NCBI GenBank assembly: GCA_020725265.1
Contig: DYFK01000010.1
Coordinates: 62,001-126,000 of the forward strand
Origin: Hydrogenophilus sp.
GTDB lineage: Bacteria > Pseudomonadota > Gammaproteobacteria > Burkholderiales > Thiobacillaceae
Direction of reading: 5' to 3'
DNA: 64,000 nucleotides
Program-made: the position numbers and the translations under genes
The notes under the pieces: generated by a model
Database searches by the model: none
Seen by the model: only the letters and a program-made list of their open reading frames with translations
Told to the model about the DNA's origin: nothing
In this document: positions 1-64,000 of the stretch, piece after piece
Position numbering within the stretch: position 1 is the stretch's first letter
Layout of the letters: each line of letters opens with the position of its first letter

Positions 1-950
1 CCACCCGGTTGCCCTCCAGGCGGGCGACGCCGACCCGGTAACCGATCTTGCGGCTGCGGTTCCAGGAACCGTGTTCGGCGATGAAGATCGTGTTCCGCCA
101 GGCCGCCGGCAGGCCGGTGCCGGGATGGAAGCGCATGCCCAGGGCGGCGACATGGGGGCCGAGTTCGCGCGCCGGCGGCGTGAATTCGCGGCAGGCGCGC
201 TGGCGGAATTCCGGGTCCGGCGTGTCGCGGCCGTGGCACCAGGGGTAGCCGAAATCACGACCCGGGCGGTCGAGCCGGTTGAGTTCGTCGGGCGGGCTGT
301 CGTCGCCCAGCCAGTCGCGGCCGTTGTCGGTGAACCACAGTTCGCCGGTGCCGGGATGCCAGTCGAAGCCGACCGAGTTGCGCACGCCGCGCGCCACCAC
401 CTCGATGTTGCCGGTGGCGAGGTCGAGCCGGGTGATGGTGGCGTAGCGGTCGGGGTCGGGCGCGCAGATGTTGCAGGGCGCGCCGACCGGCACGTAGAGC
501 TTGCCGTCCGGGCCGAAGGCGATGAATTTCCAGCCATGGTGGGTTTCGGTCGGATAGGCGGCGGTGACGATTTCCGGTGCCGGAGGAGTGTCCAGCCGGC
601 TCTCGATGTCGCGCAGGCGCAGGATGCGGTCGACGGCCGAGACGTAGAGATCGCCATCGCGCCAGGCAACGCCGACCGGCAGAGCGAGGCCGCTGGCGAT
701 GACCTTGGCCGGCCCGGCCGGCTTGCCGTCGCGCAGGGGCAGGGCGTGCACCACGCCGGCGCGCATCGAGCCTACGAACAGGGTGTCGCGGCCGAGCGCC
801 ATCTGGCGGGCATTGGCGACACTGGCGTAGTGCTCGATGACGAAGCCGGGCGGCAGCCGGATGCGGTCGAGCGGAACTGGCGTGTCGGCCAGCGCGGAGC
901 CGGTGGCGAACAGGAGCGCGGCAAGGCCGGCGCGGAGCAGGGGGAACATG
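1..950 (-). CDS. PQQ-dependent sugar (sorbosone) dehydrogenase-like protein, truncated by window start
   Basis: Reverse-strand reading from ATG at 950 (MFPLLRAGLAALLFATGSALADTPVPLDRIRLPPGFVIEHYASVANARQMALGRDTLFVGSMRAGVVHAL...), signal peptide and beta-propeller sorbosone dehydrogenase style; GGAGGTGG upstream as RBS; runs off the window edge. Confidence 0.8.
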
Positions 951-1017
951 GACCACCTCCGATAAACGGGGATCGATCCAGTTAGCATAGCGACTTCTCA
1001 ACACGGTTCGGTTCACC

Positions 1018-1728
1018 ATGGACATCCAGCCCGCCCCTACAGTTTCGCGTCCGCATTTCCTGCGTTATCTGCTGATCGGTTTCTTCACCGTCGCGCCGCT
1101 GTGGGTGACCTGGCTGGTATTCGATTTCCTGCTCGGCCTGCTCGCCGGTACTGGCGCGCCGGTGTTGCGGGCGGCGGCACGGGTGCTGCGGCCGGTTTCG
1201 GAGTGGCTGGCGGACTGGCTGTTGAACCCGGCGTTCCAGACTGTGCTGGCGGTGATCATCACCTTGGCCGGCCTGTACCTGGTCGGTGTCGCCGCATCGT
1301 TCGTGGTCGGCCGCAAGCTGATCGCCTGGATGGAAGGCCTGCTCGGCCGGTTGCCGCTGGTGCAGACCATCTACGGCGCCACCAAGCGTTTCCTGCACAC
1401 CCTGCGCAAGCCACCGGTATCCGGCCAGCGCGTGGTGCTGATCGCGTTCCCGTCGCCGGAAATGAAGGCGTTGGGTTTCGTCACCAAGGTGTTCCACGAC
1501 GTCGACAGCGGCCGCGAGCTGGCGGCGGTGTACGTGCCGACCTCGCCCAATCCGACTTCCGGCTACATCGAGATCGTGCCGATGGCGGACGTGGTGCAGA
1601 CCGACTGGAGCGTGGAGGAGGCGATGACCTTCGTGATGACCGGTGGCACCAACGCGCCGGACAGCGTGCGCTTCAGCAATCCCGCGCCGGCTCAGGTGCC
1701 GGCGCCGGCGCCGTCGAACAGCCGGTAG
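1018..1728 (+). CDS. DUF502 family membrane protein
   Basis: 236 aa, two N-terminal TM segments, LPLVQTIYGATKRF and VVLIAFPSPEMKALGFVTK motifs typical of DUF502. Confidence 0.85.
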   Translation: MDIQPAPTVSRPHFLRYLLIGFFTVAPLWVTWLVFDFLLGLLAGTGAPVLRAAARVLRPVSEWLADWLLNPAFQTVLAVIITLAGLYLVGVAASFVVGRKLIAWMEGLLGRLPLVQTIYGATKRFLHTLRKPPVSGQRVVLIAFPSPEMKALGFVTKVFHDVDSGRELAAVYVPTSPNPTSGYIEIVPMADVVQTDWSVEEAMTFVMTGGTNAPDSVRFSNPAPAQVPAPAPSNSR

Positions 1729-4442
1729 CGGTTCCTGCCGTCCTGCTTGGCCTGGTACAGGGCCGCGTCGGCGTGGCGCAGCAATTGCTCGGCGTCGCCG
1801 GGGTCGCGCGGGTACAGGGTCACGCCCAGGCTGGCGGACACGCGCGCCTCGATCCCGCCGATCCGGACCGGTTCCGAGGCCGCCCGCAGCAGGCGGTCGA
1901 GCACCGGCCGCCAGTCGTCGTCGCCATCCAGACCGGCGAGCACGGCGACGAACTCGTCACCACCGACCCGGGCCAGGGTGTCGTCCTCGCGCAGCGTCGC
2001 TTCCATGCGCCGGGCGAGCTGGATCAGCAGTTCATCGCCGACGCCGTGGCCATGCGCGTCGTTGATCGCCTTGAAGCCATCCAGATCCAGATAGGCCACC
2101 GCCAGCAGCCGGCCCTGGCGGCGGGCCTGGCGCATGGCCTGGTCCAGCCGGTCGGCCAGCAGGATCCGGTTGGGCAGGCCGGTGAGGGCATCGTGATGGG
2201 CGACGCGCTCCAGTTGCCGTTGGTGCCTTTTGATTGGCGTGATGTCGGTGAACAGGGCGACGTGATGGCGGATCCGGCCGGAGTCGTCGCGCACCACGCT
2301 GACCGTGAGCAGTTCCGCGTAGATTTCGCCGTCGCGGCGACGATTCCAGATTTCGCCGTTCCAATATCCCTGTTCCGCCAGCGCCCGCCACATGCCGGCG
2401 TAGAACTCGCTGGTCTGCCGGCCGGATTTGAACAGGCCGGGCGTGGCGCCGAGGAGTTCCTCGCGCGAGTAGCCGGTGATGCGCAGACAGGCGTCGTTGG
2501 CCTCGACGATGCGGTTGTCGGCGTCGGTGATCAGGATGCCCTCGCGGGCGTGCGTGAACACGCTCGCGGCCAGGCGCAGGCGGGCTTCCGCGCGCTTGCG
2601 CTCGGTGATGTCGTGGACGATGGTGAACAGGATGCGCTGCCCGGCCACGACCACCGGCGTCGAATAGACCTCGACGTCGCGGATTTCGCCATCGGCGAGC
2701 CGGTGCGGGAAATTGAAATAGTTGCGTTCCTCGCTGAGCGCGCGCGCGCGTTCCGCCGCGATTTCCGCCGGCGGCAGCATGTTGATCCGCTCGATCGGCA
2801 TGCCCGACAGTACCTCGCGCGGATAGCCGTAGAACTTGGCGGCGGCGTGGTTGGCGCCGAGGATGACGCCGCTGGCGGGCTCGATCATCAGCATCACCGA
2901 ATGGTTCTTCTCGAAGAACTGGCGGAAGCGGGCCTCGCTTTCGTGCAGCGCGGTCTCCGCGCGCTTGCGCTCGGTGATGTCGTGCCAGACGCAGAGGATG
3001 GCGGCGCGACCGTCGATCCGGATCGGCGTCAGGCTGACGTCGGCGTAAAGCGGCACGCCGTCGGCGCGGCGGTGGACCCATTCGAACTGGATGGTGCCTT
3101 CGGCGGCGGCGGTGAGCAGGCGTTCGGCCTTGCCGGTGGAATCCTCGCCGTCCGGTTGCCGGGCCGGCGACAGATCGGCTGGCGAATGGCCGAGCACCGC
3201 CCGCCGGTCGACGTGACCGAGCGCGGACAGCGCCGCCCGGTTGCAGTCGAGGAAGTGGCCATCGACCAGGATCCACATCGGCTCCGGCGATTCCTCGAAC
3301 AGCGTGGAAAAGCGCTGGCGGGCCTGGCGCAGGCGCCGGTTCTGCCGGGCCAGGACGAGGCCACCGCCGATCAGCACCAGAAGCAGACCGGCCGCCACCA
3401 GGATGGCGGGGGCATGTCGTTGCCAGAGATCGGCGAGGGTGAATGCCGGTGGCGCGTCGTAGGGTGGCAGGCGCAGGTCGCGCGCCAGTTGTTCCACGGG
3501 CTGGTAATCGGCCGGTGGCGCGAAACCGTCGATGCCGGCCGCGCGCGCGGCCGGATCGGTGCTTTCCAGCGCGAACAGGGCGCTGGCGATGCGGCGGGTC
3601 AGTCTGGCGTCGACATGCGGCAGGGCGACGAACGGCCAGGCCGGATACAGGCGCGTCGAGGCCCGGTACGGGAAACCGGGGTGCTCGCGCGCGCCGATCA
3701 CGCGCAGGCGCCGGATATCCAGGCTGGATTCGCGCGCCATCGATTCAAGGATGCCGGTGCGGACGAAACCGGCGTCGGCGCGGCCGGTCAGCACCGCCTC
3801 GACGACCGCGTCGTGACCGCCGACCTGGAGCAGGCGCAGATCGTCGGCGGCGCTCAGGCCGGCTTCCAGGAGTTCATAGGCCTGGGCCTGATAGCCGCCG
3901 AGATGCTTGGCGCCGGGGATGGCGATCACGCGGTCGCGCAGATCGGTCAACCGGGTGATGTCGTCGCGGTCGGCGCGCGTCAGGATGACGCCACCGAGCC
4001 GGTCGGCGGGCATGCCGTCGGCCAGGTCGACCTGAGTCGCGAGCGCGCCGGTGAGCCGGTTGCGCGCGCGCAGGATCAGGTAATGGCTGGGGTTGGTGAA
4101 GATCAGGTCGAGCTCGCCGAGCGCCAGCGCCGCTTCCATCGCGGTCTGGTCGAGGATGCGCAGTTCGACGCGGGTGTCGCCGAGCTGCCGGCCGAGATGA
4201 TCGGCCAGCGGTTGGTAGCGGGCGACCATCACCGGTTTCGGCCGGAAGGCATAGACGCCGAGGATGAGCGTGCGTTCGGTGGCGCCGACCAGCGCCGACG
4301 CGATCAGCATCAGCACGCCCAGAAACAGGGCGAGCGCCCGGACGCCGGCGGGCGCTCCGGAACCGCCGTTCCGACGCGCCGGCGGGTGGGACATGGCGGG
4401 ACCGGAATTCAAAAGCCACCGGTCGAAAAAAACTGGACGCAT
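1692..4442 (-). CDS. PhnD-like periplasmic binding domain, TM, triple PAS, GGDEF diguanylate cyclase
   Basis: 916 aa; LILGVYAFRPKPVMVARYQPLADHLG (PhnD-like), three PAS/PAC segments (ITERKRAE repeats), RVGGDEF with upstream RxxD I-site (REDD); no EAL. Confidence 0.88.
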   Translation of the reverse strand: MRPVFFDRWLLNSGPAMSHPPARRNGGSGAPAGVRALALFLGVLMLIASALVGATERTLILGVYAFRPKPVMVARYQPLADHLGRQLGDTRVELRILDQTAMEAALALGELDLIFTNPSHYLILRARNRLTGALATQVDLADGMPADRLGGVILTRADRDDITRLTDLRDRVIAIPGAKHLGGYQAQAYELLEAGLSAADDLRLLQVGGHDAVVEAVLTGRADAGFVRTGILESMARESSLDIRRLRVIGAREHPGFPYRASTRLYPAWPFVALPHVDARLTRRIASALFALESTDPAARAAGIDGFAPPADYQPVEQLARDLRLPPYDAPPAFTLADLWQRHAPAILVAAGLLLVLIGGGLVLARQNRRLRQARQRFSTLFEESPEPMWILVDGHFLDCNRAALSALGHVDRRAVLGHSPADLSPARQPDGEDSTGKAERLLTAAAEGTIQFEWVHRRADGVPLYADVSLTPIRIDGRAAILCVWHDITERKRAETALHESEARFRQFFEKNHSVMLMIEPASGVILGANHAAAKFYGYPREVLSGMPIERINMLPPAEIAAERARALSEERNYFNFPHRLADGEIRDVEVYSTPVVVAGQRILFTIVHDITERKRAEARLRLAASVFTHAREGILITDADNRIVEANDACLRITGYSREELLGATPGLFKSGRQTSEFYAGMWRALAEQGYWNGEIWNRRRDGEIYAELLTVSVVRDDSGRIRHHVALFTDITPIKRHQRQLERVAHHDALTGLPNRILLADRLDQAMRQARRQGRLLAVAYLDLDGFKAINDAHGHGVGDELLIQLARRMEATLREDDTLARVGGDEFVAVLAGLDGDDDWRPVLDRLLRAASEPVRIGGIEARVSASLGVTLYPRDPGDAEQLLRHADAALYQAKQDGRNRYRLFDGAGAGT

Positions 4443-4652
4443 GGTCTTCCTCGGGCCATTTCATCGAACCACCGCCGGTGGGGGCGCCGCCGACGATATG
4501 GATTCATTCTAGCCGTTCGAGGCTTGCGCGGATGCGTCCGTGCGTGGTGTCCCGCCACGGTTTAGACTGTGCGCGCCGCCGGACCGGGTACGAACCGGCC
4601 CTGAACCGGGAACACCGGCGGCTGATGACGATCCACACGCGATGATCAAAAA

Positions 4653-5180
4653 ATGGCCGAACCCGCCGGTATGCCGATACCCCCCTCCATGCTCGCCCTG
4701 ATCGGGCGCGCCGCGCTGTTCGCCGGCTTGTGGTGGGCGCTCGCCGAGGGCGCGGCGCGCGACTGGGGTGTCGGTCTGGTCAGCGTGGTCCTGGCGGTGG
4801 CCACCAGCGCTTGGCTATGGCCACCGACGACGACACGGCTGTCCCCATCCGGATTGCTCCGCTTCCTCGTCTTCTTCCTCTGGCAGTCGGTGCGCGGCGG
4901 CGTCCTGGTGGCGCGCCTGGCCTTGCACCCGCGCCTCCGGCTGCGCCCGGAGGTCCGCCGCTTCCGCCTGCGGCTGCCACCGGGGGCGGGCCGCGTACTG
5001 CTGGCCGATACCCTGAGCCTGTTGCCGGGAACGGTCAGCGCCGGGTTTGGCGAGGATGATCTCCGGCTGCACGTGCTCGACCGCGATCTGGTGGTCGAGG
5101 CTGACTTGCGTGCCGCCGAGGCGGTGGTGGCCGGTCTGCTCGGCCTCGAACTGGAACGGCCGGAGGTGACCGGTGCCTGA
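4653..5180 (+). CDS. Mrp/Mnh antiporter subunit E-like (MbhA-like)
   Basis: GLWWALAEGAARDWGVGLVSV, SLLPGTVSAGF, LHVLDRDL motifs of MnhE. Confidence 0.85.
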   Translation: MAEPAGMPIPPSMLALIGRAALFAGLWWALAEGAARDWGVGLVSVVLAVATSAWLWPPTTTRLSPSGLLRFLVFFLWQSVRGGVLVARLALHPRLRLRPEVRRFRLRLPPGAGRVLLADTLSLLPGTVSAGFGEDDLRLHVLDRDLVVEADLRAAEAVVAGLLGLELERPEVTGA

Positions 5181-5457
5181 GTGGCTGGCCGCCTTCCTGC
5201 TCGCCAACCTGCTGGTGGCGCTGCGCTGGGTGATGCGTGGGCCGACCCAGGCCGACCGCATGCTCGCCGCGCTGCTGTTCGGCACCACCGGTGTCGCCAT
5301 CCTGTTGCTGCTGCACGAAGCCATGGCCAGCCCGGCGCTGCTCGACGCCGCGCTGGTGTTCGCGCTGCTCGCCGCCATCGCCGGCGCCGCCTTCGCGCAG
5401 CGTGCCTGGCGCGACGAAACACCGGCGGCATCGGAGGCCGATCATGACCGGGATTGA
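5173..5457 (+). CDS. Mrp/Mnh antiporter subunit F-like (MbhB-like)
   Basis: 94 aa, three TM, RGPTQADRMLAALLFGTTGVAILLLL; overlaps preceding gene. Confidence 0.8.
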   Translation: MPEWLAAFLLANLLVALRWVMRGPTQADRMLAALLFGTTGVAILLLLHEAMASPALLDAALVFALLAAIAGAAFAQRAWRDETPAASEADHDRD

Positions 5458-5767
5458 CGCGATCGGCGCCGCGCTGCTCTGGATCGGCGCCGGATTCTTC
5501 CTGGCCGGCACCATCGGTCTGCTGCGTTTTCCCGATGTCTATGCCCGCCTGCACGCGCTCGCCAAGGTCGACAACCTCGGCCTCGGCTTCATCGCGCTCG
5601 GTCTGGCGTTGCGCGCCGACAGCCTGGCGAGCGCGCTCAAGTTGCTGCTGGTCTGGCTGCTCGCGCTGTTCGCCAGCGCCACGATCAGCTACCTGATCGC
5701 GCGGCGCGCGCTCGCGCGCGGCATCGAGCCGGTGGCGGAGATGGGCGCCGATGGAGACCAGCGATGA
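5444..5767 (+). CDS. Mrp/Mnh antiporter subunit G-like (MbhC-like)
   Basis: MTGIDAIGAALLWIGAGFFLAGTIGLLRFPDVYARLHALAKVDNLGLG; MnhG signature; ATG at 5444 in frame with listed ORF end. Confidence 0.85.
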   Translation: MTGIDAIGAALLWIGAGFFLAGTIGLLRFPDVYARLHALAKVDNLGLGFIALGLALRADSLASALKLLLVWLLALFASATISYLIARRALARGIEPVAEMGADGDQR

Positions 5768-6042
5768 CCGAGCTGGCCGATTTCGGCGTGTTCGACGTGC
5801 TGCTCGCGCTGGCCCTGCTCGGTAGCGCCTGGCGCGCGCTGGCGGCGCCCGATCTGTTCAAGGCGACGGTGTTGTTCATCGTCTTCGGCCTGCTCATGGC
5901 GTTGGCCTGGGCGCGTCTGGCGGCGCCCGACATCGTCCTGGCCGAGGCCGCCATCGGCGCCGGCCTGACCGGGGCGTTGCTGCTCGACGCGGTCGGCCAT
6001 CTGCGCGCGCGGCGGCGCGCGCGCGAGGAGGACGGGCGATGA
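5764..6042 (+). CDS. DUF4040 / MbhD-like antiporter subunit
   Basis: 92 aa; LFKATVLFIVFGLLMALAWARLAAPDIVLAEAAIGAGLTGALLLDAV resembles MrpA C-terminal/MbhD domain. Confidence 0.8.
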   Translation: MTELADFGVFDVLLALALLGSAWRALAAPDLFKATVLFIVFGLLMALAWARLAAPDIVLAEAAIGAGLTGALLLDAVGHLRARRRAREEDGR

Positions 6043-6743
6043 GCGGGAGCCCGGGTGCTGGCCGTTCGCGGATCGTGACCTGGGCGGTGGTCGGCTTGTG
6101 CCTGGGCCTGGCCGGCGCGCTTGCCTGGGCCATGCTCGACCTGCCGGCGCCGTCGACGCGCCTGCCCGGACAGGTCGCCGCGCAGCTCGAACGCAGCGGC
6201 GTCGAGCATCCGGTCACCGCCGTGCTGCTCAATTTCCGTGGTTACGACACCCTGTTGGAAATCGCCGTGCTGTTGCTGGCGCTGCTCGGCATGCTCGCCG
6301 CCGGTGTCGCTCCGCGCGCCAGCGCGCCGCTCGGCGCCTCGTCCATGCTCGCCGCGCTGGCGCGCGCGCTGGCGCCGCTGATGGTGCTGGTGGCCGGCTA
6401 CCTGCTGTGGGCCGGCGCGTTCCGACCAGGCGGCGCGTTCCAGGCCGGCGCGGTGCTGGCGGCGGCCGGCGTGCTGCTGCGCCTGGCCGGCTTCCTGCCG
6501 GCCTGGACCCGGCCGGGCGCCGCGCTGCGCATGGCGCTGGCCGCTGGTTTCGCGCTGTTTCTGGCGATCGCCGCGCTCGGCCTGACCGAAGGCGCGCTGC
6601 TGCGTTATCCGGAACCATCCGCCGGCGCGCTGATCCTGGCCATCGAATCGGGCCTGACCTTCTCGCTCGGTCTGATTCTGGCCGGGCTGTTCCTGGCCGG
6701 GCCGGAACTGCCGCGCCGCGAGGACGGCGGGGGCACGCCATGA
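6039..6743 (+). CDS. MbhE/MnhB-like fused antiporter subunit
   Basis: HPVTAVLLNFRGYDTLLEIAVLLLALLGMLAAG (MbhE motif) followed by LWAGAFRPGGAFQAGAVLAAAGVLLRLAG (MnhB-like). Confidence 0.78.
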   Translation: MSGSPGAGRSRIVTWAVVGLCLGLAGALAWAMLDLPAPSTRLPGQVAAQLERSGVEHPVTAVLLNFRGYDTLLEIAVLLLALLGMLAAGVAPRASAPLGASSMLAALARALAPLMVLVAGYLLWAGAFRPGGAFQAGAVLAAAGVLLRLAGFLPAWTRPGAALRMALAAGFALFLAIAALGLTEGALLRYPEPSAGALILAIESGLTFSLGLILAGLFLAGPELPRREDGGGTP

Positions 6744-7069
6744 GCCTGGGCCTGTTCTACGCGCTGCTCGGTGGCGGCCTGTTCGCGCTCGGCCTGGCCG
6801 GATTGATCCTGCGCCCGCATCTGCTCGCCAAGATCATCGGTTTCAACGTCATGGGCAGCGGTGCCTTCCTGGTTCTGGTCGGTCTGGGCAGCCGCGACGG
6901 CGTCGCCGACCCGGTGCCGCAGGCCATGGTCCTGACCGGCATCGTCGTCGCCGTCGCCGCCACCGCGCTGGCGCTGGCGCTGGCGCGGCGCCTGCTGGAG
7001 CTGTCCGGCGACATGGTGTTGCCGGGGGAACGCCTCCGCCCGGGGGAGGACGACGATGCCGACGCCTGA
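6740..7069 (+). CDS. Mrp/Mnh antiporter subunit C-like (NuoK-like)
   Basis: ATG at 6740; LLAKIIGFNVMGSGAFLVLVGLGSRDGVADPVPQAMVLTGIVVAVAATALALAL is an MnhC signature. Confidence 0.88.
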   Translation: MSLGLFYALLGGGLFALGLAGLILRPHLLAKIIGFNVMGSGAFLVLVGLGSRDGVADPVPQAMVLTGIVVAVAATALALALARRLLELSGDMVLPGERLRPGEDDDADA

Positions 7070-8510
7070 GGCGTTCGATCCGCTGCCCTGGCTGATCCTG
7101 CTGCCGCTGGCCTGGGCCACCGCAGCCTTCGCGCTCGGCCCCGGACGCGGTGCCCGCCTGGCCATCGCCGGCCTGGCCGCGCAACTGGCGCTGGCGCTGA
7201 TCCTGGCCGGGCAGGTTCTGGCCGGCGGTGCCCGCGCGCACGCGGTCGGCGGTTGGGGCGCGCCGCTCGGCATCGACCTGATGGTGGATGGCCTGGCCGC
7301 GCTGATGCTGTTGATGACGGCGGTGGTGGCATTGCCCATCGCCATCTACGCGCGTGGCTATTTCCGCGCCAGACCGAAGGGGGGGGAATGGTTCTGGCCG
7401 CTCGCCGGTTTTCTGGTGGCCGCGCTTGACGCGCTGTTCCTGGCCGCCGACCTGTTCAACCTGTACGTCACCCTGGAACTGCTCGGCCTGGCGGCGGTGG
7501 GCCTGACCGCCGCCGCCGGCGATCGCGCGGCGGTGGCCGCCGGCCTGCGCTACCTGCTGGCCACGCTGCTGGGTTCCGGCGCCTACCTGCTCGGCGTCGC
7601 GCTGCTCTATGGCGCGCATGGTTCGGTCTCGCTGACGGTGCTGGCGCCGGCGGTGGCCGCCGATCCGGCGCCGGCCGCCGCGCTGGCGCTGGCGCTGGTG
7701 GTGGCCGGCATGGCGCTGAAGACAGCGCTGTTCCCGTTCCATTTCTGGCTGCCACCGGCGCATGGTGGCGCCGCCAGCCCGGTCTCCGCGCTGCTGTCCG
7801 CGCTGGTGATCAAGGCTTCGTTCTATCTGCTGTTGCGGCTCTGGCTGGATCTGTTCGCGCCGCTGGTGTCGGTGTCGGCGGCGCAACTGCTCGGTCTGCT
7901 CGGGGCGGGCGCCATCCTCTGGGGCTCGGCGCTGGCCCTGGTCCAGACTCGTTTGAAGATGCTGGTGGCCTATTCCACGGTGGCCCAGATCGGCTACCTG
8001 TTCCTGCTGTTCCCGCTCGCCACCGGAGTTTCCGCCACCGCCGCCGAGGCCGCGGTCCAGGGCGGCGTCATGCAGGCGTTGTCGCACGCCTTGGCCAAGG
8101 CGGCCATGTTCGCGGCGGCCGGCGGCATGATCGTCGCCGTCGGCCGCGACGACATCGCCCGGCTCGGTGGCATCGCCGGCCGGGTGCCGCTGACCCTGTT
8201 CACCTTTGGCCTGGCCGGCGTCACCCTGATGGGCCTGCCGCCCTCGGGAGGCTTCTCGGCCAAGTGGCTGCTGCTCATGGCCGCGCTGGAAAGCGGCCAG
8301 TGGTGGTGGGTGGTGGTCATGGTGGTCGGCGGCCTGCTCGCCGCCGCCTATGTCTTCAAGGTGCTGCGTCAGGCGTTCCCGCCGGCCGAGCCCGGCGATC
8401 TCGTCCACCGCGTCCCGCGCGCCATGGAATGGAGCGGCTTCGCGCTCGCCGTCGGCGGCATCCTGCTCGGATTGTTCGGCGCCGGACCATTGGCGTTGCT
8501 GGCGGTTTGA
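7056..8510 (+). CDS. Proton-conducting antiporter subunit (MnhD/MbhH-like)
   Basis: NLYVTLELLGLAAVGL (TM5 Glu), [49 protein letters not shown]. Confidence 0.88.
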   Translation: MPTPEAFDPLPWLILLPLAWATAAFALGPGRGARLAIAGLAAQLALALILAGQVLAGGARAHAVGGWGAPLGIDLMVDGLAALMLLMTAVVALPIAIYARGYFRARPKGGEWFWPLAGFLVAALDALFLAADLFNLYVTLELLGLAAVGLTAAAGDRAAVAAGLRYLLATLLGSGAYLLGVALLYGAHGSVSLTVLAPAVAADPAPAAALALALVVAGMALKTALFPFHFWLPPAHGGAASPVSALLSALVIKASFYLLLRLWLDLFAPLVSVSAAQLLGLLGAGAILWGSALALVQTRLKMLVAYSTVAQIGYLFLLFPLATGVSATAAEAAVQGGVMQALSHALAKAAMFAAAGGMIVAVGRDDIARLGGIAGRVPLTLFTFGLAGVTLMGLPPSGGFSAKWLLLMAALESGQWWWVVVMVVGGLLAAAYVFKVLRQAFPPAEPGDLVHRVPRAMEWSGFALAVGGILLGLFGAGPLALLAV

Positions 8511-8720
8511 GGGGCCGGATTCCGTTTCGTCGCGGCGCGCGATGATCGGATGGCGGTTCGGTTGTGATGCGTAGGGGTATCCCTGGGCTGGTCGTCGGGC
8601 GTTTTTTGTTCCGGTACGCCAGAACCAATGGAATGTATTAGATGAATCCCTTATATTTCACGGCGTTCGCAAGGCAACCGCGAATCCAAGAGGTTGCGTC
8701 TGAATCCGCCTGGAGTCTCC

Positions 8721-9815
8721 ATGTATCACCAACGCATCAGGAATCTGCTGTTCCTCGCATGGCTCGTGCTTGCTTCGTTCTCGGGAGCCGCGCAGGCGCA
8801 GGTCAGTGTCACCGTGACCTGGAATGGAGGGTCATTTCCGAGTGAGCCGGGTTGGGAAATCGTCAATACCGCGACCAATGAGGTCGTGATGTGCCGGCAG
8901 GCCGGCGCGGGACCTCATCCGGTCTTGACCGTTCTCGATCTCGCGCCCGGCCAGTATGAGGTGACCGGCTGGGACAGTTTCGGCGACGGCTGGAATTCTG
9001 GTTCCCTGAGCATCAGCGTGGGCGGCTCCACGGTATTCACAACTTCCGGGCCTCCCAATGCGGGGTACGCTCCCGCGAACAACAACTGCGCGACCGCGCC
9101 GAATGATCCGGACAGCTCGGCGGGGGCGGCCTCCCTCGGCACCTTCACGGTGACGCCGCCGCTCGCGCTTTCCCTGACCAAGACCGTCGGTACCGCGGAG
9201 GGGGTCTGCGCCGCCACCGACAGCATCACGGTGGCGGCCGGCACGACGGTCTACTACTGCTACACGGCGACCAATACCGGCAGCACCACATTGACCACGC
9301 ATGATCTGGTGGACGATCAGCTCGGCACCATCTTTTCCGGCCTGAATTACAGCCTGACGCCCGGGTCGGTCATCGATACCGTGTCGGCGGGATTGAGCAT
9401 CCCGGCGGTGATCAACGTCACCACCATGAATACCGCGACCTGGTCCGCCGATGGCGCGTCCGACAGTGCCAGCGCCACGGTGACCGTGAGCGCTCCGACC
9501 ACGTACACCGTCAGCGGTGGCGTCAACGAGCCCGCTGGTGGCGCCGTCGAATGCCTGCCGGCGGTGGTGGCTTCCGGCGGTTCCAGTACGTGTACCGCCA
9601 CCGCCAATCCCGGTTATGTCTTCACCGGTTGGTCCGGTGATTGTTCCGGGACCAACCCGGTCTGCATCGTGAACGGGATCGCTGGGGACGTGTCCGTGGT
9701 CGCCAATTTCGCCATCGAGCCGAGACCGGTGCCGGTGTTGGGGATGGGGGGACTGATGTTGCTGTCTGGGTTGATCGGCCTGGCGCTGTATCCGTTGCGT
9801 CGCCGATTCGGTTGA
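8721..9815 (+). CDS. Exported protein with InlB B-repeat-like domain and IPTL-CTERM-like C-terminal anchor
   Basis: Signal peptide MYHQRIRNLLFLAWLVLASFSGAAQAQ; repeat-domain motif GYVFTGWSGDCSG; C-terminus EPRPVPVLGMGGLMLLSGLIGLALYPLRRRFG (motif, TM, basic cluster). Internal Met chosen as start. Confidence 0.7.
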   Translation: MYHQRIRNLLFLAWLVLASFSGAAQAQVSVTVTWNGGSFPSEPGWEIVNTATNEVVMCRQAGAGPHPVLTVLDLAPGQYEVTGWDSFGDGWNSGSLSISVGGSTVFTTSGPPNAGYAPANNNCATAPNDPDSSAGAASLGTFTVTPPLALSLTKTVGTAEGVCAATDSITVAAGTTVYYCYTATNTGSTTLTTHDLVDDQLGTIFSGLNYSLTPGSVIDTVSAGLSIPAVINVTTMNTATWSADGASDSASATVTVSAPTTYTVSGGVNEPAGGAVECLPAVVASGGSSTCTATANPGYVFTGWSGDCSGTNPVCIVNGIAGDVSVVANFAIEPRPVPVLGMGGLMLLSGLIGLALYPLRRRFG

Positions 9816-9894
9816 CGAGGCTGAAGGGCGGGCGTGACCCCGCTCTTCACGTCGATGCGACAAAGAAGGCTGGACGGCTCCGTTCAGTCTTCTC

Positions 9895-9916
9895 GCCGGA
9901 CCAGGCGTGGTCCGGC
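9895..9916 (+). terminator. Hairpin downstream of the 8721-9815 gene
   Basis: Perfect 9-bp stem GCCGGACCA / TGGTCCGGC with GGCG loop, followed by weak T-rich TCGTTGTT. Confidence 0.5.
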
Positions 9917-10064
9917 TCGTTGTTCCGGGCGGGCGGTGGGGCCGGATGGCCGATTCGTGGGCGCGGCGCGTGGAACCGTATCGGGGTTCATCCCCACCAA
10001 GACTGACGGCGCCCGGTTTCCGGGTTAGATTGTGCCGCCACCGCTGTCAGATCCGTTGCCGCGC

Positions 10065-11600
10065 ATGCCTCCCGAACCCGTTTCCCTGATGATCCCCGAT
10101 GCCTGGCTGCCGCCGCTGGTGGTGCTGAGTTCGTTCCTGCCCGGCATTGCCATCTTTTTCCTGAACGAGGCGCGCGTGCGCTTGCGCGTCACGCTCAATC
10201 TGGCTGGCGCGTTGGCCAAGCTGGCGTTGATCGGGGTCATGCTGTGGGGGGTGATGCACGAACACGAGTACGTGTTCCGGCATGCCGTGCTGCCGGGCGT
10301 GGAGCTGGTGTTGAAGGCGGACGCGCTGGCCCTGCTGTTCGTCAGCCTGTCGGCGGTGCTCTGGCTGTTTACCACGCTGTACGCCATCGGCTATCTGGAG
10401 AACGCGCCCAACCGCAGCCGCTTCTTCGGTTTCTTCAGTGTCTGCGTGACCGCCACGGTGGGCGTGGCGATGGCCGGCAACCTGTTCACCTTCTTCCTGT
10501 TCTACGAGTTGCTGACGCTGTCCACCTATCCGTTGGTGGTGCACCGGGGCACGCCCCAGGCGATGCGCGCCGGCCATCTCTATCTGGGCTACACGCTGGC
10601 CGGCGGCGCGCTGCTGCTGGTCGGCACGATCTGGCTGTACGGACTGGCCGGCCAGGTCGATTTCGTGCCGGGCGGCAGCCTGGCGGCGCTGCCGGCGGAG
10701 ACCGCCGGTCAGTTGCGCCTGGTGTTCGCGCTGCTGATCGCCGGCGTCGGCGTCAAGGCGGCGCTGGTGCCGCTGCATGGCTGGCTGCCCCAGGCCATGG
10801 TCGCGCCGGCGCCGGTGTCGGCGTTGCTGCACGCGGTGGCGGTGGTCAAGGCCGGCGCCTTCGGCATCGTGCGCGTGGTCTACGAGGTCTATGGCATCGA
10901 GTTCGCGCAGTCGCTGGATCTGCTCACCCCGCTCGCGGTGGTGGCGGCGATCACCATCATCTGGGGCAGTCTGCGCGCGTTGAGCCAGGACGATCTGAAG
11001 AAACGGCTGGCCTATTCGACGGTCAGTCAGGTGTCCTACATCGCGCTGGGCGTGGCGCTGTTCGGTCCGGTCGGCACCATCGGCGGCGTCGTCCATCTGG
11101 TGCACCAGGGCATCATGAAGATCACGCTGTTCTTCTGCGCCGGCAATTTCGCCGAGACCCTGGGCCTGCACAAGGTCAGCGAGCTGGATGGCGTCGGCCG
11201 GCGCATGCCCTGGAGCGCGGCGGCGTTCACCATCGGCGCCTTCGGCATGATCGGCGCGCCGCCGACCGCCGGCTTCATCAGCAAGTGGTATCTGGGCCTG
11301 GGCGCGCTGGAGGCGCACATGCCCTGGGTGCTGGCGGTACTGGCCGTCTCGACCCTGCTCAACGCCGCCTATTTCCTGCCCATCCTGCATCGACTCTGGT
11401 TCCGGCCGGCGCCGGCGTCGTGGCCGCATGAACACATTCCCGCGCGCGCTGGCTGGGAAACCTCGCGCCTGCTGCTGTTGCCGCCGGTGGCCACGGCCGC
11501 CGCCACGCTGGCCGTGGGCGTGTTCGCGGCGAGCAGTCTGAGTCCGCTCGACTGGGCCAAGCTGATCGCGGCGCGCGAGTACCTGCGCTGGGTGCCGTGA
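10065..11600 (+). CDS. Proton-conducting antiporter-like membrane subunit (NuoL/M, MrpD-like)
   Basis: LFTFFLFYELLTLSTYPLVVHRG (TM5 Glu), GVKAALVPLHGWLPQAMVAPAPVSALLHAVAVVKAG; ORF may start at GTG 10032 or ATG 10065. Confidence 0.88.
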   Translation: MPPEPVSLMIPDAWLPPLVVLSSFLPGIAIFFLNEARVRLRVTLNLAGALAKLALIGVMLWGVMHEHEYVFRHAVLPGVELVLKADALALLFVSLSAVLWLFTTLYAIGYLENAPNRSRFFGFFSVCVTATVGVAMAGNLFTFFLFYELLTLSTYPLVVHRGTPQAMRAGHLYLGYTLAGGALLLVGTIWLYGLAGQVDFVPGGSLAALPAETAGQLRLVFALLIAGVGVKAALVPLHGWLPQAMVAPAPVSALLHAVAVVKAGAFGIVRVVYEVYGIEFAQSLDLLTPLAVVAAITIIWGSLRALSQDDLKKRLAYSTVSQVSYIALGVALFGPVGTIGGVVHLVHQGIMKITLFFCAGNFAETLGLHKVSELDGVGRRMPWSAAAFTIGAFGMIGAPPTAGFISKWYLGLGALEAHMPWVLAVLAVSTLLNAAYFLPILHRLWFRPAPASWPHEHIPARAGWETSRLLLLPPVATAAATLAVGVFAASSLSPLDWAKLIAAREYLRWVP

Positions 11601-13240
11601 TGAGCGCCGAATTCCTGTTGATCCTGACGCCGCTGGCGCCGTTGCTGGTCGCCGGCTTGCATGCGTGGCCGCGTGGCCGCGTCCTGGCCCGGGGTCTGAT
11701 GCCGTGGACGCCGTTGCCGGCGTTGGCCGCGCTGGCCGTGTTGCCGGTCGGCGCCGGTGTCGATACCGGCTGGTTGTTGTTGGGTACGCCGCTCGGCCTG
11801 GACGCCACCGGCGCCATCTTCCTGCTGTTTTCCGCGTTGATCTGGCTGGCGACCGGCTGGCGCGCGCGCCAGGACCGGAATGGCGAGCCGGCGACGTCCC
11901 GCTTCCAGGTCTCCTTCCTGCTTGCCCAGGCCGGCAATCTGGGGGTCTGCCTGGCTCAGGACGGGCTTGGCTTCTATGCCTTCTTCGCGTTGATGACCTT
12001 CGCCGCCTATGGTCTCGTGGTCGACGCCGGCGATGCCGAGGCGCGCCGCGCCGGCCGTGTCTATCTGGCCTTCGCGGTGGCTGGCGAAGTGCTCGCGCTG
12101 ATCGGCCTGTGGCTGCTTGCCGACGCCCACGACGGCCGGTTGCCCGATTTCGCGTCGATGACGCCGGCCGGTTCGCTGGCGGCCGCATTCCTGGTGCTCG
12201 GCTTCGGCGTCAAGACCGGCCTGCCGCTGCTCCATTTCGCGCTGCCGCCGGCCTACGCGGTGGCGCCGGCGGCGGGCGCGGCGGTGCTCGCCGGCGCCCT
12301 GATCAAGGCCGGTCTGCTCGGCTGGCTGCGCTTCCTGCCTCTCGGCGAGGCCGCGCTGCCGGGGCTTGGCGCCGGCCTGTGCGTCGCCGGCGCGCTGGCG
12401 ATCGTGGTCGCGCCGGTGATCGGCCTGTGCCAGCGCCGGGTCGGCGCGCTGCTGGCCTATTCGAGCATCGCGCAGATGGGCCATTTCGCGCTGGCGATCG
12501 GCGTCGCGCTGACCGCGCCGACGCTGTGGCCGGCGCTGTGGCCGGCGTTGATGCTGTATGCCGCGCATCACGCCCTGATCAAGGCGGCGCTGTTCCTTGG
12601 TCTGGCTCCAGCCAGTGTCGGCCGCTCCGGGCGCATCGCGCTGGCGCTGGCCGCGCTGGCGCTGGCCGGCGCGCCGCTCACCGGCGGGTTCCTGGCCAAG
12701 GCGGCGCTGAAAGCCGGCTTGGCGGATGCCGCGCTGGCCGGCGCACTGAGCGCGCTGTTCGCGCTGGGTGTGCTCGGCACCGCGCTGCTGATGGTCCGGC
12801 TGTTCCGGCTGTCGCCGATGGCGGGCGACCGGCGTGAGGCCGGTACCGGAGCCTTCCTGGCCCTGCTGGCGGTCGCGCTGGCGTTGCCTTGGTGGCTGGC
12901 GCCGGCCTCCGCGCTGGCGACCCTGTCGGCGCCGGCCGCCTGGGTCGTGGCGCTGGCGCCGCTGGCGCTGGCCGCTGCCCTGGCCGCGCTGGCGCGTCGC
13001 CAGGGCTGGCGCGCGCCCGACCTGCCGGCGGGCGACCTGCTGGTATGGCTGGAAGCTGGCGCGCGCGCTGTCGTCGAGCGCCTGACCCGGCCGGACAGCG
13101 AGGCCGGCGCGCCGCCGCCCTCGCCGGCGCGCCGGCCGCCGCGCCTGGAGGCGCATCTGCGCGCCTGGCCGGTGGCTGGCCTGCTCTGGTTGGGCCTGCT
13201 GGCGATGGTGCTGGTGGGTGCCGCCGGCCTGGTGGCGTGA
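11597..13240 (+). CDS. Proton-conducting antiporter-like membrane subunit, atypical TM5 (paralog 1)
   Basis: GFGVKTGLPLLHFALPPAYAVAPAAGAAVLAGALIKAGLLGWLRF; FYAFFALMTFAAYGLV replaces the usual Glu-containing motif. Confidence 0.85.
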   Translation: MMSAEFLLILTPLAPLLVAGLHAWPRGRVLARGLMPWTPLPALAALAVLPVGAGVDTGWLLLGTPLGLDATGAIFLLFSALIWLATGWRARQDRNGEPATSRFQVSFLLAQAGNLGVCLAQDGLGFYAFFALMTFAAYGLVVDAGDAEARRAGRVYLAFAVAGEVLALIGLWLLADAHDGRLPDFASMTPAGSLAAAFLVLGFGVKTGLPLLHFALPPAYAVAPAAGAAVLAGALIKAGLLGWLRFLPLGEAALPGLGAGLCVAGALAIVVAPVIGLCQRRVGALLAYSSIAQMGHFALAIGVALTAPTLWPALWPALMLYAAHHALIKAALFLGLAPASVGRSGRIALALAALALAGAPLTGGFLAKAALKAGLADAALAGALSALFALGVLGTALLMVRLFRLSPMAGDRREAGTGAFLALLAVALALPWWLAPASALATLSAPAAWVVALAPLALAAALAALARRQGWRAPDLPAGDLLVWLEAGARAVVERLTRPDSEAGAPPPSPARRPPRLEAHLRAWPVAGLLWLGLLAMVLVGAAGLVA

Positions 13241-13242
13241 TC

Positions 13243-14835
13243 ATGACCGACGGCGCGGCGTGGTTGCCGGCCGTCATGCTGGTGCCCGCCGCGCTGGCCC
13301 TGGCCGCGCGCGGTCGTATCGGCGCCGCGCTGATGCCGTGGGCGCCGGTGCCGGCGCTGGCTCTGGCCCTGAGCCTGCCGGTCGGCACGACCCTGGAATT
13401 GCCCTGGCTGCTGCTCGGCAGCGTGTACGCGCTGGACGCCAGCGGCCGGTCGTTTCTGATCTTCACCGCCCTGGTCTGGCTGCTGGCCGGCTGGTTCGCG
13501 CGTGCATGGCTGCGCGGCGATGCCGCGGCCGGGCGCTTCCGGACCTTCTTCCTGGCGACCCAGGCGGGCAATCTGGGCCTCTGCCTGGCCCAGGACGCCG
13601 CCAGTTTTTATCTGTTGTTCGCGTTGATGACCTTCGCCGCCTACGGACTCATCGTCCACGCCGGCGACGACGCGGCCCGGCGTGCCGGCCGCGTCTATCT
13701 GGTCATGGCGCTGTTCGGCGAGGTCGCGATCCTGATCGGCCTGCTGCTCGCCGCCAGTGGCAATGCCGCCGCCGGCATCTGGCCGCTGCTGATCGGCTTC
13801 GGCGTCAAGGTCGGCCTGCCCCTGCTGCATGTCTGGTTGCCGCTCGCGCATCCGGTGGCGCCGGTGCCGGCCAGCGCGGTGCTGTCCGGGGTCATGCTCA
13901 AGGCTGGCCTGCTCGGCTGGCTGCGCTTTCTGCCGCTGGGCGAAACCGCTTCGTCGGAAGCGGGCATGGTTCTGGTCGTGGCCGGACTGGCGGCGATGCT
14001 GCTCGCCGTCGGCGTCGGCCTGACGCAGCGTCAGCCCAAGGTGGTGCTGGCCTATTCCAGCGTCAGCCAGATGGGCTTCATGACCCTGGGCGTCGGCGCC
14101 GGGCTGCTGGCGCCGGCGTCGTGGCCGATGTTGCTGGCGGCGGTATGCCTGTACGCCTCGCATCATGCGCTGGCCAAGAGCGCGCTGTTCCTCGGCGTCG
14201 GCCTGATCCGGCGGCACGGCGCGCGACCGGCCTATCTGGCCGGGCTGGCGCTGCCGGCGCTGGCGCTGGCCGGCGCGCCGCTGACCAGCGGTTTCCTGGC
14301 CAAGGCGGAGTTGAAGACGGCGCTGGCCGGCCTGGATGCGCCACTCGTGCCGTCGCTTGTCGGGATGCTGCCCGGCCTGCTGGCACTGGCCGCGCTCGGT
14401 AGCACGCTGTTGATGGCGCGCCTGTTCTGGTTGCTGAGCCGGCCGCGCCCGGCCGTCGCCGCCGCCGATGCCAGCCTCTGGCTGCCCTGGGCGGCGGCGC
14501 TGCTGGCGGTGCTGATCGCCGGCCTGGCGCCGCTCGTGTCCGCTGTTGGACCAGGTTCCGCGTGGGCGACCGCGCTGTGGCCGTTCCCGGCCGCCGCCGC
14601 CCTGGCTTGGTTGGCCGTCCGGCGCGGCTGGCGGGCGCCGGAGCTGCCGGCCGGCGACGTGCTGGCGCTGGTTCCGGACCGCCCGCCAACCCGGGTCCGG
14701 TGGATGTGGTCGCCGCCCCGGTTGGCTCCGCCATCACTGTCGGTCTGGCCGCGCGGCGAGCGGGCGTTGCGCGCCGGCGCGACCACCGGATTGTTGTGGC
14801 TGTGCCTGCTGGCGGCGGGGTTTTTGCTATTCTGA
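13243..14835 (+). CDS. Proton-conducting antiporter-like membrane subunit, atypical TM5 (paralog 2)
   Basis: ATG at 13243; GFGVKVGLPLLHVWLPLAHPVAPVPASAVLSGVMLKAGLLGWLRF; FYLLFALMTFAAYGLI; highly similar to the 11597-13240 product. Confidence 0.85.
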   Translation: MTDGAAWLPAVMLVPAALALAARGRIGAALMPWAPVPALALALSLPVGTTLELPWLLLGSVYALDASGRSFLIFTALVWLLAGWFARAWLRGDAAAGRFRTFFLATQAGNLGLCLAQDAASFYLLFALMTFAAYGLIVHAGDDAARRAGRVYLVMALFGEVAILIGLLLAASGNAAAGIWPLLIGFGVKVGLPLLHVWLPLAHPVAPVPASAVLSGVMLKAGLLGWLRFLPLGETASSEAGMVLVVAGLAAMLLAVGVGLTQRQPKVVLAYSSVSQMGFMTLGVGAGLLAPASWPMLLAAVCLYASHHALAKSALFLGVGLIRRHGARPAYLAGLALPALALAGAPLTSGFLAKAELKTALAGLDAPLVPSLVGMLPGLLALAALGSTLLMARLFWLLSRPRPAVAAADASLWLPWAAALLAVLIAGLAPLVSAVGPGSAWATALWPFPAAAALAWLAVRRGWRAPELPAGDVLALVPDRPPTRVRWMWSPPRLAPPSLSVWPRGERALRAGATTGLLWLCLLAAGFLLF

Positions 14836-14880
14836 GGGCCCGGCCCGCCCGGCCGCGATGCCAACGACAAGGAGAGCGCC

Positions 14881-15504
14881 ATGTACGAGGAAACCCCCAG
14901 CGATTCCACGAATCCGCCCGCGCCGACCCGCGCGGAAACCTTGAAAACCTGGGTGCGCGAGGGCCACGTGCCGGCCTGGCTGGCGCTGGCGCTGGTGGCC
15001 TTGCTGATCCTGGCGTTCGCCTGGAAACAGTTCGCGGTGGGCGCGGCGCAACGCGCGCTGGACAGCGAACGCATGACCATGACCCAGCAACTGGCCGATG
15101 AGAAGACGCACGTGCGCGCGGCGGCCGGCGAATTCCTGGCGCGCAACAGCGACGCCGCCCACGTGCTCATGGGCACCACGCTGGCCTGGGCGGTGCGCGG
15201 CGAACTGATCCGTGACAACCTCGACCAGATCGACCAGTTCTTCGGCGAGCTGATCCGCAACGACCGCGTGCGCGTCGTCCTGCTCGCCGGCGCCGATGGC
15301 GTGGTGCGCCTGGCCACCGACCGCAAGTTGCAGGGAGGCGCCTTCTCCGCCCATTTCCCGGAAGCGCTGCTCGCGGAACCGGCGGTCGTGATCCGGCCGG
15401 GCGCGGATGGCGAGAAATGGCTGGTGCTGCCGATCCAGGGGCTCAATTCCCGGCTCGGCACGGTGCTGGTCGCCTATCGACCTGAGCCGAGCATGCCGGA
15501 GTGA
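14881..15504 (+). CDS. Single-TM membrane-anchored protein with periplasmic sensor-like domain, unknown function
   Basis: 207 aa; TM WLALALVALLILAFAWKQFAV; NDRVRVVLLAGADGVVRLATDRKLQGG and VLPIQGLNSRLGTVLVAYRP resemble a PDC/Cache fold; RBS AGGAGAG. Confidence 0.65.
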   Translation: MYEETPSDSTNPPAPTRAETLKTWVREGHVPAWLALALVALLILAFAWKQFAVGAAQRALDSERMTMTQQLADEKTHVRAAAGEFLARNSDAAHVLMGTTLAWAVRGELIRDNLDQIDQFFGELIRNDRVRVVLLAGADGVVRLATDRKLQGGAFSAHFPEALLAEPAVVIRPGADGEKWLVLPIQGLNSRLGTVLVAYRPEPSMPE

Positions 15505-15575
15505 GCGACAATCCCGGCCAAGATCCTCGATAACAACCGCGATCCACACTTCAACATCGATACAGGAGCCCCATC

Positions 15576-16121
15576 ATGCCGTCACGCCGGTCCTTTCCCA
15601 TGCTCGTCGCATGCCTCGCCACCCTGACCCTGAGCACCGGCGCCCAGGCCCAGCAAACCCGGCCCGGGCTGTGGGAAATCCAGAGCAGCACGCGCATCGA
15701 CGGCCAGGCCATGCCGGACATGGCGGCGATGATGAAGGACGTGCCACCGGAGATGCGCAAGCAGATGGAAGCGATGATGGCGCAACAGGGTCTGGGCATG
15801 GCGCCGCGCGGTTTCCGTATCTGCGTCACGCCGGAACAGGCCAAGCGCGACGAGCTGCCGGTCCAGGAGGAAGACGGCTGCAAGACCACCTGGAACAAGC
15901 GTTCCGGCAAGCGCATCACGTTCAGGACCGAATGCACCGACCCGCCGGCGAAAGGCGAGGGCGAGGTCGAGCTGATCAGCCCGGAAGCCTGGAAATCCCG
16001 CGTCACCATGCGCATCCGCGAAGGCAACCAGATTCGCGACGTGCGCAGCGAGACCCAGGGCAAGTGGCTGTCCACGCAATGCGGCAAGGTCCGGCCGATG
16101 CCGTCCGAGGCGCGTCGCTGA
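15576..16121 (+). CDS. DUF3617 family periplasmic protein
   Basis: Signal peptide, QTRPGLWEIQSSTRIDGQAMPDM, Met-rich central segment, RICVTPEQAKRDELP and a conserved Cys pattern. Confidence 0.75.
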   Translation: MPSRRSFPMLVACLATLTLSTGAQAQQTRPGLWEIQSSTRIDGQAMPDMAAMMKDVPPEMRKQMEAMMAQQGLGMAPRGFRICVTPEQAKRDELPVQEEDGCKTTWNKRSGKRITFRTECTDPPAKGEGEVELISPEAWKSRVTMRIREGNQIRDVRSETQGKWLSTQCGKVRPMPSEARR

Positions 16122-16232
16122 ACGATCGCGGGGAGGGGTGAAGCGGGTCGGAAACCCGGAAACGGATCGCGTGCCGAACGTGCCTCAACCATGAGCGGCT
16201 GCCGTGAACACCGCGCAACCGCCGTTTCCGGG

Positions 16233-17813
16233 TCAGCCGGGAGTGGTCGGGCACGGCCGGGCCGCCGCCGCCGCGTCGAGTGAGGCGGGCGCCGACCTTA
16301 CCTGGTCGCGTCCCGCTTCCTTGGCCTGATACATCGCCGAATCCGCGGCCCGTATCAGGGTTTCGAGACTCTGTTCGCCATCCCACGCGGCCACGCCGAT
16401 ACTGACCGTCATGTCGATGGGGCTGCCCCGGTTGTCATACGACGCGTTCCGTACCTTGCGCCGGATGCGCTCGGCGATTTCCAGCGCGCTGTCCGGATCC
16501 GTATCCGGCAGCAACAACAGGAATTCCTCCCCGCCGAAGCGCCCCAACAGATCGGACGGCCGGATCGTATCCCGCACGATCCGCACCACCTGATTGATCA
16601 CGCGATCCCCGGCTTCGTGACCGTGGGTGTCGTTGATGCGCTTGAAGTGATCCAGATCCAGCATCGCCAGGGAAGCCGGCTTGTTGCCGCCGGCGCGGCG
16701 CCGCAGTGTCCGCGTGGCCTGATCATGGAAGTGACGCCGGTTGGCGATCCCGGTGAGGTGGTCGGTGGTGGCCATTTCCTGTAGCCGACGGTTGGCCGTC
16801 TCCAGTTCCGCGGTGCGTTCCGCCACGCGTAGTTCCAGTTCGTCGCGCTGCTTGCGGATTTCATGCAGCAGGATGGCCAGTCCGATGGAAAGCACCGCGA
16901 CCACGGCCAGATATTCCTGCATCAACCACACGGCATGTTCCGGCGCGAGATCGGTGTAGGGGTGGTGGCCGCGCACCATGAACCCGATGACCATCACGGC
17001 GATCAGGATCACGGTCATGGCCGCGCCGCGCACGCCGAACCGGGCTGCCGCCCAGGCCCCGAACGGCAGCAGTGTGATCGGCGTCAGATGAAAACCGAAC
17101 GCATCCTGGCCTGTCGACGTGTAGATCTGGAATCCGAGCCCCAGCACCAGCCCCCACAAAACAAGCAGCTCGATCAACCGGGGCCAGTGGACGCGGGGAA
17201 GGGCGCGTGGAAACTGGCGCCACAGCACCACGATCAGCGGCGTGAGCAGCATCAGGCCGAGCGCGTCACCGAACCACCATAGTCGCCACAGGGTAAGAAA
17301 GCCGGTATCGGCACGGCCGAGCACGGTGTACACGGTGGCTCCCAGGACGCCGGCCAGCGCGGAACCGAGCAGCGGCGCGTAGAGCAGGAAATAGCCACCC
17401 CGCCTGAGACTGTCGAAATCGAAGCGTTCGCCGACCGTCCGGCGGATCAGGGTGGCGGCCAGGGCTGTTTCCAGCAGATTGATCAGGCCAAAGGCGACCG
17501 CCGCCCAGAGTGGAAAGGCGGGGATGTCGGCGATGCACTCGGCGATCAGCGCCACCACCGCCACCAGCGGCCACTGGCGACGGGGCAGCAGCAGAAAGGC
17601 GGAGAGCAGAATGGCATTGGGCGGCCAGAGAATGGCGATGCCCTCGGGGGTGATGGTCTGGGTGACGCCCAGCCAGGCTCCGGCGAGATAGGCCAGGCCG
17701 ATCAGCGCGATGCCGGGCAGTTGCTTGTGGGTGATGCCGGTGAACATCAGGCGGGCCGTTGAAAGGACCGGTTCAATTTCCCCCGATCCATGCGTTTCGT
17801 CCAGGGGTTTCAT
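16233..17813 (-). CDS. MASE1 membrane sensor domain diguanylate cyclase (GGDEF)
   Basis: Multi-TM N-terminus with [35 protein letters not shown] (MASE1), C-terminal RFGGEEF with RPSD I-site; start placed at MKPLDETHG. Confidence 0.85.
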
Positions 17814-17989
17814 GCGCCCATCATCTTGCCAGGGCGATAATCGGGGAGATCCCGACGACCGGGTGGCGCGGGTGTCATCGATGCGGCCAAGCATCCGATA
17901 CGAGCGATACTCGCCCGGAACTCCTGTTCGCGTCATCATTCCAATACGCCGTTTTTCAAAACCCGCCGCAAACCACAAGGAAACCGTCC

Positions 17990-18871
17990 ATGAAACGCAT
18001 CCTCCTGTTCCTGGCGACCAACCTCGCCATCATCGTCGTGCTCAGCATCACCCTGCGTCTGCTCGGGGTCGAGCGCATCCTTGACGCGGAAGGCGTCGAC
18101 CTGAACCTGAACTCGCTGCTGATCTACGCGGCGGTGCTCGGTTTCGGGGGGTCGCTGATTTCGCTGGCGATGTCCAAGTGGACGGCCAAGCGCATGACCG
18201 GCGCCCGGGTCATCGAGCAGCCGAACGGGCCCATGGAAATGTGGCTGGTGGAGACCGTGCGCCGGCAGGCGCAGATGGCCAACATCGGCATGCCCGAGGT
18301 GGCGATCTACGATGCCGCCGAGGTCAATGCCTTCGCCACCGGCATGAACAAGAACAACGCATTGGTCGCGGTCAGCAGCGGGCTGCTCCAGAGCATGACC
18401 CGCGACGAGGCGGAGGCCGTGCTCGCGCACGAGGTCAGCCACGTCGCCAATGGCGACATGGTGACGCTGGCGCTGATCCAGGGCGTGGTCAATACCTTCG
18501 TGATCTTCCTGTCGCGCGTGATCGGCCATCTGGTCGACCGGGTGGTGTTCAAGACCGAGCGCGGCCACGGCCCGGCGTTCTGGGTCACCGCCATCGTCGC
18601 CGAGCTGGTGCTGGGCATCCTGGCCAGCGTCATCGTCATGTGGTTCTCGCGCCAGCGCGAGTTCCGCGCCGACGCCGGCGGCGCCAATCTGGCCGGTCGC
18701 CAGAAGATGATTTCCGCGCTGGAACGCCTGGCCGCCGGCCGCGCCGCGCCGCTGCCCGACCAGATGGCCGCGTTCGGCATCGCCGGCGGTCTCGGCTCCG
18801 GCCTCAAGCGTCTGTTCATGACCCATCCGCCGCTCGAGGAGCGCATCGCCGCCCTCAAGTCCGCGCGCTGA
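17990..18871 (+). CDS. htpX: Membrane zinc metalloprotease HtpX
   Basis: [20 protein letters not shown]...; [14 protein letters not shown] (HExxH), M48 family. Confidence 0.95.
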
Positions 18872-18885
18872 TCCGGGGGGGCGCC

Positions 18886-19734
18886 ATGCAAGCCGAAGTA
18901 ACGGCGGACGCCGCCGGCGCCCGCGGGCGCTTGCGCGCGTTCATCGAAAACGCGCGCGTCCAGCATGTCATCCTGGCGCTGATCCTGATCAACGCGGTGA
19001 CCCTGGGCCTGGAAACCTCGCCGGGCGTGATGGCGGTGGTGGGCGGCCCGCTGCATCTGCTCGACAAGGCGATCCTGTCGGTATTCGTGGCCGAGATCGC
19101 GATCCGGCTGTACGTGCATCGGGCCGCCTTCTTCCGGGATCCCTGGAGCCTGTTCGACTTCGTCGTGGTCGGTATCGCCCTGGTGCCCGCCACCGGCCAG
19201 TTCTCGGTGCTGCGCGCGCTGCGCGTGCTGCGGGTGCTGCGGGTGCTGACCCTGGTGCCGTCGATGCGCCGGGTGGTCGGCGCGTTGCTGGCGGCGATTC
19301 CGGGCCTGGGGTCGATCGCGTTGGTCCTGGCGATCATCTACTACGTGTTCGCGGTGATCGCCACCAACCTGTTCGCCGTCAGTCATCCGGAATGGTTCGG
19401 CGACATCGGCCGCTCGCTGTACACGCTGTTCCAGATCATGACCCTGGAGAGCTGGTCGATGGGCATCTCGCGGCCGGTGATGGAGACCTTCCCCTATGCC
19501 TGGGCGTTCTTCATCCCGTTCATCCTGATCGCCACCTTCACCATGCTCAACCTGTTCATCGCCATCATCGTCAACGCCATGCAGACCTTTGGCGAAAGCG
19601 AACACAGCGACACGGTGCGCGTGGTGGAGCAGGCGCGCGAGCACATCGAGGCCGACGTGCACGCCGAGGTGCGCGCGCTGCGCGAGGAAATCCGGGCGTT
19701 GCGCCAGATGCTGGAGGCGCGCGCCGGTCAGTAA
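18886..19734 (+). CDS. Bacterial voltage-gated sodium channel-like ion channel (BacNav family)
   Basis: S4 LRALRVLRVLRVLTLVPSMRRVV with Arg every third residue; pore motif TLESWSM identical to the NavAb/NaChBac selectivity filter region; C-terminal coiled coil. Confidence 0.9.
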   Translation: MQAEVTADAAGARGRLRAFIENARVQHVILALILINAVTLGLETSPGVMAVVGGPLHLLDKAILSVFVAEIAIRLYVHRAAFFRDPWSLFDFVVVGIALVPATGQFSVLRALRVLRVLRVLTLVPSMRRVVGALLAAIPGLGSIALVLAIIYYVFAVIATNLFAVSHPEWFGDIGRSLYTLFQIMTLESWSMGISRPVMETFPYAWAFFIPFILIATFTMLNLFIAIIVNAMQTFGESEHSDTVRVVEQAREHIEADVHAEVRALREEIRALRQMLEARAGQ

Positions 19735-21356
19735 TCCTCGCCGGCGCCGTTCGACAGCTCGCCGCTGTCGGCCGGGCTGTCGTCGCGCGCGGCCAGGCGG
19801 GCGAGCAGGCCGGTGGCCTTGAGCGCCTGTTCGCAGGCGCGCCGGGTCAGGCTGGCGGCGCGCAGCAGGGTTTCCATGTCGTCGACTTCCATGCGGCCTT
19901 CGGCGCCGGCTTCGAGCAGAGCCGCCTTGAGCGCCTGATAGCGCTCGCCCAGGATGTCCGCGCTGGCGTCCTCGGCGAGCGCCGGGTCGGGACCGGCTTC
20001 CGGCTCGGCTCGGCGCAGGATGTCGCCGGCCAGTTCGGCGAAATCGTGCCAGGGCGCCGGCGGCATGCCGGCCGGTGGTGTGCGCGAGAGCAGGGTGGCG
20101 ACTTCGGCGACGGTCGCGTAGTAGCGCGCCAAGCGCAGCATGTCCGGCAGCCGGCGCGCGCTTTCGCCGGCCATCGCGGCGCGGTGCAGGCGGGCTACGA
20201 ACTCGCCGACCGCCCGGTGCAGGCGGACGACCACGTTTTCCTGACGTGACAGATCCTCGCCCCGGCCGACCAGCGCGGTGGCGGCCATGCGCGTGGCGAT
20301 GCCGCCCATGCGCCGGATTTCCCGTTCCATCGCGTTGAGCGCCAACGCCGGCACGGCGGCGGCGTTGGCGTCGAGGAAGCGGGGCCGGGCGGCGTCTTCC
20401 TCGGCGGAGCGGAAGCGGCGATTGAGGAAGGTGGCCAGGCGTTCGGTCAACGGCCACATCAGCGCCACGCCGAGCAGGTTGAACACGGTGTGGAACAGAG
20501 CCAGCGTCGCCGCCGGCGCGGTATCCAGGTCCAGCGCCTGGCCGAGCAGGACGATGCCGGTCACCAGCCAGGGCAGCAGCAGCAGCGCGACCACGCCGGT
20601 CAGCAGGTTGAAGACGACGTGGGCCATGGCCGCGCGCTTGGCGTTGGCGGTGGCGCCGAGCGCGGCGAGCAGGGCCTTGACCGTGGTGCCAAGGTTGGCG
20701 CCGATGACCACGGCGGCGGCGTCGGTGAGCGGCAGCACGCCGGTCTGCGCGGCGGTCAGCGCCACCGCCAGAGCGGCGCTGGACGATTGCATGAGCACGG
20801 TCAGCACCATGCCGGCGGCGACGTGGGCGAGCACCGACAGTGTCCGGTTGTCGATCTGGGGCAGGCCCATGTCGCCGCCGACCCCGGAAAACGTCGCGCG
20901 CAGCACGTCGATGCCCAGGAACAGCGTGCCGAAACCGGCCAGCGCCATGCCGATCGGGCCGCGTCGGCTGTGCTGGCCGGTCAGTTGCAGCAGCATGCCG
21001 ACGCCGATCAGCGGCAGCGCCAGCGCGTCGATCTTGAAATCGAGGCCGGCCACCGCCACCAGCCAGCCGGTCATGGTGGTGCCGACGTTGGCGCCGAACA
21101 GCACCCACAGCGCCTGGCCGAGCGTGAGCAGGCCGGCGTTGACGAAACCGATGGTGGCGACGATGACCGCGCTGGACGACTGCACCACCGAGGTGACCAG
21201 CGCGCCGGAGGCGAGCCCGCGCAACCGGGTGCCGGTGGAGCGCGCCAGGATGCGTTCCAGCGCCGGCCCGGCGGCCAATTTGAGGCCCTCGGTCATCAGC
21301 CACATGCCGAGCAGGAACAGGCCGATGCCGCCGAGCAGGCCGGAGAGCTGGTTCAT
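19728..21356 (-). CDS. Na/Pi cotransporter family protein (NptA-like) with PhoU-like C-terminus
   Basis: MNQLSGLLGGIGLFLLGMWLMTEGLKLAAG; twin QSSSA repeats (VVQSSSAVIVATIGFVNAG, LMQSSSAALAVAL); helical C-terminal domain. Confidence 0.92.
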   Translation of the reverse strand: MNQLSGLLGGIGLFLLGMWLMTEGLKLAAGPALERILARSTGTRLRGLASGALVTSVVQSSSAVIVATIGFVNAGLLTLGQALWVLFGANVGTTMTGWLVAVAGLDFKIDALALPLIGVGMLLQLTGQHSRRGPIGMALAGFGTLFLGIDVLRATFSGVGGDMGLPQIDNRTLSVLAHVAAGMVLTVLMQSSSAALAVALTAAQTGVLPLTDAAAVVIGANLGTTVKALLAALGATANAKRAAMAHVVFNLLTGVVALLLLPWLVTGIVLLGQALDLDTAPAATLALFHTVFNLLGVALMWPLTERLATFLNRRFRSAEEDAARPRFLDANAAAVPALALNAMEREIRRMGGIATRMAATALVGRGEDLSRQENVVVRLHRAVGEFVARLHRAAMAGESARRLPDMLRLARYYATVAEVATLLSRTPPAGMPPAPWHDFAELAGDILRRAEPEAGPDPALAEDASADILGERYQALKAALLEAGAEGRMEVDDMETLLRAASLTRRACEQALKATGLLARLAARDDSPADSGELSNGAGEDY

Positions 21357-21537
21357 GGGCGCGATCCCGTTGGAACGGCCGGAAAGGGGCTGGACATGGC
21401 GGTCGGCGGCTATGGGAATGATGGTATCTTAGCCCGACGACAACGGCCGGGAACCCGACGCCCGCGCCGACACTCGTCACGACGGCGACTTTTCTCAGCC
21501 TTCCCCGATGCGCCGTTTCCAGAACACAGGGTCCGAC

Positions 21538-24267
<2,730 letters not shown>

Positions 24268-26001
24268 GTGAGCGCCATCGACCAACTCGTCCTGGCCGGC
24301 GCGGTGCTGCTGTTGCTGGCCATTCTGGCCAGCGCGCTGTCCTACCGCATTGGCATGCCGTTGCTGCTGGTGTTCCTGGGAGTCGGCATGCTGGCCGGCG
24401 AGGACGGTCCCGGCGGTATCGTCTTCAATGACGCCGGCATTGCCTACGCGGTCGGCAGCGTCGCGCTCGCCATCATCCTGCTCGACGGCGGTCTCAACAC
24501 CCGCGCCGACAGTTTCCGCGCCGGCCTGCGGCCGGCGGCGGTGCTGGCCACGCTGGGCGTGCTGCTGACCTGCGTGATTACCGGTCTGTTCGCCGCCTGG
24601 GCGCTCGATTTCGGCCTACTCCAGGGCATGCTGGTCGGCGCCGTGGTCGGCTCCACCGACGCCGCCGCCGTGTTCGCGCTGCTGCGCGCCAAGGGGCTGA
24701 ACCTCAAGCAACGGGTTTCCGCGACGCTGGAGATCGAATCCGGCAGCAACGATCCGATGGCCGTGCTGCTGACCGTGGCGCTGCTCGAACTGATCCTGGC
24801 CGGCCAGCGCGTACCCGGCTGGGACACGCTGGGGTTGCTCGCCTGGCAACTGGGCCTGGGCCTGGCCGCCGGTGTCGGCGGCGGCCGCCTGCTGGCCTGG
24901 CTGGTCAACCGGTTGCGGTTGGAACAGGGCATGTATCCGATGCTGATCCTGGCCGGTGGTCTCGCGCTCTATGGCCTGACCACCGCGCTCGGCGGCAGCG
25001 GTTTCCTGGCCATCTACCTGGCCGGCGTGGTCATCGGCAACCGCCATGTGCGCCAGTCCCGGCAGATCCTGCAAGTGCACAACGGCATGGCCTGGCTGGC
25101 GCAACTGGGCATGTTCCTGATGCTCGGCCTGCTGGCGTCGCCGAGCGATCTGATCGCCTATGCTCCGGCCGCGCTCGCCATCGCCCTGGTGCTGATGTTC
25201 GTGGCGCGGCCGCTGGCGGTCTGGCTGTGCCTGCTGCCGTTCCGGTTCCCGGCGCGCGAGCAGGTCTACGTGTCCTGGGTCGGCCTGCGTGGCGCGGTGC
25301 CCATCATCCTCAGCCTGTTTCCGCTGCTGGCCGGCTTGCCGGAGGCGCCGGCGATCCTGCACGTCGCCTTTTTCGTGGTGCTGGTTTCACTGACCGTGCA
25401 GGGCTGGACTGTGGCGCCGCTGGCGCGCCGGTTGCGACTGGAGGTGCCGCCGGCGCCCGGCCCCGACGAGCGTTTCGACCTGGAGGCCCCGCGCGCGGGC
25501 AATTTCGCGCTGCTCGGTTACCGGCTGACCGCCGATGGCCACGCCGTCGGCCGCCGCGCCGAGACCTTGCGCCTGCCCGATCGGACCGATCTGGTCGCGG
25601 TACTGCGCGACGGCGACGATGCGCCAGGTCGGGTGCTGGCGCCGGCCGCCGCCGGCGAACTGGCGGCCGGCGATCTGCTTTACGTGCTGGCGCCGGAAGA
25701 AGCCGCCGCCGAGGTCGGCGCTATCCTGGCCGCGCCGCCGGCGCCCACGCATCTGCGCGAACGGGTGTTCTACGGCGATTTCGTGTTGCATGGCGACGCC
25801 CGTCTGGGCGACGTCGCCGGGCTGTATGGCCTGAACGTGCCGGCTGGCGCGGAAGAACGGACGTTGGCTGATTTCATGGCCGGCGCGCTGCGCGGCAAGC
25901 CGGTGGTCGGCGACCGGGTGCCGATCGGCGGCATGGAACTGGTGGTGCGCGAGGTTGCCGGCAACCGCATCGCCCGGGTCGGCCTGCGCCTGCCCGAATG
26001 A
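24268..26001 (+). CDS. CPA1-type K+/H+ antiporter with TrkA-C-like and CorC-like C-terminal domains
   Basis: GTG start directly after preceding stop; GVGMLAGEDGPGGI, VGSTDAAAVFALLR, ESGSNDPMAVLLT; CvrA/NhaP2-like. Confidence 0.88.
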   Translation: MSAIDQLVLAGAVLLLLAILASALSYRIGMPLLLVFLGVGMLAGEDGPGGIVFNDAGIAYAVGSVALAIILLDGGLNTRADSFRAGLRPAAVLATLGVLLTCVITGLFAAWALDFGLLQGMLVGAVVGSTDAAAVFALLRAKGLNLKQRVSATLEIESGSNDPMAVLLTVALLELILAGQRVPGWDTLGLLAWQLGLGLAAGVGGGRLLAWLVNRLRLEQGMYPMLILAGGLALYGLTTALGGSGFLAIYLAGVVIGNRHVRQSRQILQVHNGMAWLAQLGMFLMLGLLASPSDLIAYAPAALAIALVLMFVARPLAVWLCLLPFRFPAREQVYVSWVGLRGAVPIILSLFPLLAGLPEAPAILHVAFFVVLVSLTVQGWTVAPLARRLRLEVPPAPGPDERFDLEAPRAGNFALLGYRLTADGHAVGRRAETLRLPDRTDLVAVLRDGDDAPGRVLAPAAAGELAAGDLLYVLAPEEAAAEVGAILAAPPAPTHLRERVFYGDFVLHGDARLGDVAGLYGLNVPAGAEERTLADFMAGALRGKPVVGDRVPIGGMELVVREVAGNRIARVGLRLPE

Positions 26002-26030
26002 CCCCGACATGATCGACGGAGGAATCAGCC

Positions 26031-26930
26031 ATGGTCAGACCATTCAATATCGTAGCGGCCACCGACCTGTCCGGGCCGGCCCGCCATGGCGTCGAGCGCG
26101 CCGCCATGCTGGCGAAAGCGAGGCCGGACGCGCGCTGCCTGTTGTTCCATGTGGTCAACGCCGGCGCCATCGACCGCCTGCGCCGGCTGCTCGATACCGA
26201 CGCCGAGGCGGAGCCGCTGCGCCGCCTGATCGCTGGCGCCGAGGCCGAGCTGAGCCAGCTCGCCGACCAGATGCGCGCCCGCCATGGCGTGGTCATGGCC
26301 AGCCAGGCGGCGGTCGGGCGCGTGCTCGACGCGATCCAGGGCACCTGCGCGGCGGTCGACGCCGACCTGCTGGTGATGGGCGCGCGCGGCGCCAACTTCG
26401 TCCGCGAATTCCTGCTCGGCAGCACCACCGAGCGCATCCTGCGCAAGAGCCGGACACCGGTGCTGGCGGTCAAGCAGCATCCGCACGAACCCTACCGGCG
26501 GCTGTTGGTGCCGGTCGATTTTTCCGTCCATTCCCGGCCGGCGGTCGAGCTGGCGCGCCGGATCGCGCCGGACGCCGACATCACCCTGCTGCACGCCTTC
26601 GAGGTCGAGTTCGAGTCCAAGCTCCAGTTCGCCGGTGTCGGTGACGGCGAGATCGAACGCTACCGGGTGCGCGCCAAGCAGCAGGCCATGGCCGACATGG
26701 AGCGCCTGATCGCCGGGCTCGACGTGCCCGCCGAGCGTCTGACCCGGCGCATCGTGCATGGTCCGGCCAGCGTGCGCGTGCTGGAAGAGGAACAGGAACT
26801 GGGCGCCGACCTGATCGTGATCGGCAAGCGCGGCCAGAACCTGATCGAGGAAACCCTGCTCGGCAGCGTCACCAAGCACCTGCTGGCGTATTCGGACTGC
26901 GACGTGCTGGTCAGCGGCCAGCCGGCCTGA
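26031..26930 (+). CDS. Tandem-domain universal stress protein
   Basis: Two UspA repeats ending in VMGARGANFVREFLLGSTTERIL and VIGKRGQNLIEETLLGSVTKHLL. Confidence 0.93.
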   Translation: MVRPFNIVAATDLSGPARHGVERAAMLAKARPDARCLLFHVVNAGAIDRLRRLLDTDAEAEPLRRLIAGAEAELSQLADQMRARHGVVMASQAAVGRVLDAIQGTCAAVDADLLVMGARGANFVREFLLGSTTERILRKSRTPVLAVKQHPHEPYRRLLVPVDFSVHSRPAVELARRIAPDADITLLHAFEVEFESKLQFAGVGDGEIERYRVRAKQQAMADMERLIAGLDVPAERLTRRIVHGPASVRVLEEEQELGADLIVIGKRGQNLIEETLLGSVTKHLLAYSDCDVLVSGQPA

Positions 26931-26936
26931 GCCGTC

Positions 26937-28166
26937 ATGTCGGGCATCCTGCTGGCCTGGGAGCTGGGCGGCGGTCTCGGTCATCTCGGTCGGTTGCTGG
27001 CGCTGGCGCGCGAGCTGGCCGCGCTTGGTCGCGCGCCGATCCTGGCCTGTCCGGCATCCACGCTGGCGACGGTGGCGCGTCTCGCGCCCGGATTGCCCGT
27101 GCTGGCGGCGCCGGATCAGGAGCGACGCCATGCCTTCGCCGAGCCGGCCAGTTTCGCCGAGGTGCTGGTCCAGTTCGGTTTCGATGACGTGGACCTGCTG
27201 GCGTCGCGCGCGCGCGCGTGGCGGACGCTGTTCGAACGGGTTGGCGCCGAGGTCGTGGTGTTCGATTACGCGCCGGTCGCGCTGCTGGCGGCGCAGGGCC
27301 TGCCGGCGGCGCGGGTGCTGTTCGGGACCGGTTTCGCCTGCCCGCCCGATCGCGCGCCGCCGGTGTCGCTGCGGCCCTGGCAGGACCACTACCCGGACCG
27401 CCTGGCGTTCAACGAGGCGCGCATGCTGGACAGCTTCAACGCGGTGCTCGCCGGTTTCGGTCAGACGCCGCTGGCGCGGGTCGCCGAGTTGTTCACCCGG
27501 GTCGAACGCAACGCGCTGGCGACGCTGCCGGAACTGGATCATTACCCGGACCGGGAAGGTGGCGACTATCGCGGCAACTGGACCCTGCCTGGCGGCGTCG
27601 CGCCGGACTGGCCGACTGGCGCGGGACCGCGCGTGTTCGTCTATCTGCAAGCCTGGCCGGGACTGCCGACGCTGGCGCGGGCGCTGGCGATGCGTGGCGC
27701 GCGCGCGCTGTTGCACGTGCCCGATCTGGACGCGGCGACCCGGGCGCGCCTGGAGGCGCTGGGCGCGCGTTGCGCGCCGGCGCCGGTGGACATCGGGCTG
27801 GCGGCGCGCGATGCCGATCTCGCCATCCTGCATGGCGGACACAACGCCACCGCCGCCATGCTGCTGGCCGGCAGGCCGGTGCTGGCGTTGCCGCGCTACG
27901 CCGAGCAGGCGCTGACCGCGCGCGCGTTGATCCGGCTTGGCGCCGGCCGCGAGGCCGCGCTGGACGACGACGATGCGATCGCGGGCGCGCTCGCCGTTCT
28001 GCTCGACGATCCCGAGCCCGCGCGTGCCGCCATGGCCTTCGGCGCGCGTCATGCCGCGCTCCAGGCGCCGGCGGCGCGCCGGCGCCTGGCCGGCGAGATC
28101 GCCGCGCTGGCGGGATCGGTTGCCGACTCGGACTCAGGGAGCGACTTCGGTATCTTCACCGGGTAG
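26937..28166 (+). CDS. UGT/MurG-type glycosyltransferase
   Basis: WELGGGLGHLGRLLALARELAALG N-terminus; LAILHGGHNATAAMLLAGRPVLALPRYAEQ donor-binding motif. Confidence 0.8.
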   Translation: MSGILLAWELGGGLGHLGRLLALARELAALGRAPILACPASTLATVARLAPGLPVLAAPDQERRHAFAEPASFAEVLVQFGFDDVDLLASRARAWRTLFERVGAEVVVFDYAPVALLAAQGLPAARVLFGTGFACPPDRAPPVSLRPWQDHYPDRLAFNEARMLDSFNAVLAGFGQTPLARVAELFTRVERNALATLPELDHYPDREGGDYRGNWTLPGGVAPDWPTGAGPRVFVYLQAWPGLPTLARALAMRGARALLHVPDLDAATRARLEALGARCAPAPVDIGLAARDADLAILHGGHNATAAMLLAGRPVLALPRYAEQALTARALIRLGAGREAALDDDDAIAGALAVLLDDPEPARAAMAFGARHAALQAPAARRRLAGEIAALAGSVADSDSGSDFGIFTG

Positions 28167-28177
28167 AATCCGCCGCC

Positions 28178-28948
28178 GTGTCTGGTTTTCCCCCGATTTC
28201 CCCCGTGAACCCCGCCTTTCCACCCGCCGTCGTCATGGTCGGTGGGCGCGGCAGCCGCATGGGCGCGCTCACCGAAACGACACCGAAACCGTTGCTGGAT
28301 GTCGGTGGCCGGCCGTTGCTGTGCGACATCCTCGGCCATTACGTCGCCGCCGGTTGCCGGCGCTTCCTGCTGGCCACCGGTCATCGCGCCGACCGCTTCG
28401 CCCGCTTCTTCGCCAGTGGCGGTTGCCGGCTGCCGGACGATGCCGCGGTCGAGCTGGTCGACACCGGCCCCGACCTGGAGAGCGGCGCCCGCCTGCGCGC
28501 GCTGCGTCCCCGGTTGGCGGCGACGTCGTTCATGCTGACCTGGGGCGATGGTGTCACCGATCTGCCGCTCGCCGACCTGCTCGCCTTTCACCGCCGCCAT
28601 GGCCGTCTGGCCACGGTCACGGCGGTGCGCCCGCCGGCCCGCTTCGGCTATCTGAGTCTGGATGGCGAGCGGGTGGTCGAATTCGAGGAGAAGCCGGAGC
28701 ACGGACCGGGCTGGATCAACGCCGCCTGGTTCGTGTTCGAGCCGGGCGTGTTCGACTACCTGGGCGACGGCAACGAGTCGCTCGAACGCGGCGCCCTGGT
28801 CCGGCTGGCGCGCGCCGGCGAGCTGATGGCCTATCGCCATGCCGGCTTCTGGCGCTGCATGGACACGCCGGCCGAACGTGACGAACTGGATCGGCTGTGC
28901 CGGCAGGGGCGGGCGCCCTGGCGGCCGGCTGGCGCGCGGGCGGACTGA
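28178..28948 (+). CDS. Sugar-1-phosphate nucleotidyltransferase (RfbF-like)
   Basis: VVMVGGRGSRMGALTETTPKPLLDVGGRPLL; FEEKPEHGPGWINAAWFVFEP; alternative GTG start 28205. Confidence 0.87.
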   Translation: MSGFPPISPVNPAFPPAVVMVGGRGSRMGALTETTPKPLLDVGGRPLLCDILGHYVAAGCRRFLLATGHRADRFARFFASGGCRLPDDAAVELVDTGPDLESGARLRALRPRLAATSFMLTWGDGVTDLPLADLLAFHRRHGRLATVTAVRPPARFGYLSLDGERVVEFEEKPEHGPGWINAAWFVFEPGVFDYLGDGNESLERGALVRLARAGELMAYRHAGFWRCMDTPAERDELDRLCRQGRAPWRPAGARAD

Positions 28949-28950
28949 GC

Positions 28951-29973
28951 ATGCGCGTGCTGGTCACCGGCCATCTCGGCTATGTCGGCACCGTGCTCAC
29001 GCCCCTGCTGACGGCGGCCGGTCACGCGGTCACCGGCCTCGACACCGATTTCTTCCGCGCTTGCGGCTTTGGTCCGCAACCGCCGGCGCCGGCTGGCGTG
29101 ATCAAGGACGTGCGCGACGTTGAGCCGGCCGACCTTGACGGCTTCGACGCGGTCATCCATCTGGCCGGACTGTGCAACGACCCGCTCGGCGATCTCGATC
29201 CGGACATCACCATGGCGATCAACCACCAAGCCGCCGTCCGTCTGGCCGAAATCGCGCGCGAGCGCGGTGTCCCCCGCTTCGTCGCGGCGTCGTCCTGCTC
29301 GGTCTACGGCGCCGCCGGCGAGGATTGGCTGGACGAGGACGCCGGCTTCAACCCGGTGACCGCCTACGCCGAGTCCAAGCTGCGCATGGAGCGCGACATC
29401 GGCGCGCTCGCCGATGACCGCTTCACGCCGGTGTTCCTGCGCGCGGCGACGGTCTACGGGGTGTCGCCGCGCATCCGTTTCGATCTGGTCATCAACAATC
29501 TGACCGCCTGGGCGCATGCCACCGGCGTGGTGCTGCTCAAGAGCGACGGCGCCGCCTGGCGGCCGGTGCTGCATGTCGAGGACATGGCGCGCGCGTTCGT
29601 GGCGGCGCTGGAGGCGCCAGCCGAGCGCGTGCACAACCGCGCCTTCAACGTCGGCGCCAGCATCGACAACTACCGGGTGCGCGAACTGGCCGAGGCGGTG
29701 CGCGCCGGCGTGCCTGGCGCGCGCCTGGAACAGGTCGACGCGCCGTTGCACGACCGCCGCAGCTACCGGGTCAATTGCGACCGCATCGCCGCCACGCTGC
29801 CCGGCGCGCGGCCGCGTTGGCGGCCGGCCGATGGCATCCGCGAGCTGGCCGAGGCATTCGCCGCGCTGGCACCCACTTCGGAGGAATTCGAGGGGGTGCG
29901 CTATCAGCGTCTGGCCCACCTCCGGCACCTGCGCGCCAGCGGCGCGCTCGACGCGACGCTGCGCTGGCGATGA
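28951..29973 (+). CDS. NAD-dependent epimerase/dehydratase
   Basis: MRVLVTGHLGYVGTVLTPLL Rossmann motif; AASSCSVYG and YAESK. Confidence 0.9.
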   Translation: MRVLVTGHLGYVGTVLTPLLTAAGHAVTGLDTDFFRACGFGPQPPAPAGVIKDVRDVEPADLDGFDAVIHLAGLCNDPLGDLDPDITMAINHQAAVRLAEIARERGVPRFVAASSCSVYGAAGEDWLDEDAGFNPVTAYAESKLRMERDIGALADDRFTPVFLRAATVYGVSPRIRFDLVINNLTAWAHATGVVLLKSDGAAWRPVLHVEDMARAFVAALEAPAERVHNRAFNVGASIDNYRVRELAEAVRAGVPGARLEQVDAPLHDRRSYRVNCDRIAATLPGARPRWRPADGIRELAEAFAALAPTSEEFEGVRYQRLAHLRHLRASGALDATLRWR

Positions 29974-31217
29974 GCGCGCCCGCGCCGGTCTGCCGGGGCT
30001 GCGCCGGCGCGCGCCTGAACCTGGTGCTCGATCTGGGCGTCATGCCGCTGGCCGACGCCCTGGTCGCCGGCGATGGTGCCGGCGATGTTGCCAATGAAGC
30101 TCGCCATCCGCTGCGCATGGCCTACTGCGCCGATTGCCATCTGGTCCAGTTGCTGGAAAGCCCACCGCCGGAGGCCCTGTTCGGCCGCGATTTTCCCTAT
30201 TACTCCTCCTATTCGACGCAGTGGTCGGCGCACGCCGCCGATTTCGCCGGCGCGACGACCGGCGAACTGGGCCTGGGCGCGGACAGCCTGGTGGTCGAGA
30301 TCGGCAGCAACGACGGTTATCTGCTGCGTCATTTCGCCGCCGCCGGCGCGCGCGTGCTCGGTATCGATCCGGCCGAGGGGCCGGCGCGCGCCGCGCGGGC
30401 GGTCGGGGTGCCGACCGAGATCGCGTATTTCGACGCGGCCCTGGCCGGACAACTGGTCGCCGACCACGGCCGCGCCGATCTGGTGGTCGCCAACAACGTG
30501 CTCGCGCACGTGCCCGACCCGAACCAGTTGCTCGCGGGCGCCGCCCGGCTGCTCAAGCCGGGTGGGCTGCTGTCGGTGGAGGCGCCCTACCTGCGCGACC
30601 TGATCGAGCAGGTCGAGTTCGACACCATCTACCACGAGCATCATTGCTATTTCTCGGTGAGCGCGCTGGCCGGCCTGTTCGCCCGGCATGGCTTCGGCAT
30701 CCGCTCGCTGACCCGGCTGCCCTGGCATGGCGGTTCGCTGCGCGTGGTCGCGGCGGCGGCGGCGGAACCCGCGCCGGCGCTGGCCGAATGGCTGGCCGCC
30801 GAGCGTGCCGCCGGTCTCGACCGGGCGGACTACTACGCCGGCTTCGGCGCGCGCGTGCAAGCCCTGATCGCCGATATCCGGGCAAGGGTGCGCGCCCTGC
30901 ATGCCGGCGGCGCCCGCATCGCCGCCTACGGCGCCGCCGCCAAGGGGGCCATCCTGCTCAACGCCACCGGCATCGACGCCGGCCTGTGTGAATTCGTGGT
31001 CGACCGCAATCCGCACAAGCACGGCAAGCGCATGCCCGGCGTCGGTATTCCGATCCTGCCGCCGGAAGCCCTGCTGGAGCGACGGCCGGACGTGGTCCTG
31101 CTGCTGGCCTGGAACTGGGCCGGGGAAATCCTGGCACAACAGCGCGACTACCTGGCCGCCGGCGGACGCTTTTTGATCCCGCTGCCCGAACCGCGTCTGG
31201 TCGGCGCCGATGACTGA
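29970..31217 (+). CDS. Zinc-type sugar C-methyltransferase (TylCIII/NovU-like)
   Basis: N-terminal CRGC...CADC zinc-binding pattern, SAM motif VVEIGSNDGYLL, EAPYLRDLIEQVEFDTIYHEHHCYFS, C-terminal IAAYGAAAKGAILLN. Confidence 0.88.
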   Translation: MSAPAPVCRGCAGARLNLVLDLGVMPLADALVAGDGAGDVANEARHPLRMAYCADCHLVQLLESPPPEALFGRDFPYYSSYSTQWSAHAADFAGATTGELGLGADSLVVEIGSNDGYLLRHFAAAGARVLGIDPAEGPARAARAVGVPTEIAYFDAALAGQLVADHGRADLVVANNVLAHVPDPNQLLAGAARLLKPGGLLSVEAPYLRDLIEQVEFDTIYHEHHCYFSVSALAGLFARHGFGIRSLTRLPWHGGSLRVVAAAAAEPAPALAEWLAAERAAGLDRADYYAGFGARVQALIADIRARVRALHAGGARIAAYGAAAKGAILLNATGIDAGLCEFVVDRNPHKHGKRMPGVGIPILPPEALLERRPDVVLLLAWNWAGEILAQQRDYLAAGGRFLIPLPEPRLVGADD

Positions 31218-32370
31218 GCCGGCGCGCTGCCCGGTCTGCCTGGGTGGGCGGACCACGCTGGTGCTGGATCTCGGCGAGGTGCCGGTGAACAGCTGTGTCC
31301 AGATCGATGACCGCGCCGCCGCGCTCGCCTTTCCGCGTGGCCGGCTGGAGCTGGCCGCCTGCGCCGATTGCGGCCATCTGTTCAACGCCGCGTTCGCGCC
31401 GGAACGGGTCGAGTATTCGGCGCGTTACGAGGAAACCCAGAGCCATTCGCCGACCTTCCGCGCGTTTCATGCCGCGCTCGCCGCCGATCTGGTCGAACGC
31501 CATCGCCTGCGCGGCCGGCGCGTGCTCGAGATCGGTTGCGGCAAGGGCGAATTCCTCGGTCTGCTGATCGACGCCGGGGTTGGCGCCTGTCTCGGTTTCG
31601 ATCCCGGTTTCGATCCGGCGCGGGCGCCGCGCGCCGATGGCCGCGTCGAAGTCCGGCGTGCCTTCTACGGCCCGGAGCAGGCCGGGCTGGCGGCGGATTT
31701 CTTCGTCTGCAAGATGACCCTGGAGCACGTGCACGCGCCGCGCGCGTTGCTCGACACGCTGCGCCGGGCCTGCGCCGGGCGAGCCGGTACCGGGTTGTTC
31801 TTCCTGGTGCCGGACGCCGGCCGCATCGTCGCCGAGGGCGCCTTCGAGGACGTCTACTACGAGCACTGCGGCTATTTCACGCGTGCCTCGCTGGCCGGGC
31901 TGTTCACCCGCGCCGGTTTCACGGTGACCGGGCTGGATTCCCTGTACGGCGGCCAGTATCTCGGACTGCATGCCTGCCCGGCCGGCGCCGGTGTCGTCGC
32001 CACCCCGGCGCCGGCGCCGCTGGACGTGGCCGCGTTCGCCGACCGTCTGCGCGAACGAGTCGCCGGCTGGCGCGGGCGCGTCGCCGACTGGACGGCGGCC
32101 GGCCAATCCTGGGCGGTGTGGGGCGGCGGTTCCAAGGCGGTTGCCTTTCTCGGCGCGCTCGGCCGGCTGGCGACGCCGGTCGCCGTGGTCGACATCAATC
32201 CGCGGCGCCAGGGCGCCTGGTTGCCGGGTCTGGGCCTGCCCGTGGTGGCGCCAGCCGCGCTGACGCGGATGCCGCCGGCGCATGTGGTGGTGATGAACGC
32301 GCTGTACCGGGAGGAAGTCGCCGCCACGCTGGCGGGGCTTGGCCTGGCGCCAGCGTTGCATGCGCCTTGA
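31210..32370 (+). CDS. Zinc-type SAM-dependent methyltransferase, paralog of preceding gene
   Basis: CPVC...CADC pattern, VLEIGCGKGEFLGLL, VYYEHCGYFTRASLAGLFTRAGF, WAVWGGGSKAVAFLGAL. Confidence 0.87.
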   Translation: MTEPARCPVCLGGRTTLVLDLGEVPVNSCVQIDDRAAALAFPRGRLELAACADCGHLFNAAFAPERVEYSARYEETQSHSPTFRAFHAALAADLVERHRLRGRRVLEIGCGKGEFLGLLIDAGVGACLGFDPGFDPARAPRADGRVEVRRAFYGPEQAGLAADFFVCKMTLEHVHAPRALLDTLRRACAGRAGTGLFFLVPDAGRIVAEGAFEDVYYEHCGYFTRASLAGLFTRAGFTVTGLDSLYGGQYLGLHACPAGAGVVATPAPAPLDVAAFADRLRERVAGWRGRVADWTAAGQSWAVWGGGSKAVAFLGALGRLATPVAVVDINPRRQGAWLPGLGLPVVAPAALTRMPPAHVVVMNALYREEVAATLAGLGLAPALHAP

Positions 32371-32376
32371 CGGCGT

Positions 32377-33261
32377 TCAGCCGAGCAGTTCGGCGGTGAG
32401 CAGGCGGGCGTTGCGCGCGCCGGTGTGGTGGCGGCCGCCGATCCAGCCGGCCAGTTCGGTCAGGCAGGCCAGGCGATCGCCCGGGGCCAGCGGCGCGCGC
32501 CGGATCGAGGCGGCGTATTCGCGCAGCCGGCGCCAGGTCGGATAGGTCCGCCGGCCGGCCTGCGCCGGGTCGAACCAGGCGCGCCGGGCGCGCTCGTCGC
32601 GGAAAGCGCTGATCGAGGACTGGGCATGGTCGCGCCGCTGGAACAGCGGTTCCGGCAACAGCCGGATCTTGCCGAGCAGGGCCAGCTCGGCGAGCAGGTT
32701 GCGGTCGGCGCCGACGTGGTCGCCGTGGCCGGGCGTGCGCCGGAGCGTCTCGATCCGGTGGATGCCGAATACCGGGATGCAATAGTGCGGCGTCCGGATC
32801 ATGCGTCGGAAGCGTTGGCTCGGCCGCTCGTCGAGCGCTTCCACCTCGTTGGCGTACTCGCCGGTGACGCGGCCATCGGCATCGATGCGCAGACTGCGCG
32901 CGTGGCACAGCACCAGCTCGGGCCGCGCCGCCAGTTCAGCCATGCAGGCGGCCAGGAAGCCCGGCGCGCAGACGTCGTCGTGCGCCGCCCACTTGAAGAA
33001 GCGCCCGCGCGCGCGTTCCAGCGTCAGCATGTAGTTGCGCGCCGCGCCCAGGTTGGTCGGATTGCGCCGGTAGTGGACGCGGGCATCGGCCGCGGCGAAG
33101 GCCTGGCAGATTTCGCCGGTGTCGTCGGTGGAGGCGTTGTCCTGGATCAGCAGCTCGTAATCCCCCCAGGTCTGGTCGAGCAGGCTGCCCAGCGCCGCCG
33201 CCAGGTAGCGGGCGCCGTTGTGGACCGGCAGGCCGATGCTGAGCGGCGGCGGCGCGGCCAT
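32377..33261 (-). CDS. Family 2 glycosyltransferase
   Basis: PLSIGLPVHNGARYLAAALGSLLDQTWGDYELLIQDNASTDDTGEI. Confidence 0.92.
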   Translation of the reverse strand: MAAPPPLSIGLPVHNGARYLAAALGSLLDQTWGDYELLIQDNASTDDTGEICQAFAAADARVHYRRNPTNLGAARNYMLTLERARGRFFKWAAHDDVCAPGFLAACMAELAARPELVLCHARSLRIDADGRVTGEYANEVEALDERPSQRFRRMIRTPHYCIPVFGIHRIETLRRTPGHGDHVGADRNLLAELALLGKIRLLPEPLFQRRDHAQSSISAFRDERARRAWFDPAQAGRRTYPTWRRLREYAASIRRAPLAPGDRLACLTELAGWIGGRHHTGARNARLLTAELLG

Positions 33262-33267
33262 GCCGGT

Positions 33268-35247
33268 TCAGGCCCGGCGCTGACGCAGGATGTCGGTGGC
33301 ATCCTGCTCGGCGAGCACGCGCCGGTGTAGGGCGAGCCGGTCCGGATCGCCACCCTCGGCGGCGAGCAGATCGATCAGCCGGCGGCGCGCGATCTTCAGG
33401 CGGGCATCCTGTTCCAGCGCGGTTTCCAGCGCGCGCCTGGCGGCGTCGATCCGGCCCAGACCGGCCAGCGCCACGCCCAGGTGGTGGTGGGCGCGCGGCG
33501 CGTGGTGACGCAGGCCGACCGAGGTGAGCGCGGCTTCCGCCGCCTCGGCGTAGCGTCGCTCGCCCAGGAAGGCGATGGCGCGGCCATGGTGGGCGACCGC
33601 GTCGTCGGCGTCGAGCGCCAGCGCGCGGCCGAAGGCGCGGTGCGCCTCGCTCCAGCGATGCATGCGCAGGTAGACCTCGCCGATGCGGGCGTGCACGGCC
33701 GCATCGTTGGGTTCCGCCTGCTCGGCGCGGAACAGATGGGTGAGGGCGCGCGCGTGCTCGCCGCGCGTCAGCGCCAGGCTGGCCAGGCGCATCTGCTCGG
33801 CCGGCCGCGCGGCATCCTGGTCGGTGACCTGGGCGTACAGATCGAGCGCGCCGGCTTCGTCGCCGAGCGCCTGGCGGGCCCGCGCCAGATGGATTTTCAG
33901 GCGGTCGTCGTCGGGCTGGTCGGCGGCCAGCCTGGCAAGCAGGGGCTCGGCATGGTCGGCGCGGCCGGCGTCGAGATGGCTGATGGCGAGATTGAAATCG
34001 CGCATGCGCCGGACCTGTTCCGCTGCCGGCACCGGTTCGTCGGCCGGTGACTCGCCGGTCAGATGGAGGGCGGCGAGCAGGTCGGCGCGCGAACGCTGGT
34101 CCATGGTCGGCGTGTCGCGGCTGGCGGCCGGCGTCTCATGCGAGCCGATGCGTTCGGGCGGCGGCGCCGTCAGCGCGGCGCGCAGCACGCGGCCATCCAT
34201 GTCCCTTCCGGCTGGCAGACCGAGCAAGGCCAGCGCGGTGGGCGCGACGTCGAGCAGGCTGGCGCCCTCCAGTCGCGGCATCGGCGCGACGTCGGGGCCG
34301 CGCATGACCAGCATGCCCTGGCCACGCAGCCAGGGGGCGGCCAGTCCTTGCGCGGCGACCTCGGGGGTGCGTGGGCGCAGGCCGCCGGTCCGGTAGCCGC
34401 GTTGCGAGACCAGCATGACGTTGGCGTCGACGCCGGCCAGTTCGAGCAGGCGGCCGAGCTGCATGTCGAGGAAGCGATAGACCGCCGCCAGGGTGCCGCC
34501 GTAACGCTCGTGAAAGGTCGCGGCGACGTAGGGCAGGCGTGGCGGCAGCGCGGCGACGAAGGCGGGGCCGAGGAAATCGAGGATGTCCTGGTGGACCAGC
34601 AGCGCGTCCCAGTCGCCGTCCTCCATCAGCGCGGTGGCGACCGCGTGCGTGGTACCGGCGCGCGCCACTGCCTGCGCCAGCCGATACAGATGGGGATCAT
34701 CGGTCGCGCCGGCGGGGTCGGTGACGAAAAAGCCGAGTTCGTCCGGGCCCAGTTCGGCCGGATGGACGCGCAGGGATTCCAGGTCCGCGCGTCGTCCGGC
34801 CGGCGCCACGCTGTCGGCTGGCGCCGGCAGCGGCGTGTCGTCGCCGACGACGTTGGCGAACAGGTCGCTGACCACGACGCCGGAGTCGGCGCGGGCCGGA
34901 TGGCTGAGCGGCCAGCCGACCGCGCGCGCGCGTAGGCCGGCGTCGGCGAGCAGGGTCGGCAGCGGCTTGCGCCCGAGGCTGTCGGCGGAGACCGGCCGGA
35001 CCTCGTCGCCGACCACGTCGAACGCGCCGAGCACGCCGTGGCGGTCGGCGCGCGTGCCGGTCAGCAGCGAGGCCCATTGCATCGGCGCGGAATGCGGGTT
35101 CAGGCTGGTCAGGTTGCCGGCGGCGCCGTCGGCGATCAGGCTGGCGAGCGTCGGCAGTTCACCGGCGTCCAGCAGCGGACGCGCGATCCGCCAGTCGGCG
35201 CCGGCCCAGGCGACCAGCAGCAGACGGCGTTGGCGGGAAGCGGTCAT
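33268..35247 (-). CDS. Type I phosphodiesterase/alkaline phosphatase-like protein with TPR repeats
   Basis: LLLVAWAGADWRIARPLLDAGELPTLASLIADGAAGNL...SAPMQWASLLTGTRADRHGVLG; C-terminal TPR array. Confidence 0.85.
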   Translation of the reverse strand: MTASRQRRLLLVAWAGADWRIARPLLDAGELPTLASLIADGAAGNLTSLNPHSAPMQWASLLTGTRADRHGVLGAFDVVGDEVRPVSADSLGRKPLPTLLADAGLRARAVGWPLSHPARADSGVVVSDLFANVVGDDTPLPAPADSVAPAGRRADLESLRVHPAELGPDELGFFVTDPAGATDDPHLYRLAQAVARAGTTHAVATALMEDGDWDALLVHQDILDFLGPAFVAALPPRLPYVAATFHERYGGTLAAVYRFLDMQLGRLLELAGVDANVMLVSQRGYRTGGLRPRTPEVAAQGLAAPWLRGQGMLVMRGPDVAPMPRLEGASLLDVAPTALALLGLPAGRDMDGRVLRAALTAPPPERIGSHETPAASRDTPTMDQRSRADLLAALHLTGESPADEPVPAAEQVRRMRDFNLAISHLDAGRADHAEPLLARLAADQPDDDRLKIHLARARQALGDEAGALDLYAQVTDQDAARPAEQMRLASLALTRGEHARALTHLFRAEQAEPNDAAVHARIGEVYLRMHRWSEAHRAFGRALALDADDAVAHHGRAIAFLGERRYAEAAEAALTSVGLRHHAPRAHHHLGVALAGLGRIDAARRALETALEQDARLKIARRRLIDLLAAEGGDPDRLALHRRVLAEQDATDILRQRRA

Positions 35248-35265
35248 GGCGGACGGTAAATGAAA

Positions 35266-35293
35266 ACCGCCGGTCGGCGGCCCGACCGGCGGT
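35266..35293 (-). terminator. Intrinsic terminator-like hairpin between the 35309-36013 and 33268-35247 genes
   Basis: 12-bp perfect stem ACCGCCGGTCGG / CCGACCGGCGGT, 4-nt loop, followed on the minus strand by TTTTCATTT. Confidence 0.75.
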
Positions 35294-35308
35294 CGTCAGC
35301 GCAACGGA

Positions 35309-36013
35309 TCAGTGCGGCTTGCGTTTGGCGCGCAGGCGCATCGCGGCGGCACCGGCGACCAACAGGCTGATGCCCAGCGGCACGGCCGGGCCGACCGGCA
35401 CCGGCCTCGGTTCGCCGGCGGCCGGATCGGGCACGGCGATCGGGGCGTTGGGCGTGCTTTCATAAGCGCCGCCGTCGATTTCCAGAATGGTGCTGCCCAG
35501 GCCAGGGCGCACGTTCAGGTAACCGTAGATGTAGTTCCCAGGCGTGCCTTCGCGGAAGGCAAGGGTGCCCCATTGGCCGGTGACGAAGTTGTTGCAGTCG
35601 TTGATCCGGTTCGGGCTCCAGATAAAGCCCCAGGCTTGTGGAGTCGGCGTGCCGAACAAGGTTGAATCGATCGTGGTGCCGGGCGCGACATTGCCGGCGT
35701 AATACTCGCCAGCCGAACAGGTCTGGCGTTGAGCGATGTGGACCACGGTGTTGTCCTGGCCCTGGATGCTGATGTAGCCGGGGTTGCCAACGCCGTTGTC
35801 ATACACCATGACCTGAAGATCGACGCTGGTATCGCCGTTGATGTCGATGTCATATTGCTGGACGCCGTTGTTGGCGGTCACCGTCTGCGTGACGTTGATC
35901 TGGGTGACGGCGGCGTTGGCCGCGCCGGCCGCGAGGCCGAGGCCGCCGGCGGTCATCAGGTAGCCGCCGAGGCGGAAAGTGAAATCGGATTCCCCGGTGT
36001 TGCGCGTCATCAT
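35309..36013 (-). CDS. Exported protein with C-terminal motif/TM/basic anchor
   Basis: N-terminal hydrophobic export-like segment ending AGAANAA; C-terminus GEPRPVPVGPAVPLGISLLVAGAAAMRLRAKRKPH. Confidence 0.75.
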   Translation of the reverse strand: MMTRNTGESDFTFRLGGYLMTAGGLGLAAGAANAAVTQINVTQTVTANNGVQQYDIDINGDTSVDLQVMVYDNGVGNPGYISIQGQDNTVVHIAQRQTCSAGEYYAGNVAPGTTIDSTLFGTPTPQAWGFIWSPNRINDCNNFVTGQWGTLAFREGTPGNYIYGYLNVRPGLGSTILEIDGGAYESTPNAPIAVPDPAAGEPRPVPVGPAVPLGISLLVAGAAAMRLRAKRKPH

Positions 36014-36231
36014 GCTCGATCCCCTTCTGTCGGACGTGAAATCCGGAAACGACCGTCACTTACGCCGCCCGTTTCCATGGAAGCCCGTAATCTAATCCCT
36101 CGGGTACGTTTTTTCCACCGCGAATTCGGCGCGCCGACCGCCGGCCATGGCTTGATCCGGCGGCGACGGCATGGGAACGTTTGCGCGCGCGCGCTGCCAG
36201 ACCCCGCCATGACCCGCTCCCCCGTCCTTTC

Positions 36232-36690
36232 ATGACCCCCCCGCCCACCGGCTCCGATTCCCCGCGTCCGCACGATTCCCGGCTGGTCCGCGTCGCCTGC
36301 GTGACCGCCGGTTTCGCCGCGCTGGCGCTGGGCGCGCTCGGAGTGGTGCTGCCGGTGTTGCCGACCACGCCGTTCGTGCTGTTGGCGGCGGCCTGCTTCG
36401 CGCGCGGTTCCACGCGTTTCCACGACTGGCTGCTGGCCAACCGCGTGGCCGGGCCGCTGATCCGCGAGTGGAATCAGTACCGGGCGATGCCGCGCCGGGC
36501 CAAGCGGTTCGCCTACGTTTTGATGGCGCTGTCGTTCGGCAGCTCGATCTGGTGGATGGAGTCGCCCTGGCATCGGGGCATGCTCGCGCTGCTCGGGCTG
36601 GTCCTGCTGTTGTTTCTGTGGCGGGTGCCGGTGCGGGAAATCGACACGCCAGACACCGCCGACACGACGGTTTCATCCAATAGCCGATAA
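36232..36690 (+). CDS. YbaN/DUF454 family inner membrane protein
   Basis: LGALGVVLPVLPTTPFVLLAAACFARGSTRFHDWLLANRVAGPLIREW is the DUF454 signature. Confidence 0.88.
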   Translation: MTPPPTGSDSPRPHDSRLVRVACVTAGFAALALGALGVVLPVLPTTPFVLLAAACFARGSTRFHDWLLANRVAGPLIREWNQYRAMPRRAKRFAYVLMALSFGSSIWWMESPWHRGMLALLGLVLLLFLWRVPVREIDTPDTADTTVSSNSR

Positions 36691-36702
36691 AATGCCGCCC
36701 CC

Positions 36703-39498
36703 ATGCCTCTCTACCTGATCGTCCTCATCCCTTTCCTTGGCGCCGGCCTGGCGGCCTGGGGCGCCCGTTTCGGGCGCTCGCATTCGGCCTGGATCTCCGG
36801 TGGCGTGGCGTTGTCGGCGCTGGCCGGCCTGGCCTCGGTGGCATCGTGGCCGTTCGGCGGCGAGACCTTGGTGCAAACCCATGCCTGGCTGCCGTCGGCC
36901 GGGGTCGACCTGGCCTTCCGTCTGGACGGCCTCGGCCTGCTGTTCGCGGGTCTGATCCTGGGCATCGGCCTGCTGGTCATCCTGTACGCACGCTATTACC
37001 TGTCCGAGCGCGACAGCCTGGGTCGGCTGTATGCCTATCTGCTGCTGTTCATGGGTTCGATGCTGGGCGTGGTGCTGTCGGAAAACCTGATCCAGCTCCT
37101 GATCTTCTGGGAGCTGACCAGTCTGAGCTCCTTCCTGCTGATCGGTTACTGGCGGCATCGCGAGGAGGCCCGCCAGGGCGCGCGCATGGCGCTGGCGATC
37201 ACCGGCGCCGGTGGTCTGGCCCTGCTCGGCGGCGTGCTGCTGTTGGGCGAGATCGTCGGCAGCTACGCGCTGACCGAGGTGCTGGCGGCGGGCGACATCA
37301 TCCGCGCGCATCCGCTCTATGCGCCGACCCTGGTCCTGATCCTGCTCGGCGCGTTCACCAAGTCGGCGCAGTTTCCGTTCCATTTCTGGCTGCCGCACGC
37401 GATGGCGGCGCCGACGCCGGTGTCGGCCTATCTGCATTCGGCGACCATGGTGAAGGCTGGTGTGTTCCTGCTTGCGCGCCTGTTTCCGGCGCTGTCCGGG
37501 ACCATGGAATGGACCCATCTGGTCGGCGGCTTCGGCATGATGACGCTGCTGGTGGGGGCGTATTTCGCGCTGTTCAAGCACGATCTGAAGGGCCTGCTGG
37601 CCTACTCGACGGTCAGCCACCTGGGCCTGATCACCGTGCTGTTCGGTATCGGCACGCCGCTGGCGGCGGTGGCCGGGGTGTTCCACATCATCAACCACGC
37701 CACCTTCAAGGCTTCGTTGTTCATGGCCGCCGGCATCATCGACCACGAAACCGGCACCCGCGACATGCGCCGGCTGAACGGCCTGTGGAAGTTCATGCCC
37801 TACACGGCGACGCTGGCCATGGTGGCGGCGGCGGCGATGGCCGGGGTGCCGCTGCTGAACGGTTTCCTGTCCAAGGAGATGTTCTTCGCCGAGGTCGCCG
37901 AACTGAGCCCGGAGATGCGCGGCGCCTGGCTGGTGCCGGCGGCGGCGACGGTGGCCGGGATCTTCGCGGTGGCCTATTCGCTGCGTTTCATCCATGACGT
38001 CTTCTTCAACGGCGAGCCGGTCGACCTGCCGCGCACGCCGCACGAGCCGCCGCGCTGGATGAAGGTGCCGGTGGAAATCCTGGTCGCGCTCTGCCTGCTG
38101 GTCGGCGTGCTGCCGGCGCTCACGGTCGGGCCGATCCTGGACGTCGCCGCCGCCGCCGTGCTCGGTGGGCCGACGCCGGAATACAGCCTGGCGATCTGGC
38201 ACGGCTTCAATCCGGCGCTGGGCATGAGCCTGATCGCGCTGGTCGGCGGCGTGCTGGTCTACGCCGGTCGCGCGCCGCTGTTCCGTCTGGCCGACCGGCT
38301 GGCCGGCCGCAACGACGCGCGCGCGCTCTACAACCGTCTGCTCGAAGCCCTGCTGGCATTCGCCCGGGGACTGACCACGCGGCTCGATACCGGCTCGCTG
38401 CAACGGCTGGTGTTTGCCTTCGTCGCGTTCGCGCTGGTACTGGGCGCGGCCGGCTGGTTCGGCGTCGACGGCGCGCTGACCGGGTCGCGCGCGACCCTGC
38501 CGGTCGATGGCGTCAGCGCGCTGGCGGTGCTCGGGCTGATCCTGGCCTCGATCGCCACCGTCGCCCTGCATCGCCAGCGCTTCATCGCGCTGGTGTTGAT
38601 CGGCGTGGTCGGTCTGGTGGTGTCGCTGATCTTCGTGAAGTTCTCGGCGCCGGATCTGGCGCTGACCCAGCTTTCGGTCGAGGTGGTGACCATCGTGCTG
38701 TTGTTGCTGGCGTTGTATTTCCTGCCCCAGTCCTCGCCGGCGGAATCCTCGCCGGCCCGGCGCGGCCGCGATCTGGCGCTGGCGCTGCTGGCCGGTGGTG
38801 GCGTCGGCGCGCTGACCTGGGCGGTGCTGACCCGGCCGTATGAAACCATCGCCGGCTATTTCCTGGAGAACAGCGTGCCTGGCGGTGGTGGCGGCAACGT
38901 CGTCAACGTCATCCTGGTCGATTTCCGCGGTTTCGATACCCTTGGCGAGATCACCGTGCTGGCGCTGGCCGGGCTGGCCATCTACGCGCTGGTCGATCGC
39001 CTGCGCCTGGACGCGCCGGACGTCGATCCCGAGGGCCGCGCCTGGAGCCGCGACACCCATCCGGCGATCATGGCCTCGCTGACCCGACTGCTGTTGCCGT
39101 TGGCGCTGCTGGTCTCGGTGTTCATCTTCCTGCGCGGCCACAACGTGCCGGGTGGTGGCTTCATCGCCGGCCTGATCACCGCCGTGGCGCTGATCATGCA
39201 GTACATGGCCAACGGCGTGGCCTGGACTCAGTCACGCCTGCCGGCGAATATGCATCCGGTCGCCGGCGCCGGCCTGGCCATCGCCACGCTGACCGGCCTG
39301 GCCAGCCTGGCCTTCGGCCACCCGTTCCTGACTTCCACCTTCGCCCATCTGGATTGGCCGCTGGTCGGCGAATTCGAGCTGGCCAGCGCCATGGCCTTCG
39401 ACCTCGGCGTCTATCTGGTGGTGGTCGGCGCCACCCTGCTGATCCTGATCCATCTCGGCCTGTTGCATGATGCCAGGCCGACCAAGGAAACCCGCTGA
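36703..39498 (+). CDS. mrpA: Monovalent cation/H+ antiporter subunit A with fused MnhB domain
   Basis: 931 aa; [55 protein letters not shown]-terminal MnhB ([30 protein letters not shown]). Confidence 0.93.
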
Positions 39499-39827
39499 TG
39501 GAAGCCCTGCTCTCGATCGTCATCGGTCTGCTCACCGCCTGCGGCGTCTATCTGGCGCTGCGCGGCCGGACCTTTCCCGTGGTGCTGGGCATGACCTTCC
39601 TGTCCTACGCGGTCAACCTGTTCCTGTTCGCGATGGGTCGGCTGACCATCGGCCAGCCGCCGGTGATCGCCGCCGGCGCCGCCGGCTATACCGATCCGCT
39701 GCCGCAGGCGCTGGTGCTGACCGCCATCGTCATCGGCTTCGCGATGACCGCCTTCGTCATCATTCTGGCCCTGAAGGCGCGCGCCGAGCTGGGCAATGAC
39801 CACGTCGACGGAAGGGGGCGGTCATGA
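39498..39827 (+). CDS. mrpC: Mrp antiporter subunit C
   Basis: FPVVLGMTFLSYAVNLFLFAMGRL, DPLPQALVLTAIVIGFAMTAF. Confidence 0.93.
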   Translation: MEALLSIVIGLLTACGVYLALRGRTFPVVLGMTFLSYAVNLFLFAMGRLTIGQPPVIAAGAAGYTDPLPQALVLTAIVIGFAMTAFVIILALKARAELGNDHVDGRGRS

Positions 39828-41374
39828 ACACCTGGCCGCAAACCGCCAGCCTCGGCCTGGCCGATCACCTGACCGTCGCGCCGGTGCTGCTGCCGCTGGT
39901 CGCCGGCATCGTCCTGCTGCTGGCGCGCGGCGCCGGCATCGGCTTCGCCCGCGCTTTCGGCCTGGCCGCCGCGCTCGGCCAGCTCGGCCTGGCCCTGCTG
40001 CTGAGCGGCGCGGTGGCCGACGGCGACATCCTGGTCTACGCGCTCGGCAACTGGTCGGCGCCATTCGGCATCGTCCTGGTCGCCGACCGGCTGGCGGTCT
40101 GGATGCTGTTGATCACCGCCACGCTGGCGCTGCCGGCGCTGCTGTACGCGAGCCGGGGCATCGACGGCCATGGCCAGCATTTTCACGTGCTGTTCCAGTT
40201 GCAGCTGTTCGGCCTGAACGGCGCCTTCCTGACTGGCGACCTGTTCAACCTGTTCGTGTTCTTCGAGGTGCTGCTGCTTGCTTCCTACGGCCTGGTGCTG
40301 CACGGCGGCGGCCGCGAACGCGCGCGCGCCGGCCTGCATTACGTGGTGGTCAACCTGGCCGGCTCGTCGCTGTTCCTGATCGCGGTGGGCACGCTGTACG
40401 GCCTGTACGGCACCTTGAACATGGCCGATCTGGCGCTCAAGGCGGCATCGACACCGGCCGAGAACCTGGCCCTGGCGCGCGCCGCCGGTCTGCTGCTGTT
40501 CGGCGTGTTCGCGCTGAAGGCGGCGCTGCTGCCGTTGTACCTGTGGCTGCCGGCGGCCTACGCCAATACCAGCGCGCCGGTGGCGGCGCTGTTCGCGATC
40601 ATGACCAAGGTGGGCGCCTACAGCATCCTGCGCGCGCAGACGCTGATGTTCGGCGACCAGGCCGGGCCGATGGCCAATCTGCTCGATGCCTGGTTGTTGC
40701 CGCTGGCGCTGGCGACCCTGATCCTGGGCATGCTCGGCGCGCTGGCCGCGACTTCGCTGCGCGCGCAGACCGCCTACCTGGTGGTCGCGTCGGTCGGCTC
40801 GCTGCTGATCGCGTTCGGCCTGGGCAGCGGCGCCGGGATCGCCGCCGGCCTGTATTACCTGGCGCACGGCACCTTCGCGGCGGCCGCCATGTTCCTGCTC
40901 GCCGATCTGATCGGCCGGCGGCGGGGCGAGATCGGTGACCGTTTCGAGCCGGCCGCCGACATCGACCGGGCCTACCTGCTTGGCGGGGTCTTCTTCGTCG
41001 CCGCGCTGCTGTTGGCCGGCCTGCCGCCGTTGTCGGGCTTTCTCGGCAAGTTCCTGATCCTGCGCGCCGCGCTCGACCATCCGGCCCTGCCTTGGGTGAT
41101 GGCGTCGGTGCTGCTGGCCGCGCTGTTCGGCGTGATCGCGCTGGCGCGCACCGGCAGCCTGCTGTTCTTCCGGACCTGCTCGCAGCGTGATGGCAACGCG
41201 TCGGCGCCAACCGGGGCGCTCTGGACCGAGCTGGCGCCGGTGCTCGGCCTGATCGCCTTGTGCGTCGGCCTGACCGTGCTGGCCGGGCCGGCGCATGAGA
41301 CCACCGGCGCCATCGCCGAGCAGTTGCGCGCGCCGTACCACTACATCCATGCCGTGCTCGGAGGCCAGCCATGA
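39824..41374 (+). CDS. mrpD: Mrp antiporter subunit D
   Basis: LFNLFVFFEVLLLASYGLVLHGG; KAALLPLYLWLPAAYANTSAPVAALFAIMTKVGAYSILR. Confidence 0.93.
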   Translation: MNTWPQTASLGLADHLTVAPVLLPLVAGIVLLLARGAGIGFARAFGLAAALGQLGLALLLSGAVADGDILVYALGNWSAPFGIVLVADRLAVWMLLITATLALPALLYASRGIDGHGQHFHVLFQLQLFGLNGAFLTGDLFNLFVFFEVLLLASYGLVLHGGGRERARAGLHYVVVNLAGSSLFLIAVGTLYGLYGTLNMADLALKAASTPAENLALARAAGLLLFGVFALKAALLPLYLWLPAAYANTSAPVAALFAIMTKVGAYSILRAQTLMFGDQAGPMANLLDAWLLPLALATLILGMLGALAATSLRAQTAYLVVASVGSLLIAFGLGSGAGIAAGLYYLAHGTFAAAAMFLLADLIGRRRGEIGDRFEPAADIDRAYLLGGVFFVAALLLAGLPPLSGFLGKFLILRAALDHPALPWVMASVLLAALFGVIALARTGSLLFFRTCSQRDGNASAPTGALWTELAPVLGLIALCVGLTVLAGPAHETTGAIAEQLRAPYHYIHAVLGGQP

Positions 41375-41880
41375 GCCGACGCCAGGGACTTTTCCGCCTG
41401 TTGCCGCACCCGCTGCTGACGCCGGCGCTGGCCGTGGTCTGGCTGCTGCTGGTGAACAGCGCGGCGCCCGGCCAGATCGTGCTCGGCCTGCTGTTGGGCT
41501 GGGCGCTGCCGCTGTTCACCCTGCGCTTCTGGCCGGAACGGGTGCGCATCCACAGCGTGCCGGCGCTGCTGCGTTTCATCGCCGTGGTGCTGTACGACAT
41601 CCTGGTTGCCAACCTCAACGTCGCCCGTCTGATCCTGGGCCGGCCGGACAGTCTGCGTCCGGCCTTCGTCGAGGTGCCGCTGGAACTGAAGACCGATCTC
41701 GCCATCAGCCTGTTGGCCAATACCATCACGCTGACGCCGGGCACGGTGTCCGCCAGTCTCGGCGAGGACCGCCGGGTGTTGCTGGTGCACGCGCTCGACG
41801 CGCCCGATCCGGCCGGCCTGGTGGCCGAGATCAAGTCGCGTTACGAGGCGCCGCTGAAGGAGATTTTCGAAGCATGCTGA
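41371..41880 (+). CDS. mrpE: Mrp antiporter subunit E
   Basis: LNVARLILG, ELKTDLAISLLANTITLTPGTVSASL, LLVHALDAPDP. Confidence 0.93.
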   Translation: MSRRQGLFRLLPHPLLTPALAVVWLLLVNSAAPGQIVLGLLLGWALPLFTLRFWPERVRIHSVPALLRFIAVVLYDILVANLNVARLILGRPDSLRPAFVEVPLELKTDLAISLLANTITLTPGTVSASLGEDRRVLLVHALDAPDPAGLVAEIKSRYEAPLKEIFEAC

Positions 41881-42143
41881 ACGCCGTCCTGCCCATCGCC
41901 TTCGCCCTGGTCGCCGGCGCCGTGGCGCTGACCCTGTGGCGCCTGCTGCGCGGTCCGTCGGCGCCGGACCGCATCCTGGCGCTCGACACCCTGTACGTGA
42001 ACGCGATCGCGTTGCTGGTGCTGCTGGGCATCCACCTGTCGAGCGCGCTGTATTTCGAGGCGGCGCTGTTGATCGCGCTGATGGGTTTCGTCGGTACCGT
42101 CGCGCTGTGCAAGTACCTGCTGCGCGGCGACATCATCGAATAG
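41874..42143 (+). CDS. mrpF: Mrp antiporter subunit F
   Basis: ATG at 41874; RGPSAPDRILALDTLYVNAIALLVLLGIH. Confidence 0.9.
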   Translation: MLNAVLPIAFALVAGAVALTLWRLLRGPSAPDRILALDTLYVNAIALLVLLGIHLSSALYFEAALLIALMGFVGTVALCKYLLRGDIIE

Positions 42144-42153
42144 GAGCGGGGAC

Positions 42154-42480
42154 ATGGAAACGCTGCTCGACGCGCTGCTGGCCTTCCTGGTGCTGACCGG
42201 CGCTGTCTTCACCTTCATCGGTTCGCTCGGTCTGGCCCGGCTGCGCGACTTCTACACCCGCCTGCACGGGCCGACCAAGGCGACCACGCTGGGCGTCGGC
42301 AGCCTGCTGATCGCTTCGGCGATCTACTTCAGCACGCGTGGCGACGGCGTCAGCCTGCACGAGGTACTGGTGACGCTGTTCCTGTTCATCACCGCGCCGG
42401 TGTCCGGCCATCTGCTTGCCAAGGCGGCGCTGCATCTGCGCATGAAGTCGCTGACGCCGCCGCCGCGCGACCCGTCCTGA
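42154..42480 (+). CDS. mrpG: Mrp antiporter subunit G
   Basis: FIGSLGLARLRDFYTRLHGPTKATTLGVGSLLIAS; TAPVSGHLLAKAALH. Confidence 0.93.
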   Translation: METLLDALLAFLVLTGAVFTFIGSLGLARLRDFYTRLHGPTKATTLGVGSLLIASAIYFSTRGDGVSLHEVLVTLFLFITAPVSGHLLAKAALHLRMKSLTPPPRDPS

Positions 42481-42493
42481 GCGTTCCGGGGCT

Positions 42494-44674
42494 TCATCCG
42501 GCGCCGGTCAGCAGCGCCGGGATGGCGTCCGCGTCGAGTGGCCGGCTGAACAGATAACCCTGATAGGCGTCGCAGCCGCGTTCGCTCAGGAACGCCAGTT
42601 GCTCGTGGGTTTCGACGCCCTCGGCGAGCACTTCCAGACCGAGATTGCGGGCCATCGCGATGATGGTGGCGGCGATTTCCAGGTCGCCGCGATCGGTGGG
42701 CAGGTCGCGCACGAAGCCGCGATCGATCTTGAGCCGGTCGATGGCGAAGTGCTTGAGATGGGCAAGCGAGGAGTAGCCGGTTCCGAAATCGTCCATGGCC
42801 AGACCGACGCCGAGCGCCTTCAGTTCGCGCAGGGTTTCCAGCGCCGGGTCGGCCCGGTTCATCATCATGCTTTCGGTGATTTCCAGTTCCAGCCAACGCG
42901 CTTCCAGGCCGGTTTCCGCCAGGATCTCGCCGACCCGCCCGGCCAGGCCGCGCTGGCGAAGCTGGCGCATCGACAGGTTCACGGCGATGGTCAGCGGCGG
43001 CAGGCCCTGATCGAGCCAGGCGCGCGCCTGCGCGCAGGCGCGTTCCAGCACCCAGTCGCCGATCGGCACGATCAGGCCGGATTCCTCGGCGAGCGGAATG
43101 AAGTGATCCGGGCCGATCAGTCCCCGCTCCGGATGTCGCCAGCGCAGCAGCGCTTCGACGCCGAGCACGCGGCCGTCCGCCACCGCTACCTGGGGCTGGT
43201 AGTGGAGTTCGAATTCTTGCCGTTCCAGCGCGCGCCGCAGCCGGGTTTCCAGCTCCAGGCGGGCGCTGGCGGCGTGGGTCAGCGATTCGGTATAGAAGCG
43301 GTAGCCGTCGCGACCGTTGTCCTTGATCTGGTACATGGCGGTATCGGCGTTGCGCACCAGTTCGGTGACGTCGCCACCATCCTCGGGAAACAGGCTGATG
43401 CCGATGCTGGCGGACACGAACACCTCGTGGCCGTCCGAGAGCTGGAAGGGTTCCGCCAGCAAATCGAGGATCTGCCGCGCGACCAGCGCGGCGGTCTCCG
43501 GCGCGTCGATACGTTCGAGCAGGATGATGAATTCGTCGCCGCCCAGCCGCGCCAGGGTGTCTTCCTCGCGCATGCGCTGGCCGAGCCGGCGGGCGATGGC
43601 GACCAGCAGTTCGTCGCCGGCCGGATGTCCGAGGCTGTCGTTGACGTTCTTGAAGCGGTCGAGATCCAGGTACAGCAGCGCCAGCCGGCTGGCGCGCCGG
43701 CGCGCGATGTTGAGCGCGTGCGCCAGTCGGGATTGGAACAGCAGCCGGTTGGGCAGGCCGGTGAGCGGGTCGTAATGCGCGAGCTGCTCCAGGCGCGCTT
43801 CCGATTGCTTGAGCCGGCTGATGTCGGAAAACACCGCGACGTAATTGATCAGGCGGCCATGGCCGTCGCGCACGCCGTTGATCGCCAGCCATTCCGGGTA
43901 GGTCTCGCCATTCTTGCGCCGGTTCCAGATCTCGCCCTCCCAGCCGCCTTCGGTGGTCAGGGCGTGCCACATTTCCCGATAGAAGCCGAGCGCCTGCCGG
44001 CCGGAGGCGAGCAGGCGCGGATTGCGGCCGATGACTTCCGCCTCGGCGTAGCCGGTGATGCGGATGAAGGCCTGGTTGACGGCGACGATGTTGGCATCGG
44101 GATCGGTGATCAACACGCCTTCCAGCGTGCTTTCGTAGACGGCGGCGGCCTGACGCAGGCGGGCTTCGTCGCGCAGGCGCGCGCCGATGTCGAAGAACGA
44201 GACCACGGCGCCGATCACCTTGCCGTCGCGACGCAGCGGATGCGACCAGTATTCGACCGGAAACGGCGTGCCGTCGCGCCGCCAGAAGGTTTCGTCGTCG
44301 CCATGCAGTTCGCCGCCGTCGCGATAGGTGCGCACCAGCGGACATTCGCTCGCGGGGTAGGGACTGCCGTCGGCGTGGCGGTGATGGATGAGGTCATGCA
44401 CGCGCCGGCCGATCAGCGCGTCGGCGTCGTCGTAACCGGTCAGACGCAGGAAGGCGCGGTTGACGAACACGCAGCGGCCGCGCGCGTCGACGCCGTAGAT
44501 CGCCTCGGCGCTGGAATCGAGCAGCAGACCGATCAGGGCTTCCCGCTCGGCCGGGTCGAGGGCGGGGCTGGTGACGCAGCTGGTACCGCTGTCGCAAACC
44601 GTTCCCTGGCAGGCCGCGAAGCGGCCGGGTGGGGCGGCCAGGCCAGTCCAGCGAGGTAAGTTCGGCGTTGTCAT
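42494..44674 (-). CDS. PAS-PAS-GGDEF-EAL bifunctional c-di-GMP protein
   Basis: RLGGDEF with REED I-site; EALLRW, EITESMMM, DDFGTGYSSL, KIDRGFV, EGVET, QGYLFSRP all intact. Confidence 0.95.
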   Translation of the reverse strand: MTTPNLPRWTGLAAPPGRFAACQGTVCDSGTSCVTSPALDPAEREALIGLLLDSSAEAIYGVDARGRCVFVNRAFLRLTGYDDADALIGRRVHDLIHHRHADGSPYPASECPLVRTYRDGGELHGDDETFWRRDGTPFPVEYWSHPLRRDGKVIGAVVSFFDIGARLRDEARLRQAAAVYESTLEGVLITDPDANIVAVNQAFIRITGYAEAEVIGRNPRLLASGRQALGFYREMWHALTTEGGWEGEIWNRRKNGETYPEWLAINGVRDGHGRLINYVAVFSDISRLKQSEARLEQLAHYDPLTGLPNRLLFQSRLAHALNIARRRASRLALLYLDLDRFKNVNDSLGHPAGDELLVAIARRLGQRMREEDTLARLGGDEFIILLERIDAPETAALVARQILDLLAEPFQLSDGHEVFVSASIGISLFPEDGGDVTELVRNADTAMYQIKDNGRDGYRFYTESLTHAASARLELETRLRRALERQEFELHYQPQVAVADGRVLGVEALLRWRHPERGLIGPDHFIPLAEESGLIVPIGDWVLERACAQARAWLDQGLPPLTIAVNLSMRQLRQRGLAGRVGEILAETGLEARWLELEITESMMMNRADPALETLRELKALGVGLAMDDFGTGYSSLAHLKHFAIDRLKIDRGFVRDLPTDRGDLEIAATIIAMARNLGLEVLAEGVETHEQLAFLSERGCDAYQGYLFSRPLDADAIPALLTGAG

Positions 44675-44823
44675 GGCGACCTGTGATCGGTGTCGGGGCG
44701 TCCGGTGTCCGGCGCGGGAAACCCTTTCCGGAACGCGGAGACTTTACTCCGTCCATGGATTCGCGAAAGCGCGCATTCGCTTAAGATCATCCCTGACCAG
44801 ACCCGGCCCCGTTGCATGCTTTC

Positions 44824-45618
44824 ATGCCGCCATTTGACCTGATCGATACCCACTGCCATCTCGACGCGCGCGAATTCGAGGCCGACCGCGCCGCTGTCCA
44901 TGCCCGCGCGCGCGGCGCCGGCGTGGCCCTGCAGATCGTGCCGGCGGTGACCCGCGACAACCTCGACGAGGTCGCCGAGACCTGCCGCCGGCATGCCGGC
45001 TGCCTACCGGCCTGGGGGCTGCATCCGATGTACATCCACGCGCACGCGCCGGCGCATCTGACTGAATTGCGCGCCCGCATCGAGGCCTGGCGGCCGGTGG
45101 CGGTGGGCGAGATCGGACTCGACCTGTTCGCGCCCGGGCTCGATTTCGCCAGCCAGGAGCATTACTACGTCGAGCAGTTGCGCATCGCCCGTGATTACGA
45201 CCTGCCGGTGCTGCTGCATTGCCGCCGGGCCAACGATCCCATCCTCAAGCAGTTGCGCCGCTTCGGCATCCGGCGCGGCATCGCTCACGCCTTCAACGGC
45301 AGCCGCCAGCAGGCCGACGCCTTTCTCGCGCTCGGCTTCAAGCTTGGCTTCGGCGGCGCCTGCACCTGGCCGCGCGCGACCCGGCTGCGCGCGCTGGCGC
45401 GCGAACTGCCGGCCGAATCGCTGGTGCTGGAGACCGACAGCCCGGACATCCCGCCGGAATGGATCGGCCGCGGCCGCAACGAGCCGGCCGAGCTGGCCGG
45501 CATCGCCGCCGCGCTGGCCGCGTTGCGCGGGGTTTCCGTCGGCGAGATCGCGCGGCAGACTACGCGCAATGCCTGCGAAGTCCTGGGATTGACGTGCTCA
45601 CCCTGCCCAACCTGCTGA
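44824..45618 (+). CDS. TatD family metal-dependent hydrolase
   Basis: DLIDTHCHLDAREFEADR, WGLHP, VGEIGLDLF, LETDSPDIPPEWIG; start chosen at MPPFDLIDTHCH. Confidence 0.92.
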   Translation: MPPFDLIDTHCHLDAREFEADRAAVHARARGAGVALQIVPAVTRDNLDEVAETCRRHAGCLPAWGLHPMYIHAHAPAHLTELRARIEAWRPVAVGEIGLDLFAPGLDFASQEHYYVEQLRIARDYDLPVLLHCRRANDPILKQLRRFGIRRGIAHAFNGSRQQADAFLALGFKLGFGGACTWPRATRLRALARELPAESLVLETDSPDIPPEWIGRGRNEPAELAGIAAALAALRGVSVGEIARQTTRNACEVLGLTCSPCPTC

Positions 45619-46160
45619 CCGCCACGCGCCTGCTGCTGGCGCCTTTCGTCGCCTGGCGGCTGTATCTGCACGATGTCGAGGGTGCGTTCTGGCTGTTCGC
45701 GCTGGCCGCGCTCACCGACCTGCTCGACGGTTTCCTGGCGCGCCGGCTGAACCAGCGCAGCGTGCTCGGCGCCTGGCTGGACCCGATCGCCGACAAGGTG
45801 ATGCTGCTGACCACGCTGTCCATGCTCGCGTTGACCGGCCTGCTGCCACTCTGGCTGCTGGCCGTGGTGGTGGTCCGCGACATCGTCATCCTGGCCGGCG
45901 CGGAAGCCTACCGGCGTCTGACCGGTGGCCTCGACGTGCGGCCGACGCTGTCCGGCAAGCTGGCCACCGCGCTGGAGTTCGTGCTGGTCACCTTCACGCT
46001 GGCCGATCTCGCGCTGCGCTGGCGTCTGGATGCCTGGATCGAGCCGTTCGCGGCGGTCACCGCCGCCGTCGTCGCGTTGTCCGGGCTGCGCTACGTCTGG
46101 CTGTGGGCCGGCAAGACCCGCGCCTATCTGCGCCAGGTGGAGCCGAGCGGTCGAGACTGA
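45594..46160 (+). CDS. CDP-alcohol phosphatidyltransferase
   Basis: LPNLLTATRLLLAPFVAW; DLLDGFLARRLNQRSVLGAWLDPIADK (DGx2ARx8Gx3Dx3D motif); GTG start inferred. Confidence 0.9.
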   Translation: MLTLPNLLTATRLLLAPFVAWRLYLHDVEGAFWLFALAALTDLLDGFLARRLNQRSVLGAWLDPIADKVMLLTTLSMLALTGLLPLWLLAVVVVRDIVILAGAEAYRRLTGGLDVRPTLSGKLATALEFVLVTFTLADLALRWRLDAWIEPFAAVTAAVVALSGLRYVWLWAGKTRAYLRQVEPSGRD

Positions 46161-46193
46161 CAGCCCGACAGGTTGTCAGACAGCCGGCGGCCC

Positions 46194-48828
<2,635 letters not shown>

Positions 48829-48830
48829 GC

Positions 48831-50990
48831 TCAGTCCTGGTAGAGCACCACCCCGGCCAGGGGGGGCAGGGTGATCACCAGCGATTGCGGATAACCCATC
48901 CAGGCTTGCGGTTCACTCATCAGGCCGGCGCCGTTGCCGAGATTGCCACCGCCGTAGAAGGTCGAGTCGCTGTTGAAGATTTCCCGCCAGAATCCGGCCG
49001 CCGGCGCGCCGATGCGATAGCCATCGCGGGGCACCGGCGTGAAGTTGAGGGCGACGATGACGGCCCGGCCCTGGCGGTCGCGGCGCTGGAACACCAGCAC
49101 GGACTGGTCGGCGTCGTGGCAATCGATCCAGGCGAAGCCCTCGACCTGGAAATCCAGGTCGTGCAACGGCGGCAGGTCACGGTAGAGATGGTTGAGGTCG
49201 CGCAGGCACTTGCGCACGCCCTCGTGCCAGTGGATGTCGAGCAGGGTCCAGTCGAGTCCCCATTGTTCCGACCACTCGCGGCCCTGGCCGAATTCGTTGC
49301 CCATGAAGTTGAGCTTCTTGCCCGGCGAGGTCATCTGGTAGGTCAGCAGCAGGCGCAGGTTGGCGAACTGCTGCCAGGCGTCGCCCGGCATCTTGTCGAG
49401 CAGGGAACCCTTGCCATGCACGACCTCGTCATGCGACAGCGGCAGCACGAAGTTTTCCGAGTAGGCGTAGAGCTGGCCGAAGGTCAGGTTGTTGTGGTGG
49501 TAGCGGCGATAGACCGGATCCTGCTGGATGTAGGCCAGGGTGTCGTTCATCCAGCCCATGTTCCACTTCATGGAGAAGCCCAGGCCGCCCAGGTAGACCG
49601 GCCGCGAGACCATCGGCCAGGCGGTCGATTCCTCGGCGATGGTGAGCGCGCCAGGGAAGCGCTCGTGGACCATGGCGTTCATTTCGCGCAGGAAATCGAT
49701 GGCGTCCAGGTTTTCGCGGCCACCGAACTTGTTGGGCAGCCATTCGCCGTGCTTGCGCGAGTAATCCAGATACAGGATGGAGGCGACCGCATCGACGCGC
49801 AGGCCGTCGAGATGGAATTCCGACAGCCAGTAATGCGCACTCGCCAGCAGGAAGCCTTTCACCTCGGCGCGACCGTAGTTGAAGATGTGCGTGCCCCAGT
49901 CCTGATGCACGCCCAGACGCGGATCCTCGTGCTCGTAGAGGGCGGTGCCGTCGAAGCGCGCGAGCGCCCAGGTATCCATCGGGAAATGGCCGGGTACCCA
50001 GTCGAGCAGGATGCCGATGCCGGCCTGATGGCAGACGTCGACGAAATGGCGGAAGTCGTCGGGTGAACCGAAGCGCGAGGACGGCGCGAAATAGCCGACC
50101 GTCTGGTAACCCCAGGATTCGTCGAGCGGATGCTCGGTGACCGGCATCAGCTCGATGTGGGTGAAGCCCATGTCGGCGACGTAAGGCACCAGCGTTTCCG
50201 CCAGCTCCCGCCAGTTCAGGAAGCGGCCGTCGGGATGCCGGCGCCAGGAGCCGGGATGCAGCTCATACAGGTTCATCGGCGCGTGCAGCCAGTCGTTGCG
50301 CGCGCGCGCGCGCAGCCAGTCGCCGTCGCGCCAGACGTGGTCGCTGGCGGCCGGCACCAGGGCGGCATTGCCCGGACGCACCTCGAACTGGCGCGCGAAC
50401 GGGTCGGCCTTGACCTGGATTTCCCCGCTGGCGCGGTTGCGGATCTCGAACTTGTAGAGGTCGCCGGCATGCAGGCCGGGAACGAACAGTTCCCAGATGC
50501 CGGAGCCGCCGCGCACGCGCATGGCGTGCACGCGGCCGTCCCAGTTGTTGAAATCGCCGATCACGGAAACGCGCTCGGCGTTGGGCGCCCAGACCGCGAA
50601 GCGGACGCCGTCTACGCCGTCGATGTTCATCGGCTGGCTACCCAGGCTGCGCCAGGCTTCCAGCAGCTTGCCTTCGTTGAACAGGTACAACTCCTGATCG
50701 GACAGCAGCGGCCCGAAGGCATACGGATCGACGATCTCGAAGTGTTGACCGCCTTCCTCGATGGCCAGCCGCCAGGGCCGTGCCGGGGCCAGCGCGCCGC
50801 GCCACTCGAACAGGCCGGGCGCCTCGGTGGCGCCCAGCTCGGCGCGGCCATCGGCCAGAATCAGTTCGATCCGGGTTGCGTTGGGGCGGAAGACCCGCAA
50901 TACCCAGCCCTCCGGGGCGGGGTGAAGGCCGAGCAGGTCGAAGGGATCGTGCAGGCGGGCGTCGAGCAGTTTTTGCAGGGAATCGTGCAT
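48831..50990 (-). CDS. glgB: 1,4-alpha-glucan branching enzyme
   Basis: GH13 motifs [39 protein letters not shown]. Confidence 0.97.
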
Positions 50991-51111
50991 GGAGGCGTGA
51001 TGAAGGCTGAGCGAATGAAATCAACCCGGAAGGATAACCCCAGTCCATGACGTTGGCTTGTCGATTCGGGGAACCGGCTAGGGGATGGCATTCAGGACAG
51101 ATGTATCGGTT

Positions 51112-51146
51112 ATGATCACGGGTTGATACGACATCGAATGATCACG
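51112..51146. promoter_or_regulatory. Direct repeat ATGATCACG x2 in the glgB/glgC divergent intergenic region
   Basis: ATGATCACG at 51112-51120 and 51138-51146, immediately upstream of the glgC RBS GAGGAG. Confidence 0.35.
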
Positions 51147-51157
51147 AGGAGATAAGC

Positions 51158-52438
51158 GTGCAGAAAGAGTATCCGCGTTTCGTCAGCCTGCTGACCAAAA
51201 ACACGGTGGCCCTGATCCTGGCGGGCGGCCGCGGCAGCCGCCTGAAACAGCTCACCGACTGGCGCGCCAAGCCGGCGGTGCCGTTCGGCGGCAAGTTCCG
51301 CATCATCGATTTTCCGCTGTCCAACTGCATGAATTCCGGCATCCGCCGGATCGGCGTGATCACCCAGTACAAGGCGCACTCGATGATCAAGCACGTCCAG
51401 CGCGGCTGGGGTTTCCTGCGCGGCGAGTTCAACGAGTTCGTCGAGCTGATGCCGGCGCAGCAGCGGGTCGACGAGGATACCTGGTACAAGGGCACCGCCG
51501 ACGCGGTCTACCAGAACCTCGACATCCTGCGCGTCTACAAGCCGGAATACGTGCTGCTGCTGGCCGGCGATCACGTCTACAAGATGGATTACGGCGAGAT
51601 GATCGCCAACCACGTGCGCAACGAGGCGGACATGACCGTCGCCTGCATCGAGGTGCCGTTGTCGGAAGCCAGCGCCTTCGGCGTCATGGATACCGCCAGC
51701 GATGGCCGCGTCGTCCGGTTCACGGAAAAGCCGGCCAATCCGGCGCCGATGCCGGACAAGCCGGACATGGCGCTGTGTTCGATGGGCATCTACGTGTTCA
51801 ACGCCGCCTTCCTGTTCGAACAGCTGGTGCGCGACGCCGACGATCCCAAGTCCGAGCACGATTTCGGCAAGAACATCATTCCGCACCTGATCGAGGCCGG
51901 TTACCGGGTCTACGCGCAGAGCTTCAACGAAAGCTGCGTGCACGGCGAGAACGAGCCACCATACTGGCGCGACGTCGGTACCGTCGACGCCTACTGGGAA
52001 GCCAATCTGGATCTGGCCAACGTCACGCCCGATCTGAACCTGTACGACAAGGACTGGCCGATCTGGACCTACCAGGAGCAATTGCCGCCGGCCAAGTTCG
52101 TGTTCGACGAGGAAAACCGACGCGGCATGGCGGTCGATTCCATGGTTTCCGGCGGCTGCATCATCAGCGGCGCCACGGTCAAGCATTCCGTGCTGTTCTC
52201 CAACGTCCGGGTCAAGGAAGGCTCGGTGCTGGAGGAGGCGGTGGTGCTGCCGGACGTGCGCATCGGCGCCGGCTCGGTGCTCAAGCGCGTGGTCATCGAC
52301 AAGGGTTGCCAGATTCCGCCCGGCACCATGATCGGCGTCGATCGCGCCGAGGACGAAAAACGTTTCCACGTCACCGGTCGGGGCGTCACCCTGGTCACGC
52401 CGGAAATGCTCGGTCAGGCCTTCCACCACTTCCGCTGA
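51158..52438 (+). CDS. glgC: Glucose-1-phosphate adenylyltransferase
   Basis: LILAGGRGSRLKQLTDWRAKPAVPFGGKFRIIDFPLSNCMNSG; GTADAVYQN. Confidence 0.97.
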   Translation: MQKEYPRFVSLLTKNTVALILAGGRGSRLKQLTDWRAKPAVPFGGKFRIIDFPLSNCMNSGIRRIGVITQYKAHSMIKHVQRGWGFLRGEFNEFVELMPAQQRVDEDTWYKGTADAVYQNLDILRVYKPEYVLLLAGDHVYKMDYGEMIANHVRNEADMTVACIEVPLSEASAFGVMDTASDGRVVRFTEKPANPAPMPDKPDMALCSMGIYVFNAAFLFEQLVRDADDPKSEHDFGKNIIPHLIEAGYRVYAQSFNESCVHGENEPPYWRDVGTVDAYWEANLDLANVTPDLNLYDKDWPIWTYQEQLPPAKFVFDEENRRGMAVDSMVSGGCIISGATVKHSVLFSNVRVKEGSVLEEAVVLPDVRIGAGSVLKRVVIDKGCQIPPGTMIGVDRAEDEKRFHVTGRGVTLVTPEMLGQAFHHFR

Positions 52439-52527
52439 GAGACTGCCCGGCCGGGCCAGGCTTTCTCTCTCGACCAACCACAGCACGCGACCGGGCCGTC
52501 CGCGGCCCGATCCGAACGACCGATCCC

Positions 52528-53730
52528 ATGCACGCCGACGAACACGATTCCAACCGCGCGGGGTTCTCCACCCGCGCCATCCATCATGCCCATGATCCCT
52601 ACGCCGGCGCGGGCGCCCTGAACCCGCCGCTGTACCTGAGCTCGACCTACACGTTCCCGACGGTCGCCGACGGCAGCGCCCGTTTCGCCGGCGAGCAGCC
52701 GGGGTTCGTGTATTCGCGCGTCGGCAATCCCACCACCGCGTTGCTGGAGGCGCGCCTGGCCAACCTGGAAGGTGGCGAGGCGGCGCTGGTCACCGCCTCC
52801 GGCCAGGGCGCGACCACCTCCCTGCTGTGGACGCTGCTGTCGGCCGGCGACGAGGTCATCGCCGACAAGACCCTGTACGGCTGCACCTTCGCCTTCCTCA
52901 ATCACGGCCTGAGCCGCTTCGGCGTGCGTGTCCGTCACGTCGATCTGTCCGATCCGGACAATCTGACCGCCGCGCTGACGCCGGCCACGCGCGTGGTCCT
53001 GTTCGAGACGCCGGCCAATCCGAACATGCGTCTGGTCGACATCGCCGCGGTCGCCGACATCGCCCGCCGGCATGGCGCCGTGACCGTCGTCGACAACACT
53101 TACTGCACGCCCTACCTGCAACGGCCGATCGAACAGGGCGCGGATTTCGTCCTGCACTCCGCCACCAAGTATCTGGGGGGGCATGGCGATCTGCTCGCCG
53201 GCGCCATCGTCGGTCCCAAGGAGACGCTCGACCAGGTGCGTTTCCACGGGCTCAAGGACATGACCGGCGCGGTGCTGTCGTCGCAGGATGCCTTCCTGGT
53301 GTTGCGTGGTCTCAAGACCCTGGCGCTGCGCATGGATCGGCATTGCGCCAGCGCCCGCGCCGTCGCCGAGTATCTGGCCGGCCATGCCAGGGTCGAGGTC
53401 GTCCATTACCCGGGGCTGGCGGATTTTCCCCAGCACGCGCTGGCCTGTCGGCAGATGGCCCTGCCGGGCGGCATGATCGCGTTCGAACTGAAGGGCGGCA
53501 TCGATGCCGGCCGCCGGTTCATGGATGCGTTGCGGCTGTTCACGCGCGCCGTCAGCCTGGGCGATGCCGAAAGCCTGGCGCAACATCCGGCCAGCATGAC
53601 CCATTCCACCTACACGCCTGAGCAACGCGCCGAGCATCTGATCGGTGAAGGGCTGGTCCGTCTTTCGGTTGGCCTGGAGGACGCCGGTGATCTGCTCGAC
53701 GACCTGCGTCAGGCACTGGCGGCGGCGTGA
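52528..53730 (+). CDS. PLP-dependent methionine gamma-lyase / trans-sulfuration enzyme
   Basis: YSRVGNPTTALLEARLANLEGGEAALVTASGQGA; HSATKYLGGHGD Schiff-base Lys motif; TFTRAVSLGDAESL-like end. Confidence 0.9.
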   Translation: MHADEHDSNRAGFSTRAIHHAHDPYAGAGALNPPLYLSSTYTFPTVADGSARFAGEQPGFVYSRVGNPTTALLEARLANLEGGEAALVTASGQGATTSLLWTLLSAGDEVIADKTLYGCTFAFLNHGLSRFGVRVRHVDLSDPDNLTAALTPATRVVLFETPANPNMRLVDIAAVADIARRHGAVTVVDNTYCTPYLQRPIEQGADFVLHSATKYLGGHGDLLAGAIVGPKETLDQVRFHGLKDMTGAVLSSQDAFLVLRGLKTLALRMDRHCASARAVAEYLAGHARVEVVHYPGLADFPQHALACRQMALPGGMIAFELKGGIDAGRRFMDALRLFTRAVSLGDAESLAQHPASMTHSTYTPEQRAEHLIGEGLVRLSVGLEDAGDLLDDLRQALAAA

Positions 53731-53756
53731 GCGCGATACTTTTTTTCGTGCCGGCA

Positions 53757-53783
53757 TAAAGTTCGCGGCCGGCGCGCCGAAAA
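53757..53783 (+). promoter_or_regulatory. Candidate sigma-28 (FliA) promoter
   Basis: TAAAGTTC-N11-GCCGAAAA compared with consensus TAAAGTTT-N11-GCCGATAA; 7/8 in each box with exact 11-nt spacer, upstream of the Cache-like/MCP pair. Confidence 0.65.
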
Positions 53784-53868
53784 CCAGCGACGCCGACGCC
53801 ATCGTTCGCCAACGGTTACGCGATGTCGGCGCCAGGACCATTTGTCGATGTGCCAATGACTGAAAGGA

Positions 53869-54429
53869 ATGGAGATGATGCATGTCGTCCGGAAATCCAC
53901 GTTGTTGATGCTGTTCGTCGCCGTCGCCGGTTTGCAGATTTCGGCGGCGCGCGCCGATCTGCCGGCCAATATCGCGGCCAAGGTCGAGACCTACAAGAAG
54001 AAGCTGGTCGATTGGGCCGCGCATCCGACCATCGTCAAGGCGGTCAAGGATGCCAACGCAGCAGGCGGTCCGTTGCCGGGCATGAACAACGGCAAGTGGG
54101 ACGCGCTCGCCGACAACGATCCGCAGGTGCTCGGCATCCTGTCCACGCCGGCCAGCAAGCTGGTCATCCAGTGGGAAGGCGACAAGGGCATCAACAAGCT
54201 GTTCGTGCGCGACGAGAAGGGCAACATGGTCGCCGGCAGCTCCAAGAGCCTGCTCTACAACGCCGCGGCGCGACCGCCGGTCAAGGAGGCGATGAAGGGC
54301 AAGCCCTGGAACGCCAACGAGATCAAGCCGGACCCGACCACCCAGATCAAGAGCGTGCATGTTTCCGCGCCGGTCATGGATGGCGGTAAGGTCATCGGTG
54401 TCATTCATACCGCGGTGACCGCCGAATAG
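53869..54429 (+). CDS. Stand-alone periplasmic Cache/PDC-like protein
   Basis: Signal peptide; ILSTPASKLVIQWEGDKGINKLFVRDEKGNMVAGSSK ... HVSAPVMDGGKVIGVIHTAV resembles the ligand-binding half of Cache sensors; no TM or cytoplasmic domain beyond the signal peptide. Confidence 0.7.
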   Translation: MEMMHVVRKSTLLMLFVAVAGLQISAARADLPANIAAKVETYKKKLVDWAAHPTIVKAVKDANAAGGPLPGMNNGKWDALADNDPQVLGILSTPASKLVIQWEGDKGINKLFVRDEKGNMVAGSSKSLLYNAAARPPVKEAMKGKPWNANEIKPDPTTQIKSVHVSAPVMDGGKVIGVIHTAVTAE

Positions 54430-54547
54430 AGGCGGGCCTTTCCGCGGACGCCGCCGGCTCCGGGCGCGAATTCGTCGCGACCGGCCGGGCGCCGCCGGCC
54501 ATGCATGATGGCCGGGCCCATCCAGCCATGCTCCCGGGGATAGCGTC

Positions 54548-56179
54548 ATGAACAGCCTCAACCGTTTGCGCGTCGGTCCGAGACTTCTGCTCGGTTTCGG
54601 CGTCGTCATCGCCTTCCTGCTGGTCATCGTGGTCATCGGCGTCAGTCGCATGGCCGCGACCCAGGACAACCTCGACCGCATCGTCAACCAGAACTACGCC
54701 AAGATCACGCTGCTCAACAAGATGCGTGACTCCGTGCGCTATCGCGGCATCGCGCTGCGCGACGTCGTTCTGCAGGAAGACATCGCGTTCATGCGCACCG
54801 AATCCAAGCTCATGAACGAGGCGCGCAAGGCGTACCAGGATGCCGCCGAGGCCTTGAGCACGCTGATTACCAGTGCCGACGAAAAATCCTTGCTGGCCGA
54901 GATCGAGCAGGCCGAGAGCGTGGCGGCCGAAGGCATCGCCGAAGTCATGGATGCATCCCTGTCGGAAGACGCCGAGACCGCGCGCGAAAAGGTGCGGGAC
55001 GTCGTGCGCGGCCAGCAGCGGGCGCTGATCGGCAAGCTGGAGGCCATGCTGTCCAAGCTGGAGCAGGACAGCGCTGCCCTGGCCGAGGATGCGGCGATCG
55101 GTTCCCGCTCGGCGTTGATCCTGATGCTGATCCTGGGGTTTCTGGCCGTGGCCGCCGGTACCTTCATCGCCCTGGCGATCACGCGTGGACTGACCGGGCG
55201 CCTGAACGAGGCGGCCGCGGTCGCGCGGCGCATCACCGAGGGTGATCTGAGCGGACGGGTCGTGGTTTCCGGTAGCGACGAGCTGGCGGGGATGTTGCAG
55301 GCCCTGGACAAGATGAATGGCGCGCTTTCCGAGCTGATCGGTCAGGCAAGCGGTGCCGCGCATCAGGTGACGGCCTCGGCGGATACCCTGTCCGGCACCA
55401 TCGGCGAGGTTTCCAGCCTGGCCGACAGCCAGGCCGGACAGGTCGCCCAGGTCAGCGGCGCCATGCGGGAAATGGGGGTGTCCATCGCCGAAGTCGCCAA
55501 GGACGCGGCCGCGGTTGCCGAATCCGCCAACAAGGCACGCGACGTCGCCCGCCAGGGCAACGAGAAGATGCAGCTCAGCGTCGCCGCCACCGAGCGCATC
55601 GTCAACAGCGTGGCCCGATCCAGTCAGGCCATCGACGAATTGCGCGCTCAGATCGAGCAGATCACGCAGGTGACCCAGGTGATTCGCGACATCGCGGATC
55701 AGACCAACCTGTTGGCGTTGAACGCCGCCATCGAGGCCGCGCGCGCCGGCGAGCAGGGACGTGGTTTCGCCGTGGTCGCCGACGAAGTGCGCAAGCTTGC
55801 CGAGCGCACGGCCGCCAGCACCCTGTCGATCTACGAGACGGTCAACAGCGTCGGCGAGAAAACCGGTCAGGTCGTCAGCGCGATGTCGAAGGTCAGCGCC
55901 GATGTCGGCGAGAACGCCGAGATCAGCCGGGTCACCCGTCAGTTGCTGGAGGAAATCGTGTCGGCGGCCAGCGAGGTCGACCGTCTGATCCGGCATATCG
56001 CCGGCGCCACCACCGAGCAGACCAACGCCAGCCACGGCACGGCGGCGGCGATGGAAAAAATCAGCCAGATCAGCGAGAGCAACAGCGGTCGAATGCACGA
56101 CATCGCCACCGCCGCGGTTGGCCTGACCGCGACCGCCAACACCCTGCAAAGTCTGGTCGATCGTTTCAAGCTGCGCTGA
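54548..56179 (+). CDS. Methyl-accepting chemotaxis protein (4HB sensor, HAMP, MCP signal)
   Basis: Signalling hairpin [44 protein letters not shown]-terminal four-helix-bundle-like periplasmic domain. Confidence 0.96.
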
Positions 56180-56198
56180 GGCCGCAAAATTCCGCGAA

Positions 56199-56222
56199 AC
56201 GTTGCCCCGCTACGGGCAACGT
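56199..56222. terminator. Hairpin between convergent MCP and ABC-F genes
   Basis: Perfect 9-bp stem ACGTTGCCC / GGGCAACGT with 6-nt loop; no strong T tract. Confidence 0.55.
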
Positions 56223-56232
56223 CGGGAACACG

Positions 56233-58173
56233 TCAGGCGATGGCTTCCAGCGCGGCCTGCTGTTCCAGCCACTCGTTTTCCAGGGTTTCCAGCTCGCGGA
56301 CCAGATCGGCTTGCTCGAACAGGTGGCGCTTGAGCGCTTCCTTGTCGGCGTCGGCGTACAGGGCCGGATCGGCGAGCAGGCTTTCCAGCTCCGCCTTGCG
56401 CGCGTTGCCTCGTTCCATCAGCGTCTCCAGCCGGCGGATGCGCGCCTCGATCGGCTTTTTGAGCGTGCTCAGGCGTTGCCGGGCTTCCGCTTCCTGACGT
56501 TTCTGTTCCTTGCGCGGGCCGCTATCGCGCGGCGCTTCGCCGTCGGCGCCGGCAACCGGGGTCGGCGCCGACGCGCCGCTCGGGCGTGCCAGCTTGGTCT
56601 TGAACAGCCAGTCGCGATAATCGTCGAGGTCGCCGTCGAACGGGTTCAGGCCGCCATCGGCGATGATCATGAATTCGTCGGTGGTCGCGCGCAGCAGGTG
56701 GCGATCGTGCGAAACCAGGATCAGGGTGCCTTCGAACTGGGCCAGCGCCACGGTCAGCGCCTCGCGTGTTTCCAGATCGAGGTGGTTGGTCGGTTCGTCG
56801 AGCAGGAGCAGGTTGGGGCGCCGCCAGACGATCAGCGCCAGTGCCAGGCGGGCTTTTTCGCCGCCGGAAAATGGCGCGATCGCGCTGGTTACCATGTCGC
56901 CCGGGAAGTTGAAGCCACCGAGGAAGTTGCGCAATTCCTGTTCACGCGCGTCCGGGGCGATGGCGGCCAGATGCTGGAGCGGTGACCGTTCCGGACGCAG
57001 CATTTCCAGTTGGTGCTGGGCGAAATAGCCGATCTCCAGTCCCTTGCCGAATTCAGCCTGGCCGGACAGCGGCGCCAGTTCGCCGGCGATGGTCTTGATC
57101 AGGGTCGATTTGCCGGCGCCGTTGACGCCGAGCAGGCCGATGCGCTGGCCGGCCTGCAGGCACAGCTCGATGCCGGCCAGAACGGGTTTGCCGCCATCCG
57201 CGCCGGCATAGCCGGCGGTGACGCCTTCCAGTCGCAGCAACGGGTTCGGTGCCCGCTCCGGCTCGCGGAACTCGAACGAGAACGCCGCCGCCGCGTGAAT
57301 CGGCGCCAGTTCCTCCATTTTCGCCAGCATCTTCATCCGGCTTTGCGCCTGTTTGGCCTTGGTGGCCTTGGCCTTGAAACGGTCGATGAAGGATTGCAGG
57401 TGGGCGCGCTCGCGCGCTTGCTTCTCATAGGCGGCCTGTCCCAGGGCCAGATGGATGGCGCGTTGTTTTTCGAAGCTGGAGTAGTCGCCGGCGTAGCGTT
57501 TGAGTTTGCGTTGATCGAGGTGGGCGATGACGTTGACGATGCCGTCCAGGAAATCACGGTCGTGCGAGATCACGATGAGGGTGCCGGCATAGCGCTTCAG
57601 CCAGTCCTCCAGCCACAGGATGGCATCGAGATCCAGATGGTTGGTGGGCTCGTCGAGCAACAGCAGGTCGGATGGACACATCAACGCCTGGGCCAGGTTC
57701 AGGCGCATGCGCCAGCCGCCGGAGAAGCTCGCCACCGGCTCGTTCATCTGGTCGACGGAAAAGCCGAGGCCGGCGAGCAGGGTTTCGGCGCGCGCGCGCG
57801 CGGTGTAGGCGTCGGCATCGGCCAGGGCGGTATGCAGTTCGCCGGCGCGCAGACCGTCATGCGCGGCTTCGGCATCGGCCAGTTCGGATTCCAGACGACG
57901 CAGGGTGGTGTCGCCATCGATCGCGTAGTCGACGGCGGCGCGCGCCAGCGCCGGGGTTTCCTGGGCAACGTGGGCGATGCGCCAGGTCGCGGGGAAATCG
58001 ATGTCGCCGGCATCGGCGTGCAATTCGCCGCGCAGCAATGCGAACAGACTGGACTTGCCGGAGCCGTTGGCGCCGATCAGGCCGATTTTCTCGCCGGGAT
58101 TGAGGTTGAGGTCGGCGGCGTCCAGCAGAGGCTTGGTGCCGCGCATGAGGGAAAGTGCGCGCAGTCGGATCAT
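56233..58173 (-). CDS. ABC-F family ATP-binding protein (YheS-like)
   Basis: Two ABC modules (GANGSGKSSLF, GVNGAGKSTLI; SGGWRMRLNLAQAL, SGGEKARLALALI), LLLDEPTNHLDL twice, no TM. Confidence 0.95.
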   Translation of the reverse strand: MIRLRALSLMRGTKPLLDAADLNLNPGEKIGLIGANGSGKSSLFALLRGELHADAGDIDFPATWRIAHVAQETPALARAAVDYAIDGDTTLRRLESELADAEAAHDGLRAGELHTALADADAYTARARAETLLAGLGFSVDQMNEPVASFSGGWRMRLNLAQALMCPSDLLLLDEPTNHLDLDAILWLEDWLKRYAGTLIVISHDRDFLDGIVNVIAHLDQRKLKRYAGDYSSFEKQRAIHLALGQAAYEKQARERAHLQSFIDRFKAKATKAKQAQSRMKMLAKMEELAPIHAAAAFSFEFREPERAPNPLLRLEGVTAGYAGADGGKPVLAGIELCLQAGQRIGLLGVNGAGKSTLIKTIAGELAPLSGQAEFGKGLEIGYFAQHQLEMLRPERSPLQHLAAIAPDAREQELRNFLGGFNFPGDMVTSAIAPFSGGEKARLALALIVWRRPNLLLLDEPTNHLDLETREALTVALAQFEGTLILVSHDRHLLRATTDEFMIIADGGLNPFDGDLDDYRDWLFKTKLARPSGASAPTPVAGADGEAPRDSGPRKEQKRQEAEARQRLSTLKKPIEARIRRLETLMERGNARKAELESLLADPALYADADKEALKRHLFEQADLVRELETLENEWLEQQAALEAIA

Positions 58174-58266
58174 GGCGCGGGATTATCGCCGAAGCGGTGA
58201 CCGATCCGAACCGCTGGCTTCATCGGGATCGGGAATGCGTCGCTATATCGATAGTATTATCCGGAC

Positions 58267-58986
58267 ATGACCGAACAGCGGGCCAATGAACAAGTCGTCT
58301 ACGCGCGCATCCGCGCGGAGATGGCGACGCACCTCCAGACCCACGGCGCGCCGGACGAGATTCATGATTTCCTGACCCGTCATTGGGCGCGCCTGATGAC
58401 CGGCATCTACATGGCCAAGGGCAATCAGGACGCCGACTGGTTCGCCGGCTGGGACACCGTCAATGCCTTGTTGTGGAGCCTGGCGCCCAAGCAGGGACGC
58501 GATGACGCCGAACGTATGTTGCGCATGTTGCCCACCCTGCTCGAACGCCTGCACGAAGGCTGCGCCGCGCTGGCGATTCCGGATGGCGAGCGTGACGCGC
58601 TGTTCGAGCGGCTGGCCATGATGCACGCGGCGGTGGCGCGCGAGGGTCTGCGTTACCAGGCCGGGTTGATGCGGACCATGACCCATCTTTCCTCGGGCGA
58701 CGACGTGGCCGATCGGTCCGCCGATCTGGCCGAACTGACCCCGCCGCCGGCGGAGGTCGTGGATGCCGGCAAGATCAACGGCGGACTGCCCGCGCTCAAG
58801 CCGGGTGACCGGGTCCTCATCGCGCTGCATGGCCGCGATCGGCTGATGGTGCTGAACTGGATCAGCCCGGTCGGCGGCATGTATTTGTTCACCAACGAGC
58901 ACGGCCTGGATGCCTTGACCTTCACGCGCGCGCGTCTGACCGAGCGTTTCCGCACCGGCCAGGCGCGCCTGGCCGAACGTGCCTGA
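58267..58986 (+). CDS. DUF1631-like protein
   Basis: IHDFLTRHWARLMTGIYMAKGNQDADWFAGWDTVNALLWSLAPK; C-terminal LKPGDRVLIALHGRDRLMVLNWISPVGGMYLFTNEHGLDALTF. Confidence 0.75.
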   Translation: MTEQRANEQVVYARIRAEMATHLQTHGAPDEIHDFLTRHWARLMTGIYMAKGNQDADWFAGWDTVNALLWSLAPKQGRDDAERMLRMLPTLLERLHEGCAALAIPDGERDALFERLAMMHAAVAREGLRYQAGLMRTMTHLSSGDDVADRSADLAELTPPPAEVVDAGKINGGLPALKPGDRVLIALHGRDRLMVLNWISPVGGMYLFTNEHGLDALTFTRARLTERFRTGQARLAERA

Positions 58987-59096
58987 GCAAGCCCGGATCG
59001 TCGGTTGCGGGGCGTTCCCGGCGTCCCGGATAATGGCCCGCGAACCGGGCATGACTTGGCCGGCCCGGAAGCCCGCGACAGCCCAGGAGAGGCAAC

Positions 59097-59555
59097 ATGG
59101 AAAACCAGGACGCGCCCGATTTCGAACTGCCCGCCACCGGCGGCGGCAGCGTGCGTTTGAGCGACTACCGGGGACGCGGTGTCGTCCTCTATTTCTATCC
59201 CAAGGACAACACCCCGGGCTGCACCACCGAGGGACGTGATTTCGCCGCGCTGTACGCCGATTTCCAGGCGGCCGGTTGGGATGTCCTCGGCGTGTCGCGC
59301 GACAGCGTGCGCTCGCATGAAGGATTCAAGGCCAAGCAGGGCCTGCCGTTCACGCTGCTGGCCGATGTCGACGAGCGGGTTTGCGAGCAGTATGGCGTCA
59401 TGAAACTGAAAAACATGTATGGCAAACAGGTGCGGGGTATCGAACGCAGCACTTTCGCCATCCGGCCGGATGGCGTCGTCGCGCGGGTCTGGCGCGGCGT
59501 CAAGGTCCCCGGACATGCCGAGGCGGTGCTGGCGTTCGCGCGAACGGGCGCGTGA
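59097..59555 (+). CDS. bcp: Bcp-type peroxiredoxin (thioredoxin-dependent thiol peroxidase)
   Basis: YFYPKDNTPGCTTEGRDFAALY peroxidatic motif; GVSRDSVRSHEGFKAKQGLPFTLLAD. Confidence 0.93.
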   Translation: MENQDAPDFELPATGGGSVRLSDYRGRGVVLYFYPKDNTPGCTTEGRDFAALYADFQAAGWDVLGVSRDSVRSHEGFKAKQGLPFTLLADVDERVCEQYGVMKLKNMYGKQVRGIERSTFAIRPDGVVARVWRGVKVPGHAEAVLAFARTGA

Positions 59556-59606
59556 CACCATCCTCCCGAGATCAGCGTTCTTCAATCCGAAACGGAACCG
59601 AAACCG

Positions 59607-61010
59607 ATGGCGCGTAAAACCGGCAAGAAACAGACCAAGCTGTTCGTACTCGACACCAACGTCCTCCTTCACGACCCCACCTGCCTGTACCGCTTCCAGG
59701 AGCACGACATCTATCTGCCGATGGCGACCCTGGAGGAACTCGACCACAACAAGAAAGGCATGTCCGAGGTGGCGCGCAACGCCCGCCAGGTCACCCGTTT
59801 CCTGGACGAGATTGTCAGTGGCGCCGAACTCAACATCCACGAGGGCGCGCCGCTCGCCGAACACAGCCACAAGGCGGCGACCGGCCGGCTGTTCCTGCAA
59901 ACCCATCCGATTTCCGGCGACCTCACCGCCGTGCTGCCGTTCAGCAAGGTCGACAACCAGATCCTCGGCGTCGTCGCCCACCTGGCCAAGCAACAGCCGG
60001 AGCGGCAGGTGGTGCTGGTGTCCAAGGACATCAACATGCGCATCAAGGCGCGCGCGCTCGACATCGCCGCCGAGGATTACTTCAACGACAAGGTGCTGGA
60101 AGACACCGACCTGCTTTATTCCGGCGTCATGGAACTGCCGCCGGATTTCTGGGACAAGCATGCCAAGGGCATGGAGTCGTGGCAGAAGGATGGCCGTTCC
60201 TATTACCGCGTCACCGGGCCGGTGGCGGCCGCGCTTCTGGTCAACCAGTTCGTCTGGCAGGAATCGCCGACGCCGTTCCAGGCGCGCGTGATCGAGGTCG
60301 CCGGCAATACCGCGACGCTGGTCACGGTGAAGGACTACAGCCATCACAAGAATGGCGTCTGGGGCATCACCGCGCGCAACCGCGAGCAGAACTTCGCGCT
60401 CAACGCGCTGATGGATCCGGACATCGACTTCGTCTCCCTGCTCGGCCAGGCCGGCACCGGCAAGACCTTGCTGACGCTGGCCGCCGGCCTCACGCAGATC
60501 CTGGAGGCGAAGACCTACAGCGAGATCATCATGACCCGGGTCACCGTGCCGGTCGGCGAGGACATCGGTTTCCTGCCCGGCACCGAGGAAGAGAAGATGA
60601 CGCCGTGGATGGGCGCGCTGGAGGACAACCTCGACGTGCTCAACAAGACCGACGAGGAAGCCGGCGAATGGGGCCGCGCGGCGACTCAGGATCTGATCCG
60701 CAGCCGGATCAAGGTGAAGTCGCTCAACTTCATGCGCGGCCGCACCTTCATCAACAAGTTCCTGATCATCGACGAGGCGCAGAACCTCACCTCCAAGCAG
60801 ATGAAGACGCTGATCACGCGCGCCGGTCCCGGCACCAAGGTGGTCTGTCTGGGCAACATCGCGCAGATCGACACGCCTTACCTGACCGAGGGCAGTTCCG
60901 GCATCACTTACGTGGTCGACCGCTTCAAGGGGTGGGCGCACGGCGGCCACGTCACCCTGGCGCGCGGCGAGCGATCACGGCTGGCCGATTACGCGGCGGG
61001 TATCCTGTGA
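59607..61010 (+). CDS. PIN domain plus PhoH-like ATPase
   Basis: KLFVLDTNVLLHDPTCLYRF (PIN) and LLGQAGTGKTLLTLAAGL, FLIIDEAQNLTSKQMKTLITRAGPGTKVVCLGN (PhoH). Confidence 0.95.
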   Translation: MARKTGKKQTKLFVLDTNVLLHDPTCLYRFQEHDIYLPMATLEELDHNKKGMSEVARNARQVTRFLDEIVSGAELNIHEGAPLAEHSHKAATGRLFLQTHPISGDLTAVLPFSKVDNQILGVVAHLAKQQPERQVVLVSKDINMRIKARALDIAAEDYFNDKVLEDTDLLYSGVMELPPDFWDKHAKGMESWQKDGRSYYRVTGPVAAALLVNQFVWQESPTPFQARVIEVAGNTATLVTVKDYSHHKNGVWGITARNREQNFALNALMDPDIDFVSLLGQAGTGKTLLTLAAGLTQILEAKTYSEIIMTRVTVPVGEDIGFLPGTEEEKMTPWMGALEDNLDVLNKTDEEAGEWGRAATQDLIRSRIKVKSLNFMRGRTFINKFLIIDEAQNLTSKQMKTLITRAGPGTKVVCLGNIAQIDTPYLTEGSSGITYVVDRFKGWAHGGHVTLARGERSRLADYAAGIL

Positions 61011-61103
61011 CGCGAGCGATGCTTGAGCGATCCTCGTCGCGGCGCCGATAATCCGCGATATCCGGCGGATGCCGGTTCCCCACACTCCAACAAGGAAAAC
61101 GAA

Positions 61104-62036
61104 ATGCGCAAGATGCACCTGCTCGGAACGTCCTCCCTGGCCCTGGCGCTCGCACTGTCCCTGGCCGGTTGCGGCGAGAAGACGGAAACCGACCAGGCGG
61201 CGGATACCGCCAGCGTGGTCGCCAAGGTCGATGGCGCCGTGATCACCTCCACCCATCTCGAACAGGCGCTGGTCAAGCTTGGCGAGGCCTCTCCGGAACA
61301 GGCCGGACAGGCCGCGAAACAGGCTCTGCGTTCGCTGATCGACCAATACCTGCTGGCGAAAAAAGCGGTCGAGGACAAGCTGGATGCCGATCCCAAGGTC
61401 GTCGAAGCCATGGAAAACGCGCGTCGCCAGATTCTGGCGCAGGCCTACGTCCAGCGCCTGACCGCCGATGCGCCGGCGCCGACCGAGGCCGAAATCACCG
61501 ACTACCATGACAAGCACCCGGAACTGTTCAGCGAGCGGCGGATTTACCGGCTTCAGGAAATCAGCATCCAGGCCGCGCCGTCGAGCATGGACGCGATCCG
61601 CGAGCGTCTGAGGATGGCCAAGAATCTGGGCGATTTCCTCCAGTGGCTGGAGTCCGAGAAAATCCCGGCGCGCATGGGCCAGTCGGTGAAGGCGGCCGAG
61701 CAACTGCCGCAGGAGCTGGTGGCGCGCCTGCATCAACTCAAGGATGGCCAGGTGTTCACGTTCACCACCGGCAACATCTTCAACGTCGTTGTCATTTCCG
61801 ACTCTCAGACCCAGCCGGTCAACCTGGAGCAGGCCCGGCCGGCGATCGAGCGGTTCCTGATCAACGCGAAAAAACGGGAAATCGCCGAAACGCACCTGAA
61901 AGGACTGAAGGAAAAGGCCAAGATCGAATACCTTGGCGACTACGCCGACCTCGGCAAGGAAACGGCCGCCGACGAACAGGGTGGGGAGCCCGATCCAGCC
62001 AAGGCAACCAGCCCGGCGGCCGTCGAAACCAAATAA
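61104..62036 (+). CDS. EpsD-family peptidyl-prolyl cis-trans isomerase lipoprotein
   Basis: Lipobox LSLAGCGEK; SurA/EpsD-like organisation (VAKVDGAVITSTHLEQAL, LIDQYLLAKKAVE, PELFSERRIYRLQEI). Confidence 0.82.
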   Translation: MRKMHLLGTSSLALALALSLAGCGEKTETDQAADTASVVAKVDGAVITSTHLEQALVKLGEASPEQAGQAAKQALRSLIDQYLLAKKAVEDKLDADPKVVEAMENARRQILAQAYVQRLTADAPAPTEAEITDYHDKHPELFSERRIYRLQEISIQAAPSSMDAIRERLRMAKNLGDFLQWLESEKIPARMGQSVKAAEQLPQELVARLHQLKDGQVFTFTTGNIFNVVVISDSQTQPVNLEQARPAIERFLINAKKREIAETHLKGLKEKAKIEYLGDYADLGKETAADEQGGEPDPAKATSPAAVETK

Positions 62037-62054
62037 CACGCGCGGGAGGGAGGC

Positions 62055-63011
62055 ATGATCCACGATGCGTTCAACGGTGACGCGGATGGCATCTGCGCGT
62101 TGCATCAGTTGCGTCTGGCGGAACCGGTCGATTCGATCCTGATCACCGGTGTAAAGCGCGACATCGGCCTGTTGCGGAAAATCCAGGCGGAGGCCGGGGA
62201 TCAGGTCAACGCGCTCGACATCGCGGTCGAAAAGAACGTCGAAGCCCTGGTCGCGTTGCTGGAACGCGGCGTCCATGTGCGCTGGTTCGACCATCACAAC
62301 CCGGGCGAACTGCCCTCGCATCCGAACTTCGAGGCGATCATCGATACCTCGGCCGATGTCTGCACCAGTCTGCTGGTCGACCGCCATCTCGGTGGTGCCC
62401 ATCGCGCCTGGGCGGTGGCCGCCGCGTTCGGCGACAATCTGGCCGACGCCGCGCGCGCGGCGGCGCGCCCGCTCGGACTGGACGACGCCCGGCTAGATCA
62501 GTTGCGTGAACTGGGCGAATGCCTCAATTACAACGGTTATGGCGACAGCCTGGACGACCTGCATTTTCACCCGGCCGAGCTGTATCGCGGGCTTCACGAC
62601 TACATCGATCCGTTCGATTTCCTGCGCGAATCACCGGAGTTCCGGCGGCTCGCCCAGGGTTACGCCGAGGACATGGCGCTCGCCCAGGCCTGCCGGCCGA
62701 TCGAGGAACGGCCCTCGGGCGCGGTTTACGCGCTGCCGGACGCGGCCTGGGCGCGACGCGTCTCCGGCGTGTTCGCCAATGCGCTCGCGACCGCGCATCC
62801 GCGGCGCGCGCATGCACTGCTGACCCGCTCCCCGCGTGGGCATTTCGTGGTCAGCGTGCGCGCTCCACTGGTCAACAAGACCGGCGCCGACGAATTGTGC
62901 AAGCGCTTTCCCAGCGGTGGCGGCCGCAAGGCGGCGGCCGGCATCAATGCCCTGCCGGAAGCCGATATTCCTGCGTTCATCGCCGCCTTCCTCGAAACCT
63001 ACCCAGGCTGA
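62055..63011 (+). CDS. DHH-family phosphohydrolase
   Basis: IHDAFNGDADGICALHQL, VRWFDHHNPGE, C-terminal FPSGGGRKAAAGI (DHHA1-like). Confidence 0.85.
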   Translation: MIHDAFNGDADGICALHQLRLAEPVDSILITGVKRDIGLLRKIQAEAGDQVNALDIAVEKNVEALVALLERGVHVRWFDHHNPGELPSHPNFEAIIDTSADVCTSLLVDRHLGGAHRAWAVAAAFGDNLADAARAAARPLGLDDARLDQLRELGECLNYNGYGDSLDDLHFHPAELYRGLHDYIDPFDFLRESPEFRRLAQGYAEDMALAQACRPIEERPSGAVYALPDAAWARRVSGVFANALATAHPRRAHALLTRSPRGHFVVSVRAPLVNKTGADELCKRFPSGGGRKAAAGINALPEADIPAFIAAFLETYPG

Positions 63012-63017
63012 ACATCC

Positions 63018-64000
63018 ATGGAAACCCTGATCTCCCCGTATGGTGGCCGGCTCAATGAACTGATGGTCGGCGCCGAGCGCGCCGCCGACCTGCGCCGGGA
63101 GGCGCTGGAACTGGCGTCGATCGATCTCGACTGGAGCCAGATGTGCTGGCTGGAGCTGTTGCTCGGCGGCGCGCTGTCGCCACTGGCTGGGTACATGGGC
63201 AAGGCCGAGCTGGACAGCGTTCTTTCGGGCATGGCGCTGCCGGATGGTCTGGTCTGGCCACAGCCGGTCATGCTCGCGGTCGGGGAAAAAATCGCGCGTG
63301 GTCTTCAACCCGGCCAATCGGTGGCGTTGCGTGACGGTGAGGGCTACATGCCCGCGATCCTGCATGTCACCGAAATCTGGGCGGCCGATCCCGATCACGA
63401 GATGCGCGTGGCCGAGGCCGCCGGCGTCGCGTTGTCGCAGCCCCTGGCGCGGATCGGGCAGTATTACGTGGCGGGCCGGGTCGAGGGGATCGCGCCGCCG
63501 CCCCGTTACGATTTTCCGATGTTGCGCCTGACGCCTCGCCAGGTCCGGGAGCAGTTCGCGTTGCGCGGCTGGCGGCGGGTACTGGCCTATCAGCCGGCGC
63601 AGCCCATGCACCGGCCGCAGTTCGAGTTCGTGCTGCGCGCGGCGGTGGAACACGAGGCCAATCTGCTGGTGCACGCGGTCGCCGGCTCCGATCCGGTCAT
63701 GGACGCCGGCCATTTCACCCTGGTTCGCGCCTGCCAGGCCCTGATGCCGCGGTTCCCGGCGGCCACCAGCCTGTTCGCGCTGACGCCGATGGCGCCGTTG
63801 TCGTCCGGACCGCGCGAAGCCCTGCTGCGCGCGGTGATTGCCCGCAACCACGGCTGCTCGCATCTGGTGGTCGGCGGTGAAATGGCCGTCAACGGTCGGT
63901 TGCATGGCGAACACCGGCGTGGCGAGGATCTCACCTACCTTGGCCAGGAGGGTAGTTTCGCCCAGGCCTTGCGGGCGCTGGGCGTCAAGCTGGTGGCGTT
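63018..64000 (+). CDS. ATP sulfurylase (sulfate adenylyltransferase) homolog with divergent active-site motifs, truncated by window end
   Basis: METLISPYGGRLNELMVGAERAADLRREALEL...LELLLGGALSPLAGYMGKAEL; AYQPAQPMHRPQFEFVLRAA and GPREALLRAVIARNHGCSHLVVGGEMA align with canonical Sat motifs but differ at key positions. Confidence 0.8.
   Translation, partial: METLISPYGGRLNELMVGAERAADLRREALELASIDLDWSQMCWLELLLGGALSPLAGYMGKAELDSVLSGMALPDGLVWPQPVMLAVGEKIARGLQPGQSVALRDGEGYMPAILHVTEIWAADPDHEMRVAEAAGVALSQPLARIGQYYVAGRVEGIAPPPRYDFPMLRLTPRQVREQFALRGWRRVLAYQPAQPMHRPQFEFVLRAAVEHEANLLVHAVAGSDPVMDAGHFTLVRACQALMPRFPAATSLFALTPMAPLSSGPREALLRAVIARNHGCSHLVVGGEMAVNGRLHGEHRRGEDLTYLGQEGSFAQALRALGVKLVA

Follow-up and report, generated by a model that had tools for sequence, protein, structure and literature searches.

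Mrp-type antiporters that have no mrpA, and in which mrpD is sometimes present in several copies, form a named class, the Group 3 Mrp (PMC8415708, PMC5703873). The stand-alone Mrp of Pyrococcus furiosus is reported to take Na+ in and send H+ out as the pH drops, serving pH homeostasis (PMC8415708). Stand-alone Group 3 Mrp is established, and so is an A-less Mnh with adjacent NuoL/M-like genes: according to the published descriptions of Nitrospirales, two NuoM/NuoL-like genes stand straight after mrpD and are read as extra mrpA/mrpD-like genes, and the occurrence of an A-less Mnh with added nuoL/M genes follows saline/alkaline habitats (PMC7784846, PMC12342949). Which residues does such an antiporter need? 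Mutagenesis of Bacillus pseudofirmus Mrp showed that it requires, among others, MrpA E687, R773 and E780, MrpD E137 and K219, MrpE T113 and MrpF D32; MrpC G82 matters for full activity, and antiport is abolished by MrpD-E137A or MrpA-E140A (PMC5703873). A histidine on helix VIII is specific to MrpA and NuoL (PMC4938563), and in the Mrp structure MrpA holds both this His and a Lys on the same helix (PMC7419157). Whether the antiporter-like subunits of complex I and of Mrp all pump independently is still a matter of debate. How does a cluster with four such subunits and no redox enzyme beside it fit among these systems?

The cluster lies in a window of 64 kb (the whole stretch of DNA analysed, positions 62001-126000 of its contig) from a genome of 3.3 Mb, and its genes were called by Pfam and NCBIfam profile searches of the window's ORFs (Table 1). 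These profiles uphold the original prediction, which had read E, F, G, DUF4040/MbhD, an MbhE/MrpB fusion, C, D and three further NuoL/M/N-type proteins from the letters alone. Domain E-values of 1e-8 to 1e-57 (3e-5 for MbhE) exclude chance as the source of the subunit identities; the MbhE domain scores below the Pfam cutoff (24.2 vs 27 bits), and the fusion carries the motif NFRGYDTLLE. The gene order is Mbh-like, as had been noted, but a gene located between D1 and D2, with a 373 aa product unrelated to the antiporter subunits, had been missed. Adjoining genes of the cluster overlap by a few bases except at this D1/D2 junction, where the inserted gene may split transcription of the operon in this strain. 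A promoter scan, in itself uninformative, returned no sigma-70-like site. GGDEF-domain proteins flank the cluster on both sides, encoded on the opposite strand.

Table 1. Features of the antiporter cluster (window positions)
Feature	Position	Strand	Evidence
MrpE/MbhA-like subunit (E)	4653..5180	+	Pfam MNHE 2.1e-22
MrpF/MbhB-like subunit (F)	5173..5457	+	Pfam MrpF_PhaF 5.9e-9
MrpG/MbhC-like subunit (G)	5444..5767	+	Pfam PhaG_MnhG_YufB 2.3e-24; NCBIfam TIGR01300 above cutoff
MbhD (DUF4040), MrpA C-terminal part	5764..6042	+	Pfam MbhD 6.8e-16
MbhE + MrpB fusion (MbsE-like)	6039..6743	+	Pfam MnhB 3.1e-11, MbhE 3.4e-5
MrpC/NuoK-like subunit (C)	6740..7069	+	Pfam Oxidored_q2 1.4e-18
D1, MrpD orthologue	7056..8510	+	Pfam Proton_antipo_M 1.3e-54; tree
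Inserted exported-type protein, InlB-like repeat, outside the complex	8694..9815	+	Pfam Flg_new_2 2e-13
Terminator-like hairpin 3' of the inserted gene	9895-9916		
D2, complete antiporter-like subunit, MrpA/NuoL-type helix VIII	10032..11600	+	Pfam Proton_antipo_M 1.6e-57
D3, degenerate antiporter-like subunit, TM5 Glu to Ala	11597..13240	+	Pfam Proton_antipo_M 7e-22; residue tables
D4, tandem paralogue of D3, TM5 Glu to Ala	13237..14835	+	Pfam Proton_antipo_M 2.7e-31; tree

The MrpA N-terminal antiporter domain, MbhD and MbhE are found in separate genes, which sets the cluster apart from canonical Mrp (Groups 1 and 2). What it does have are the marks of Group 3: mrpA is absent, there are several mrpD-like copies in an order unlike ABCDEFG, and the small subunits E, F, G, B and C are all encoded. 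The operon is quite likely a stand-alone, mrpA-less Group 3 Mrp-type cation/proton antiporter for ion/pH homeostasis.

The residues point the same way. In the alignments, the equivalent of MrpE T113 is T or S in 65/65 relatives of E, the essential Asp of the DR motif (MrpF D32) is D in 62/62 relatives of F, MbhD has E at the position of MrpA E687 (50/50), and MbhE has R at that of R773 (69/69) and E at that of E780 (68/69, with one gap), while MrpC G82 corresponds to G in all 70 relatives of C. D1 adds an invariant Glu in TM5 and Lys in TM7, TM8 and TM12 (73/73), so that the set comprising MrpA E687/R773/E780, MrpD E137/K219, MrpE T113, MrpF D32 and MrpC G82 is present. By these alignments, every tested residue that Bacillus Mrp needs for antiport is invariant or almost invariant in the core genes. 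A tree of 52 antiporter sequences, built by a quick method and with long branches among the references, places D1 with canonical MrpD (SH-aLRT 95); D1 is MrpD.

Which protein, then, takes the place of the missing MrpA? D2 has the Glu of TM5, the Lys of TM7, a His and a Lys in TM8 and the Lys of TM12, all invariant in 79/79 aligned sequences; D1 and D2 each thereby carry the Glu-TM5/Lys-TM7 pair of an active pump subunit. Its pairing of His with Lys on helix VIII is the one seen in MrpA of the Mrp structure, and of the helix-VIII motif H-T-M-V it retains the His and the Val only. The idea that D2 is MrpA by descent was rejected: the same tree, subject to its quick method and long reference branches, places D2 in a clade of its own, apart from MrpA and NuoL, so an MrpA-type role for D2 has the helix-VIII motif as its sole basis. 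Among NCBIfam profiles, those for NuoM outscore those for MrpA on D2. The AlphaFold model of D2 (pLDDT 86.6) is a standard antiporter subunit with a TMq of 0.78-0.85 to MrpD and MrpA chains; Foldseek does not separate MrpD from MrpA with it, and an MrpA-like lateral helix was not found in the model. On its residues, D2 probably stands in for MrpA-N.

Two overlapping sets, 20 carrier genomes from the same class and 80 named loci, show the cluster again in this gene order. Since the named loci were ranked by identity to D2, proportions among them are no census; 59 of the 80 have the complete core E-F-G-MbhD-MbhE/B-C-D1-D2 in order, and many of the remainder are interrupted by contig ends. This eight-gene core, from E through D2, is strongly conserved in Beta- and Gammaproteobacteria. 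Among the carriers are Thiobacillus, Nitrosomonas, Nitrosospira, Rhodocyclaceae and Chromatiaceae, as well as a number of Nitrospinaceae and Deltaproteobacteria MAGs. The nearest named relatives by D2 are Thiobacillus and Burkholderiales MAGs, which points to a Thiobacillus-like betaproteobacterium as the most probable host.

Or does the operon supply only the membrane part of a redox-driven complex, the NuoB/C/D- or hydrogenase-type module being encoded elsewhere in the genome? The Mbh-like order of the small subunits would suit such an arm, and this genome has two NuoD-like loci, Nuo (contig C25) and an Ehr/Hyf-like cluster (contig C12). Both of these complexes, however, already have antiporter subunits of their own, and the cluster has no NuoH-like anchor gene. 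In profile and tblastn searches, neither the cluster nor the rest of the 64-kb window yielded a gene for NuoB/C/D/H/I, a hydrogenase or DabA, which extends to the whole window the absence of NuoB/C/D/I, hydrogenase and DabA that had been reported near the cluster. Neither the linked hydrogenase or NuoB-C-D-I-type module of an MBH/MBS-type complex nor the NuoH plus NuoB/C/D/I of respiratory complex I is thus part of it. The survey for linked NiFe/NuoBCD genes proposed with the original prediction gave the same picture: with this genome's own NuoB, C, D, E, F, G, H and I and the Ehr large and small subunits as tblastn queries, no NuoB/C/D/H/I- or hydrogenase-type gene was found in 1.79 Mb around 100 loci, and the sole matches were NuoE/F-like genes at the outermost end of one locus (L108). 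In none of the 20 carrier genomes is a Complex1_49kDa gene close to the cluster. Two carriers rated 100% complete, one with the full cluster (G202) and one with a reduced cluster lacking E, F, G and B (G404), have no Complex1_49kDa (NuoD/hydrogenase-large) or Oxidored_q6 (NuoB/hydrogenase-small) protein genome-wide. An unlinked redox partner, the second option of the original prediction, was rejected on these two genomes; the redox-arm reading is already contradicted for NuoB/NuoD-type partners and is highly improbable as a whole. Its first option, a free-standing antiporter complex, is supported, and the survey largely clears this widely distributed gene set of the suspicion that a redox partner is hidden elsewhere.

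Could D2-D4 instead be a separate DabB-like unit for the uptake of inorganic carbon, or of another solute, that happens to lie beside an Mrp-like complex? Several hosts are autotrophic (Thiobacillus, Nitrosomonas), and this strain is not alone in its interrupted D1/D2 junction, which five other loci (L096, L103, L109, L126, L155) have too. Yet D1 is directly beside D2 in most loci, including those of heterotrophs such as Azonexus, and the DabA partner that a DabAB transporter has is not found with the cluster. DabA (PF10070) is absent from this genome and from 11 of the 20 carrier genomes, and where carriers do have it, it is never on the same stretch as the cluster. The link to DabA was rejected on these grounds, and a separate uptake unit is improbable.

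The neighbours fit the antiporter reading. Within 30 kb in the window there are a Na+/Pi cotransporter, a P-type ATPase, a CPA1 exchanger and a canonical MrpA'-type locus (A'CDEFG, from 36703 onward). Recurrent neighbours among the 80 named loci are a P-type cation ATPase (27/80), a universal stress protein (23/80) and DUF502 (14/80), together with CPA2/CPA1 antiporters and MscS-like channels, these last two named by eye from sequence rather than by profile; a canonical MrpA gene is on the fetched stretch in seven loci. The context of the cluster is one of ion homeostasis, not a respiratory one.

The original prediction counted four D-like subunits. Four Proton_antipo_M proteins are indeed encoded, but only D1 and D2 are complete: the TM5 Glu position is Ala, Thr or Ser in 49/49 aligned members of the D3/D4 family, and a second alignment (25 sequences, partly overlapping with the first) agrees. 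As D3 and D4 are degenerate, the cluster has two complete antiporter subunits, like an ordinary Mrp. The family forms a single long-branched clade in the quick tree of 52 sequences (SH-aLRT 100), and D3 and D4 of the window, recent tandem paralogues, share one sub-clade with thiobacilli and near relatives. How constant are these proteins? Among those of the 59 complete-core loci that have at least 2.5 kb of downstream DNA, a D3-like gene is missing in 26, single in 23 and doubled in 6; a wider search, in which all D3 relatives served as queries, found none after D2 in 32 loci. Azonexus hydrophilus DSM 23864 is a cultured carrier whose core lacks D3. D3-like proteins (at least 39% identity over a long match) occur in 20 of 368 other genomes of the class. 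D3/D4 are a duplicated, optional and fast-evolving family.

If D3 and D4 were fully active extra pumps, the operon would encode a four-pump antiporter with a raised H+/cation stoichiometry. The family keeps the Lys of TM7 in 50/50 members, the Lys of TM8 in 35/50 and the His of TM11 in 40/50, and the AlphaFold model of D3 (pLDDT 88.6) shows a full antiporter fold with a C-terminal extension. The Glu-TM5/Lys-TM7 pair is nevertheless broken in all 49, mutation of this Glu (MrpA E140A, MrpD E137A) kills activity (PMC5703873), and the loci that lack D3 altogether weigh against it too; such a four-pump machine is very improbable.

What was observed directly is which genes are present and in what order, how conserved they are, their residue patterns and the lack of redox partners; from these we infer the assembly of the complex, the position of each subunit, the cation, the direction of transport and the physiological role of the proposed Group 3 antiporter. 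E, F, G, MbhD, MbhE/B and C would form the cation-translocating block. Following the coupling model for Mrp (PMC7419157), the proton motive force would drive protons in through D2, the putative MrpA-N equivalent, and charge states would pass from D2 to D1 through a Lys12/Glu5 contact; D1 (MrpD) would couple protons to the cation site and drive cation export via MbhD/E-F-C. D3/D4 would sit at the distal end as an optional add-on that may brace, regulate or anchor the complex. Without the Glu that would face Lys12 of D2, they are predicted to be decoupled, outside the Glu5/Lys7 chain. The distal position can be argued the other way, as D3 is more NuoL-like than D2 in its overall predicted fold (its closest matches are NuoL-type chains, with TMq reaching 0.75); the best NCBIfam profile for D4 is HyfB. 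It is possible, though doubtful, that D3/D4 constitute a distinct 'broken-pair' class of antiporter-like subunits, a distal cap kept electrostatically off the pump chain, which would regulate, brace or anchor the antiporter. D3 proteins of 763-926 aa are encoded in five Chromatiaceae-type loci, and both of those tested carry a PG_binding_1 domain at the C-terminal end; the cultured carrier Thiocystis violacea DSM 208 has a D3 with a long peptidoglycan-binding extension of this kind. If the cap is real, these proteins would link the ion pump in the membrane with the cell wall. The open-access papers searched gave no description of a systematic TM5 Glu loss in the optional subunit or of its peptidoglycan-binding fusion.

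The cation is most likely sodium or a similar ion, which would be swapped for protons without a respiratory enzyme. The direction may depend on conditions, given the uptake of Na+ and release of H+ at falling pH reported for the Pyrococcus Mrp. Might the ion rather be K+, as in Pha, or Ca2+? Next to or within the cluster, a P-type cation ATPase and a Na+/Ca2+-type exchanger are found repeatedly, and one Mrp is documented to exchange Ca2+ for H+ (PMC5703873), but the conserved Mrp cation-site residues do not tell Na+ and K+ apart; this variant of the Group 3 reading, which does not exclude it, is rather unlikely. The family offers a natural series, the same core with zero, one or two subunits in which half of the Glu/Lys pair is gone, and H+/cation ratios and activity along this series would directly test coupling models.

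How does the operon compare with known systems? By the refuting condition that the original prediction had set, a published description of the locus as a known complex, the arrangement is not new: an A-less Mrp with several D genes falls in Group 3 (PMC8415708, PMC5703873), and the form with extra NuoM/NuoL-like genes is described for Nitrospirales (PMC7784846, PMC12342949). The Group 3 mrpEFGBB'CD of Pyrococcus furiosus (PMC8415708) is likewise mrpA-less, with the order E-F-G-B-B'-C-D, MbhD/E/F equivalents and no redox module. It has one D subunit, whereas D2 is a constant addition here and D3/D4 a frequent one, and it fuses MbhD with MbhE rather than MbhE with MrpB. The Mrp/Mnh of Ca. Nitrospira alkalitolerans and other Nitrospirales, likened here by its published description, is also an A-less Group 3 system, with nhaB, bicA and motB as neighbours, unlike here (PMC7784846, PMC12342949). 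The MBH/MBS arm of Pyrococcus furiosus (MbhA-H, MbsA-H') shares the content and order of the membrane block, with an MbhE/F-type fusion as in MbsE and a second antiporter subunit that, like MbsH', resembles MrpA-N, but its NuoB/C/D/H/I- or hydrogenase-type subunits have no counterpart in this cluster. Compared with the canonical Mrp of the same window, the families, the cation-site residues and the number of complete antiporter-like subunits (two) are the same; MrpA is split into D2, MbhD and MbhE/B, and D3/D4 are extra. The broken TM5 Glu/TM7 Lys pair of D3/D4 has its parallel in HycC/HyfB of formate hydrogenlyase, in reverse: E. coli HycC keeps the Glu and loses the Lys (PMC9474812), whereas D3/D4 have lost the Glu and kept the Lys.

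The junction between D1, the MrpD orthologue of the mrpA-less cluster, and D2, its next complete antiporter-like subunit, is interrupted in the window and also in loci L096, L126, L103, L109 and L155 of relatives. A P-type ATPase gene splits D1 from D2 in L096 and a Ca2+/cation exchanger gene (named by eye) does so in L126. The junction thus looks like a recurrent insertion point. Between E and F, an additional gene is found in L090, L120, L146 and L157, and that of L120 and other loci is a member of a universal stress protein cluster.

Features discussed, with coordinates
Feature	Coordinates	Position or source	Characteristics
Exported-type gene	window 8694-9815	between D1 and D2	unrelated to Mrp cluster; InlB-like repeat, hydrophobic C-terminal tail
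Small one-TM protein	window 14881-15504	directly downstream of D4	sub-threshold DUF6384 match only
Canonical Mrp locus	window 36703-41880		identified by fused MrpA', D and E
Extended D3-like gene	L161:11488-13782	Chromatiaceae	
Extended D3-like gene	L145:8554-10962	Chromatiaceae	

The D3-like antiporter protein of Chromatiaceae loci L161, L145, L144, L156 and L159 carries a long C-terminal extension, which ends in a PG_binding_1 domain (Pfam) in both sequences tested. The reduced cluster L083 of genome G404 consists of an MbhD+MrpC-like fusion, D1, D2 and D3, with E, F, G and B missing; no NuoB- or NuoD-type protein is present in G404, a single-contig genome.

What else does the source genome encode? 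MrpA' of the canonical locus scores above the equivalog cutoff, so both Mrp types occur in one genome, with about 22 kb between them. The two loci flank an ion-transport island (window 19728-26001) of a Na+/Pi cotransporter, a P-type cation ATPase and a CPA1 exchanger. A Hyf/Ehr-like energy-converting complex is encoded elsewhere (L010, G000:C12:278000-286000). Its large subunit has RVSGDSHS at the site of the CxxC ligand motif of NiFe hydrogenases, and this complex is therefore probably not a hydrogenase.
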